Source: Xestospongia bergquistia (lineage: Eukaryota > Porifera > Demospongiae > Haplosclerida > Petrosiidae). From it: a stretch of DNA of 64,000 bases. The DNA lies in NCBI GenBank assembly GCA_963965975.1, contig OZ014414.1:2889501-2953500 (forward strand), given 5' to 3'. Of the stretch, positions 1-64,000 are shown in pieces. The first letter of the stretch is position 1. Each line of letters starts with the position of its first letter. A program made the translations under genes and the position numbers. The notes under the pieces were generated by a model. It was not told the origin of the DNA, ran no database searches, and was given only the letters and a program-made list of their open reading frames with translations.

Positions 1-19
1 TGAACTTAGTCGGAAGGAG

Positions 20-196
20 TGTAGTATATTGAGACTTATTATGTTATGTATGCATTGTAATTATTTGCAATAATTATGACGTCAATGATACATTTCTGTA
101 TATATATATTTTGCATTCTGCCATTGTTGTTCAGAGATTAAAGATATTCAATTCAGTGAAATACCTAAGGTAGTCGTGCTAGATGGAGTTACTACA
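20..196 (+). repeat. LTR at the 3' end of an LTR retrotransposon whose body lies left of the window
   Basis: The segment begins TGTAGTA and ends TACTACA, a perfect 7-bp terminal inverted repeat. It is immediately preceded by a purine tract (ggaaggag, 12-19) of the kind that primes plus-strand synthesis. It contains a TATATATATA stretch and an AGATTAAAGATATTCAATTCAG region near its end, as in copia-type LTRs. The partner LTR would be outside the window, so the call rests on structure only. Confidence 0.45.
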
Positions 197-823
197 GTTA
201 TATTCTAAAAAGGAATGTGAAATTGGTTACAAATTTTATGGCTTAAATCTTATTAAAATAATGCTCTTACACTCAAGCTCATATGTTAGTTGCCTTTCAA
301 AGAAGCAACCAACTATGATACCTACAATATATATTATTTTATTGAAGTAAACAAGACTATAATGGATACATGCAGTTAGTAACTTCTATTATAACTAAAG
401 GACATTATAGTCATCAGTCAGCTAAACACATCTATATAGTAGAGCATCTTATGTTGGTATGTGATAAATAGTTTATGATTTCTTAACTTGTACATGTACA
501 GCTTACTACTACTAGTACTGTACACACACTATCATAGGAACATTGGCATTGCTTAGTCTTATAGTCTGGGCTGGGACTGTTCCTGAACATGGTGATTTGT
601 GAAAGTAGGCACATCTCTAATTGTGATAAAAAATTTCATTTTTCTCAGTATTACAGTAGAATTGAAAGATGATAACATTCGGGAGAAGGACACTAGATTG
701 TACTTATAATTAGATTTAAATAATTACTAACGGCTGATATCTTCAATAAATTATATGACTGTATTATACTCAAACTTGTGAGAATGTGTGCTCCTCACCT
801 AAAACTATTATGGAGGTACTTAC
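197..823. other. Non-coding AT-rich stretch
   Basis: No open frame, RNA gene or clear repeat was recognised between the left LTR and the copia insertion. Confidence 0.5.
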
Positions 824-986
824 TGTACTAATATTGTTTAACAAAGTATTATTGATTTCTTAAAATGAACTCTGTTTACAAGATGGAAAGTCAAATTATA
901 TAGACAGTATACAGGATGTGGTTAAACTAAGTAAACATACATTTAATTAAGCAACTAAGAATCATAATAATAATACATTCATTACA
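824..986 (-). repeat. 3' LTR of the copia element
   Basis: 163 bp, on the plus strand TGTACTA...ATTACA. It matches 9019-9181 with three mismatches, and TSD CTTAC lies immediately to the left. Confidence 0.95.
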
Positions 987-995
987 CTCCTCCTT
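987..995 (-). promoter_or_regulatory. Copia polypurine tract
   Basis: The minus strand reads AAGGAGGAG immediately before the 3' LTR, the expected place for the plus-strand primer. Confidence 0.7.
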
Positions 996-1127
996 GATTC
1001 ATAGTTGATAATTAACTAGTCCAAGTTTATCTCTCAATGCTTTAAAACGAGGTTTCGGTACAGCCTTGGTAAAAACATCAGCTAACATATCTTTACTTGC
1101 ACAGTATGATATTCGAATTAGACCAGA
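987..1127 (-). pseudogene. Copia RNase H, C-terminal end (continuation beyond the gypsy insertion)
   Basis: On the minus strand the frame reads ...IRISYCASKDMLADVFTKAV... and stops near 1007, the conserved end of copia pol. It joins the upstream part ending HFVRESV at 5132 once the gypsy element and one copy of its target duplication are removed. This shows directly that gypsy interrupted an existing copia coding region. Confidence 0.85.
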
Positions 1128-1132
1128 CTGAA

Positions 1133-1306
1133 TGTAAAGTATCTTAGTAAACTCAAGGGGAACTCTTTTTGGATTTCAATCGACTTGATAACTAACTCAA
1201 AACCAAAATTTACACAACTTAAATATGAAAGACAAATCATTAATATTCATAGTTATTATAATAGTCTACATATAATAAAGTTATTAATTCAATTGAGGAT
1301 ACTACA
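1133..1306 (-). repeat. 3' LTR of the gypsy element
   Basis: 174 bp, plus-strand ends TGTAAAG...ACTACA, flanked on the left by TSD CTGAA (1128-1132). Confidence 0.92.
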
Positions 1307-1317
1307 CCTCCCCCCCA
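1307..1317 (-). promoter_or_regulatory. Gypsy polypurine tract
   Basis: The minus strand reads GGGGGGGAGG directly before the 3' LTR, as expected for the plus-strand primer. Confidence 0.75.
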
Positions 1318-1337
1318 ATTCTGATAAACTCAGTTTA

Positions 1338-3173
1338 TCAAGAGTCATATCGTTCTGGAGGTTTTGAGGGACGAGTACTTCTCCGTAATTCGAAATTTCG
1401 ATCCCCTCGTTTTTCTTCATTAGATGTTTCGGTCGATTGGTCCAAAAGTACCAGACTTCTTACATTGTTAGGTAGTGCACGAATAGCTTGTCTATTTCTT
1501 CTGAGAATTCCATTTCCTGTAGTAACTATATTATAAGACCGAGGATATGGTTGGTCAACAATTTGACCAGATATTTCTCTGTCTGGTATCCATACTTCGT
1601 CTCCCGGTTCAAGTGGAGAGTGGTAAGTAGTTCGGTGTCTTCGATCAAAGTTTTGTTTTTGTTCCCTTTTCAATACTTGGTCCTTCCTTTTGACAAGCTG
1701 GTGATCAATTGGTTTCGGTTGTAGGTTGAGTGGATTCACTGGTAATGTTGTTCTTAATACTCTATCCATTAATTCAGAAGGACTATATCCAATCTTTAAA
1801 GGAGTTGTACAATATGCTAACATAGCTAAATACGGATCTTTCGATTTCTTAAGTAGATCTTTTACAGCTTTCACAGCCCTCTCTGCTTCTCCATTAGCTT
1901 GGGGGTATCTGGGGCTACTTGTGATGTGATGTATTCCATATTCTTGAGTAAATTGATCGAATTGTGCTGATGCGTATTGAGGACCATTATCTGATACTAT
2001 TATTTCTGGTATTCCATGTCTTGCGAAAATCGATTTAAGGTGATTAATAACTCCCAGTGATGTAGTTGAAGATAATTTGACTGTTTCGATATATCTTGAA
2101 TAATAGTCTACAACAAGTAGGTAATTGTTACTTTTCCATTCAAACAAATCAGTTCCTACTTTCTGCCAAGGCGTATTCTGTAGTTCTGAAGGGCAAAGAG
2201 GTTCGATTTGTGGTCTTTGAAATTGACAACAGATCCTACAATTTTTAATGTACTTTTCAATATCCACTGTGATATTTGGCCACCATACAGAACAATGGGC
2301 TCTTTCTTTACATTTAAATATCCCCTGATGTCCTGAGTGTAATTGGTCTAATATTTCGTTTTGAAGTCCCTTTGGGATGACTATTCTGTTGCCTCTCATC
2401 AATATTCCATTAATAATAGACAGGTCATTATAGTTAGTACTCTTATCTCTTCTCTTCCCTCCTTGGAGTGCTTCTTTCCATTTCGACAAAATAGGGTCAT
2501 TATCTTGAGATTCTTTAATCTGTTTTAATCTTTTGTCTGTCACTGGTAAATTTTGTGTAATAAAATCAATGAATAATTCTATCTCGTCTTGTAGTTCCCC
2601 ATTCTCTTGGTTCTGTAGAGGTGCACGAGACAAAAAATCAGCTGTATTAATTTCCTTGCCTGGGACATGATTAATAGTGTATTGATATCGCATTAGTCGG
2701 AGGCGAAATCTTTGAATTCTGACTGGGAGCTCCTCTAAACTTTTGGTGGACAGTAACGGGACTAGTGGTTTATGGTTGGTCTCTAATTCAAATTTGCTCC
2801 CGAGAACGTATTGACTCAATCTATCACACGCCCACGTTAGGGCCAGAGCTTCTTTTTCTATTTGGGCGTATCTTTTCTCACATTCTGTTAAAGCTCGAGA
2901 TATATATGCTACTGGTTTTAGATTTCCATTTGCTTGCTTTTGGCGCAGCACAGCTCCTAGTCCGTATGCTGAAGCATCGGCAGAGATAACAGTTACTTGA
3001 TTAGGGTCATACAGTGCTAAACACTCATCGGAGCATACCATTTCTTTCAGCGCTATAAAAGACTTTTCCTGGTCTGGTCCCCAATACCATTGTGTCTTTG
3101 AGGATAATAATTCTCGTATTGGTTTTGTGTGATCTGCCAAATGAGGAATGAACTTGTTTAATTGATTCAACAT
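1338..3173 (-). pseudogene. pol: Gypsy RNase H and integrase part of pol
   Basis: A 611-codon open frame holds gypsy RNase H (VISADASAYGLGAVLRQ), the H2C2 integrase zinc finger (HSGHQGIFKCKERAH...CRICCQ) and the integrase core. The DDE residues are present in GTDLFEW, VSDNGPQYAS and SPRYPQANGEAER. A C-terminal GPY/F-like basic tail follows (DEVWIPDREISGQI). It starts inside pol because a one-base loss near 3176 shifts the frame from the RT part, so it is a fragment although this section is itself open. Confidence 0.93.
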
Positions 3174-3175
3174 TC

Positions 3176-3753
3176 CTAAAAATTGTCTAACTCCGATACA
3201 TTTGTAGGCCGTTGAACATTTTTGATGGCTTTTGTTTTCTCTGGGTCAGGTGATACCCCTTCATCGTTGACAATATGTCCTAAAAAGGAAATTTTATTAG
3301 TGTAAAACTTACACTTCTCTTTATTCAAAGTGACTCCTGCTTTTTGAAGTTTCTCGAGCACTGTTATGAGACGTTGATGATGTTCATCTTCTGTTCGGCC
3401 ATGAACTAAGAGATCGTCAATCAGTCCGACCACTCCTTCACAGCCAGTTAATATATCGGCCATCTTCTTTTGGAAGAACTCTGGTGCTGACGAAATCCCA
3501 AACGGTAATCGGTTAAATTTGTATCGTCCAATAGGTGTGATGAACATAGTTAGCTTCGACGATTCTGGTGAGAGTTCAATCTGCCAAAACCTTGAGTTGG
3601 CATCAAGCTTTGAGAAGTGTTTTGCATTTCCGATCTGTGCCAGCACGTGATCCACTGACGGGAGCATGTGTCTCCTCGTTTTACATAACAATTAAGTTTA
3701 GTCAAGTCTACACAAATTCTAGCTGCACCTTTTGATTTTGGGACTACCACCAT
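3176..3753 (-). pseudogene. pol: Gypsy reverse transcriptase
   Basis: Two overlapping frames (3550-3753 and 3176-3691) give RT motifs: GAARICVDLTKLN, FSKLDANSRFWQIEL, FNRLPFGISSAPEFFQ and GLIDDLLVHG (the active-site box, reading LIDD with both Asp kept), plus FLGHIVNDEGVSPDPEK. Frameshifts near 3690 and 3176 prevent a single polyprotein. Confidence 0.9.
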
Positions 3754-4340
3754 GCCTGAACACCAGTCAGTTGGTTTGTCTATTTTAGAGATTATTCCCT
3801 CTTCAACCTTTTTTTTAATTCTTCTTTTACTTTTGGTAGTAGTGGAATCGGGACTCTTCTTGGTGTACTTATTGCGAACGGTTTAGCATCATCTTCTAAT
3901 TGGATCTGGTAGCTTCCTCGTATGTGTCCCAGTCCATTGAACACTCGTGGAAATCGTTGTTCTAAATACTCTTGTGATTTATCGACAGAGGCAATTTCTT
4001 GTAATAGGTTTAGTTTCTGAATTATGGGTCGCCCAGCAAGGGGTGTCTGTAGACCTTTAATTACATACACTTTTTCGATTACTTGTAAAGTACCCTTTTC
4101 AATGCTGGCTCTAAAATACCCCAGACTATTTAGCTTGGCTCATCCTGGTCCCACTAGCGTATCGGTGTCTACTAGTGGTCCATCTTTCTGTTGATCATAC
4201 AGCTCAGCTGGTATACCAGTTACATCTGCTCCAGTATCAATTTTCAATTTAATTTTTCGCTGATTAACTAGTAATTCTGTCAGTCATGGTTTTGTTTCTA
4301 CTCCTGTTATAGTTCCAAGAAATTGCCACTCCTTTTCTGA
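3754..4340 (-). pseudogene. Gypsy protease and RT N-terminal region
   Basis: The retroviral-type protease active site KIDTGADVTG is visible on the minus strand (DTGA at 4227-4238). It is followed by the pre-RT region in the open piece 3792-4070 (GRPIIQKLNLL...FAISTPRRVPIPLLPKV). In-frame stops and frame changes separate them. Confidence 0.8.
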
Positions 4341-4377
4341 TTCAGAGGTTTTTAATTTCAGCCTATGCACAGGTATA

Positions 4378-4974
4378 GCGCTTCAACACACTTTTCTAAA
4401 GTGACCTGTTTTCCCACATCTAAGACATTTAGCTAGTCTGGCTGGGCAGGTCTCTCTCCCAGGAGAGAGACCTGCCCAAATTCTAGCAGCACAATTTTTC
4501 TTGTTTGCCATCTCTGATTTCTGATTGCTGAAGTCTTACTGCTTCACTTTCTCTAGCCATTTTTGTTGCTTTGCTTAGTGTCAACTTCTCATCAAGTTGC
4601 ATTTTCTCGGAGAGTCCTTGATCTCGGATTCCCACAACAATTCTGTCTCTAATTAAGTCATCATTCAGAGCTCCATAGTCACACTTGGTAGCTAACTTGT
4701 GTAGTGCAGTGATGAATGCGTCAACTGTTTCCCCTTCTTTCTGTTTTCTTTCATTGAACTTTGCTCGCTCGTATATAACATTTTTCTTCTTGGAAAAATA
4801 GTTCTGAAACTTCTGCTTAACATTTTCATACGTCTTTTGCTCTTGATCTTCCCATTTAAACGATTCGAAGATATCCTCTGCTGCATCTCCCATAGTGTAA
4901 ATGAAGGTGCTAATTTGATTCTCTTCTGATTTCTGTGAAAGTTCTGACGACTCTCGGAATCTCTCAAATCGACG
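4378..4974 (-). pseudogene. gag: Gypsy gag, N-terminally deleted
   Basis: The frame is open from the deletion junction at 4974 through the longest ORF (4483-4893). It matches the gag core pattern (FNERKQKEGETVDAFITALHKLA, LIRDRIVVGIRDQGL). The CCHC knuckle CLRCGKTGHFRKVC is encoded near 4385-4430 but lies beyond a stop, and a 34-bp perfect inverted repeat (4444-4477) interrupts the reading frame. Confidence 0.85.
4444..4477. repeat. Perfect palindrome (16-bp arms, 2-bp centre) in gypsy gag
   Basis: The sequence gggcaggtctctctcc, then CA, then its exact reverse complement. One further T-A pair extends it on either side. It sits between the gag core and the zinc knuckle and is far more GC-rich than its surroundings. 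Confidence 0.9.
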
Positions 4975-5126
4975 AAGGGGAACTCTTTTTGGATTTCAAT
5001 CGACTTGATAACTAACTCAAAACCAAAATTTACACAACTTAAATATGAAAGACAAATCATTAATATTCATAGTTATTATAATAGTCTACATATAATAAAG
5101 TTATTAATTCAATTGAGGATACTACA
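4975..5126 (-). repeat. 5' LTR of the gypsy element, truncated
   Basis: 152 bp, identical to 1155-1306. The last 22 bp of the LTR are missing at 4974/4975, where gag sequence begins abruptly. TSD CTGAA follows at 5127-5131. Confidence 0.92.
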
Positions 5127-5131
5127 CTGAA

Positions 5132-6766
5132 CAGATTCTCTTACAAAGTGGTGTCTGATGTCAATATGTTTTGTTCTCTTGTGTCCAACTGGGTTTCTAG
5201 TCATAGCTATAGTACCCTGGTTATCTTCTCGTATTTGAATTGGTTCTTGATTTTTAGCATGTAAATCATTTAGTAATCTTCTAAGCCATAAAGCTTCTTG
5301 AGTAGCTGATCCTAATGACATATACTCCACCTCTGAGGTAGAGAGTGCTACCGTTGGTTGTTTTTGACTAAGCCAACTAATGGCTCCACCAGCCATAACA
5401 AATACATTTCCTGTGGTAGAGTGACGATTGTTTAAATCATTTGCCCAGTCAGCATCTGAGTATCCAATTATTTCTTGACCTGTGACTTTGTATTGTAGTG
5501 AGAGATTGATAGTACCCTTAAGGTAACGAAGTATTCTCTTTACAGCAGTAAAGTGTGCAACAGTTGGTGATGAATTGTATCGTGATACGACAGCAACAGA
5601 GTGTGATATGTCCGGTCGTGTTGCTCTTTCCAAGTGTAATATACTGCCAACCATGGACTGATAGAGAATCGAGTCAATTGTCTTACTGTAACCATCATCT
5701 TCAACTAGTTTGACGTTAGAGTCCATTGGTGTGGCAACAGTATTAGCGTCAGATAGTCCATATTTCTCCACTAAATGGTGAATATATTGACTTTGGCACA
5801 TGTAAAGACTGTCTTTGGTTCTGTGAAAATTAATACCGAGGCAATAACTCACCGAGGCCTTTCATTTTAAATGTTGATGTCAATGATTTCTCTAGTTGTC
5901 TTATTTCTTCATCTGTTTCTGTAATGGCAATTAGTACATCAACATAAACAGCAATTATTTCAACTTTCTGATTCTTCCTTCGAGTAAATATACAAGGATC
6001 TGCTCCACTTTCTTCAAAACCTAGCGATTTAACATGTTGAGTGAGCTTTTCGTTCCAGCATCGTGGAGATTGTTTTAAACCGTACAAAGATTTTTTGAGT
6101 TTACATACCAATTTTTCTTTTCCTTTCTGTACATATCCTGGAGGTTGCTCCATATATATCTTCATTCAGATCACCATTAAGAAATGCTGTGATAACATCC
6201 ATCTGGTGTACTTTCATTCTTTTCTCTACTGCATAAGCAAGTATTGTGCGAATTGACGAATAGTGAGTAACTGGAGCAAATGTTTCCTCGTAATCAATAC
6301 CATACTTCTGTGTGTGTCCTTGTGCTACGAGACGACCTTTGAACCGCTCAATACTTCCTTGTCCATTATATTTTACCTTAAATATCCATCTAGAGCCGAT
6401 AGCCGTTCTTCCTTCTGGTAACTGAACTAAGTCCCAGGTATCATTTTCGAGTAATGATGCATATTCTGCATCTGTCGCTTCTTTCCACTCTTTAGAGTTG
6501 TGGCTTTGAAATGCTTCTTCAATAGTAGCTGGTTCTACAATCTTGCTAGCTTGATCACATGCCTGGTTGGCATAATCATCATGTCCATAACAAACTGGCG
6601 GTTTTCGTGATCTTTCAGATCGGTGTGGTGGTTGTGAGGTTGGTTCTTCATCTTGTGCAGGAGTGATCTGTTGTTGACTAGGTGCTGTGGGTAAGGTAGG
6701 TTGCACCTCCTGGTCTAATAATTCTTTATTCTCCTCCTGCACCTCAACCTCCCTTTCAATTAACAT
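5132..6766 (-). pseudogene. pol: Copia reverse transcriptase / RNase H
   Basis: Three overlapping open pieces (6101-6766, 5830-6165, 5132-5852) together cover the copia RT and RNase H, separated by frameshifts near 6160 and 5850. Visible signatures include WIFKVK, RLVAQGHTQ, DYEETFAPV, MDVITAFLNGDL, KSLYGLKQSPRCW, the Y-V-D-x box, YSDADWA and KHIDIRHHFVRE. The active-site box reads YVDV rather than YVDD (codon 5935-5937), so the second metal-binding aspartate is lost. The piece is followed at 5126 by the gypsy LTR. Confidence 0.93.
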
Positions 6767-6798
6767 TTCCTCATTATCTATATCTGTATTTGTCTCTT

Positions 6799-7572
6799 CT
6801 ATAGACTCACAGTTATTAATTTCTTTTCCACCATATCATTCTCATTAAAGATGAGGTCATGTCTGACATAGCACCTCCTTTTCTCCTCATCAAAGACTCT
6901 GTAATTCTTTGTTGTTTCAGTGTAACCAATGAACCAGAGCTTGTGGGCTTTCTTATCAAGCTTCTTTGGATTGCCTTCCCAGACATGGGAGTAGACAACA
7001 CACCCAAAAACTCTTATATGTCTTAGGTCAGGTTTCTTTCCAAACCACAATTGGTAAGGGGTGAACTTTGACTGGAGTGCTGTTGTCACCATCCTATTTC
7101 TCAAATAAGATGCTGTAGATACGGCTTCAGCCCAAAGCGAGTTAGGGAGCTTTGCATGTATTAACATTGATTTAGCAGCTTCCATGAGGGTTCTGTTGAA
7201 CCTCTTAGCAGTCCCGTTCTGTTGTGGTGAATGTGCTGCTGTAAATTCCTTTTGAATTCCATTCTCTTTCAGGTAAGTTAAGAACTCTTCAGATGTATAC
7301 TCTCCACCTCTGTCAGCCCTTAGTGCTTTGATAACATGATTTGATTCCTTCTCTACTTCAGCTTTAAATTCCTTAAACTTTTCTAAAGCCTGTGACTTGT
7401 ATCTCATAAAGTAACATCTACAGTAACAGGAATGATCATCGATAAAAGTAATAAAATACCTGCTACCTCCAATTGATTCGGTTTGCATTGGACCACAAAC
7501 ATCTGAGTGAATTAATTGAAGTGGTTCTGTGGACCTAATTTCATTGAGTGGGTGGTGTGGTTTTCTTTGCAT
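6799..7572 (-). pseudogene. pol: Copia integrase core
   Basis: The frame contains HSDVCGPM and FIDDHSCYCRCYFM (first Asp), LRADRGGEYTSEEF (second Asp) and HSPQQNGTAKRFNRTLMEA. The third catalytic position, normally Glu in the (V/T)xERxNR context, is Lys (7204-7206), so the DDE triad is broken. Upstream, 7573-7930 still encodes pieces of the GAG-pre-integrase zinc region (NGKYDFCEACVEAK) but with stops and frame changes. Confidence 0.9.
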
Positions 7573-7932
7573 CTTTGCTTCTACACAAGCCTCACAGAAA
7601 TCATACTTGCCATTAGATGGTATGTCAATACCATCAGCAATAGTACTCAGCTGTGGTAATTGTTGAATATTGACACGCGCTAGTCGTTTATGCCATAGAT
7701 TGGTTTTCTGGTTATCCTCTTTAGTAACGTGAGCAGCTTGTTTTAAACATGGTACTATCTTACAGTCTTACTTGTAAAGTTTTCCTACAGGTGATCCAAC
7801 ACCCACTAGTCGATTTCTTTTGCTACGTATCCAGCACCTTCTTCCAAATGATGTTACGTTTCCATTGGACACTGCTTCTCTAACACTAAATAAATTGGTT
7901 GAGAGTTTTGGAACATACAGTACATTGTTCAA

Positions 7933-8987
7933 CTATCCAGTAATTCGTTTTTGTTTTGGTAGTTGAGAGATAACTTTAATACTTCCGGTTCCTAATGCGT
8001 TCACAGTATGACCATGCCCCAATCCCACTAACTCAGGAGTATCGAACTCTTTGTAATTTCGAATAATACTCCGTTGGAAGGTCATATGTTGACTAGCTCC
8101 AGAGTCTATTATCCAGCCTTCATCTTGTGTTTCGGCTGTCAATGCAGTAGCTTCGTGTGCAATGAACATGACCTGTGGCTCAGAATCTGATTCAGAAGGA
8201 ACACTGCTATCTGTCTTTTCTCCTGTTCTATCTGCTGTGTATTCAGCATGATGCTTTGGCCGCCGACGGCCACGATACTGTTTCTTCTTGGTTTGTTCAG
8301 GCAGTGACCTTCTGCAGTCTCTCTGGAAATGACCTACTTCTCCACACCTATAGCACCGTCTGTCTCCTCTATATCCAACTCTTAGTGCTGAATCTCGGCC
8401 AGACTTTGTCTCACCACTGGCTCCACTACTCTGCCTTTGTTCCTCGTCTAGCAATGCTTGCTTTACAAATATAAGGGTTAGTTCAGCATCTTCCCTTGCA
8501 AGTAGGGCTGTCACCAGCGTTGGGTAACTCTCCTGAACGCTTCGCAATAACATTGCTACCTTGTTTAGCTCACTAATGTTCTCTTCAAGGGCAGTTAACT
8601 GGTCTACTAGTTCATCTAGCTGTCTCAAATGGTCACGAATTAATCCTCCTTTCTTCATTTGAAGACCATACAGTTGCATCAACACGTTAATTTTGTTACT
8701 GACTGTCTTTCTCTCAAATAATTGACACAGTGTATCCCACAGTTCTTTTGGATCTTTGCACTTCTTACTGCTGGGATGTTTCTCTGTCCTATACATTGAA
8801 GTATGGAGTAGAACGCTTTCTGTTTATTAGCCTCATACCCTTGAGCAGAGGAACTTGCTGTACCGGTAACAAACTCTCATTGGCTAGCTGCCTTCAGTGC
8901 ATGAGTCACCTGGAACTTCCAGACTTGCCAATCTTTATCATTGTTCAATTGAGGTATGTTACCAAAAAGTCTGTTGTTATTACTCAT
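7933..8987 (-). pseudogene. gag: Copia gag and start of protease
   Basis: The likely start is the ATG at 8985-8987 (MSNNNRLFGNIPQL). The frame is closed by TGA at 8877-8879 and shifts again near 8796. The long open part (7933-8796) has the UBN2-type gag region, the zinc knuckle CYRCGEVGHFQRDC and the protease start WIIDSGASQHMT with the catalytic D-S-G. It ends in a stop just after the protease region, whereas pol should continue. All this marks a decayed copy. Confidence 0.9.
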
Positions 8988-8999
8988 GGTTCAACTAGA

Positions 9000-9018
9000 G
9001 GATCCTGGGCTCATAACC
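9000..9018 (-). promoter_or_regulatory. Copia primer-binding site, complementary to the anticodon arm of a tRNA-Met
   Basis: Directly after the 5' LTR the minus strand reads GGTTATGAGCCCAGGATC. Its complement resembles a methionine tRNA anticodon arm (CTGGGCTCATAACC) rather than a tRNA 3' end. Some copia elements are primed by an internal tRNA-Met fragment, and this site fits that mechanism. The tRNA match is from memory of the family. Confidence 0.6.
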
Positions 9019-9181
9019 TGTACTAATATTGTTTAACAAAGTATTATTGATTTCTTAAAATGAACTCCGTTTACAAGATGGAAAGACAAATTATATAGAC
9101 AGTATACAGGATGTGGTTAAACTAAGTAAACATACATTTAATTAAGCAACTAAGAATTATAATAATAATACATTCATTACA
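9019..9181 (-). repeat. 5' LTR of the copia element
   Basis: Near-identical partner of 824-986, followed on the plus strand by the second CTTAC (9182-9186). On the minus strand it is followed by the primer-binding-like sequence. Confidence 0.95.
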
Positions 9182-9186
9182 CTTAC

Positions 9187-10530
9187 ACACAGTTCTACTG
9201 TTCCTACTCCACTGAGTATCAACTAGTCCTAAATACTAACTAGTAATGTCTTCACGTAATGTTCCCACATCTTTACAATATTGTACTGTCATATAGCTCT
9301 TAAATTATCAAATAATTCTCTTCTAGCTGTAGCCTTTTCAGCTTTATCATTAATTCACAACAATATACACATGTCATGTCAGTACACCAGCTAGAACTAT
9401 ATTGTTTAATTTTAACTGTGTCCCCAAATCAAAGTACTTTGTATTTCTATTATAGATAGTTAGTTTTTTAACAGAGAATGTTCATCTAAGAACTGAGCAA
9501 AGCGATTAGAGAAGACAATTGGATATTTTCATATTTTGTAATGCCTATTATTTAATTATTATTACTAAAGAATTTCAAAAACAAACACTATTCTACAGAT
9601 GTATAATGATGTACATAGTCACAGGTAGTTAATTAAAGTAGTGTAATCAGCTTCATTTCTTGGTTTAAACAATACGTCTGGAGCAGTTACAAGGATATCT
9701 CTTCTGAGGTATGTATCTGTGGCATCAATACATAATGATAATGCACATTAACTACAGAATATACATAACTACTAATTTAATGATGTTGATTAGAGTGTAG
9801 CTCTTATGTAAATAATTAAAATGTCAAATTTCATCACAATAGTCACGTTACTATTTTTAGATACAAGATAGAGTAAGATGACTGACTATAGTGAGGGTTT
9901 ATTACACTATGGTTTGTTGTTTATGTTCAATAAGCATTAGCAATAATGACAAGTAGGCTATGAGTAACAAAAGCCTATAATGGTATGAAGACGTTCAGTA
10001 AAAGAATATTATAGAAACATCAACAGAGAAAAAATACACTTAAGCCTGTAGCACAGACATCTCTGATATAAACAGTGTGGGAACATTTTAATTATTTGTG
10101 TGGAAAGCTCACATTCCTCTCACTTTTATCTTTTCCGTAATTATGAACTTAGTCCTAGACATGTAGTGAAACTGACTTGTCTAAAGACACATTCTTTGAA
10201 TGCAAAGCATCAGCCATAAATTATTCAATCATTTTTAATAGTTTAAATGAACTATCATTTACATGTATACATGTATATTTCTACATTTAAGGTAACCAGT
10301 ATACTTACATTATTGTACTTTTTAATATATATGACATCACTTATATAGATTAAAGATTCTTATTATTCCCCAACTACATGATTAGAAAAAGGAATTTATT
10401 TGTGGTCACAAGTTGTTGACATAGTCAGTAATTTATGAGGTCATTCTTATCTAAATAATATGGAAATCAACAGCCAGTACACTAATATTACATTTAAACT
10501 CTGTGTACAATATGCATTGATATTTGACTT
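9187..10530. other. Non-coding; segmental copy related to 31050-31500
   Basis: No gene seen. Stretches such as ttaattaaagtagtgtaatcagctt followed by tatgtatctgtgg (about 9630-9730) recur at about 31090-31190, and later stretches (about 10330-10370) recur near 31440. Both lie downstream of a death-domain exon, so this is the 3' flank of duplicated genes. Confidence 0.55.
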
Positions 10531-13170
10531 ACCATTGTCTTCACATAATCTTCATAATACTTTGCTAAATTATTCTGTCTAATAGCTCTTGAAGCATCTA
10601 ATAAACTCCTCCTTGTTACTCATCACTTTGTAGTTTTAGCATGTGTAGTTACTTCTAGTATTGGAGGTTGTTAATACAAGAGTTGATCAAGTGTGATACC
10701 TATGAATTAAATAAAGAGGAAAAATTATTTTATAAAGTGAATGTTTTACAAAATTAACAAGACTATAATTGAAAAAATCAACCTATAATTGATTTTGAAG
10801 ATACTGACTTTACAGAGAGAGACTGACTATAACTACAAACATTGTATAATTAGTTTTAGTACTTGTAGACAACTACTATAGACAAGCAAGCTAATAGAAC
10901 TTGTAGTTACCATAACTGAGATTCACTGGTAGAGCTATCTATGACAACAGTTTAATTTCATTGGCAGTTAATTGAAAACAGCCATGTTCTTGCACACCAC
11001 AACAGAATAAAACAAAATGACCAGACATACAAAATATATTTAGTGAACATGTGGTGCAAAATGCTTATAGGACTGCCTGGCATGCTATGTGCCTTGCATG
11101 TGCAGTATAACAATTTAGTTGTTGTACTTCTCACTGTTAAACAAGATCAAACTTTTCATTGACAAGACATTATCAATAATTGTAAATGACAAAAGCAGTA
11201 CTGTTTTAATTTAAGATGAAATACATCTAATTCAAATTATGTCAAATATAACTAAATTCATCTACTGACTTGAAGTAGTAGTTGATTCATTTGATGATAG
11301 CCATTTTATCAAACTAATTGGGTTGTTTACAACCTATATAAAAGAATTACATGAAAAACTAAATTCCTAATAGATCACATTAAACTAGTTAATAAAAATT
11401 ATCAATGCTACAATTTGTGTTAAATGTTAAATGTAAGTTCAACTTGTAACAGAGCTACAAAAATTGGTAACGTGTTATACAATGATCAATGTAACACAAT
11501 GTACATAGAAAACAATTAAAACTGTTGACTAAAACTCTTTTTCTAATGCCAATCTAATGTCAATCAGTAAAGTGCCTTCATTGCATGATAATAAATCAGA
11601 CTATACCTTTATGTTCCTGTCATATTCTTTAGGGTAATAAAAGTATCCTCCTGTTAAGTTCTCCTTTCTTCCTGTAAGGTCTTCCACTAGATGGTTTCTT
11701 ACCATGTCCACTCAATATGTCGTATGACTCCAAATTACTGTCAGCAGATAATAAAGAGATATTTATTTGCTAAAAAGTATGTCTTCATCAGGCTCTGATG
11801 GATTAGAATGCAAGTCTTCCAATCCCATTCTCTTCTTTTTTCTGTAATAAATTCAATAAATATTATTGTTTTGAGTTAGTGGTTTTGACATAATGTAATG
11901 TTTGCACTATCCCTAGTATAAAAGACTGTGCATAGTGTATAGCATCATTTCATTGAGTCTGTGCTTTGTCAACACTTTTAAGATCAAGGATATCACATGA
12001 TTAATGTGATATCATTAGCATATTTTAGAAGAATACTTAAAAGTAAATCAAGAATCTATTATTACCAAAAACACAAAAGAGAAAGAACATAAAGTTCAGG
12101 TACAATTAATTGCATTAATTGTCCTTTGGCACTTGGTAGTCATTGGTTAAAAGTAATTTTATTAATGACATCACTAGGAATGCTCAGAGTAAAGTTATAT
12201 ACAGGATACTACAAAGATAAAAATTAGACAACACTTGTAAATTACTGGTTAGCGATCTAGTAATCCAAAAATTAGATCTAATGTTGACTGATGTTCGACT
12301 ATTAGTAACTTCAATACCATTAATTGTTATAGAATGTTTAAGATTATTTCTAAAGTCACTCATTCTACGATTAGCAGATACTTGTACAAGAATTTTTGGA
12401 GGATTAAGACTCCGTGACTAACTGAAGTCATCAGCATCTTTCTGTAATCTCCATCAGAATGTTTGAAAATGGAAATAATAGTACATATAGCTTACATTAT
12501 ATTTTTCATACATGTGGACACAAACGTCACATCTACCACACAAATACAAAACACATGCATGCACACATAAACAACACTGCTTAATACTTGTCTATGTATA
12601 GTGGTGATATTTCCCAACCATTAACTGCTTCATCAGGAAATACTAATAACTTTAATGTTGTTTCTGTATAAATATCTTTTGTGGTTGTTACTTCTTCGAG
12701 TTCTCTTCATGATAGAGGCTTAGTAGCAAACCAAAATGAAAAGTTGTCTTTTACACTACCAAACATAGATGTCAGTTTCACAATTACCTATAAAAGAAAT
12801 ATATATGAGCCAAAATTGTTTAAAGTTATGAACATTAGAATATATGGTATCTTGAACAACTGTGAATCTCATATTCCATGTTCCATATTTACTATTTTGT
12901 AGAAGATATAAGCAATAGTTGAAGATAGGAATTTCAGCATCTGTATAAATTATACTTTGGAGTTTATTTCATTTTTATAATACACAGCAAATAATTAATG
13001 GCTCAACAGTACTGTACTAAACATTTTATTCCATATATATATAAGTGATCTGTACATGCTTACTAGTTGCATAACGGTGTCCAATTGCACTGTTAACTGC
13101 ACATCTTAGAACTACTCGTCCTAGACCTAATGTGGCACCATTTATTTTACAAGTGCATTAGGTCAAAATA
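10531..13170 (-). pseudogene. Decayed ZU5/death-domain gene (paralogue of the 55948-64000 gene)
   Basis: Five exon remnants on the minus strand match intact exons elsewhere. 13070-13165 resembles the glycine-rich end of the ZU5 exon (62000-62102). About 12590-12795 resembles exon 62397-62552 (core PDEAVxGWEI). About 12225-12460 resembles exon 62678-62882 (KDADDF, MSDF, NNLKH, ITI). About 11645-11858 resembles the basic exon 57149-57358. About 10531-10698 resembles the death-domain exon with its middle deleted. Stops and indels occur in several. The basic exon lies after the UPA-type exons, an order unlike the intact gene, so rearrangement or an unseen exon is likely. Confidence 0.7.
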
Positions 13171-14602
13171 GTGATCAAGGCAATAATGAATGTTTATAGA
13201 GGAGCAGTCATCAGTGTTGTCACTACTGCTAAGGTATAATAATATTCATTATTAGGTAAACATAATTATATTTGAGTTCACTTCATAAAGCCACTGAGTG
13301 ATAAAACAATGAAGCTGTACAAATTATTCTTCATGAATTTAAATATAAAGGACAGAAACTAAATTTAAATTTCAGGTATGGTATATACACTGTATATATA
13401 TATATTTGTATATGATGACCTCTCTCTCTCTCTTTCCTCTCCCTCTCTCCAAAGATTAAGAAAAATAGTTCACTCAATGGATTGTTGAGAATTATACTTC
13501 TTGAGATAATAATTGATAGATTAATATTAGAGATTATGTATAAACAACTAAATTAAGTTTATATGATCACAAGACTATTCTAGTTGTCAAGTTTATTTGA
13601 CAGAAAAGTATACCATAAACAGAGAACTTGAAGCATGTTATATAAAAATGCCAGACATGATAGATATGATACAAGGATTTTCTATTACATCGATCCCTCA
13701 AATAGTAGTCACTCTGTAAAAGCAATCCCTTCTATTACTTTAACAATGAAATTGACGCTATTCTCAAATAAAAACACAGCAATGACAAATTGAAATATTT
13801 TAAAAATAAACTTTTGGTTTAGATATCATCATAAATTGTATGTTTGTATCAATGTTATTCTTATATAATAAAACTAAAGGTAAATATATACATATATACA
13901 AATGTTTGCTTTATATCATGTTATTATATCGTTAGATACATAGTCATAATAAAAGCATTCTCTAAAAATGCTGACTATAAATTTAGAATAAAATAATATA
14001 ATAAAAAGTATTGTAGGACCTAAGTGGGCAGTGGTCATGGAATCTAATGTTCAGGTTTAGATACAGAAATGATATAATCATTATATATTGTAAAACTAGT
14101 CCTTCAGCTGATAATAAGTCAGTATACAAAAGCACATTATTATTGCTTCGATAGCTTATGATTGTCATTAAACATCATACTAAGTATATAATATTGGCAT
14201 ACTTGAGATTAGAATTTTTACCTGTAGTTTGATACTATGCATATGGTTAAAATCATGGAGTATCCTGTAACCTTATGATGGAAAATTGCAGTCATTATCA
14301 CAGAATAGACCATCCCAGGATATACTAAGCATCCAGTGCAGGTGACACCATTATTTAAGGATACATATGCACTGGGCTCATTATTAACCATTCCAGGATG
14401 TACAGTTAGTATGAATACTTAGCACTAAGGAATGTGTATATCTCTTGAGTTGGGGTCATATCAAGATGTACCAGAGACACTTGGTATTGACGAATATTCA
14501 TGTACTAAATTTATAAGAAATGAATTATAAGCCAATAAACTATTCATGACTTATGGTACATGTTATTAACAATTATTAAGATTTGTAGAAGAAACTTTGC
14601 TC
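13171..14602. other. Non-coding spacer with dispersed repeat
   Basis: AT-rich, with a CT-rich tract at about 13422-13450. From about 14310 to 14520 there is a copy of a dispersed repeat (motifs tgcactgggctc, ccattccaggat, gagttggggtcatatcaagatgtacc) also found at about 20740-21200 and 33160-33770. The small ORF here has no recognisable product. Confidence 0.5.
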
Positions 14603-14677
14603 TCATTCACGTTGTTCTGCTTCATTTTGGCTGGTATTATCTCTTATAGTCTGCTCAGTATTCTGAACTCCACTGAT
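14603..14677 (-). CDS. Exon 7: short C-terminal tail and stop
   Basis: Acceptor TTTTTTGTAG, then ISGVQNTEQT...EAEQRE and TGA. Phase 0 agrees with the ATG/GTATGT donor of exon 6. Polar and acidic; no domain recognised. It is assigned because it is the only downstream exon that keeps the frame and gives a total divisible by three. Confidence 0.65.
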   Translation of the reverse strand: MSGVQNTEQTIRDNTSQNEAEQRE

Positions 14678-17600
14678 CTACAAAAAACATTAATATTACA
14701 CACATCTTTCGAATGTATCATTATATAGATTATAAGGGTTAATTTGTGAGATTGGCCCAAGAAAAGATATCACATATTATTTATTGTACTTTATGGCTTC
14801 AAATTTCACTTTTAACATTCTTGCAGACACCTCTCTTTTTGTGTGTTTCCAAAGCCATCAACTTAAGGCTTAAAGCAGGAACAATAGCAAAGTAGCCTGA
14901 CAATCAATGTTTTGCAGGAACAATTGCAAGTAGTCTGACAATCAATGTTTTTCTGATTGTAGTTTTAGTAGGAATATATACCACACTAATGCCTGACGAT
15001 AATGTCACAATTTACCATCAAAATGCTTCATTGGGATAGTACATTTGCAGCAATGCACTAAAATAACATGAACTTATCCATTATTACACTACTAGCTTTT
15101 TATGTCAATGGATGCCACTTTCTCATTTACCATGAACTACATAATTACTATAAATTAATAATAACTAAGTTTCATTCCAAGTGATGAAGGATTGGTATAG
15201 CCCTAAAACAAATAATAAAGAAACATATTAAAATGTGAGAAGAAATGTAGGGATGAAATCTATACAAAAGCCCAATACATATATATATATATATTGTATA
15301 TATATATATATATTATATATATATATATAATTATATATATTGTATTTATATATGCAGTAAAATCTTTAACTACATAAAAGGGCAGGACTGATCAGTAACT
15401 ACAAATTGACTATTCACTACTGCCAGTACATACTGTCTTCAGTAGCATATTAATAGTGAGTTTTATTTACTGGATTGACAAAAGGTTTAAAAAAGTGATA
15501 AATATTAGTCACTTATGATGGAATTTTGTATATATTGTATATTCATTGTTGCCACCTTGTTTCTTTCTTTGGTCCTATATCATTCCATATAATATAAACT
15601 CACAGTTCAAAATACAAAAATCTTAGAGCTTGAACAGCTAGTTCGTCTTAACAAATAAAATGTCAAGTCAATACAGATCTCATCACAAGTATTAAGGGTT
15701 ATATCATTGTTGATGACCCAATAAGTCTATCAACTCATGATTTAAAAATGTTGCTTAGAAGCTACATAATATTTTATGGAGGGGCTACATTTCTTGGGTA
15801 ATACCACAAGTCATTTATATAGTCTATGCTATTGTAAAACCACAAGTATATAAATAATACATATATTAGTATACTAATATATAGGCCAATGACAGAGAAC
15901 CATTTCCTAGATAAGGGACCCACTCTATTAATCAATAATAATTTAATGATAATTATACATACAATGATGCACACACAGTGTAACATACCATTGTTTTTAA
16001 AAAATCTTCATAAGCATCTGCTGCATCATTCTGTCTAATAGCTCTTAAAGCATCTAATAAACTCCTCCTTGTGGCTTCTCTTCCTTTCTGCATAATCCAT
16101 AACCGATACATACTGGTACAATCATGACATCCATCTAGATCCACACTGTCTAGTCCTAATTTCACACCTAACTGATTCCATTCCGCTGTTCTAGCATGTG
16201 TAATTAATTCTTCATGTGTAGGTTGTTGATACAAGAGATGATCTGGTAAAGTAGATACATGTACACCTCCTTCAACTACATTACCTGATATGAATTGGAA
16301 AAATATACAGTTTCATATTGATCTAACAAAATGATCTTTGTTTTGTTAAACAATATAACAAGTGTAATCAAGTTATTGGTATTAATACATGTACAGATGA
16401 CTTAACAAGTCACAGTGCATGAAAAACATCTAAATGTATTATAGAATTTCAAAGAAGTCCTGAAAAATAAACTTTTTGGTAAAGCCTTTTTTATTATTTT
16501 AATATCATTTATTTACTGATACCTAAGAAAGAATTGTGAGTATCACCATGGCTAAAAGCACTGGCAGATCTAGGGGGGGAGGGGGGGGGGTGCCTGGGGT
16601 GCACAGGCACCTGCTTTTTATTCTATAATAATATTCATAGTCAATCATTCAGTCACACCCTGTGGTACAAATTATTACTTTAAGAACATTCATAGCAAAT
16701 TCTTGCAGCCAGATCTTACAATTAAAGGGGTGTGCTATGAATAATAAATATTGTGAATATTTATTAGGGTTAAAAATTTTGCCATGCGCTACGCACGAAA
16801 TCTGTGCACCCCCTATTTTTACACTCTGAATCCTCTAGTGGCTGAAAGTCTGCTAGTGAGCAGTGATTAGGCAATAATGGTCAACCTCATATAGTCTGAC
16901 ATTCCTAAAGCTCTCTTGCATGAGCAAGCCTATTGCCAGCTACAGAATGCCTGTAGCATGTATGTAACAATAAAGTAGGCTTCACAAAAAGGATCATTTC
17001 ACTGAACTCATTTAACAGATAGCCCTCATTCACACTTCAAGCCAACATGACAATTTTTGCATTTTTCATGAAATCTCAGAATTAGAATAACAAGTGTGTA
17101 TGAAATATCAAAAAACTGTATCCACTCCTTTGACTATAATACATTTTGAAGGAAAACGACTATTGTAAAGGCAGTAAGACATGATTGTCACATTAATTAG
17201 GAATTTAATAGGAAAATCAATGGTATGGGTCTATTAAAACTAGATCAGAGTCTAAGATGAAAGAAATAACTAACCAATTATTTTTGACTAGTCAAGAATA
17301 GTTAATAATTGTAGGTGTGTCATCAAATTACATGCAAAATTTACATTTGACAATGTCAATAGATGAAAAGCCTGGAAGCCATTTACAACATTCATTATAG
17401 TACTAGACAAAAATATATTGAACTTGGCAAATCATTTCAATACATGTATAATCTTTAGTGTAATATATTATAATATAAATAATTAATCAGGCTATTTTAT
17501 GGATACAGCTTATTAAATTCAATAAATCATGATATAAGGAAATCTAGATAGTTTGTATATTCAAAAAAATTGAGGCTCTAAATATGAGGATGTCTTCAAA

Positions 17601-20600
17601 AAAGGAAGGTGGACTTTATGTATTCTATCAGGTAAAGGACTTTTCTCTTTTACAAAATAGTCAAAGTCATGTACATACATACAACATTATATTATACTAT
17701 GACATGAGTGTCAGGTAGTCTATAGCTTTTAATAACATGTTATGTAGAAAAATACTTGTTAAATGCTAAAATTAATTTATATATATATATATTGGATGTC
17801 ATATATTGTCTGCTGAAAATTTAAATTATCTTGTGTCAGTGCTAATATGATTATATTAGAAATTATATGACAAAAGTTACACCTCATATATAACTAGCTA
17901 ATGAACTTGAATATACATGCATTTTTAATTACTTCACTTTTTTAGTCAAAATAAACTAACCTGTAAACCAAGGTAGCTGACGTGACTTATCAGTATTAGT
18001 TGTTTGAGAGCTATCTTGACAAATACACTTTACTTTGTCTTCACTTAAACGGCAAAAATGTTCTGAATCTTTTTTAGGGCAATTGGATCTTGTACAATAA
18101 AAATATTCATTGACACTTTTCACATTAGCCATATATTGGAATTTACTTATCACTTCATTGATTCCTGTGTAGATGATATATCGTAAAGTGAAGCATTCTG
18201 TAGAAAAGCCAGAATAATATACTGCAATCCAATAAATTCCATCAACTAAAAGAACATCACCAGAATCAGTTTGTAAAGTGATGACATTACGATAACGTGG
18301 TGTTAAATCAGTAGGGAGTTTAAGTTGAAATCTCGGTAGCTCTGTACGATGTAGAAGGTTTACAACTAATTCAGGGAATACACCTCGAGGAAGAGGCTTC
18401 ATATCCCAAGATAAAATAAGAGGGTCTACGTATTCCTTAAAAGGAAGTGGTATGGACTTGTAGTCAGTTGAAGAGGTTGTAGCAAGAACTGTGGGAAGGA
18501 AGTATTTTCCTTTCTCAGGTAAAGAGGCCATTATAAATAAACTTGTCATTAAATTAAGAAAATCTTGTGGTGTAAACTCAGGATAGAATGCTTGTGATAA
18601 ATGTGAATTGGGTGATGTCAACAAGTCTTCTTTAAATGTTCCTTCATTTTTTAGTTCTTCATGAGCAGCATAATTATATATAGGGATACCTTCTTCCTCC
18701 AAGAAATCAATAGCATTAGCAAAAGATATACTGATTAAATCAGAGAGTTTGTTAAAAAGTGGCTGTGGATGAAGGAAAGCTACATTAGGTAAGATTTTAG
18801 GAAAGTATAGAAAGATGGTCAGGTCATGATAGAAGTTTAGAGCTGCTATAACATCACTAGCACTCATTTGTAAGGTCTTACCAATCTTTAAACAATTAGA
18901 CAGACTTACAATGTTGGATTGAGAAGATCTTTGGAGCTCAAGTTGAAACAAAAACCATCGAATAGGGATTCCCTCCTTGATGTAATATTGGCAAATTTTC
19001 TTACGAATTTTAGTAGCCATTTTCATCTCATCATTACATCTGCCAATAGTATTGATTGGAAAAATTATTTCATTTCCAGCTCTGTGATGTATAACTGTGA
19101 TATCCCGAAATTTCTTTAAAGCTGCTGAGAGAATTGTATTTTTCTTTTGGAGAGACTCATAAGATTCAACCATTTTATCCAAGAATGTCCCTAATACTAT
19201 GTGGACAGGTTTTTGAACATGTTCGATAGGATTATTTGGTAATACAGAATAATTTATTGACAATACTGAGCGAAACATAGATTCAATAAGTTGCAAATTT
19301 GTGATCTGTTTCTCTACTGGCTCATCAATTAACTTTCCCTCAAAACTATAGAAGAATTTAGCTTTGTCCTCAAGCCTCTCAGTTAGTTTGTGCGTGAGAA
19401 TATTGACAGAGTGATATCGTAACAAAGCTGGAGCAATATCTATAAATGCAGCCTGACCACCAGTATCAACACCATATATCCAATGACATTTATAAAGCTC
19501 TTCAGACTTTCCTACAAAGCCTAAGATGTCTATGATTTCCTGAGTTACAGAAGGTTTTGGTAAAGAGCTTTCATCAACTATTTGTTCATGTCCAGCTGTG
19601 GGTGATGGATCAGAGCCATTACTACCAGACATTTCTTTTAGATTGTTCGTTGGGTGATCAAATGATTCATCTAATGGCTGGTTTATTACTTTGATTTCTG
19701 ATGAAATATCAGGTTTCTTAACTACTTCTGGTTTGTGAGGGTGGATACTATGTTTCACTCCTTGAGCAATTACTAATAGTAAAATGTCATTGTCTATTTT
19801 TCTCCACATGCAATCATCCCCTACAGTTACTGTAGCAGATATAATCCTTGCTTCTTTTGTTGCAATTACTGGAGTACTGTTATGACAATCTGGAGGATCT
19901 TCATTGTAAAGTAGGTTTAAAAAGGATGACTTGCCAGTTCCAGGAGCGCCTGAGACAGAAAACTTGGTCCACTTAACAGTGACATAACCTTCATTCATTG
20001 CTTTAGCAAGTAACATCTTGTTAGCAACTAATGTATAATAGAAATAAAATTTCAAACTCTAAGTAATCAATGTTAAGAAGGATTATATAACACATTATAT
20101 TGATGATTTTTTTTTAAAATTTACTAAGTATAAAATATAGATATTTTAAATTTCCAATTGAATCTTTTAGTACTAACTAGAATATATAATTCTTTGTATA
20201 CATGTACAATAGATAAATAGAGCAAAGGAAAGGTGTGATTACAATACAACATAAATTTATATGGCTACAATAAAAATGAACACATGTACAATTGACTAGA
20301 GTCATTTCAGTAACAATTACAAACAACATGTTTACAATAGTAATGTATGTAATGTTTGAACTTTCATTGTTATATATAGAGTTCAGAAAAGCTTATACAA
20401 TAGTGTTTACATTAAGGTGACCAGTATAATTTCTTTATACCAATCACTTTTTATTAAATCAGTGGGTCTAATGTTGTGATAATAAGCCACTAGTATATTG
20501 ATAATTTATATTAGTACAGTAAACTTATAAGGTCTTGTGGTTAGGAAGAGAAATCACTGAAACAACTTGGAAACATTCTAATCTCCTAGAAATTTGATAA

Positions 20601-23600
20601 GGAATTATGAGAAGTAAAGAGAAGTATTTATGGAGTGTGATATCAGTAATGATCCTGGTACAGTTACTCATACACAAAACTTTTATTTAGTAACAAAGGT
20701 CAGAATTCATATCTAGGAATACTCAGGATTAAGGTTTGTATATGCACTGAACTCCTAGATAAACTCCAGAATGATCCATCCCAGGGTGCAATAGGTATTA
20801 AAGGAATGAAGGATACATGATATTAAAGGATCCATACACATGTCCAGGGCTAGTAAAGACCATCCAAGGATATATTAAGGACCACATATACAGTACTAAC
20901 CATTAAGTGATACCTTGATATGCACTGGGCTCTTAATTGATACTCACAATCCCAGAATGCAATAAGTATCAAGTAATTCCACTGATAATGGATACGTATG
21001 CACTTTACTAGTACTAGTGAATTGACCATTTTAGGATATACAACAATTAGTATGACTTTTTCACACTAAGAAATGTGTATGAGTTGGAGTCATGTCATGT
21101 ATATATGTGATACTTGGTATTAAAGAACATACATGTACTAAACACAATCAGTATCCATTTATAGATACTCAGTCTTGACATTGGTCTGGTATTAGTGACT
21201 AGTTACTATCCTGGGATATATAGGATTGCTATTTAATACAAAGGACAAGACATGGTAGTACTGGGAATCACTCTTTTTGGAAGCTGAAGATCAAAACAAG
21301 CTAAGGTAAATTGTTTGTTTAAAAACATTTATAAGTCTGCCTGGTATGCCAAGTAAATTAAGTAATATACATCCTCTCACATGAGCATTTGTTTCTAATC
21401 TAATAGTAATAGTCTTATAGGACCTTTGTATATTACTCATATTGTTTACTATGATAATATAAAACTATCAGTTAGTCCTGGGAAGAAGCTATAATTATAA
21501 CACTACAGTAAATGTCCAGTGTAACAGTTAACATAATGTATTGACATATTATATAGAAATTATATTACCTGGATCAATAGTTTTAGTAACACGATTACAA
21601 ATAGATGGAACTCTATAAAACACACCTATATGAACAAACAAATTATAGATAATATCAATAATAATGATGAATTAATTAATAATGACCTAATGTTTGGATA
21701 TACTAACTACAAGTTAATACAGTTATTAGCTATGTTGTTGTCAAAATTATATAAAATTAATAAACTATAATTAAGAGAACTGTCTGTTCTTTCACTCAAA
21801 CCTAACATTACATATTTTGAACCAAATGTTCCATATATATTACATAACTCTGATGTATCAGTAATATATACCATGCTCTTAAGGAGGGGTCATTATGTTA
21901 GTATATTTAACACAATAATTTTTAATTAATGATGGGTGTGTCTAGAGTATTATGGGAAGTCCTACTATGATCACCATAAATCTAGATTCAAGGACATTTG
22001 CACTGTGTACAGTTTCTGTAATGCTGATCTAGACAAGTAATAAATAAAACTTATCAAATTCTTTGACAAATGAATGATAAAATTTTGTAATTCTAAAGTT
22101 TGTATTATACTGTCCATTGACAGTGACAATATTAATAAAACAACCTTGTTACTTAATAACTTACTAAATTTAAGGTAATGACGTAGCGTAATAGCTAGTT
22201 CCTTGTTGATAATAATAGGATTCTCCAAAGCAGTAATAAATGTTTCCCAGGTAACTGGAGATGGTTTAGTATCTTTCCAGATTTTAATTACTTCATCAAC
22301 TTTTTCAATATCGCTCTTCTGACTGTCCTTTAAATCATTCAAAATATTGCAATGTACTTGTAATGCCAATCCAAATTCATACCACTTGTCACTAATCTCA
22401 GGTAAGTTACGGAAATAATTCTCATGGGCAGGAATCTCCTTTAATATACTGGTAATATCTGAGATGATAACAAAATAATTATTATAAAACTGTCATATTA
22501 TAAATTAATTTAATACAAAAGTTGGAACATAAAATTGTAATTATATTTATACAATTAACTAGAACATCTACATGTTACATTCAGCTGATGTACATTATGT
22601 GTGAACAATGTTGATTCAAACTGAATTAAATACACTTCACAGTAATAGTCTGAACATCACTATTAATAACCTCATTACTTAATAATAATAACTTATTACC
22701 CTTACCTGTACTAAGATATTCACGTATTAGATCAGCTATATTCTTGTCATTAACAATAGGACTCTCAATAGCAGATATCACTGTCGCCCAGGTAACAGAG
22801 GATGGTTGAGTAGTCAGAAAGTTGTCAATAACAGCAAAAAGTTTTGCGAAATCATTGTTTTTTAAATTGTCCAAAATATTACGGTCTATTTGTAATGATA
22901 TTCCAATATCATACCATTTGTGTCTAATATCAGATAACAGCTCAAATAGTTCATATTGTGTAGGAGTCTCCTTTAATATACTGGTAATATCTGAGATAAT
23001 AACAAAACAAACATTATAATAAACTGTACCATTACAAATTAAGCAATGTCTTTAAAATTGTTATTTTAAATGTATGTGGTATTGATTAATTATTCACAAA
23101 TGAAAACTTCAATTATCAATAAATGTATACATGTACTACGAACTAACTTATTTTCCTATTGACCTACACTAATGAAGAATATCAACTTATCATGATTACA
23201 ATCAATGGAGCAGGGACTGGAATAAGGCTAGGCTTACATTTCTTAAGGTAATGAGGACAATCTAACTCATCATTAGTGACTAATAGATATGTATACAACA
23301 TAAAGGCTATATCATGGGTTCCCTGAACTAACCTCTTGTATACTTAATTCAAACTTATAGTTTGTATAATTACAAGCAAGAATAAGGATATCCTACATGA
23401 GTGTTAGAAATAGTTGATGAGCTAATTTCATCAACTATTGTCATCTGAGCTGACACTAACTAAGTTCATCTTAGGTTAGTGGGATATTATTGTCAATGTA
23501 ATTGCCAACTATTATTACAAGAGTAGCATCAGATTATGTATTATAAATAATAATTCTGGAGAAAATTTTTATTATAATAAATGTAATCAAGCACAGAGGA

Positions 23601-23849
23601 TGTGTTTTTAATAGTAGTGTTACCTCGTTTAGGTCCAGGATTGAGTTCAACATCTCCTGATAAAATGAGGAGAAGTAGGACAAAGATTCCTAAAGAGAAA
23701 GTAAGATCTTTAGCCTTCTTGATTATAGTCACTCCATGGATCTTATTACTGCTCTCAGTGTTTGGAGTCTCTTTAGAATGAGTACTATATGATATCTGAC
23801 AACATGTCCATAATCCAATACTCGCTCTCCATTGAGATATATCAATCAT
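14603..23849 (-). CDS. 2A-leader / death-fold x2 / Roc-COR-like GTPase / death-domain protein (complete, 7 exons)
   Basis: Minus-strand exons with GT-AG junctions: 23849-23624, 22990-22706, 22458-22165, 21625-21569, 20027-17961, 16284-15989, 14677-14603. They sum to 3300 nt, exactly 1099 codons plus TGA. Domains in order: leader with hydrophobic segment and 2A-like DVELNPGP (about residues 1-75), two death-fold modules (76-268), linker (269-287), GTPase with P-loop GAPGTGKS (about 314-321), DTGGQ (about 475-479) and TFLDK (about 568-572), a COR-like region (about 640-750), a Cys-rich end, a death domain (977-1075) and a 24-residue tail. Likely a signalling or immune-type adaptor; the ligand is unknown. 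Start Met is chosen because MIDISQW is conserved in the gene at 55948; an in-frame Met lies nine codons upstream. Confidence 0.85.
15281..15348. repeat. AT microsatellite
   Basis: Long (AT)n runs interrupted by single bases, in the last intron of the GTPase gene. Confidence 0.9.
15989..16284 (-). CDS. Exon 6: C-terminal death domain
   Basis: 296 nt, from phase 1 to phase 0. It encodes QPTHEELITHARTAEWNQLG, LGLDSVDLDGCHDC, YRLWIMQKGREATRRSLLDAL and NDAADAYEDFLKTM, a classical death-domain pattern (W-x-x-L-G, L-x-x-W, A-T-x-x-x-L-L-x-A-L). Equivalent exons: 32134-32429 (296 nt) and 63801 onward; a deleted copy is at 10531-10698. Confidence 0.88.
16555..16855. mobile_element. Probable MITE-like element with G-rich / C-rich ends
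   Basis: The left side has cactggcagatctagggggg with a long G run and tgcacaggcacc. The right side has tgtgcaccccctattttt, then aatcctctagtggctg. The ends are imperfectly complementary (ctggcagat...agggg against ccccct...ctagtgg). It lies in the intron between the GTPase and death-domain exons. No clear target duplication was found. Confidence 0.4.
17961..20027 (-). CDS. Exon 5: Roc-COR-like GTPase region
   Basis: 689 codons. G1 is SGAPGTGKSSF and the G3-like motif is YGVDTGGQAAF; the G4-like motif VLGTFLDK is weak. A low-complexity insert of about 100 residues separates G1 from G3. The following part (GIPIRWFLFQLEL, NFYHDLTIFLYFP, LHPQPLFNKLSDL) has the COR-domain pattern of Roco proteins. 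The C-terminal part has YWIAVYYSG and a Cys/His cluster (FYCTRSNCPKKDSEHFC...CIC) that may bind metal. The acceptor CATTAG and donor GTTAGT keep phase 1 on both sides. Confidence 0.85.
20700..21260. repeat. Dispersed intronic repeat (CACTGGGCTC family)
   Basis: Shares ordered blocks (tcccagg, tatgcactgggctc, ccaggatatac, gagttggggtcat, tatcctgggatatataggattgct) with 33160-33800 and partly 14310-14520. It marks the segmental duplication that made the two minus-strand genes. Confidence 0.6.
21569..21625 (-). CDS. Exon 4: short linker
   Basis: 57 nt, phase 1 to 1 (about VFYRVPSICNRVTKTIDP). The paralogous exon at 34144-34200 has the same length and phase but a different sequence, which supports its being real. 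Low-complexity flanks make the acceptor less certain than the others. Confidence 0.65.
22165..22458 (-). CDS. Exon 3: second death-fold module
   Basis: 98 codons, phase 1 to 1, acceptor CTCAG and donor GTAAGT. It contains DKWYEFGLALQVHCNILNDL and PVTWETFITALENP, clearly a duplicate of exon 2. Confidence 0.8.
22706..22990 (-). CDS. Exon 2: death-fold module
   Basis: 95 codons, phase 1 to phase 1. Pattern: DITSILKETP, HKWYDIGISLQI, ILDNLK, VTWATVISAIESP, IADLIREYL. It repeats in exon 3, in two exons of the gene at 32134-38469 and in the exon at 56412. The spacing of W/IG/L...L and W/VTW/IAD/L fits a six-helix death-fold, but the exact subfamily (DD, CARD or DED) cannot be told by eye. Confidence 0.8.
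23624..23849 (-). CDS. Exon 1: hydrophobic leader ending in 2A-like motif
   Basis: It encodes MIDISQWRASIGLWTCC..., a hydrophobic run (LGIFVLLLLILS) and then GDVELNPGP (DVELNPGP codons at 23631-23654). The exon ends phase 1 at a GGTAAC donor. D-V/I-E-x-N-P-G-P is the ribosome-skipping consensus; the last Gly-Pro bond would not be formed, releasing a 72-residue leader. N-terminal 2A sequences combined with signal-like segments are known from sea-urchin NLR-type proteins. Confidence 0.85.
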
Positions 23850-25831
23850 TACTATAATGAGAGAATAATATGTCAATAGATGAGTAGTGTCATTACCAAT
23901 TTATGAACAAAGACTTTTGATAAATTGTTTAGTAAACATTTTTTTCAATCATATTGTTGTAACACCCTCTGTATATTTCATACCTAGGATACATGAGTCA
24001 ATTCATTTAATCAAACTATATTACATACAAGTGTATTAAACACTAATTGTTATCAGTTTTAAAAGACAAAGTTCTAATAATATAATGACAGGAAACTATG
24101 GATTCTTTATAAAGGCCATATTTCAACTTTCACTATAATTATGTTCATATATTATCATTACTATTAACCCAACATTACTCCTTATCTGTAACAATAACAA
24201 CTAATTCACAATAGTTCCTGAATGCTTGAATACAAGGCTAGATGGTATAGACTATTACATTCAAATGCTATATATCATACTGATAAATATCATAACCAGT
24301 TCTATAACTGTACATAAAATGTTTCAGTACTCAAATTTTTAATCACAATATCAATTGATAACGCTAAAACGCATAACGCAGAACGCTGGCTACTATAGCT
24401 ACTAAAGACATATAAGACAAAAGCTAATAGAAGCTATTTTGAATATGGATATACAATGAGGCTTGACAATATCTATTAGGTACAATACAGTATGATGTGG
24501 TAGTCTGAGAATAAGGCTAGGTCTTGAGGTATAATAATTAACAATGCCACTATCAAACCAGCAGTTTATTTAAAGCATATAATTGTACAAAGAGGTTCCA
24601 TTTATTCATATATAGAAAGGAACATATATAAGGTCAGCGTGTGTTAGTTTGGTAATAATCATGTCCTCCTTATTGACCCATTTAAGGTGGTACAGTCTTG
24701 AATTTAATTTTTTCTATTTTTTTTTTTAAATTGGGTCTTCTATATAAGTTTTTTTTAAATTAAATATTTTAATTTATTTAAAGTACTATCACTTTCCAGC
24801 TAAAGTAAGGAAGTAAAAAATCTGAAAAAATATAAAAAGAACCAGATAGCAAGAACTCTTTATAAAAACATAAAAATTATAGTACAAAATTCTGAACCTG
24901 TACCACCTTAAGACCCTTAAAAGGGGGTGTAACGCCAAAATCTCAGATTTAAATTATAAGTTGTGAATATACAAGGAAACTGTTTATGAAGTTATTACCT
25001 TGTTGCTTCTAAGGACAACAACACGACATATATCAATAGAAACTATTTTAGGCCACAGAGAAGTAAGTAAAGTCGTAGCGCGGGTTGATCTGAAATACCG
25101 GAAATAACTTCAATCCTTAAAATTAGAAATTAGTTCACTACCTCTGTTGAAGTTAGCAGCACATTCCTGTAGGTGGATCTTAAAACCGCGGTATGTGTTG
25201 CTGCAGTTAATGTGCATTCCTTGCATTCCTTATTTGAATGTGCTGCTGCAGAAGCCTAATTAATGTCTCATCACAACATGACAATGCTACAAGGAAATTG
25301 TACTATTTTGGATATGAGACTGCACTGAAAGATCTCTGAAGGTCAGTGTTTTTGTACTAATGCCTAGGCGGCAATAGCAAACATTAGTGTAGTATACTCT
25401 GCTCAAAGCATTGTTAATTGTGCATCAAGTGCTTATGTTGTAGGATATGAGACTCTTATTGGCTTAAGATTGGTTTGTAAGTCCACTATAACTTCAGGGT
25501 TTCCAATTAATATTCAAATTTCTGACTTTCTTTCAAACATTTCAGTACAAATTTGATCAATATGACTATCAGATTCATATTAAAATTTCACCAATATGTC
25601 ATTTCTATCACTGCAATAGAGTTCAAGTTAATAACTAAAAATCAAGAACTTTGTGTTTGGATACAGGGAAGTTGTCTTTGTATGAGGCACTTAACTGCCT
25701 TTTCATATGAAAAGTGAAATTTCTCCATTATTAACAAAGTGAGAATCTATAAGTATAATTCAATGAGGATATAGCTTATGACTTATTATCTGGAATTACC
25801 TCTGGCCAGACGATTGATTTCATAAAATCAT
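23850..25831. other. Spacer between the GTPase gene and the protease genes
   Basis: No gene recognised apart from a MITE (24686-24907). The segment 25140-25300 is locally less AT-rich and might include promoter sequence, but no specific site is supportable. Confidence 0.45.
24686..24907. mobile_element. piggyBac-like MITE (222 bp)
   Basis: Begins GGTGGTACAG and ends CTGTACCACC (perfect 10-bp inverted repeats), with TTAA on both sides (24682-24685 and 24908-24911), the piggyBac target duplication. No coding capacity; the interior is T-rich then A-rich. Confidence 0.75.
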
Positions 25832-26650
25832 TTAAATAGAAAACAGGTTTTTTAGACAATCACTTGCCAAAGCAAGTAAATAGTAATTAATTTCCATTAT
25901 CTACATGAAACTGTATGAAGTAATTGTTTGTTAGACTGATATTCTTACCATATCATCAAGGTCAATTGGCCAATCATCATCCACATACTTTACTTTAACA
26001 AAGTCACTATAACATTCTCCATTTAATAGTTGTCTGATTGTGTGCTATTTTGTATTATAAAAACATGAATTTTATATGATATTTGTAAACATACTTCATT
26101 TGCTTTGATTGTTGTTCTAATGAACCCTCTTGTAAATATGCAGTCACTGATACAATGATAGAATATTATCTATAGTATTCACATATATGAATAACATACT
26201 GATCTGATTTGTCATGTCTAAAGTTTGGATAACTTTTAAGGTAAAATTCCTTGCCCCATTTTTGTTCAGTACAAAATATATCATCCTTATCTATTACTGG
26301 TTCAGATGTAAATGATGGAAGTAGTATGTCATTGTCCTCTAAATCTTCTACTAAATATCAATCAACATAGAATTTATAGAACAGTATGCTTACAATCCAT
26401 TATATAATTAACTTCATTGTCTCCATAAGAGCCTAAAGATAACAAAGATTGAAATTATAATCACTCAGTATTTATGTAATTTATTATGTACCTGAGTTGA
26501 CATAAGTTTTGATGGTTTCTATGTAATCTGTTTTGGTATTAACTACTAAATAGAATGAACTAGAATGGAATATTTTGTGTTTAAGAACTCACAATTAGAG
26601 TTAAAGTGTACTGGTGGAAATTCATTATCATTGCTGCTGCTTTCAGACAT
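25832..26650 (-). CDS. Small acidic protein of unknown function, 7 exons
   Basis: Minus exons: 26650-26593, 26545-26492, 26432-26394, 26350-26200, 26146-26095, 26044-25949, 25900-25832. Introns are only 43-59 nt with consensus ends. Together they give 519 nt, 172 codons plus TAA, starting MSESSSNDNEFPPVHF and ending LASDCLKNLFSI. It is rich in Asp/Glu and has no recognisable domain. It begins about 135 nt after the protease gene on the same strand and shares its tiny-intron style, so the two may be one transcription unit or parts of one mobile element. Confidence 0.65.
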
Positions 26651-26784
26651 AGTGGACAAGGCTGGTTATCAATAAGAAAAGACTTATCTAAGCATTTTAT
26701 GTGAATCACTAACTTTCTTGCTTTTGAAGAGTATTTAACTCCAACAAGATCATTGTTCGAGCTATTTGAGCTTCACTCTATCAT

Positions 26785-29196
26785 TTACGTAACCTGCTTG
26801 TACAAGTAGACATTTTTACACTTACTTCTTTAAAATTTAGTTTTCTCTTCTCAATGAAACACTTTGCTACCTGTAAATGTAAATGAACAGTATGCAAGTG
26901 AATGATGTCTTACCATGCAGACAAATACCCCACAATCGCAGGCATTACTCTGTGTTAGACTCTTGCACATCTGTGTGTATATAAGTACCATAAAAGTACA
27001 TTTGCGGATGTGTAATGTACTTTGGAATCACGGTATCTCCAATTACTAACGGATAGTTTAAACTTTGACAATCTACACAAATATAGCCTGTGTTTTTTTT
27101 AAATGTTATCTTATGTAATAATTTCTTACCATATACTATTTATTAAATGAGGCCGACTATTATGATATGAATCAACTTCATATATGACCTTATCATTTAC
27201 ATCAACGACCTATGTAATGTATCCCAAACATATATTGTGTTCATTAAGGCACTGACGATGAGAAACCAATGTTGTGAACAATGAATAGGAAATATGATCA
27301 TGTCTTTCTCTAACAGATTTTTGCCCTATAATTTATTACTTTTCACACTTTGTTAAAATTGTAAAAGCCTTACATATTTTATAACACCACTAAAGCCTCT
27401 TGCTCTTAATAATGGAAGGAATGTGGAATCGACAATTGCTATGTTTCTCTAGTTTTAACAATTTCTGTGACGTGCATGTAAAATGATTTGACTTACATCT
27501 TTTGCTAACAATATTAAGTAATTCATTATCACCTACACAAGTATATAGTATTATATATATGTATATATATATTTATACATAATATATACACTGTTTACTT
27601 TTGCAGTTAGCCACACTCCTGGCTGTAAAGTATTGTATGGTGCCTTAATCTCTTTCCAGTCCTTTATTCAAATATATAGAATTAATTCTTTGCTAGCAAT
27701 GCACTTACTATTTCCTTGTCTTCATTAACAACAACAAGTGGACTCTAATAGAAATATTATAACAGTAAAGTATGCACATTTTAACAACAGACTGACTTCG
27801 TTCCATGTTAAAATTAGTGGACAATCTATCACTTTTAATACAGTCTATAGTTAGCAAAATGAATTACAATATGTATTATGTGATATGCAATAATTGCATG
27901 CTAACCTCAGACTCATCAGACTTGTATATAGCTAGACATACATTTCTCTAAGAGGCAATCATAATGATGCATTGTTTTTATTATCTTTACTCACTGAAAT
28001 TTAATCTATATTTCTGTTGTAATCATAGTTAGTATTTATGTTATTGTCATCATATTCAATCCATTCTCCACCTGGCGTTTTCACTAATGCAGTGTCTATT
28101 GTGTTTGTTTTAATGTGGGTATCTTATAGCTGTATAATAACTTACAGTGACCTGTATCTACAGAGGTTGGATGTCCATGATGAACCTAAATGGAAGCAAG
28201 ATTAAAAGGAAACTTTCATTGTAATCAGTACTAACAGCTATTCCATGTAATCTGTAAGTTCCTGAGGTGTAATCATGTCTGGTAGTACTTTCAATTGTAA
28301 TAGACCTATCAGATATAATATCAGATGGATTACATTGCCTGCATCTTACTCTTGTAGCAACAATGGCTTGTTTGACTTTTTACTTGAATGTGTGTTTCGA
28401 GAAATGCCTATTATCTGTACATCAGGCAATGAAGCAACTTTTGTGCTAACAGTCATTAGATGTTCATTGCAAGGTATGCATCTGTAGGCTTTATTATGAC
28501 ATTATTATCCACAATAAACAGCTTACAAATGATGGGTTGATTCATCTGAGTAACAAGATATCTTCTTCCACCACAATTCTGATATGCGGTCTTTATGTCC
28601 AACTACTGAAATTAATAGTATTTTTGTATACTCTTCTCCAACATATATCTACTTGTTAATATAAACAACACAGTGATCATCACTATAACAGACCTCCTTG
28701 CAAATAGGACATTGTTTCTCAGTGATTGTATACATATTAAACAGTTTCTGTTAATTAGACAAACATCTTACTTCATTACAGTTGTATATTTCTTAAATCT
28801 CTATTACCTCCATTGATTGAACAGTAACAGCATCAACAAGTAATTCTATTCCTTCTATTACATCATTCTGGCCACCAAAATCTATATGTGTTCATGTCAT
28901 CAATGTCTATTAAATTACATACATTATATCATATTGCCTAGAAATAAATGAGTACTGTTATCATCTGTGAATTAACAACGTTATCTTCTACTGCACACTC
29001 AATGTTTAAGTATTCTTTCTGTACTGGTGTTAATTCTGCTTGTGGTATACCTATTAAAATAATTCATCAATGCTTCAAAGTTTGGGGTTTCTAATTACCA
29101 CAAAGATGTTTTGCCAGGGGTGTTACATGCAATAACTGGAGGACACAGTTTATCCAACATAGGTTGCTGGTTTTATTTTCAAAACCCTTGTTATGT
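26785..29196 (-). CDS. USP-like plus ULP1/SENP-like cysteine protease, many small exons (5' end not found)
   Basis: USP part: 29196-29099 gives GFENKTSNLCWINCVLQLL (Cys box, Cys at 29157-29159); 28881-28808 gives GGQNDVIEGIELLVDA (QQD-box-like); CPIC and CIPC pairs resemble the zinc ribbon; 28185-28146 joined to the exon from 28095 gives TGHY (His box) and GGEWIEYDD. ULP1 part: 27661-27599 and the next exon give LQPGVWLTAK/VIMNYLILLAKD; then FPIHCSQHWFLI (His 27269-27271), YEVDSYHN (Asp) and 26970-26914 LTQSNACDCGVFVCM (Gln and Cys). Introns are about 45-70 nt and the ULP1 exons keep phase. An in-frame TAA (28001-28003) lies between the halves. Likely removes ubiquitin and/or SUMO-type modifiers. 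Some USP junctions are approximate. Confidence 0.7.
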
Positions 29197-29257
29197 CTAT
29201 AGCACAACTCCAGTGGTGCTCCAGTCTCAAAGATCTGTCATATAAAAACATCTTGTC

Positions 29258-30290
29258 AAAGGTAAGTCTAGTACAAATACTATCATCAGTTGTTTTGATA
29301 TGGGTGTGTCTTTCCCACCCAGCAATAAGGCCATTTGTTCATTTTTTAGTACATTTCCTCTTATTGCTGGCTATTAAGACTTTGAATGTGAACGACGATA
29401 TGATATTCAAGTGTGTCAAGTTAGTACAAATACTATCGTCTGTTGTTTTGATATGGGTGTATCTTTCCCACCCAGCAATATGGCCATTTGTTCATGTTAT
29501 AGTACATTTCCTCTTATTGCTGGCTTTTGAGACTTTGAATGTGAATGACAATATGATATTTGAGTGTGTCCGATTAGTAAAAATACTATCGTCAGTTGTT
29601 TTGATATGGGTGTGTCTTTCCCACCCAGCAATAAGGCCATTTGTTTATTTTTTAGTACATTTCCTCTTATTGCTGGCTTTAGAGACTTTGAATGTGAACG
29701 ACAATATGATATTTGAGTGTGTCAGGTTAGTACAAATACTATCATCAGTTGTTTTGATGTGGGTGTGTCTTTCCCTCCCAGCAATAAGGCTATTTGTTCA
29801 TTTTTTAGTACATTTCCTCTTATTGCTGGCTTTTGAGACTTTGAATGTGAATGACAATATGATATTTGAGTGTGTCAGGTTAGTAAAAATACTATTGTCA
29901 GTTGTTTTGATATGGGTGTGTCTTTCCCACCCAGCAATAAGGCCATTTGTTTATTTTACATTTCCTCTTATTGCTGGCTTTTGAGACTTTGAATGTGTGA
30001 CGACGATATGATATTCAAGTGTATCAAGTTAGTACAACTACTATCGTCAGTTGTTTTGATGTGGGAGTGTCTTTCCCACCCAGCAATAAGGCCATTTGTT
30101 TATTTTTTAGTACATTTCCTCTTATTGCTGGCTTTTGAGACTATGAATATGAACGACAATATGATATTCAAGTGTGTCAAGTTAGTACAAATAGAATCGT
30201 CAGTTGTTTTGATATGGGTGTGTCTTTACCACCCAGCAATAAGGCCATTTGTTCATTTTAGTACATTTCCTCTTATTGCTGGCTATTGAG
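29258..30290 (+). repeat. 153-bp tandem satellite, about 6.7 units
   Basis: Unit starts (tatcrtcagttg) at 29281, 29434, 29587, 29740, 29893, 30042 and about 30195. The period is 153 bp, with one unit of 149 because of small indels. Each unit contains ccagcaataagg and its inverted copy cttattgctgg about 50 bp apart, a hairpin. It lies just upstream of the first recognised USP exon. Confidence 0.93.
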
Positions 30291-32133
30291 TCCATTTTTT
30301 GTGAACCATTGTAATGATGTATATTAAGAAGTCACATTGAATGATGTTGTCACCTTGTATATTACAAGCCATTATGATCTTATATTTGCACATAAGATGT
30401 GAAGCTTGTCACTGTTTTTAACTACTGTTTTTAACTCAGTAATAAAATTCATGTAAATGTTTATAATAACCTAATGTTTTATAAATTTGTATGCAAAACA
30501 ATCTAGTGTAAAAAATTAATGACAAACGTTCCTGGAGACCAGTAACTACAGTGCTAGTTTCTTGATTATTGTTTATACTAACAATTTTATGCTAAAAATT
30601 TTGTTTTTAAGAAAATATGAAAAGTGATTTTTTAAAAAATTATTAAACAAACTGTTTAGAAAAGATTTAATTGGCTATCATTTATAATATATTAACTAAA
30701 TCGATGGAATGTTCTGTCCTACACACAATGTTGTTGTAAGTTTTCCGTATCTGCAGCTCCACCCTATATACAATGTTGTTGTACGTTTTCCGTATACAGC
30801 AACTGCAGCTCCACCCTATCAAAAATACTTGAAACCACAAATATTTAATAAGGCGTGGTTTTCTAGTACCTGAGGAATGTGCTGCTAACTTCAATGGACT
30901 TATTTCAAGAGTTGAGAAAAGATTAAACTAACTTCTTGTTAGGCTATAATGCTGTTATTACATTACATATATTATATATAATTAAATTCTTATAATCAGC
31001 TTGTGATGTAATAATGTGCATAGTCTTTAAACAATAATGACCATGTACTACTAGTACATACATAGCACAATATGATTAGTTAACAAGTTAATTAAAGTAG
31101 TGTAATCAGCTTCTTAGGGTCTAGAACAATTAAAAAGTTTCTTTTACTAAGACATTGAGTTATGTATCTGTGGAATTAATAGATAATAATTATATACAGT
31201 AACTACTGAATATACCTAACTATCAATAATTATAATGATGTAATTAGAGTTAGCTCCTGTGTAAATGGTTAAAATGTCAAATTTTCATACACTTAGTAAT
31301 GTTACTATGTTTAACATAAGCTTGACCAAGAAGACTGAGTATAAGTGAGAACTTACATAGTTCATTGTTCAAGTATGTTCTACTCTTGTCTTTTATAAGT
31401 CTTAAGATAAAAACATAACTTACTATATTGTACTTGTTAATATACATAACATCACTTATACAGATTGAACACTCTCATTATTTCCCACATACAAAGTTGA
31501 GTAATTAAGTTAATATTACAGTGACCAGACAATGAATATTATTATATCATTTGATCTTGCTTTAAATATGTTCATAGCATACAATACATTATACACAAAC
31601 TCCTCAAGTTCAAAAATTGTCAGTAATCAAAAGTGGCATCATTTTCTGAAAAAAATGCTTTAACATTTGATCTAACATCTTGCTATTTAATGAACCTTAT
31701 AAGGCCAAGAACTTTCACTAGTACAGTTGCAATAAGTGGTATAAATTCACTTCAAACTTCAATAGCTTCAATTATAGAAATCTTAGTGGCTAAATCTTTG
31801 ACTCAATGTTTAGCCATACTTAATACTTAGTCTGGTACACATGTTAATGAGAGTAATAGCACATGAGCTAATGTGAAGAGAATAAATTTTATTGTTTTAA
31901 TCAGAATTGTGCCTACTCCAATATAGCATTTTGTGTTTACAAATTGTTTGCATAATTATAAAGCAAGTCTTATATAAATATATTGGAAACATTACATCTA
32001 AAATCATCCAAGTTGTGATTAGCATCAAAATAGATCAATAATACAGGGTTATTCTTAGCTAAGGGTTCCACTCTATGTACATGTATACATTAATATATGG
32101 AGTATACATTGATATATGGACAATGTACCTTAC
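30291..32133. other. Non-coding spacer
   Basis: Contains a local duplication (30725-30770 and 30765-30815: ttgttgta, gttttccgtat, ctgcagctccaccctat) and a copy of the 9600-10370 repeat at about 31080-31480. A terminal exon for the upstream gene was looked for and not found. Confidence 0.5.
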
Positions 32134-35100
32134 TGTTGTTTTTAAATAATCTTCATAAGCATCTGCTACATTATTCAGTCTAATATCTCTTAAACCATTT
32201 AATAAACTCCTCCTTGTTGCTCCTCTTCCTTTTTCCATAATCCATACCTGATACATTCTGGTACAATCATGACATCCAGATAGATCCACACTGTTCAGTC
32301 CTAGTTTCACACCCAACACATTCCATTCAGCTGTTCTAGCATGTGATATTAATTCTTCATGTGTAGGTTGTTGATCCAAGAGATGATCTGGTAAAGTAGA
32401 TATATGTACATCTCCTTTAACTATATTACCTAATATGAAATAAAAACTCATACAATCTTTGTTAGACAAAGAAACAAGAGTGTAAATTATGTTATTGATA
32501 ATAACACATGTATAGATGACAAGACAGAACAAAAGATACAGCTAATAATGTGGGTGTGTCATCATATCAAATGTGATGTTCATACTGTGCAATTGATAAG
32601 GCTAGAAAGATATAGAAATTAGATAAACATTTCAACATCTATCATCATTAGTGGCTTACAAACAAAGATGAAGTAACTATTTGATAGACACTGATTATTA
32701 AATCAGATAAATCAGAGCAATATTATAAGGAATGATCCTAAGAGTTTGTAGATTTAATTTAATGATGTTTAGTAGGCTTATATATGTGGTTGGCTCCAAA
32801 AGAAAGGAAGGTGAACATTGTGTGTTATAAACAGAGCTAGATATCAGGTAACAGGCTATTCTCATTTATAACCATTGAATGTTGTTCAGAGAAAATACAT
32901 GTGTATTATTATGACAATAAACTATATCCCAAAAATTAAATCACAATTATAAACTACATACAACATATATTATAAAGAATAGCTTTTATAATGTGAATAG
33001 ATTTAAGTTTCACTGTCACTCAAAAGGCTATCATGAAGCACAAGGATTGCTAATGTTTGGAGATACTAATTCATAGCTCATAAAGCTTATTCACATTAAG
33101 GCAACAATATATTAATATTATGGGTGTATATATACTGGGCTCCAAAATAAAACCTTGAATGAAGAATCTCAGGATGGACTTAATGCCAAGAAATACTCAG
33201 TATTAGGTGATTTTTAGGTATTCACTGGCCTCCTGAGATTCACTATCCTAGGGTGTAATAAGTATCCAGTAAACAGTGCTTAAGGATACACATGCACTGG
33301 GCTAATGAATTGACCAAGGATATACTAATGTGTGTATGAATACTTAGTAATAAGGAATGTAACAGTGATAACGTGAGTTGAGGAAGGCACATGTACTAAA
33401 CACGGCCAGTATCAAGTTTAAGGATACTTGGTGTTAACATAGGTCCAGTCTTAAGACTACTTATAGTATTAAGTGTAACTGTTATATAGGTATGTACTGG
33501 GCTCCTAAGACTCACAATCACAGGATCTACAAAATATATATCTAATGACACTAGTGTTTAGAGATATGGATGCACTAGGCTAATGAATTGACCATTCCAG
33601 GATGTACTACAGTTAGTATGAATACTTAGTACTAAGGAATCTGTACATCTCTTGAGTTGGGGTCATATCAAGATGTACCAATGATACTGTGTATTGAGGA
33701 ACATAAATGTACTGAACACAGCTAGTATCAATTTAAGGATACTCACTGTTGACATTGGTCCAGTCTTAGAGACAACTTAGTATCCTGGGATATATAGGAT
33801 TGCTACTTCATACAATGGACAAAATGTGGTAATACAAGACATCAATTTTTTAAGTTAGAGTTAACAACAAGTGAAAGGAATTGTTTGTTAAAAAACAACT
33901 ATAGTATGGTCTACTATGACAAGTAAATTAAGTAATATACATCCTCTTACATGAGCATTTGTCTCTATTCTAATACTAATAGTCTTATAGGACCTTTGTT
34001 ATTACTCACATTAATATTGTTTACTATGATAATATAAAACTATCAGTTAGTCCTGGGAAGAAGCTATAATTATAATACTACAGTAAATGTCCAGTGTAAC
34101 AGTTAACATAATGTATTGACATATTACATAGAAATTAAATTACCTGATTCAGATCGTTCAGTGTCAGGATTAAGATTAGATCCAAGTCTTTTAATTACTT
34201 CTACATGAACAAATAGATTATAGATAATATCAATAATAATGATAAATTAATTAATAATGACCTAATGTTTGGATATACTAACTATAAGTTACTACAGTTA
34301 TTAGTTATGCTGTTGTCAAAATTATATAAAATTAATAAACTATAACTGAACTGTCAGTTCTTTCACTCAAACTTAACATTACATATTTTGGACCACATGT
34401 TCTGTATGTATTACATAACTCTGATGTATCAGTACTTGTACAACACAAATCATTAATAAACTAGTCAGATTGCTTAGGTCAATAAATAACGTATACATGT
34501 CGCAAGGAGGTATGTAAGTTCTTATATGATTTTTTCTTGAGACTGTGATTTTTCAGGTTAAAGCAATCAATATCACTAAATTTCTGTGATATGTTTGTAT
34601 TTTATCCAAATCAGTAAATATTATAGCAAACATGAAATAGTATGATAATAATATGAAAACTTGAAATTGTAAGTAAGAAATAATTCAAAAATATCCAAAT
34701 CTACACAACTCAAGACTATTCTGTTTATGGAAGGCAATGATCCTGAAAGTGTGAAACAAACAAAGATTGAGATTTAAAGAATGAATTTGATGATAACAAT
34801 GTAGTTATCTATAACATCTTTAACTTCAACAGTAACTGTGAACTAAATAGATAAGAATTACTATCAAGTCAATATATTTATTCCATGTGTGTACATGTTA
34901 TGAAACATACTGTAAGATAGACACATCCTATAAATCAGCACAATTAAAGTTCATTCTAAATACCAGTACTACATACTACTTGTATGTTGTCATATAGAGA
35001 AAACTACATCAAAGTCTTTGACAACAGAATTATAAAATTGGTAAATGAAAAGTTTGCTTATTAATATTGACAGTATTAATGTAACATCCCTCATCATTTA

Positions 35101-38100
35101 AAAATAACTAACAACTTACCAATTTTAAGACATCTATATATATAGTCAGCTATCACCTTGTTGTTATTAATTGGACTATCAAATGCAGCAATTACTGTTT
35201 CCCAGGTAACAGTAGATGATTGAGTATCTATCCAGATGTTGATGACTTTTTTGAGTTTGGTTATATTGTCAACTTCACTTTTTGTAAGATCATCTAAAAC
35301 ATTGTGACGTACTTGTAATAATAATCCAATATCACACCATTTGTCTCTGATATCAAATAATCGAAAAAATAGTTCATCTTTTGTAGGAGTCTTCTTTAAT
35401 ATACTGGTAACATCTGAGATAAAAAAATAACTATTATAACGAACTGTCACATTATAAACTAATTAATGACTTAAAAACTATTATTTTAAATGTATGTTAA
35501 GATATTGTATACAGCAAAAAGTGATGATTTAATCATCCAACTACCAACAGCTCTACAACGTCTTATGGATGTTGCCAGCAAGAAGGGACTTTCAACCTGG
35601 TTACAGACCTTCCTCTGGCCAAACATGGGTTTGCTGTTCTTAAAAAAGCACTTCGTGGAGCAATCAATCTGCTTGCAATACGGTTGAAGACCACTTTCAC
35701 TTCCTTGACAGTGCGTGTGGAAAGGCATTCAATGTAGAACATGCACTGAGCTGCTGGTGTGTTGCCTTCCCATCTATTTGACACAATGAGATTAGAGATA
35801 TATTCTCACAGCTTCTCTCTGAAGTATTTCCTGTGTTGGCACTGAACCTACTTTATAAATTCCTACTGGAGAGAAAAAAATACAGTACATGTCGTCTAAT
35901 ATAGATGATGGTGCTCAAGTTGACATTACAGCCAGAGGCTTTGGGGACTGTAAGCAACAGAATGCATTTTTCAATGTTAGGCTTTTCAATCCCCAAGTTT
36001 TGCGAATTGCAAATGGCAATAGCATCTTGCTACAGGAAAACTTGAGCAAGAGAAAAGAAGACAGTGCAACCAAAGAGTGAGGGAAGCGGAACATGGCTGC
36101 TTCACACCACTACTCTTCTTTGGTGCTAGAGATTTTGAACAGCTGCCACTACTTTTTTAAAGAAAGGATCGCAAAAATATTGTCATTAAAATATGATTAC
36201 CCATAAAGTGTCACCATGAACTGGCTGAGATGCAGAATAGGCTTTTTTCTCTCTCATGTCTTTGATGATGGTTCTGAACAGACAATTGGTTTTGCATCAT
36301 GCACCCTAGCTCCAGCTGAAAGAAATATTCTTAGTTGGAAAAAAGCCTTTATAGCAATTGTATTCAGAGTCAAATGATTCCATGAATATCTCTATGGCTG
36401 ACCATTCACATTATTGACTGATCACAAACCTATCTTCATCAGTCAAATGCAACCAAAGTAGATCCCACCCAATATGGACTCTGCACAACATTGGGCTTTA
36501 CCTCTGAGTCTGAGTACCTACAAGTACAAAATCTCCTACTGGCCGGCAAAAGCATCTTGTAATGAATTCAATAAAAACTTTGGCAGTTATCTTTGTTGAT
36601 ACATTGAGAGCGAAGTTAAAAACCATAGCTGTCATTGGAGAATCACTAACTTTTAATAAGAAGTTGGAGGTATTGGACCTTTTGTCAATTAGAGTGCAAA
36701 GTACCCAATAGATGCATTAAAAGGCAAAGCTTTTTTCCCTTTGATTGAAGAGTCATCAATAATATTCTTGTGCATCACGTGAGATTACATCAGGCTAAAA
36801 AGAATAAAGTCTCTGGATAAGACCGCAGTGAGGTTAAGCACTTTAGTGCATTTCATTCCAACAGTATACAGTGAATTTGTTGCTCCGCATAATAAACAAA
36901 AGAAAAAACATGATCATCATATAGTTTCAAAAGTATTTTGACATGGAGACCTTGTAAATATTGTAAGTATATTATGTCCTTGTGTCCTCTGTGGATTCCT
37001 GGACCCAGCAGACTGATCTTATACAAATACATGCATCTAACCAACGGTAGTGACATTTGATGTCATGTCAATCATTAGTATGTCTTGCGCTTTAATCAGT
37101 AAACGCTATATTAGACTTGTCTAATGATTCACATTTTGGTACTGCACCAAACACATTCTCTGCCTCCACAAAATTTTGAATCACAATCAGATGTTTGCCA
37201 CTAATCCCAAATTCAAAACACTCTTATTTGTTATAATCCTTGCCAATGATGAGAAGAATGTACCATATTAGACAAATTAGCTCTTACAACTTACCATTTG
37301 TCTGTATATTTTTAATTAGTCTCTTCTTGTTATTGTACATTGTTATTTTGGTGCAACGTATTGACAGTGACATTTGGTTTGGTTCGCATTCAATTCAGTT
37401 TAATAAATATTACATCTATAAACTGACTTGATTCCATTCAAAAAGGATTGTTGACCTTATAAGTTTGATATTATGTGTAAGACATGAGCTGCCTACAAAC
37501 TGATCACAATTAATCATAACAAGTACTAAACTTTCCTGTGTTCAAATGTAATCATCATCAAACAACTTTGAAGTGGATTGAGACTAATGTGATTGTTCAA
37601 TCACATTCAGCTAATGTACATTGTGAATGTTGATTTAAAATGAATTGAATTCACTATGTGGGAGTACTCTGAACACCATTATTAATATCCTCATTACTTA
37701 ATAATAATAAGATATTAATCTTACCTCTAAGATAACGACGTATCAGATCAGGTATCTCCTTGTCATTAACAGTAGGACTCTCAAATGCAGTAATCACTGT
37801 TTCCCAGGTAACAGAGGACAGTTGACTATTTTTCCAGATGTTGATGACTTTCTCAAATTTGGTTATGTCATTGCCCTCGCTTTGCTTTAAATCATCTAAA
37901 ACATCGCAATGCACTTGTAATGATGATCCAATATCATACCATTTGTCACTAAAATCAAATAAGACATTGAATAGTTCGTATTTTGTAGGAGTCTCCTTTA
38001 ATACACTGGTAATATCTGAGATAACAAAAAAAATTATAACAAACTGTCACATTATTAATTAATGGCTTAAATTTACCATTTTTAATGTATGTGGTATTGA

Positions 38101-38469
38101 TTAATTGTTGATAAATTAAAATTTTGATTATCAATAAATGTACATTTAATTTAGTACAGAAAGTTGGAATATGAAACTGCAATTATCTTTTTATAATTAA
38201 CTAGGATATCTACATGTACTACTATTGTTTTACTGTAAATAAAATTTACTGTTAATAATTCAATGACTTCACTGACACTGATATATAACAAATTTACTAT
38301 TTATAATACAACGATTTGTCATTGGGCTATAAATAGAATATGTGCTAGAACTTTATTAAATAAAGTGGATATTGAACATATTAGGGTGGGGCTAATTATT
38401 AACTAGTAATACATGGACAATTATCTTTGTTACTGTCTACAATTATAATATTCATTTACCTGCTGCCAT
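32134..38469 (-). CDS. Death-fold x2 / death-domain protein, GTPase-less and leader-less paralogue (3' end not found)
   Basis: Minus exons: 38469-38460 (Met-Ala-Ala plus one base), 38015-37725, 35413-35120, 34200-34144, 32429-32134; 948 nt, 316 codons. All internal junctions are phase 1 and the last ends phase 0 (ACA/GTAAGG), exactly like exon 6 of the GTPase gene. Modules: DITSVLKETP...DKWYDIGSSLQVHCDVLDDL, then DVTSILKKTP...DKWCDIGLLLQVRHNVLDDL, a 57-nt linker and a death domain (QPTHEELISHARTAEWNVLG). No GTPase exon lies between linker and death domain (1.7-kb intron), and no 2A leader was found. It could be an adaptor isoform gene. The tail exon is missing, so a pseudogene cannot be excluded. 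Confidence 0.65.
35520..36110 (+). pseudogene. Non-LTR-type retroelement debris in an intron
   Basis: Plus-strand broken frames read QRLMDVASKKGLSTWLQT, then CGKAFNVEHALS...RHNEIRDI, then DDGAQVDITARGFGDC, NAFFNVRLFNPQVL. This is a conserved C-terminal block of invertebrate reverse-transcriptase proteins as I recall it. Multiple stops and shifts are present. Confidence 0.55.
36215..36870 (+). pseudogene. Gypsy RNase H fragment, decayed
   Basis: The broken plus frame reads DGSEQTIGFASCTLAPAERN, LSWKKAFIAIVFRVK (stop) FHEYLYG (stop) PFTLLTDHKPIF and then YKYKISYWPAKAS, the gypsy RNase H signature. It sits in the same intron as the non-LTR debris and may have formed with it a composite insertion. 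Confidence 0.6.
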
Positions 38470-40795
38470 TTTATGTAAATATACTCTCTCAGTACTATCT
38501 CACAGTGTAGTCAGCAGTCACCTGACTTGTTAACAAGTATCAGGTCAGACCTGATGTTTCTTAACGTAGTAAATCACAGATCTAAAGTACAAAATTTTAG
38601 AATTATCTGATTTTAAAATGTATATATAAAATAATTAAATTAAAATATTTGATAATCACATATTCTTATACACTAATATATATACAGTTACTATACTAAC
38701 TAACCTTATTAATATTAGTAGGTAGTAACAGAATTTTCATCAAAGTATCATTAGAGTGATTACTGTAATTATTACATGTATAATCTTGTTTATTGTATAC
38801 AATAACTATAGTCTTGTTTTACAATTTCCATAACATCCAGATATTAATAGATGTATACATACAAGGTGGTCTAGTGGTTAATTAACTTCAATTTGTAGAG
38901 TGTCCAAGAAGATTAGACAGTTAGGAGTATAAGTACATTATTATAAATATACATCGGGCTTGTACACAATATTTTAAAGGGATTCACATTCTAGCATGTA
39001 TTTTAGCATGCTATGAAGACAACATCTATCATGATCGTTAATTAGGTGTACAGCTATATTATCTTTATCTTCATGTATTATTTATTATTGATAAGTATGT
39101 TAAATGGATTAAGAACATGTGGAAATGAGTATTGTCAACTTGGTACTTGTAATGGTATCTAATAATCAAATTAGACCATCACACACACACATACATACAT
39201 ACATATATATGTTACAGTAAGATTGTGAAACTAGGGATTTCGCAAAATCCCTAAAACTTCAGTAAATTCGTGAAATGAGTGTTTTACTTAGGGATTTCAT
39301 GAATTCACTAAAATCTCTAGGGATTTCGTGTAATTACTAAAAAAATAGTGTTTTATTTCACAACTTCACTAGATACATATTAGGAAGATTGTGAAATAAC
39401 ATAGTGAGGCACACAAAATGATTTTTTTGATACTTTATTTTTAGTTTATTTATTTATAATAGTGACTAGTGTTATATAATTTTAATATGATTTAAATTTT
39501 TTCTGGAAATAAGATTTTTAATAGCTTGATGTATCCTTTTATGTACGTATCCCTAAGTAAAACAGTCATTTCAGTATAGGAGTACTTTGAGATGTTATAT
39601 TAGGACTCATCATACAGTACTGTTAGGACATTATATTATGTAAAATAACAATTGGTCATTGTGATGTACATTACAACACAATATGGAAATATTGAAAGGT
39701 TATATTAGGAAAGTATACATAAGGTAACATAAGGACATTACAATGGTAGACAGTATATATAGGGTAACATTGGGATATGACATTCGTACACTACAATGAG
39801 TAATACAGGTTACACAATATAGGTTGAAATTTGAACATTAATGTAAAATTCAGATGTTATTAACATTAGGACACAATAGGGTAACATTGGCTACATTAAG
39901 ACCCAGTATAAGGGTACTTTAGGAAATTTCATTAGGATAGATTGTTTGGTAGTTTTGGGAAATACATTAGGACACACTGTAGTATACAGATAAGTACAAT
40001 ATGTAGTAAGTATTAAGAATAAGTAATATCTTGACTTTTGAATTAATACCAATGACAATTTACAGCAAAGTCGTCAACTAGTGGATGACTTAAATATTTG
40101 TTAATAGAATAACTGATTACCAAATACAATAATGTTTTGTTATTGTGATAAATAGGACTTGATTTTAATTAACATTATATTGACACCTATCATAATACAG
40201 TATCAACACTGTTTATTATTTCATTTATATAGATATTTAAATTGCATATAGTTATATCTACTATATATTTAAGACATATTTCTCTGCTCAATGTAATCAT
40301 TGATAAAGCAATTATTACAGTCGCATTAGTTATAGGTCGTGTAACAAGAAAAGCATTCAAAGCACCAGTAGTAATTTAGAGATTTTACATAAAACGTTAA
40401 ATTTAAACAACATAATATAATATTATATACTATACTGATTTTTATCATCTTCCTAAAATCTGTCATAAATCAATACAAATTAATACAAAGACTTACTTTT
40501 TTGCGATGTTCTATAATATGAAACATTCATAGCGAATGAGCTAAACAACTCTCTAAATTAATTTAAATTACAATGACGTCATCAATCATATTAATTAAGT
40601 GAAATAAATATTTAATATTCATTAAATATTCTTCTGAGACTCATAGGAAAGAAATTAAATGACAGCAATTATTAGGTTGTTGCCATATCTAGTTTAAAAT
40701 TATTATTTGTTGATCAATTGTCCACAGTCATTTCACTCAACTACATGTAAAATAGTGATTATATTCAATATATTGAACTCTCTTTCTCTCTACAG
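38470..40795. other. Non-coding spacer with degenerate short repeats
   Basis: 39220-39370 repeats agggatttc with nearby aaatccct complements and gtgaaat motifs (hairpin-prone, MITE-like). 39560-39990 is built of degenerate ggtaacattaggacat-like copies. Microsatellite (CA)n/(CATA)n is at 39179-39212. No gene recognised. Confidence 0.5.
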
Positions 40796-41095
40796 AATAC
40801 TATAGATATAGATGTATTTATTGAAGAGCAAAGAAGGCTTGAGCCTTACATCATCATTATTAATGGTGCATCTAAAAAGGAGTTCGTTGTAGGTGTACAA
40901 AGGACATGTCTAGTCACCACAAGTTCTTTCGGTGAATGTCTTGGCTGTTTACTGGCAAGCTACTTTGTGTTTGACATAGTGTATTTAAGACAACATTATC
41001 CATTTATGCTATTTGTACAGCATGCTGTTTGTAATTTAAAAGATGAACAAGAACTTCCTACTGTCCTAACTACATTTCTCTCAACTATTATGTGA
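40796..41095 (+). CDS. Orphan 3'-terminal exon, unknown protein
   Basis: After a strong pyrimidine tract and acceptor (ctctctttctctctacag) the frame is open for 99 codons to TGA (41093-41095), starting NTIDIDVFIEEQRRLEPYI and ending LPTVLTTFLSTIM. It has no early Met, so it should be spliced to upstream exons that were not found. The hydrophobic pattern (LLASYFVFDIVYL...FMLFVQHAV) resembles C-termini of uncharacterised, possibly transposon-derived animal proteins, a weak impression only. Confidence 0.45.
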   Translation, partial: NTIDIDVFIEEQRRLEPYIIIINGASKKEFVVGVQRTCLVTTSSFGECLGCLLASYFVFDIVYLRQHYPFMLFVQHAVCNLKDEQELPTVLTTFLSTIM

Positions 41096-41801
41096 ACACT
41101 TTAAACTCTATTGTACTACATGCATCAGTAATAATATTATTATAAATTGTTAATAAATATTAAGTTATATTATTTCTCTCAAACAAACTATAGTGTTTCA
41201 GTAACACTTTGACAGTGTCTCTCTTGTAACACTTTAAGGTGTTTATTTTGTCCACTTGAGAGAACACCTTTTTTGGTATTCATCTAACACTTTGGTACTA
41301 GCAGCATAACTTACCATATTCTGGTATACTATTACTATCATTGATGATAAGTCTACATGTTATTTTACATGATGTATGTGACCATATTATAGATCTGATG
41401 ATGTCACTACTTGGATAACATCATCTACTGTTGTTACTAAATGAATTTTTATATATAGTAAAATACATAGACAAAAAAATATATACATAATTCATTGTGA
41501 CTGAATGAATTATATAGATATCATATTAGGTAGATAACATAATTAAGTGCAATATTACTATAGTTGTATGTAATGTTGATAATAGATGACATACTAGTGA
41601 TATATTTGACAAATCATACAATCATATCTCATATGCCAAATATTCTTGCTATCACTATATTATCCTAACTGTACAGAATAATAAAATAGTATAAGTATAG
41701 TATAGTTGATATAATGACATTATTTAAAATACCACAACACATTTTATCTATTGTTACTTGTGCACATGTGTCATAACAATCATTATATATATTATATATA
41801 T

Positions 41802-41972
41802 ATGTCCTCCCATTATTTCTGCATTGTCGAATGGTCTCATGACAAATATCACACTATTACTATATCAACTGACACTTCAGAAGAGTATCTAAATGGTGCC
41901 TACCATTGCAAAGATGTCTTAGTGTTACAATACACAGGGAATATTCACAAGAAAATTTTCATAGAAATATAA
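41802..41972 (+). CDS. Small ORF, possible first-exon remnant
   Basis: ATG opens MSSHYFCIVEWSHDKYHTI, later GAYHCKDVLVLQYTGNIHKK, then TAA. A VEW...V-x-Y-x-G pattern is seen at the N-terminus of some invertebrate BEN-type or uncharacterised proteins. No donor is obvious, and the ORF is short and isolated. Confidence 0.25.
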   Translation: MSSHYFCIVEWSHDKYHTITISTDTSEEYLNGAYHCKDVLVLQYTGNIHKKIFIEI

Positions 41973-44900
41973 ATAATAAGCTGTTGTGAGTACATCACAT
42001 ATAGTCACTACCTATATCTTAAAACTATATTAGCAATAACTATTTGAAATTAACTATTAACACATTCACTTTTGATGACCCATGAATGTAGCTTCCACTG
42101 CATAATTGATATAATATGAATAAATATGATTAATCTTTGATGTATGTATAGTAGTACTATCATGAGACTATAAAAGATATAATTAACAGTAGTAGAATTG
42201 AAGAATCATAGCTGTGGCTGTACATGTATTCCATTATTTATGAATTTTCTTAAAATGGGCTAAATGGTCTTACTATTCAAATAGCTTAAATATTAGTGAT
42301 AATAATAAAAGTTTTAATATTATATGTTCACCAAATGCTAACAGTTTGACAATCAGTTTATTAGTTTAGCAACTCAATATGTATATATGTACTGTATAAT
42401 TATGATTATTGGAACAGCTACAAAGACAAACTAAAATAAATTCTTGCTTTATTTCAAATTCATATAAGCTCAATTTTATTGTCAACCACATCATTATTAA
42501 CCATATGTCAGTTTACATAGTAATAGAGTGACATTAGACTAATAGACAATACTTATTATAAAATAGTAGTGGTGGGCGTACTTGTAGCAATAACAATATA
42601 AGACATATGCCAAATATACATCATGCATGCAGTTCAAGCTTAAGGATAAAGTGAATATGTCTGTAGATATTAGTAGAACATGAGTTTATTTATTTATTAC
42701 CCTATCTTGAATTTGAGTTTCAAGGTGAATCACTATTGTTAAGCATTTAGCAGACATTATTAGGTAAAGGCAAACAAATCTCACCAATGAACTAGTATAT
42801 AGAAATATTATTTTCAATTAATCTTCTAGTTTTATTCTTGTCATTTTGTAAATTCATAAATTCATCATACATGACCATTCTACCATTTATCCATGTCAAT
42901 TTATATTCCAATTATACCCAGTACAATCCAACTACCTTCATAATTATAAGTTTATAATCACAGGATAAAATATGCTGTCAGTACCATATTAAAATGAGTG
43001 AACTAAGATTTAGAGGCTCTATTTAGATTAGTCAGTGTCAAGGGTAACACTCTGTTTAATTCCGCAAATTTAACATACATATTACATGTATAAGGGACTA
43101 TGGTAAGTTACAACATACTACATACAATGTATTTTATATTACAAACATGTACATGTAATGATAATTAGTACACAAATGACAATATACCATTTACAAATAG
43201 TGTGTTTTTTGTACATGTATACATGTATGAGTGTCATAGCTTGGCAAATATTTGGTATCTTCATTATCTTCAGACAGTACATATTACAAAATATACTCTA
43301 CTAATGATATCAAATTAAAAAACATAAAAGGTAAGACTTACGTTATATGTAAGTGTATGCAGAAGATACTGTTATTAAGAACATTTTTTATCATTGTCAC
43401 ATATAACTATTGTATTATAAGTTATTGAACTAATATTAGAAAATAGTAAGTAAATTATTTTAATAACCTTTTTGAAGCTTTGAACCTCGTGGTTTAGCAA
43501 ATATAACAACCTTACAGAAACTAAAGTAACTAAAATAAATCATATTAGACTAGGCCATGTCTACAACATGCAATTTAGTTGTTGAAAATAGCAAAAAAAC
43601 CTAGTTAAACTCAATGTTTCCGTATACTACTCCATCTAATGCAAGTCACATGATCAAGCACATTTTTTGAGTAGAAGGGAAATAAAGGGCTTAACTTATC
43701 CATTTCCATGAAGTTGTGTTTTCGGTTATGAAAGTTCAAATTGAAGTGATATTTGACCTTTATCTGTTGGAAGATTAGTTATATTTGACAATGTTAAAGG
43801 TAAATGTGTGGTCACACTGGAAAACAGATGCCTTTCTAGTAAACAAGTGCTAGTTACACTAGCAAACATTTACCATGTCCAGACTTCACTTTTAGAGTAT
43901 CTGTGAACAAGTTAGAGTTTACTTTCAAACAACAAAGCTATTGTTCTGTATATTACAAAGGTTAGCTTATAGTCAATCCATATTATGTTGGTAATTAATG
44001 TAAGGTACCAGTAGCTATAGTATGAAATAGATAGCAAATTTTTGAGATATATTTTGACATGTAATCAGATTAGTGAATTTTACTTAATTACCATCTATTT
44101 AACTTTTTCAAGAGTTGCAACTGTTTTCTGGTTGACTACATTTTCTACATAGTCATGGTTCTTAAGAGATACAAGATACATCCTTTACCTATTTGTTTTT
44201 AGTGGGTGGGTTAATGGATATCTGAGATGCATGATGGATGTAGTATTGAAAGTCATAACACTCTAGGTAAATGTCATTTAATGTCTTGGAATGAAGGCTG
44301 ACAATATTCCGTTTTGTCACACAGGTACCACTGTCTCTCTGGTCTGAGAACAAATGTATTAACAATATAGAAAACATTACATGATTGTTTAGTTTATCTA
44401 AGGTGTTTGTAAGAGATCTAATTATTTGACTGAATCATCAATGGATTCCCTTAACCAAAGCTAGTCAGTTAAGTCATGATAACATGATGTTTTTATAGTA
44501 TGTATAAGTTAAAAAATATGCAACAAGAAAACCGAAAACTACTCCAATAGTAGGTAGTTATCAATTCTTGACCACCTTCACTACCAACTAATATATCTGA
44601 GCAGTGTTGATTTAGTAAAGATTGTTTTATGATGTTTGCAATTTCATTTACAGAGTTAACTTCATTACGTCTGAACTTTTATTGCAATGATCAGGCAAAG
44701 CATAAATCATTAGAAAATTTTGTGGTTCACAAGTAAGAAAGGGAGCAAGAGAGATGTATTATGTGCTGTCAAAACGCTCTACACAAGATACTAAAAAGGA
44801 AAATATACACAAAGATGTATATGACGAGTATTTAGTCCATAATTTTAAAGGTGGTAGTGAACTAATTATAGTGTTAGTGACTTTTCCTGTATCATATAAT

Positions 44901-44985
44901 TCATTAAAAATTATTAGTTACTTATTGTAGTAATGCTTCATGAGAGACCCCAAAGATTCCACATTTACTCTTTTTTAGAAAGTAT
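41973..44985. other. Non-coding AT-rich region
   Basis: No coding exon, RNA gene or clear repeat recognised on either strand. Confidence 0.5.
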
Positions 44986-45640
44986 ATGGACCCTGGTATA
45001 ACCCTTAGTAAGGTAAGTATTGATTCCAAACACTGTAAAAGATGCTCTCATAATAACTTCCGGTCCGTAATTAGTTGTGTCAGTAGCTCCTAAATGATCA
45101 CAGTATACAGCTTGCTTACATGTACTTAAGAATAAAAGCTATAAACCCATATGCACATGTCCAGGTATTCTACCAAAAATTGCATGAGTAGTCCCTTCAT
45201 ATTTTTTCTCTACCTGTTAATAAAATGGCTTTACCTTTAGCATAATTTTGAATACAAGAAAGAGAATGTGATACCTCTTGATCATTACAATGTTTGTCGC
45301 CCTTTGTTTCTATATCAATAAAAACATTACTATTGTGTCATTTTTATTATCAAACCTTATTTGTATTACTTCTTTATGTCATTGTCTTTAAAAGCGTCCA
45401 GGTGATACCTTTTTATCCATGAGTAAATAGCAATGTTATCTTGCGAATCCTAGTAGGACAAAGTTTTTATTGATTCTGTTTTGATTGTTTCACTGAACCT
45501 TTACTCCATGATGACTGGCTTATTTTCTTTCTCTGGAACATGCATCAAACCTGCTGTCACTTCTCCAGTGTTAATATTGGGCATCAGTTGTCCCATGACT
45601 ATAAGATCAAGTTCATCTTAGACTATTCAGTCATATCATC
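44986..45640 (-). pseudogene. Decayed coding remnant, product not recognised
   Basis: Minus frames show short well-formed peptides separated by stops: LDLIVMGQLMPNINTGEVTA, LMHVPEKENKPVIME, then EKKYEGTTHAIFGRIPGHVH, then YCDHLGATDTTNYGPEVIM. The ordered pieces suggest an old gene or transposase body. I cannot name the family. Confidence 0.35.
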
Positions 45641-47260
45641 TTTGACATATCAAGGTATTTTCAACTAAAGTTATAGTAGCACATTCCTTTACACACACAG
45701 CTATTACTTAAAAGTGTACACAAATAAGTTGTTTTTATTGTCTGTTAATCTGTCTTCATTTCTCTCTTTATCTGTTTCATTTATCTCTGATGAAACTGAT
45801 TTTGTAGCTATAATTGGAGGATCTTCAGGTGGTTCTGTAGTGATGTAGTCAACACTTATTTAGTTAATACTTGAAATTTTATCATCTTGAAATTCTTCTG
45901 TCACTTGATTCTTCCATTTCATCATTACACTCCTTGCCATTTTCATTATTTTTGGTTTATAATAGCAATGAAACAATGCTCCTACAGGTCCATCTCTTAC
46001 ATTCTAGTAATTCATTGTTTTTAAATAAGTACCCATCAAATACAATTAAATGACCTCCTTAAATCATTTGGTACTACTGCATTGTTTAAAAAACTACCTG
46101 TTTCTCTCCTCTCCACTGTTGACTGAAATCATTATTGAGATTAAAATTTACGACACTATAAATTCATTACGTCATCATGCTATAAAGTTGTAAATTTCCT
46201 TGTTTCAAATTGAATCATTGACTTGGTAAATGCTGATGGAAACGCATGTCCTGGCATAGAAAAGTATTGTAAAATTGTGTATATATCGCGCATCTTGTAG
46301 TTTACACAAATAAAATGGTACTTGTCTTAAAGAAAAAATAGGTGAAATTTGGCTGCACTGTTTGAATTAGTTGCCTTGCATTGAGGCGCTCTTAACCCAA
46401 ATTATTCATGTTTGTAGCAAAATATTTGCATAAAACAATTATATATAATGTGTGTGTGTGTGTTGAGAGAACAGGTAGATGAGGACAAGTGTTCTGATTT
46501 GGTTTTAAATTCGATGAAAACTATGAAACTTGTTGCGAATTTGTTGATAAAAATGATCACAGATTTAAATAATAACGATCTTTATGTAAAAACCTAAACA
46601 ATAAATTTGTTCTGATAGCCTTGAGAATTGACTTAACATCTTTGCCGTATTATAGCAATATGATGCTTCATAAGCCATAATGATATTTAAAGCAATAACT
46701 GACTATTGTTTTAGCAGACATTGAAAAAATGGTAAAATAATCAGTAACCATCACTACAATTGTCCAATTATTAATAATAACTTCATAAGATGGTGTAAAC
46801 TTTGCTTCACTACTTAATTAACAAGAAACACTTTCCCAAAGTCAAAAAGGTCGTCATTAAATCTCCTCATATGTAGGATATAGCACGAAAATATGTAAGT
46901 TAATATAATATATGTAACTGGGCACAGCATTGACTTTTCTTGTAACTTATAATACAACATTAACATAAGATTGTATCTACATCACTCCTGCTGAGTAAGA
47001 TATATTGAAGCTGTAAAATCAATAACCTTAAAGACAGTCACTATATATTTTTATGAACTTGTAGTAGTTATAGCTCCTTTTTCAATGTTACTCATTAAAT
47101 TATATTAAACTGTGAACAACAGACACTACAACATCAAGTCATTAATTATAATTAAGTGTTATAAACTAACTACACACAGCAATATCATTTTTTGCAACTT
47201 GTTTAATACATTTAGATGTGTATATTATGTATTAATTTTATAGTCTTACTAAATATTTTT
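45641..47260. other. Non-coding AT-rich region
   Basis: Short (TG)n at about 46450. No gene recognised. Confidence 0.5.
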
Positions 47261-47263
47261 CGG

Positions 47264-47988
47264 AGCAGCCACAATGATACAACACAGTGAAACTACAGAT
47301 GTTAAGCTAGCAAAGTAGAACTATATAGTAAACGAACAATCAACTCAACTAAAAAAGGTATTCTCAGTGACCACATACTGATAAAATTAATGATGTCATA
47401 ATTAAACTATCATTATTACTATATATGTGTAGAGTTATTATTACACAGATTTATTTAAAGAAATGTTGATAGTAGGAAAGAACTATTCTAAGTTTAGTGC
47501 TGCTAAAGATCATCAATTATCAGTTGAAGAATGTGGATTAAAACTTTTAATACCTACAGAAGCTATTACACCATGGCCAGTAGATGCTTCATATTAAGTT
47601 ACTGCTAATGGATTGTGTAGTGGCAAATTTGAATTTCTTAAAAATAGTATACATATCACTGGAATGTGTTATATGTGTATCTAGTTCATCCCAACTCAAT
47701 AAACCAGTTACAATTCAACTAGAATATTGTGCTAATATTACTAATAACAAACAGGCACAGCATCTAAATTTTGTTGTTCCTAAATGTGGTCCACCCTTCA
47801 AGTTTGAATATATACCAGGAGGATCATTTTCGTCCTGCTTCACAATATGCCACTATATATGCATCTAAAAGAATTTTCATTACCAGCTATAGTATTTTGT
47901 GTTGTGGTTGGTGGTGCTGCATTAGGTCTAGGAGTGGTTCTAGGAGGTACTTTTGGCAATGCCATTGGGTATTGTTATGCAAAATAAT
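47264..47988 (+). pseudogene. ZU5 gene remnant (linker exon and ZU5 exon)
   Basis: 47268-47360 matches the linker exons at 59683 and 61337 (atgatgcaacgtagtgaaact-like) but has an in-frame TAG. 47453-47988 matches the ZU5 exon 61536-62102 (VGKNYSKFSAAKDHQLSVEE...) with a TAA at about 47595, frameshifts, and a shortened glycine-rich end. The spacing is compressed compared with the intact gene. Confidence 0.85.
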
Positions 47989-48009
47989 AGTAAGTAAGTA
48001 TATGCTGTG

Positions 48010-49740
48010 ATTACTTGTCATCTGAATGTGGCCTTTATAATATAATAGTTGTTAACGTAACATAGTATAGTACGTTATATATAACGTAGTATAAATCCAA
48101 AGAGTATTGAATGTTATTTTGACATTTTTTACTCCACTGTTTTCTTTTTCTATATCTATTGTGCTGTAATTTCTTGCGATCTAAAATTATCCTTACAATA
48201 TAATAGTTGGTAAGTGTGATATAATGTAGTATAAATTCTAAGTGTATTAAATGTGATGTTGACATTTTTTATTTTGTAGTTTTCTTTTTTCACATCTATT
48301 GTGTTTCAATTATTTGTCATCTGAATGTGTCCTGTACAATATAAAGGCTAGTAAATGTGATATAATGTAGTAGAAATCCTAAGTACAGGGGATATATAGA
48401 ATGTGATATTTCATTTTTATACTCTTTTTTATCTGCTTCCACTTCTATTGTGCTTTAATTACTTGTCATCTGAATGTGTCCATAATAATATAATAGAATT
48501 ATGTGTAATATAATGTAGGATAAATCCTAAATGTATTGAATGTGATGTTGAGACTTTTACTCTATTGTTTTTTTTCCTATCAATTCAGTTGTGCTGTAAT
48601 TACTTGTTGTCTGAATGTGTCCTTTACAATATAATAAGAGTAAGTGAGATATAATGTAGTATAAATCAAAAGAGTATTGAATATGATGTTGACATTTCTT
48701 TTATTCCACTTTTATTCTTTTGTTATATCTATTGTACTGTAATTATTTGTGATCTAAATTTATCCTTACAATATAATAGTTTATAAGTGTGATATGATGT
48801 GTTATAAATCCTAAGTGTATTGAAGGTGACATTGACATTTTTTACTCTTTTTTCACATCTATTGTATTGTAAATATTTGTCATCTTAATGTGTCCTGTGC
48901 AATATAAAAGTTGGTATGTGTGATATAATGTAGTAGAAATCCTAAGTATATAGAATGTGACGTTGACATTTTTATACTTCATTTCTTCTGCTTCCACTTC
49001 TATTGTGCTGTAATTACTTGTCATCTTAATGTGTCCCTTTACAATATAAGTTTATAAGTGTGATATAATGTAGTATAAATCCAAAATGTACTGATAGTGA
49101 CGTTGACATTTGTTACAATGTAGTTTTCTTTTTCACATCTATTGTGTTTCAATTATTTGTCATCTGAATGTGTTCTGTACAGTATAACAGTTGGTAAGTG
49201 TGATATAATGTAGTAGAAATCCTAAGGATATAGAATGTGACGTTTCATTTTTATACTCTATTTCTTCGCCTTTCACTTCTGTAATTACTTGTCATCTTGT
49301 ACAATATAATAGTTGGTAAGTGTGATATAATGTAGTATAAATCCTAAGTGATGATGTTGACATTATTACTCTGTTGTTTTCTTTTTTCACATGTATATGT
49401 CATGATTACTTGTCATCTGAACATGTCCTTTGCAATATAAATAGTTGGTAAGTGTGATATAATATAGTGTAATCCTAAGTGTATTGAATGTGACCTTAAC
49501 AATTTTTTACTCTATTTTTTCTGTTTCTATATCTATTGTGATGTAAATACTTGTCATCTGAATATGTCCTTTATAATATAATAGTTGGTCAATGTGATAT
49601 AATGTAGTAGAAATCCTAAGTATATTGATGTGACCTTAACATTTTTAACTCTATTGTTTTCTTTTTTCACATCTATTGTGCTGTAATTACTCATCATCTA
49701 AATGTGTCCCTTACAATATAATAATTGGTAAGTGGAATAA
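48010..49740 (+). repeat. ~140-bp tandem satellite, about 12 units
   Basis: Each unit carries tgatataatgtagtataaatcctaag, gacatttt, cacatctattgtg and acttgtcatctgaatgtgtcc. The core recurs at about 48090, 48220, 48360, 48510, 48650, 48790, 48920, 49060, 49200, 49325, 49455 and 49595. It begins at the end of the ZU5 pseudogene. Confidence 0.9.
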
Positions 49741-50193
49741 AGTGAAAGATGAAGCATGATTATTGAACCTTGTGCAAATAATTTTTATTATCAATATGTT
49801 ATTGGTCGATAAGCAATGGATGATGAATGATTATTTACACTTGTACAAGTAATTTAACCTAATTGTGTGTACAGGGAATGTCTTTTTTTTATTTGTTTTA
49901 CTGTAAGAACATGTATTATTGACAATTGTTGTGCATGTATTATGTCCTAATTTTGAAGTTTATCCTCATGCTATAAAAAGTATTTATTATTGTCACAGTA
50001 TGAAATTTATATTTATAATGTTTTGTCAATTGTTGAGAGTGATTTGAGCTATTTTGTTTAACTATATGTAATGTTGTCTAGGTTTATAATGTTAATGCTT
50101 TGCTTATCTATAGCAGTGTTAGTATAGGTAATGTACAGATGTTATGATATCCTCTCTTGATTCATGTTAATGTAGTTATTATAATATATTTAG
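49741..50193. other. Non-coding
   Basis: No recognisable feature in this AT-rich stretch. Confidence 0.5.
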
Positions 50194-50292
50194 TTTGGAT
50201 CTATTCCTGTTATGTTAGCAGTAAAGAAAGGACACAGAGATGTTGTTTTGATTTTGACATAGAAAGGAGACAATGTAGATGTTGTCAATGAA
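50194..50292 (+). pseudogene. Single ankyrin-repeat exon with a stop codon
   Basis: Between a TATTTAG acceptor and a GTAAGT donor lie exactly 99 nt (33 codons), reading FGSIPVMLAVKKGHRDVVL, then ILT, TAG, KGDNVDVVNE. This is one ankyrin repeat (P-x-x-L-A-x-x-x-G-H, V-V-x-x-L, G-x-x-V). The in-frame TAG indicates loss of function. No neighbouring ankyrin exon was found. Confidence 0.65.
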
Positions 50293-51678
50293 GTAAGTGT
50301 TCATGTACATATGTTATGTGATTAAAGCTGTATAAGTAAAGTCAATATTTTTCCTAAAAATGTCAGTAGTTGTTATACTATAGTTGTATTAGGTGCTCAT
50401 TCCAAAATAGCACTGAAATGACAAGAATTGAAGCATCAGCTGTTTAATATTGATTTGTTCATTTAAAAATTGTTTATAAATGTAGTGTCGAGTATATTGC
50501 TCAGCTATAACTACTGTATTTTTTGCTATTGTAACAAATCTGCAATTAAAATAATTCAGCCATTTTTAGTGACAGACTGTTGAAGATCTATAGTTTGTCG
50601 GAATCAATAACTGAGGTAATGTTCATTGTTGTCATAGGCTTGTGAAAAATATGATTAAGGAGTCATATGGAAGGACAAAGATGATGATAGTTGATATGCT
50701 AAGCAACATAAATACCTATGTGTTATATTATTTTCAGTTGGACCATTGACTTAATAGTATATTGTAAGAATTTTTTTCTGTTTGTTTATTGTTTACCAGT
50801 CCCTCAGATTACACTCAACTGTATATAGTTTAAACATCTTGCATAAATTACTATTAAAACAGTTATTCAAGACAACCATAATGCTGATATCAATATTGTT
50901 ACTGTGATAATTTGGATCATGACAATGAAGTGTAACTTTCAAGATATTTTAATGAATAGTAACTATAAGACAAGACATAACATCAACATTATAATCACTT
51001 GATTAAAATAGATATGTAGCTATGTCTCTAAAAATATTCACAAGGAAGATTTTTCTGCCTCATTTTTTGGACTATAAAAAGACACATCTCATCTTTAACT
51101 GTATAAATCTCACTCATTTCAAAGTGTTTGTTCGTCATTTGAATGCTAAATAGTTAAGAGCTCTTTTGTATTGTTGTATATGACTTTTAAAAAGAACATA
51201 TAATTAACCTACATAAAGTAGCTTCTAATGCATGTCACAATCAATGAATTTAATTAATATTAGTACAAATTAGGTATGACTGATCAAGGCTTGAAATCTT
51301 TTGTAACTTTTACCATAGATTGTTTTAACTCAGTGGTTTCATATTGACAAAGTACAGTCCATTACAGCAATAATACCAGCAAAAATGTTATGATAATTTT
51401 TTATAATCTTAAGACTATTTCATTGGTAAGGACCAATTTCCCTGTGAAGCTGAGGACAATTATCCCAAGTATTTCTAATAGTTCAAAAGGACATCATCCA
51501 GTCCCTATAAATATTAATAAAGATGTATGATCACTCCAACAAGGGGTCTAAATGAGAATATAGAAAGCTCTCAGAGTAAATTTTACATGTAAATGTAATT
51601 ATAAACAACACCAAGTGATATAGAAAGATAGAGTTTGCACTGCAAAATTGATTGGTTGATTTAACAATTGTTTGGTTA
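50293..51678. other. Non-coding
   Basis: No recognisable gene or repeat up to the left end of the DNA transposon. Confidence 0.5.
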
Positions 51679-54600
51679 GGCCACTCCAATTAGATTCATT
51701 GTTTCCCGTTTCCCGCCCGCATACTGCCGCTTCTGATGAAGCTAGATTTTAATTATTTCTGAGGTGACAATGGTGTTGGTTAACACGTGTGTTCTGGCTG
51801 CTGAAACGAAACGTATTTTGTTGAATTGAACTATCTTACGAGTGGAGGATGAAGCGCACAGTATTGGTGATTTTTTTATGAATAAAGTAAAGCCTAGGGT
51901 GACGTCTGAATGTGGTCGTGTTTTATCTGTTTACATCGGATCGAATAAGGACTCTCGATTGTGTTAGTGATGAAAATTTGTCACTCGTTCTTGTGATCAA
52001 GTCGTTTGGCATTTCATGAAGTACCATGTGATGGTTGAGGATAGTATGCTTGCTTTACCAGCATGCTTGACTGGTCAAGAGTCTCCTGGAAGTTTCATGT
52101 CAGCTGGCCCAAACAGTGGCATTACCATAGAATTCATTCAAGAAAGAAACAAAACAGACAAGCTCTTTAATGATATCATCTCTTTCTTATCAAGGCATGG
52201 TGCTTTTTTCAATGATTCGAGTGAATTGAAGTTGGCAAAAAAGCTAGTACACATCTTGCAAGATATACTATGGTATGTCGACGGCCACCATCATGTATTT
52301 CAGAACAGAGCCCTTGCTCTTCCTTTGATCTTTTCATGCTTCACTGGGTATAACACTCCCCAACTCTCGAAATACCGCAAGAGATTGACATGTAATATAT
52401 CTGCTGATCAAGTGCATGAGTTTGCACTTGATTTGTCCACTGTTCTTCAAAGTAATAATTTCTGGGAAAGACCACAATGGATTGAGCTTAAACCACATTT
52501 CTTAGAACTCGCTGAAAGTTTATCATCTTATGGCCAGTACTTGACAAAGAAAGCAAAGCGTACGAAGCTTTATCACAAATCACCCACTCCTGTTCGTGAA
52601 CTAACCAGTAACCTAAAATCGAAGTTCATTGCACCAGCTTTGTTTCTACCAGCATCTTCCTCATTGGAATCTATCAATCATTTGCTTCAAGACAAATCTG
52701 ATTATCAATACGAAACTTTGACGTACTTCCTCCCCTCTGATTCTGTTCAGAAGCATCGTTTCATGGACACCTTATTTTCTAGTAGTTTGTCATATCCATG
52801 TGTCATACTAGTCTATTCTCTTGGTAGCAATATTGGTAATCAAGTCTTTGCTTGGAAAGTACAAGAGGGCATTGAACCAAGCCTAATTTTCGAAAGAAGT
52901 CAAGCAGTTATAGAAGAAATAAAAAGAACTCTTCCAGTTTACCATAGTAGGGCTATGAAAATAGCTATTTTCTGAAAGTTTGGCCTCATTTCTTCATCTG
53001 TTAAGCCAGCCGTTTTACATTATTTTTATAAGGATCTTACAGGTTAGTCAGTATTGTACACTTATTTTATGGTTGGTAACTGTATTTACAGGTGATCAAT
53101 CTGCATCTACAACAACGGATGAGGCTCAGATTGATACTCGAGTTCGTGAACTCATAGACATGGAAGATCCTAGCATCATGTTTGACCTTCGATCTCTCAA
53201 TACAAATGAAGCTAGTCAATACGATTCTTTTTGGGAAGACTGTCAAAAATTTTTGACTGAAGATATTTCTGCAGCTGTTGACGATAGACGCCATGGACTA
53301 ATTACTCACCTGTCTAGAGCAATTTCTATCAGAGATCTAGTGGAACAAGTTCAAGTATGTTGCCCTCCTGGGACACCTATACCATTATTAGAGTGGGTGC
53401 GCCTTCAATTCTGGCCCAAAACACCATCTGCCAGGAGTTCTCTGCAATACACAGGACGATTTGAGATGAAATTCATGATACAACAGAGACAGTGGCACCG
53501 ACAACATCCAGATTCTCATTATGCAGCAGCCTCAATTCGTTATATGCGGGAGTATGCTCTTACTGTAAGGGACCACTGTTCCTTCATTTGTCTTGATGAT
53601 AAACATAAGGTGAAAGTAGGTGAGCCAGGATTTCCAGTTGCATTGGCTGAGAGAGGGAGGAGAGTCCCTGTCCGACTAGACAAATTTCTCACTGTTGGGG
53701 ACCATGATTTTACAAAATTCTCACTCATACTTTCAATTGTCTTTTTTGTCGATATACCTCATCAAATCTCTGATTCTTGGTACTCAGGTATGTACACATG
53801 CGTACTGTAATTATGTATCTGTGAGCTTGTATAAATAAAAAGGTGGCTTAATTTGTCAAAGCTCTATGTAATTTTTGAGGCATAAGCATTTCACATAATG
53901 TTGATGTTGCAATGTTTCGAGATGTGCCAATTAAGTTGCCACATGTAGTATTCAAGCAACCTTTTTCATGAATAACCATGTGGTTAAATCTTGAATATTA
54001 TAAAAGCACATATACTCGTGTCCCCACAGTAACAGAAGAAAGGCACACTTATATGCTAGTCACTAATAAAATTAATGATTTAAGGTGTGGTACACACTAT
54101 ACAGGCAAAACACCATTACAAATAAGGTTAAAATTCTTGCTTCTTAAATCATGTACATGGTTAGGGAGGAATTGCACCCCTGAATTGTAGTTAAATGCTG
54201 GCTTGGAGTATAATGGTGAATGACAGTAGAGTGAAAAAAGCCTTTATCTAGTGTTTGTTACAGTAGACTGCTTATAAAAAGATATGTGCTTATATGAGGA
54301 CCTTGCCGATATTCAGATTTTATGTTATGCATTAAAATTTTATGTAATTTTTCTAGCATGATCCTGACTGCTATTTACACTTGGTTTTCATGTCTCAACT
54401 ATCAGAAATTTTTGTAAGCACTTTTCAGATATTTTTTTTGAAATAGGGAAACAACAAATGACCTAATGTACACTATTTTTTATTTGATACTATTATGAAT
54501 CTGTGATTTTACATTGTAGGTACTGTTTTTGTTGGACTTAAAGACGCAATATTTGAGCCGTCATGCGAGTTATATCAGCTTATGCAATCTCAGTCATTTT

Positions 54601-55846
54601 CAAAGTCTGTTTTGTCCTTGTACACAGATGGAGGTCCAGACCATCATCTGACATACATGTCTGTCAAGCTTTCCTTAATATGTCTCTTTTTGAAATTGGA
54701 CTTAGATTATCTCTGTGCTGGATGAACAGCTCCGTACCATAGTTGGAGGAACCCGGTCGAGCAAATCATGTCAGTCCTTAACTTGGGGCTTCAATGTGTT
54801 GGGTTAGCTCGTGATCTAATGCCTGATGATTTCGAGAAAGAAGTTGGAAAATGTAACAACCTCACTGAACTGAGAAAAATTGCATCACACAAGAGTGGAA
54901 TTAAATTAGCTGTCCAAGATTCTCTTTCTCCGGTCAAAGTACTTCTTTGCTCTATATTTAACCAATTAAAGCTGCACGACAACGATATTAGGTCTTTTGC
55001 ATCAGCTTCTCCAGATGAACTGCATGATTTTTGGTCTGCTGTTATTGCAGTCGAATCAACTCTACAGGAAGGAGGAAGATATTGTAAGGATAATTTAGAC
55101 CAACACTCTTCCATAGCAGAGTTTATCTCACATTGCTGCCAGTCTACTCAATATACGTTCAATATTTTGAAATGTGGGAAAGTAACATGTACTCTCTGCA
55201 AACCTGTTAAGCTTCCAGCTGATGTCTTTCAAAAGCTGCACCATATCCCTCATCCAGTACTTGGAGAAGATAATCACTACAAGCCTTTTTCTGAAGTTTT
55301 TGGAAGTGAAACAATAGAGGAATGTCCATCCTTCAAGTCAAATAATAAAGGCAAAAATAGTCTCCCATTTTATGGCCGTCTGCAGCATGTCGAGAATGCT
55401 AATCTCGTTATACAGTGCAGCGAATGTGATATGTGGAGGCTAGTATTCTTGAAATACAAGTTAAAACCTGAGCAACGGAGGGATCTGCAGTCGTTACTTG
55501 ATGATTTCACCTATACCTGAGGGTCTAGATTGGCTGACCTTCTTCCTAACAAATCTATAGAAATTAGAGACCACTCCTGCCATGACCCAATCGAGAAGCT
55601 GTACTAGTCAGCACAGTATGAACCAATTTGTATTCATTGTGGTATAGAAGAACCATTCACTAGTACCAGCAGCTATCCTCGTTGTGTCAGCTGTGTTGGC
55701 AAACCAATCATCAAAAAGTAAAAGTTGGTTTCAGTGCACTTTTAATTTTTTGTTAAAAATCATACAAAATAATTAATGTTTAATAAAATAATGAATAATA
55801 CCGCCCGCGCGTGTAATGGGAAACAAGGAATCTCATTGGAGTGGCC
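51679..55846 (+). mobile_element. TIR DNA transposon (4.2 kb), DDE transposase, TA target duplication
   Basis: The left end GGCCACTCCAATTAGATTC and the right end, read inverted, GGCCACTCCAATGAGATTC share about 30 bp of inverted repeat continuing into TTGTTTCCC. TA lies outside both ends (51677-51678 and 55847-55848). It contains a three-exon transposase with stops. Superfamily not assigned with certainty. Confidence 0.85.
52016..55720 (+). pseudogene. DDE-type transposase, interrupted by stop codons
   Basis: Exons 52016 to about 53050, about 53093-53789 and about 54520-55720 join in frame. Candidate catalytic residues: Asp in FICLDDKHKVKVGEPG (about 53590), Asp in LYTDGGPDHHLTY (54627-54629) and Glu in WRNPVEQIM (54759-54761). 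Cys pairs (VTCTLC, CSEC, CIHC, CVSC) follow near the C-terminus. In-frame TGA at 52973-52975, TGA at 54723-54725 just before the Glu block, TGA at 55518-55520 and a TAG near 55605 break it. The GGPD...NPVE spacing recalls an invertebrate transposase family I cannot name safely. Confidence 0.8.
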
Positions 55847-55849
55847 TAA

Positions 55850-55861
55850 TGCGCATGCGCG
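55850..55861. promoter_or_regulatory. NRF-1-like palindrome in the presumed promoter
   Basis: TGCGCATGCGCG matches the NRF-1 consensus (YGCGCAYGCGCR). It stands a few bases outside the transposon end and 87 bp before the start codon of the ZU5/death-domain gene, in an otherwise AT-rich region. Confidence 0.55.
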
Positions 55862-55947
55862 AACGGTTGGTAAAGGGTTTTAAAGCAAGTTTGAAAAGTT
55901 GGTTTAGGGTGAGACTACTTTCCGTTACCTCACTGCTTCCATTTGTA

Positions 55948-56170
55948 ATGATTGATATTTCTCAATGGAGAATCAACATTGGATTATGGCATTGTTGTCA
56001 TGTACTACGTAGTGCTACAAAGGGAGCTGTCAACGTTACAGGATTGGTGGAGTCATTGCTGTGCTCTGAAAATGGGGATGTTACAAATCTGGTTTTCTCC
56101 CTGATTATGTTCCTTTTGTTGCTTCTTATATTATCTGATGATGTTGAATTCAATCCTGGACCTTTAACAG
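55948..56170 (+). CDS. Exon 1: hydrophobic leader with 2A-like motif
   Basis: MIDISQWRINIGLWHCC, hydrophobic VFSLIMFLLLLLILS, then DDVEFNPGP (DVEFNPGP at 56140-56163), ending phase 1. The predicted released leader is 71 residues, against 72 in the minus-strand gene. The 2A core residues D, E, N, P, G, P are all present. Confidence 0.85.
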
Positions 56171-59100
56171 GTAAATATTTGCCTCTTGACATTCAACTGT
56201 GGTGAACTGAACTGATTGTTAAATTACCATAATTATTGTGACCATCATACTACATTCATACAGTATAATGTGTATTAATATTATAGCTCCAGTATATTTT
56301 ATAACATACTTTTATTTTTGATAGTGATAGAGATCTAACAGGATGTCTGTACTTAATTGTTCAATGACACTTTTATGATGTATTGTTGATTTTGTACTTT
56401 TTATTTCATAGATATTAGAAATAATTTAAAAAAGATTCCAAGGCACTATGATATGTTATGTCTATTAGCAGATATGCAAAATAGTTGGAGAGACATTGGT
56501 TTTGCCCTTAGAGTTTCTTCTGATTATTTGGATGGTTTATCATGTAGTCCAGACCACCCTCGCACCAAACTATCTAATGTAATTAGAAACTGGATTGATT
56601 CTCGATCATCTCCTGTTACCTGGAACACAGTGATCTCTGCCATTGAAAGCCCTATTGTTAATAACAAAAGGAAAGCTGATGAGATACGAGACTACCTTGG
56701 TAAATTAATAATTATTGTCAAATTACTAATTATAATGTGTGGTAATATCAGTGTGATGTAGTAGCTACTTTATGACCAAATATTCTTGTAGGCATTTGCA
56801 AAGATTGTGTGAATTCACTTTAAGTAATAAGTTTTACATTGTCATTGATAGTTAAAGCATTAAAAATAGTTTGTAATTATATTTTGAAAACTTCATAATT
56901 GTTAATAATATCATCAACTAGACATTACATTTATATGCAATTATGCATACATTAAAGTATCCCAAACAATGACTGAAAACATGCTTACACTGATTTTCTT
57001 TAACTTTACTTGTACTTTCAAATGTCAGCTTTGCAAAGATTGTCATACATGCAAGCTAATCTGTATTGTACAAGTAAGAAGAAAAATTACTGATGTTGTT
57101 ATGACTTCTAACTACTGTAAATAGTACGTTTTCATCGATTTATTACAGGAAGGAAACAGAAGAGACTGGGATCAAACATATCAGAGTCTGATAAAGATGT
57201 ACCTCCTAGGAAGCCAAAATCTCTTACCTTAACATCTGACAGTGACTCAGAGTCGTATGACACTTTAAGTAGTTGGGATAAAGAACCAGCTAGTGGAAGA
57301 CCTTACAAGAAAAAAAGAATGCCTCACATAAAGAAAAGAATAACACATAAACATAAAGGTATAGTCTGATTAGTGACATGTAATGAAGATACTTTATCTC
57401 CATAATATCATGATATCACATGTGAACACACTTGTCAAGTATAGAAGGATGGGTCATAATTAGAATACTTTGGATATAATTTTTAAGGGTGAATTCTTAG
57501 AGATAAAATCAGAACAAAATTTCAAAATTTATCAATGGCAAAATAAAAACCACTGAATTAGTCTTGTTATAACAGTCCCCTTTATTTAGAGAGGAAGGCC
57601 TCATGAGACTACCACTATAATTTACTATCAGTCTTCTCAGCATTCATAAAGTTCAGACTTTGTTTAAGGCTTTTAACATCATTGTCTTTTACTTTCAAAA
57701 TAGTCTTGAGTTATGTAAATTTTGATATTACTCTCCTATTTATCACTAACCATTCAAAATTTTCAGAATGTTATAAAAAAGTCAATAAGTCAATACATTA
57801 TTTTAACTGTTACACTAACATTTACTGTAGTATTATAATTATAGCTTCTTCTCAGGACAAACTGCTAGTTATATTATTATCATAGTAAACAATGTTATAA
57901 TGTCTTCTAACAACTGTAAATAGTAAGTATTCTTCAATGTATTTCAGGAGAAAAACAGAAGAGACTGAGATCAAATATATCAGTGTCTGATAAAGATATT
58001 TCTCTTAGGAAGCAAACATTTCCCACTGTATCATCTGACAGTGAGTTAGAGTCATATTACAAATCAAGTATACGTATACGTGGTAAAAAACCAGCTAGTG
58101 GGAGATATTACATGAGAAAAGGAACATTTCACAAAATTACATCTTCAAGAATACCACATGAACATAAAGGTATAGATATATAATTATGCTTTGATTTAGT
58201 GATGTGTAATGAAGATACATTATGGAATCATTGTCATGTTAGGTAGGCAAGAGGGAAATAAAAGAGGATAATACTTATAATCAATTTCTATTTACACTGT
58301 ATTAACTTGATCATTGTTCAGCATATTAACAATTTTTTTAACTCTGTTACAAGTAGTAATTACATTTAATCATATTGCATATAATTTGAACGAGATCTCT
58401 TTCATATTAAAGCCGACATAAGATAGCAGCACATGTAACACTTTCATATATTGCTTCAAATCAAAAGTGTTTTCAAATCCAATATCCAATTTTAGGATCA
58501 CTATTATACAACAGCATGTGCCACACTCAAATAACTAACAAGAGGACCCCTTACTTCACTACAGAGGAAGAGTATGTAAATCCAATTCTAAAGCATTAGA
58601 AAAAATAGTTCAGGATCATATTTAGAAGCTTAACAATTATGAATGTTATTAATCATGCTATCAATATAATTAAACATTTGCTTATACATTCCTTCATAAT
58701 TTTTCTGAAAAAAAAATACTTATGTGAATTGGGTAAATATAGCACTAGTTAGCATTTACAGGAGTTTGGCATTGGCTTGCAGGTACAGAGAGTCAATGGC
58801 TTTTTTCACTCACATGGCTTACAATACCAAATTTTCTTAAGGCTTTTATGAAGTAGTTGTCCCATACACTATAGAGATTGTTTAGTATTTGTGATATGAA
58901 CAATCGAAAAACATGCTAATATATGTAAACAGTTAGTTTTGTATGTTAAGTGTCTCTGATAGTCCTGAATATGTGTAAAGTTCACAAAGCCATCGAATAC
59001 TCTTAAATAACGGAAAGTAGTCTTTGCAGGTAGCCTTAACCTCAACAATTCCATTTTAGGGTAAGACTTGAATTAAGTGCCTTATTATAGAAATGGTAAT

Positions 59101-62100
59101 GAATAATTCTAATGTTATTTGATTTACTTTTTGTCGGAATTATTTTTGATGTCATATTATATTTACATAGATTGTACGTGCATGTGTGGACACTCCTTTT
59201 TATTAAAATGTTTATGTCTGCTATCAAATAGATTGATGAATAAAATAAGTCATGCATTGTCACTTCATAGTATATATTTTGAATTCAAGTAATCTCATTA
59301 GTTAGATGCTGGTACTAATTTTTCAGTTACCTTTGCTTTTAAAGTTACTATTAAGGTTTCTTAGTTCCAATAAAGCTTGTTGTGTAGTTATGTGCTATGT
59401 TGTTTATACTTCATAACAAATTGGAACTACTGTATAGATTTAAAGACTATTATATGACTACACTCTTGACTATGTATGCTTGGCATGATAGTTACTATTC
59501 TTTAGCTACTCTTAATTTGTATATAGTTTCTTTGGTCTAAGACTCTGACATATTTTCAACACTATTGCACAATGCATGTCTACATAAATAGTCAACCGTT
59601 TGTGTTCCTAACTTTGTTTTGTAAGTAACTGTTGTTGTACATATATACATACCTTATATCCTCCTGATTTTTTTATTATTAGGAGGACCAAAAATGATGC
59701 AACATAGTAAAACTAAAGATGTTGATATACAAAAGTTTCAACTAGTAACGAAACATTCAACTCAACTAAAAGAAGGTATTGTCAGTAATGTTATTCTAAT
59801 AGATGTTATTGTCATAAAAAATCTTTTTTATTATGTTGTTAATTACTATTATACTGATCTATTTATAATGCGGAACAATAGTTTTCGGACAAAGAAATTG
59901 AAGTAAATGTATCAGAATGCCTTTTTGCTTGATGCGTCATATGACTATTAAATGATGCATAATAAGATCTTTGTTTAATCAGAGATATATCGTCATTAGA
60001 CTCTGATTGGCGAGAAGATAGTATGTTACATTACATTGTCGATGCACTTTGAAATGGGCATTATAAATCTTAATTTTATATGATTTAATACTTCACTCAT
60101 CAATTTGACTTAATGAATTATAAAATCTGTAAAGAGAAACACACTTAGAAATAGTGTACCTTGTATTAGCCTTCCATTAGACACGTGTGCAAGTTGTGTA
60201 TTGGCAAATATTCTCTCATGCAGTGTGACATGTGAAATGTCCCTGACCATCCTTGAGTATATAACACATTCCAACAACATATAAATAGTAGTCACTGCAG
60301 TCAGCCTCAACTTTAACAATTTAATAACAGCTTAAGTTTATGGTGAGGCTTGGAGATGGGGGCATTTAATGAAAGTGGTGATGTAAAATTCTAGCTTAAA
60401 AATTGACTTCCTCCAGTCTGAGTTATTTTTTTATAATCAGCACATGTATGTACATTTTATGTTTATGAGTTGACACGCCTTCTTATTATGAAGTTGATAG
60501 CTTCTACCAAATAGATCAATGAAAACACACTTGAAGCTTTAGAGTATATATTTTGGACCTTAAGCAACATCATAATGAGTTGCAGGTAACTACTTTTTTA
60601 ATTCTCTTGGCTTTCAAATTTACTCATTGGCTTTTTTGGTTCTATTTAAACTTCCTGAGTAGCTATTCATAAACAACTGAGGACTACTGACTAGACTTTA
60701 AGACTGTTATCCTAATAAGCCCTTGCCTATCTATGCTTGACTTCATAGTTACTATTCTTAAGAGTATAATTTGTGTATTTCATGAGATGTGTAAGCTGGC
60801 AAGACTGATCATGTTTCCTAGCTTTTTTTATTTCTATATGTTATCATTTATCCTAGAGTTGAGATGTCACTTTGATGACACTAGAACAATGAATTTGAAG
60901 TAAATGTACCAGAATGCCTTTTTGCTTGAAGTGTGACTCTAAGACACTGTTAAATGATCCATAATTAGATCTTTGTTTATTAAGAGGTATATTGTCATCA
61001 GAGTTTGATTGACAAGAATGTAGTTCTTCTTCTCAGCCTCTTTCTTTCCTATGACAAGTATTTAATTTTGACATACATAATGAATGTGCTGTATCTCTAG
61101 TATAAGATGCTAGCTGCACAAGTGTTACAATATGATTTCATTAAGTCAATGTATTACTTGGCTTAATAGGCATTACCACTCTGACTTTATACTTTCTTTA
61201 GTCTTAGACTCTAATTTAGTTTAAATGCTATTGTACATTGGATGAGTTGTGTAAATGGACAAGTTGATGGTTTTTTTCTAGCCTTTTTGCACCTGTATAT
61301 GTTATCTTTCATCTTCTTAATTTGGCATGTTATTAGAAGTAGCAGAAATGATGCAACGTAGTGAAACTAAAGATCTTGAGCTAGAAAGGCTACCACTAGT
61401 AAAGGATGAATCAATTCAACTAAAAGAAGGTATTGTCAGTAATCTTATAATGATATATGTTGTTGTTGTTGGTAAACTATCACTCTCCCTATATGTATAA
61501 TTATGATTATATATATTGTATATATCTATTTAAAGGAATGGTGATAGTAGGAGAGAACTATTCTAAGTTTAGTGCTGCTAAAGATCAACAATTATCAGTT
61601 GAAGAGTGTGGGCTAAACATTTTAATACCTGCACAAGTTATTTCACCAGTAGACACTTTATATGAAATTTCTGCTAATGGATTGTGGGGTGAGAAATTTG
61701 AGTTTCCTGAAAATAGCACACTTATAAGTGGTGTTTGTTATATATCAATATCTAATTCGTCTCAACTCAATAAACCAGTTACAATTCTACTAGAACATTG
61801 TGTTAATATTACTGATGACAAACAAGCAGAATATCTCAGTTTCGTTGTTGCTAAATCTGGTCCACCTATCAGGTTTGAATACCTATCAGGAGGATCATTT
61901 CGTCCTAATTTACAATATGGCACTATACATCTCAAAGAATTTTCATACATAGCTATTGTACTTTGTGTTGCATTTGGTGGTGCCACGTTAGGGCTAGTAG
62001 GTGGAGTTGTAGGAAGTGTATTAAGCAGTGCCATGTTGGATTTAGGAGGAGTAGCTCTAGGAGCTGCAGTTGGTGGTGCCATTGGATATCATTATGCTAC

Positions 62101-64000
62101 TAGTAAGTATTATACTGATCAGTTACACATGCATGGAATTAAATGATTAAAACAATGGTGTAATGTTATGAATAAACTTTGAATTAAAGTGAACATATTA
62201 ATTATATACAATGCCACTTTAAACAGATACTGCTGAACTTCCTGACTGCAAGTATCGAGGTTATATCTTTTATGAATTAGTAAATGTGGAAACATGGAAG
62301 ATGCGTTTTACAGTTGTTCAAGATAATACATATTCTGATGTAATAAGTGCTCATCAGTTTTAATGATGATTGTAATCATCAATGTTTCCTATATAGAAAA
62401 CTCTAAAATTGAAATCTAAGTTTGGTAATGAAGAAGACAACTTTCCATTTCGTTTTGCTACTAAGGTATCTGAAGAGAATTTAAAATTATTAGGATTCCC
62501 CGATGAAGCAGTTGATGGATGGGAAATAACACCACTACGTACACCACTTGTAGTAAGTAATCATAAATGTTATGTCTTTTGTGTGTGTGGAGGAGGGGGA
62601 TGTTTTAACAAAAAATTATATGTAAATTACATGAACTGTAAGTTATCTGTTTTTACATTTAAATTACTTTGATTTAGATTAACAGGAAAGATGCTGATGA
62701 CTTTAGTCAGTTAAGGAGTGTTAATCCTCCTAATATTCCAGTACAAGTAACTGCTAATCCTAGAATGAGTGACTTCAAAAATAATCTAAAACATACTATA
62801 ACAATTGAAGGTATTGAAGTAACTGAGAGTCAAGCATTACCTACAATTGTGATTACTAGATCACTGATGAGTAATTTACAAAGTAAGTGTCTGTTTAATA
62901 CTTATCTATGTAGTATTCTAATTATAACCTTACTCTGAGCATTCCAAATATTGTTATTAATAACTATTTTTAAGCTAAGTGCCAAAGCACAAGTCAGTCA
63001 ATTATGGTAAATACAGCTTTCAATTCTAAGCCAGAATACATATATTATGTACATTACCTTCTGTATATCCAGTAATGTTTATGTTATATAAGTTTTGTGG
63101 TTCATTATAATAACAAAAAACATGTATAAAGGATCATACGTATAATATACCTCAAAAAGTAACAACAAAGCAACCACAACCAGGCCACCACAATAGCAAA
63201 AACAACAAATATAACAAACCACAAAAAACCATCAAAGCTTAAAAATGAAGTTAAAGCTAATAAAATCGAATTTATAGTATGTATGTCTGCACTCAGTAAT
63301 ACAATTATCAATATTCAACAATGTAATAATAGATGTAGAATGAACAATGCCAGTGAGTGTGGGAAAAGTGGTGACAGACAGAGAAAGACTAAGCATACGA
63401 GATGCTTCTAATGTCCGGTCACAATGAGACAGTGAGCAAGGAAATGTAAACACAACTACAGCTTTATTCATTATCAATGAGTTAAGAAAGAGTTTCTTAA
63501 TGATACCTTACATGTAAGGATTTTACCAAAACTCCCTTATCTTGTTCAAAGGACACTTCTGTTTAAGCCATAACTATGTATTCTACAATTGACTTCCAGT
63601 TATAGATACCATCCATAATGAATATTGTGTTTGTATTTGTATTTTGAATTGTTGGCTGTTTTTGGAACAGTCTGACTTGGTAAATCGTCTATACATGTGT
63701 TAATACCAATAACATGATTTTATTTGTTTTATTCTTTAACAAAGCAAACATTGTTTTGTTTGATCAATACTAAAATTGTATATTTACCGTTTCATATTAG
63801 GTAATATAGTTAAAGGAGGTGTACATGTATCTTCTTTACCAGATCATATCTTGGATCAACAACCTACAATTCAAGAAATAACTACACATGCTAAAACTGA
63901 AAAATGGAATGAATTGGGTACACAATTACAACTGAACAGTGTCAATCTGGCTGAATGTCATAGTTTAACTAGTATGTATCAGTTATGGATTCAAGAGAAA
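55948..64000 (+). CDS. 2A-leader / death-fold / ZU5 / UPA-like / death-domain protein (3' end beyond window)
   Basis: Plus exons: 55948-56170, 56412-56699, 57149-57358, 57948-58169, 59683-59775, 61337-61429, 61536-62102, 62227-62339, 62397-62552, 62678-62882, 63801 to the window end. They total 2370 nt (790 codons) with no stop, and every junction agrees in phase. Order: leader with DVEFNPGP, death-fold module, two Ser/basic exons, two linker exons, ZU5 domain with a glycine-rich hydrophobic segment, UPA-region-like exons, death domain. ZU5-UPA-death architecture is that of UNC5/PIDD/ankyrin-type proteins, so a signalling scaffold is likely. An in-frame ATG at 55816 lies inside the transposon end; MIDISQW at 55948 is preferred because it is conserved in the other 2A gene. 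Confidence 0.85.
56412..56699 (+). CDS. Exon 2: death-fold module
   Basis: 96 codons, phase 1 to 1: DIRNNLKKIP, NSWRDIGFALRVSSDYLDGL, SPVTWNTVISAIESPIVNNK, ADEIRDYL. Same family as 22706-22990. Confidence 0.82.
57149..58169 (+). CDS. Exons 3 and 4: duplicated Ser/basic exons
   Basis: 57149-57358 (70 codons) and 57948-58169 (74 codons) are duplicates: KQKRLxSNIS, SDKD, TSDSDSESYD / SSDSELESYY, KxPASGRxY, HEHKG/HKHKG. Acidic-serine clusters followed by Arg/Lys-rich ends suggest a disordered, phosphorylatable linker or a nuclear-localisation-like segment. The flanking introns are also duplicated (about 800-bp period). Confidence 0.78.
59683..59775 (+). CDS. Exon 5: linker
   Basis: 93 nt, phase 1 to 1: GPKMMQHSKTKDVDIQKF...STQLKEG. 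Near-duplicate of exon 6. Confidence 0.72.
61337..61429 (+). CDS. Exon 6: linker duplicate
   Basis: 93 nt, phase 1 to 1: EVAEMMQRSETKDLELERL...SIQLKEG. Surrounding intron sequence duplicates that around exon 5, so the pair arose by tandem duplication. Confidence 0.72.
61536..62102 (+). CDS. Exon 7: ZU5 domain with glycine-rich hydrophobic tail
   Basis: 189 codons. VGENYSKFSAAKDQQLSVEE, LNILIPAQVIS, LISGVCYISIS and LNKPVTILLEHCVNI give the ZU5 pattern (a leading beta motif, L-x-I-P, SP/G-V, K-P-V-T-I-x-L-x-H-C). It then leads into a hydrophobic glycine-zipper-like segment (GGATLGLVGGVVGSVL...GGVALGAAVGGAIG), which could be a membrane helix hairpin. The ZU5 call is by pattern, not search. Confidence 0.8.
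62227..62882 (+). CDS. Exons 8-10: UPA-region-like
   Basis: Exons 62227-62339, 62397-62552 and 62678-62882 with short introns encode YRGYIFYELVNVETWKMRF, NFPFRFATKVSEENLKLLGF, PDEAVDGWEIT and MSDFKNNLKHTITIEGIEV. Their place between ZU5 and death domain suggests a UPA domain; sequence likeness is weak by eye. The last exon ends phase 1, matching the death-domain exon. Confidence 0.65.
62883..63800. other. Intron before the death-domain exon
   Basis: No exon recognised. A purine-biased (CAA/ACA-rich) stretch at 63105-63230 is low complexity. Confidence 0.55.
63801..64000 (+). CDS. Exon 11: death domain (cut by window end)
   Basis: Acceptor TTCATATTAG, then SNIVKGGVHVSSLPDHILDQ, QPTIQEITTHAKTEKWNELG, LQLNSVNLAEC, SMYQLWIQEK. 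Homologous to 15989-16284 and 32134-32429. About 96 nt of the exon should lie outside. Confidence 0.85.

Follow-up and report, generated by a model that had tools for sequence, protein, structure and literature searches.

The question raised by this locus is why a putative sponge receptor gene should begin with a separate exon that ends in a 2A (StopGo) motif, and what becomes of the peptide in front of that motif. The exon is found in a 64,000 nt stretch of Xestospongia bergquistia DNA (the window), which starts at C4:2889501. It occupies positions 23624–23849, an interval given exactly by an initial annotation, and is on the minus strand, which that annotation did not state. The reading frame opens with an ATG at 23849 and runs to 23624, where a GTAACA donor follows in phase 1. 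The translation is MIDISQWRASIGLW...LLLLILSGDVELNPGP-KR and consists of a head (MIDISQWRASIGLW), a variable linker that is polar in this leader, a hydrophobic segment and SGDVELNPGP-KR. The leader is 73 residues long counted to the final Pro, and the product released at the motif is predicted to be Gly-ended and 72 residues long, the size first proposed for it. Residues 45–71 are hydrophobic (Kyte-Doolittle windows > 1.6) and continue into the octapeptide DVELNPGP (positions 23631–23654, minus strand; pattern match C4:2913132-2913154). LSGDVELNPGP thus directly follows a hydrophobic segment, as had been noticed, and represents a canonical L-rich 2A. The octapeptide agrees with the 2A/StopGo consensus (D/G/C/N)(V/I)ExNPGP, and the preceding LLILSG is the upstream context of a described StopGo class. 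Because the splice junction is two codons and one base beyond the final Pro, the 2A is complete within exon 1.

Four further exons follow on the minus strand. Exon 2 (positions 22706–22990, DITSILKETP...) and exon 3 (positions 22165–22458), which is similar to it, encode a first and a second death-fold domain. Exon 4 (positions 17961–20027) encodes a Roc-COR GTPase with a GAPGTGKSS P-loop and DTGGQ, and exon 5 (about 15989–16284) a C-terminal Death domain (PF00531, Pfam E 5e-9); the exon 5 acceptor was read off the sequence and the uncertain 3' end was estimated from a GTATGT donor. Joined at consensus acceptors and donors, exons 1–4 would form a single open frame of 957 codons with all junctions in phase 1, a joining predicted from splice sites and phase. 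Pfam alone identifies neither of the first two death folds, and a Pfam search of the Roc-COR exon in the window matched neither Roc nor COR (among 59 aligned Roc-COR rows, 27 match COR-A and one matches Roc); predicted structures were therefore needed. The predicted structure of exon 4 gives 22 PDB matches at E ≤ 0.001, all 22 of them Roco/LRRK proteins, which strongly backs its assignment as a Roc GTPase followed by COR, the order found in Roco proteins. Predicted structures back the six-helix death fold of exons 2 and 3 fairly well; searching the sequences of the PDB with exon 2 had no useful result, and one row containing a stop was left out of the death-fold alignment. The Pfam Death exon and the predicted structures together uphold the initial assignment of a Roc-COR/death-domain protein behind the leader. 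Roco proteins with Death domains include DAPK1 and MFHAS1/MASL1. The window gene shares Roc-COR and a Death domain with these, but differs in its 2A leader and in the pair of death folds at its N-terminus, and no kinase, ankyrin or LRR is present in the exons read. A near copy of the gene is found about 116 kb away (C4:2788000-2797700), with 97% identity in the leader, 93% in the first death fold and 94–95% in Roc-COR, where the match is split into two pieces.

The motif and the leader are abundant in the genome. The exact codon pattern for D(V/I/M)ExNPGP is present at 161 sites in 146 Mb, compared with none for the reversed pattern. A protein search of the genome with the leader gave 150 matches at E ≤ 0.01 (150 of 181 candidates scored). 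Among the 150 listed, 130 are stop-free and near full length, and at least one leader is counted as two matches (C4:3426092 and C4:3426223). On contigs C1–C9, for which the motif list is complete, the exact octapeptide is kept in 63 of 69 stop-free matches, two of the remaining six having GVELNPGP, while it is present in two and absent from six of the eight matches that contain stops. On the same contigs 23 of 88 exact motifs are outside any leader match; the one of these that was read is the PHD-finger-like 2A of locus L055, described below. The head is also found independently of the 2A: the pattern M-I-D-x-x-(Q/H)-W-R occurs at 126 sites in the genome, compared with none in a control. All 58 of these sites on C1–C9 were used, and 45 have an exact 2A 165–210 bp downstream, each at a distance divisible by three (chance about 0.0004 per site). 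The 13 sites with no exact 2A nearby and the six stop-bearing leaders that lack one imply that some copies are decayed, variant or head-only. A GT donor is at the identical place and phase in all 27 fetched leaders, which have distinct DNA and were picked for head and NPGP. From its sequence, the leader looks like a shared working part and not an oddity of one gene.

The genes behind the leader are of several kinds. For 100 of the 150 listed leader matches a NACHT, ankyrin-type, ZU5 or Roc-COR exon is present within 12 kb downstream, on the same strand and before the next leader, and the other 50 have none of the four within 12 kb. The nearest domain is NACHT for 47 leaders, ankyrin-type for 32, ZU5 for 12 and Roc-COR for nine. 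On the opposite strand there are only six pairings within 12 kb among the 150 listed leaders, and 200 random placements give a mean of 6.3 and a maximum of 12; neither control was cut at the next leader, a bias in favor of the controls. The domain rows used were 95 NACHT, 149 ankyrin-type, 70 Roc-COR and 150 ZU5 (of 151 ZU5 matches), and the association is one of position and orientation, not proof of a common transcript. Of 94 NACHT rows, 47 are preceded within 6 kb by a leader on the same strand and one by a leader on the opposite strand (the row left out is on contig C2 with no leader near). The 28 NACHT rows of contig C2 have no leader within 6 kb upstream. Roc-COR is the rarer partner, with a leader within 12 kb upstream in only nine of 70 matches, none of them on C11 or C12. 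Eight of these nine pairings are at 2.5–3.6 Mb of contig C4, and the ninth, on C3, is weak with 11.4 kb between leader and domain. The order and orientation leader, death fold, Roc-COR is found in nine of 20 fetched 10-kb loci in addition to the window, although two of the nine have a Roc-COR match of only 23% identity and one has no more than a fragment of it. The 2A on a Roc-COR/death-domain gene, as initially annotated, is thus present with its death-fold and Roc-COR exons downstream, but it is not a feature of one gene, as it also precedes NACHT, ankyrin-type and ZU5 exons.

The window itself has a second gene of this type on the plus strand. Its 2A leader (MIDISQWRINIGLW...LLLILSDDVEFNPGP, positions 55948–56163) ends at a GT donor in the same phase as in the first gene, and the two leaders, 32 kb apart, are only 49% identical. 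It is followed by a death-fold exon (positions 56411–56701; Pfam Death 0.016, under the cut-off), a ZU5-like exon (positions 61454–62143; a weak Pfam match, E 0.011, under the curated cut-off) and a Death-domain exon (positions 63782–64000) that is truncated by the window end. A third gene-like set of exons, at 32104–38016 on the minus strand, encodes a Death domain in addition to two death folds, and neither a leader nor a Roc-COR match is near it.

The initial annotation had suggested a search for such leaders across sponge genomes. When proteins were searched with the leader, 101 relatives were obtained; 95 of the 101 have the canonical octapeptide, and one of the 101 is an Amphimedon queenslandica protein. 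The complete gene model, used as query at E ≤ 1, matched five proteins. Four are from A. queenslandica (E 4e-7 to 8e-3); three of these have NACHT and one has ankyrin repeats, and all four begin with MIDISQWRASIGLW and have the 2A. The fifth (E 0.75) begins with MIDISQWRASIGHW and has leader and ankyrin in a single open frame. In a small tree of 25 leaders an Amphimedon NACHT leader is sister to an ankyrin leader (97/95). Leaders of Roc-COR and of NACHT genes occur together in a group of twelve (91/97, which the rule of the tool treats as an open fork). This mixing of leaders from different architectures, in a short alignment, suggests that the leader was exchanged among them or homogenized.

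Conservation within the leader is concentrated at its two ends. The 15 leaders of equal length have a pN/pS of 0.14 in the octapeptide and 0.23 in the head, compared with 0.51 in the hydrophobic part and 0.89 in the linker. For all 27 leaders the values are 0.12 (octapeptide), 0.18 (head) and 0.38 (hydrophobic part); pairs of related copies are non-independent, and the picking of leaders for NPGP biases the octapeptide value and also constrained some head positions. In 102 database leaders, from which four of 106 with an altered or missing head were excluded, the head is near invariant at positions 1–3, 6–8 and 11–14 and less so at 4, 5, 9 and 10; the patterns and queries used for collection favored the head, and part of this conservation is built in. 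Head positions outside the selecting pattern are nevertheless kept in nearly all of the 102 (Gln6 in 99, Ile11 in 97, Gly12 in 102, Leu13 in 96 and Trp14 in 101). An amphipathic helix in the head was considered and rejected, as its helical moment of 0.027 is equaled or exceeded by 98% of shuffles. Among the 98 database leaders that have an octapeptide it is DVELNPGP in 75 and DIELNPGP in 21, and an L-rich hexapeptide ending in SG is present in all 98. Codon use in the octapeptide is unusually uniform: in all 27 fetched leaders Glu is encoded by GAA and the last Pro by CCT, and synonymous change there (pS 0.15–0.20) is below that of the head (0.26–0.48) and of the hydrophobic part. This codon signal is not pressed, since the motif was a criterion in choosing the leaders and viral StopGo sites have no single dominant codon in the available text of PMC12846837.

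An N-terminal 2A in animal immune genes has a precedent, as the initial annotation correctly noted, in the 2A signal sequences of sea-urchin NLRs (SpNLR2A, Roulston et al. 2016, PMC4981915). In the portions of that paper available, a sea-urchin relative skips at about 80%, and when skipping is blocked the cargo goes to the Golgi and the medium. This sea-urchin leader, MDGFCLLYLLLILLMRSGDVETNPGP as read from a primer in the methods of that paper, is of the same make as the sponge leader: both are N-terminal and hydrophobic, have an L-rich stretch followed by SGDVExNPGP, and front genes of large immune families. They differ in length, the 14 sea-urchin leaders tabulated having 26 residues at the extreme N-terminus, as against 66 to 174 residues to the Pro in the sponge leaders of the database and 73, with a separate head, in the window. 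The sponge leader also differs in its conserved 14-residue head, in being an exon of its own, and in its presence before ankyrin-type, ZU5 and Roc-COR exons; the window gene, being Roc-COR, does not have the leader in front of a NACHT/NLR as in the sea-urchin type. The L-rich viral StopGo class (motifs 2 and 6, PMC12846837) has LLILSG or LLLLSG before D(V/I)ExNPGP as well. According to the available text an example of motif 6, which is LLLLSG-like, is active in reticulocyte lysate. The sponge leader is unlike this class in being cellular and N-terminal and in having L in place of the preferred S before NPGP.

The described L-rich class with its active example, together with the sea-urchin leader at about 80%, leads to the expectation that skipping at the window leader would very probably be efficient. 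The ribosome exit tunnel is 30–40 residues long. During translation the head and linker would leave the tunnel first. With NPG at the peptidyl center, the L-rich segment and DVELNPG in the tunnel would block formation of the Gly-Pro bond, the 72-residue leader would be set free, and the same ribosome would continue with a cytosolic protein that has an N-terminal Pro and the order death fold, death fold, Roc-COR, Death. The released leader is predicted to be a small membrane-inserting peptide that carries the MIDISQWRASIGLW head and is made in fixed ratio to the receptor; the minority of chains that escape skipping may be tethered to the membrane. Conservation of the first 14 residues, next to a linker that can change almost freely, makes it most likely that the released leader is itself a product. 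The distance between head and 2A is large and variable, so that action of the head inside the tunnel is unlikely; being out of the tunnel before the skip decision, the head could serve NLR, ankyrin, ZU5 and Roc-COR receptors alike as a partner, as a sensor or in the regulation of skipping. That the head is part of a product with a function is the step held least firmly and is only slightly favored. Its conservation could also reflect a role in targeting or as an RNA element instead of a peptide product. The overall reading, in which an active StopGo leader yields both a small membrane peptide with a conserved head and a cytosolic death-fold receptor, is given an even chance, and this agrees with the strengths of its two parts, efficient skipping and head function, taken in combination.

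The function proposed in the initial annotation, a switch of localization, places the purpose of the leader in the unskipped minority, which would go to membranes or outside, the skipped majority being cytosolic. In HeLa and in plant cells, SpNLR2A6 has been shown to act as such a switch (available text of PMC4981915). The 2A does follow a hydrophobic segment, and by simple scales this segment is of signal-anchor strength in all 27 fetched leaders. A pure switch does not account for the conserved 14-residue head, however, and does not predict it at a distance of about 25 to 130 residues from the hydrophobic segment. That segment would also still be inside the tunnel at the skip decision, and a GTPase in the ER lumen would presumably be without cytosolic partners. 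The switch is therefore a possible but rather unlikely account of the leader. Matters would be different if the 2A were inactive in sponge ribosomes and the leader an ordinary signal anchor of membrane-bound receptors. This would fit the transmembrane NLRs reported in Amphimedon and Dysidea and the transmembrane domains in sponge NLR architectures (PMC12909245, as far as its available text goes), and four longer Amphimedon leaders do have two or three hydrophobic segments each. A signal anchor, however, gives no reason to retain DVELNPGP, and the octapeptide has the lowest pN/pS, in the biased set, and is DVELNPGP or DIELNPGP in nearly all database leaders; an inactive 2A is quite improbable.

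2A sequences are also known from non-LTR retrotransposons, where Odon et al. reportedly described them in 2013. A captured piece of such an element, spread with the genes and functionless, would explain the octapeptide and L-rich lead that these elements share with the sponge leader. A different 2A class (LLLLLSGDIELNPGP), with a similar octapeptide, is present in the same genome at locus L055 (C4:8604300-8604700), where it is followed by a PHD-finger-like cysteine/histidine stretch, an arrangement known from retrotransposons. The L055 2A is probably of retrotransposon type, and nine further sites on C4 have its motif DNA, one with a changed base. Yet L055, the sole example read, has no MIDISQW head and has different domains downstream. 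The donor phase, moreover, is fixed in the 27 leaders, and the leader is present in Amphimedon proteins. In the window gene, death folds and Roc-COR are found downstream in place of an in-frame endonuclease or reverse transcriptase, and open frames of at least 100 residues between its exons include no reverse transcriptase. A captured and functionless piece is thus very improbable. The leader might instead attenuate expression, StopGo ending some ribosomes after NPG and thereby limiting receptor output, perhaps according to stress state. Control through eEF2 activity was proposed by Roulston and colleagues (available text of PMC4981915), and StopGo with a secretion signal is described as selected, in certain cases, to terminate many ribosomes (available text of PMC5009743). 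The conservation of the head is left just as unexplained by an attenuator, which is considered unlikely.

The co-production of a membrane peptide and a cytosolic receptor, if correct, bears on how StopGo is used. A paper of 2026 in PNAS (PMC12846837) describes it, in the text available, as never or only rarely used by cellular organisms. About 130 intact leaders in one sponge genome would make it standard in a large animal receptor repertoire, and some reported sponge transmembrane NLRs may be recast as cytosolic receptors freed from their leader. The MIDISQWRASIGLW head would be a concrete peptide that can be tested as a component shared within the immunity of early-diverging animals. It is tentatively suggested that sponges themselves use the 2A as a device of gene expression: a common leader cassette, exchanged between at least four receptor architectures, would yield a conserved membrane micropeptide along with every receptor. 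The strings MIDISQW, SQWRASIG and LSGDVELNPGP are in no paper of the literature searched. In their available texts, Roulston et al. 2016 (PMC4981915) does not mention Amphimedon or Porifera, PMC12846837 does not mention Amphimedon, Porifera or sponge, and the sponge NLR paper PMC12909245 has NLR transmembrane domains but neither '2A-like' nor 'leader'. As far as the literature searched goes, the sponge family, the separate head, the use with at least four architectures including Roc-COR, and the numbers given here are new; the survey of eukaryotic and viral 2A by Rao et al. 2025 is outside that literature and may already include some sponge leaders.

Other features of the window are remains of LTR retrotransposons and several open frames. 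Positions 1338–8823 (minus strand) have RNase H and integrase domains, presumably of Ty3 type, followed by integrase and related domains, presumably of copia type. Three long open frames at 51974–55520 (plus strand) have no Pfam match at E ≤ 0.01. Open frames at 29163–30289 (plus strand) consist of a repeated hydrophobic unit (...LSSVVLIWVCLSHPAIRPFVHFLVHFLLLLA...) with only weak Pfam matches.
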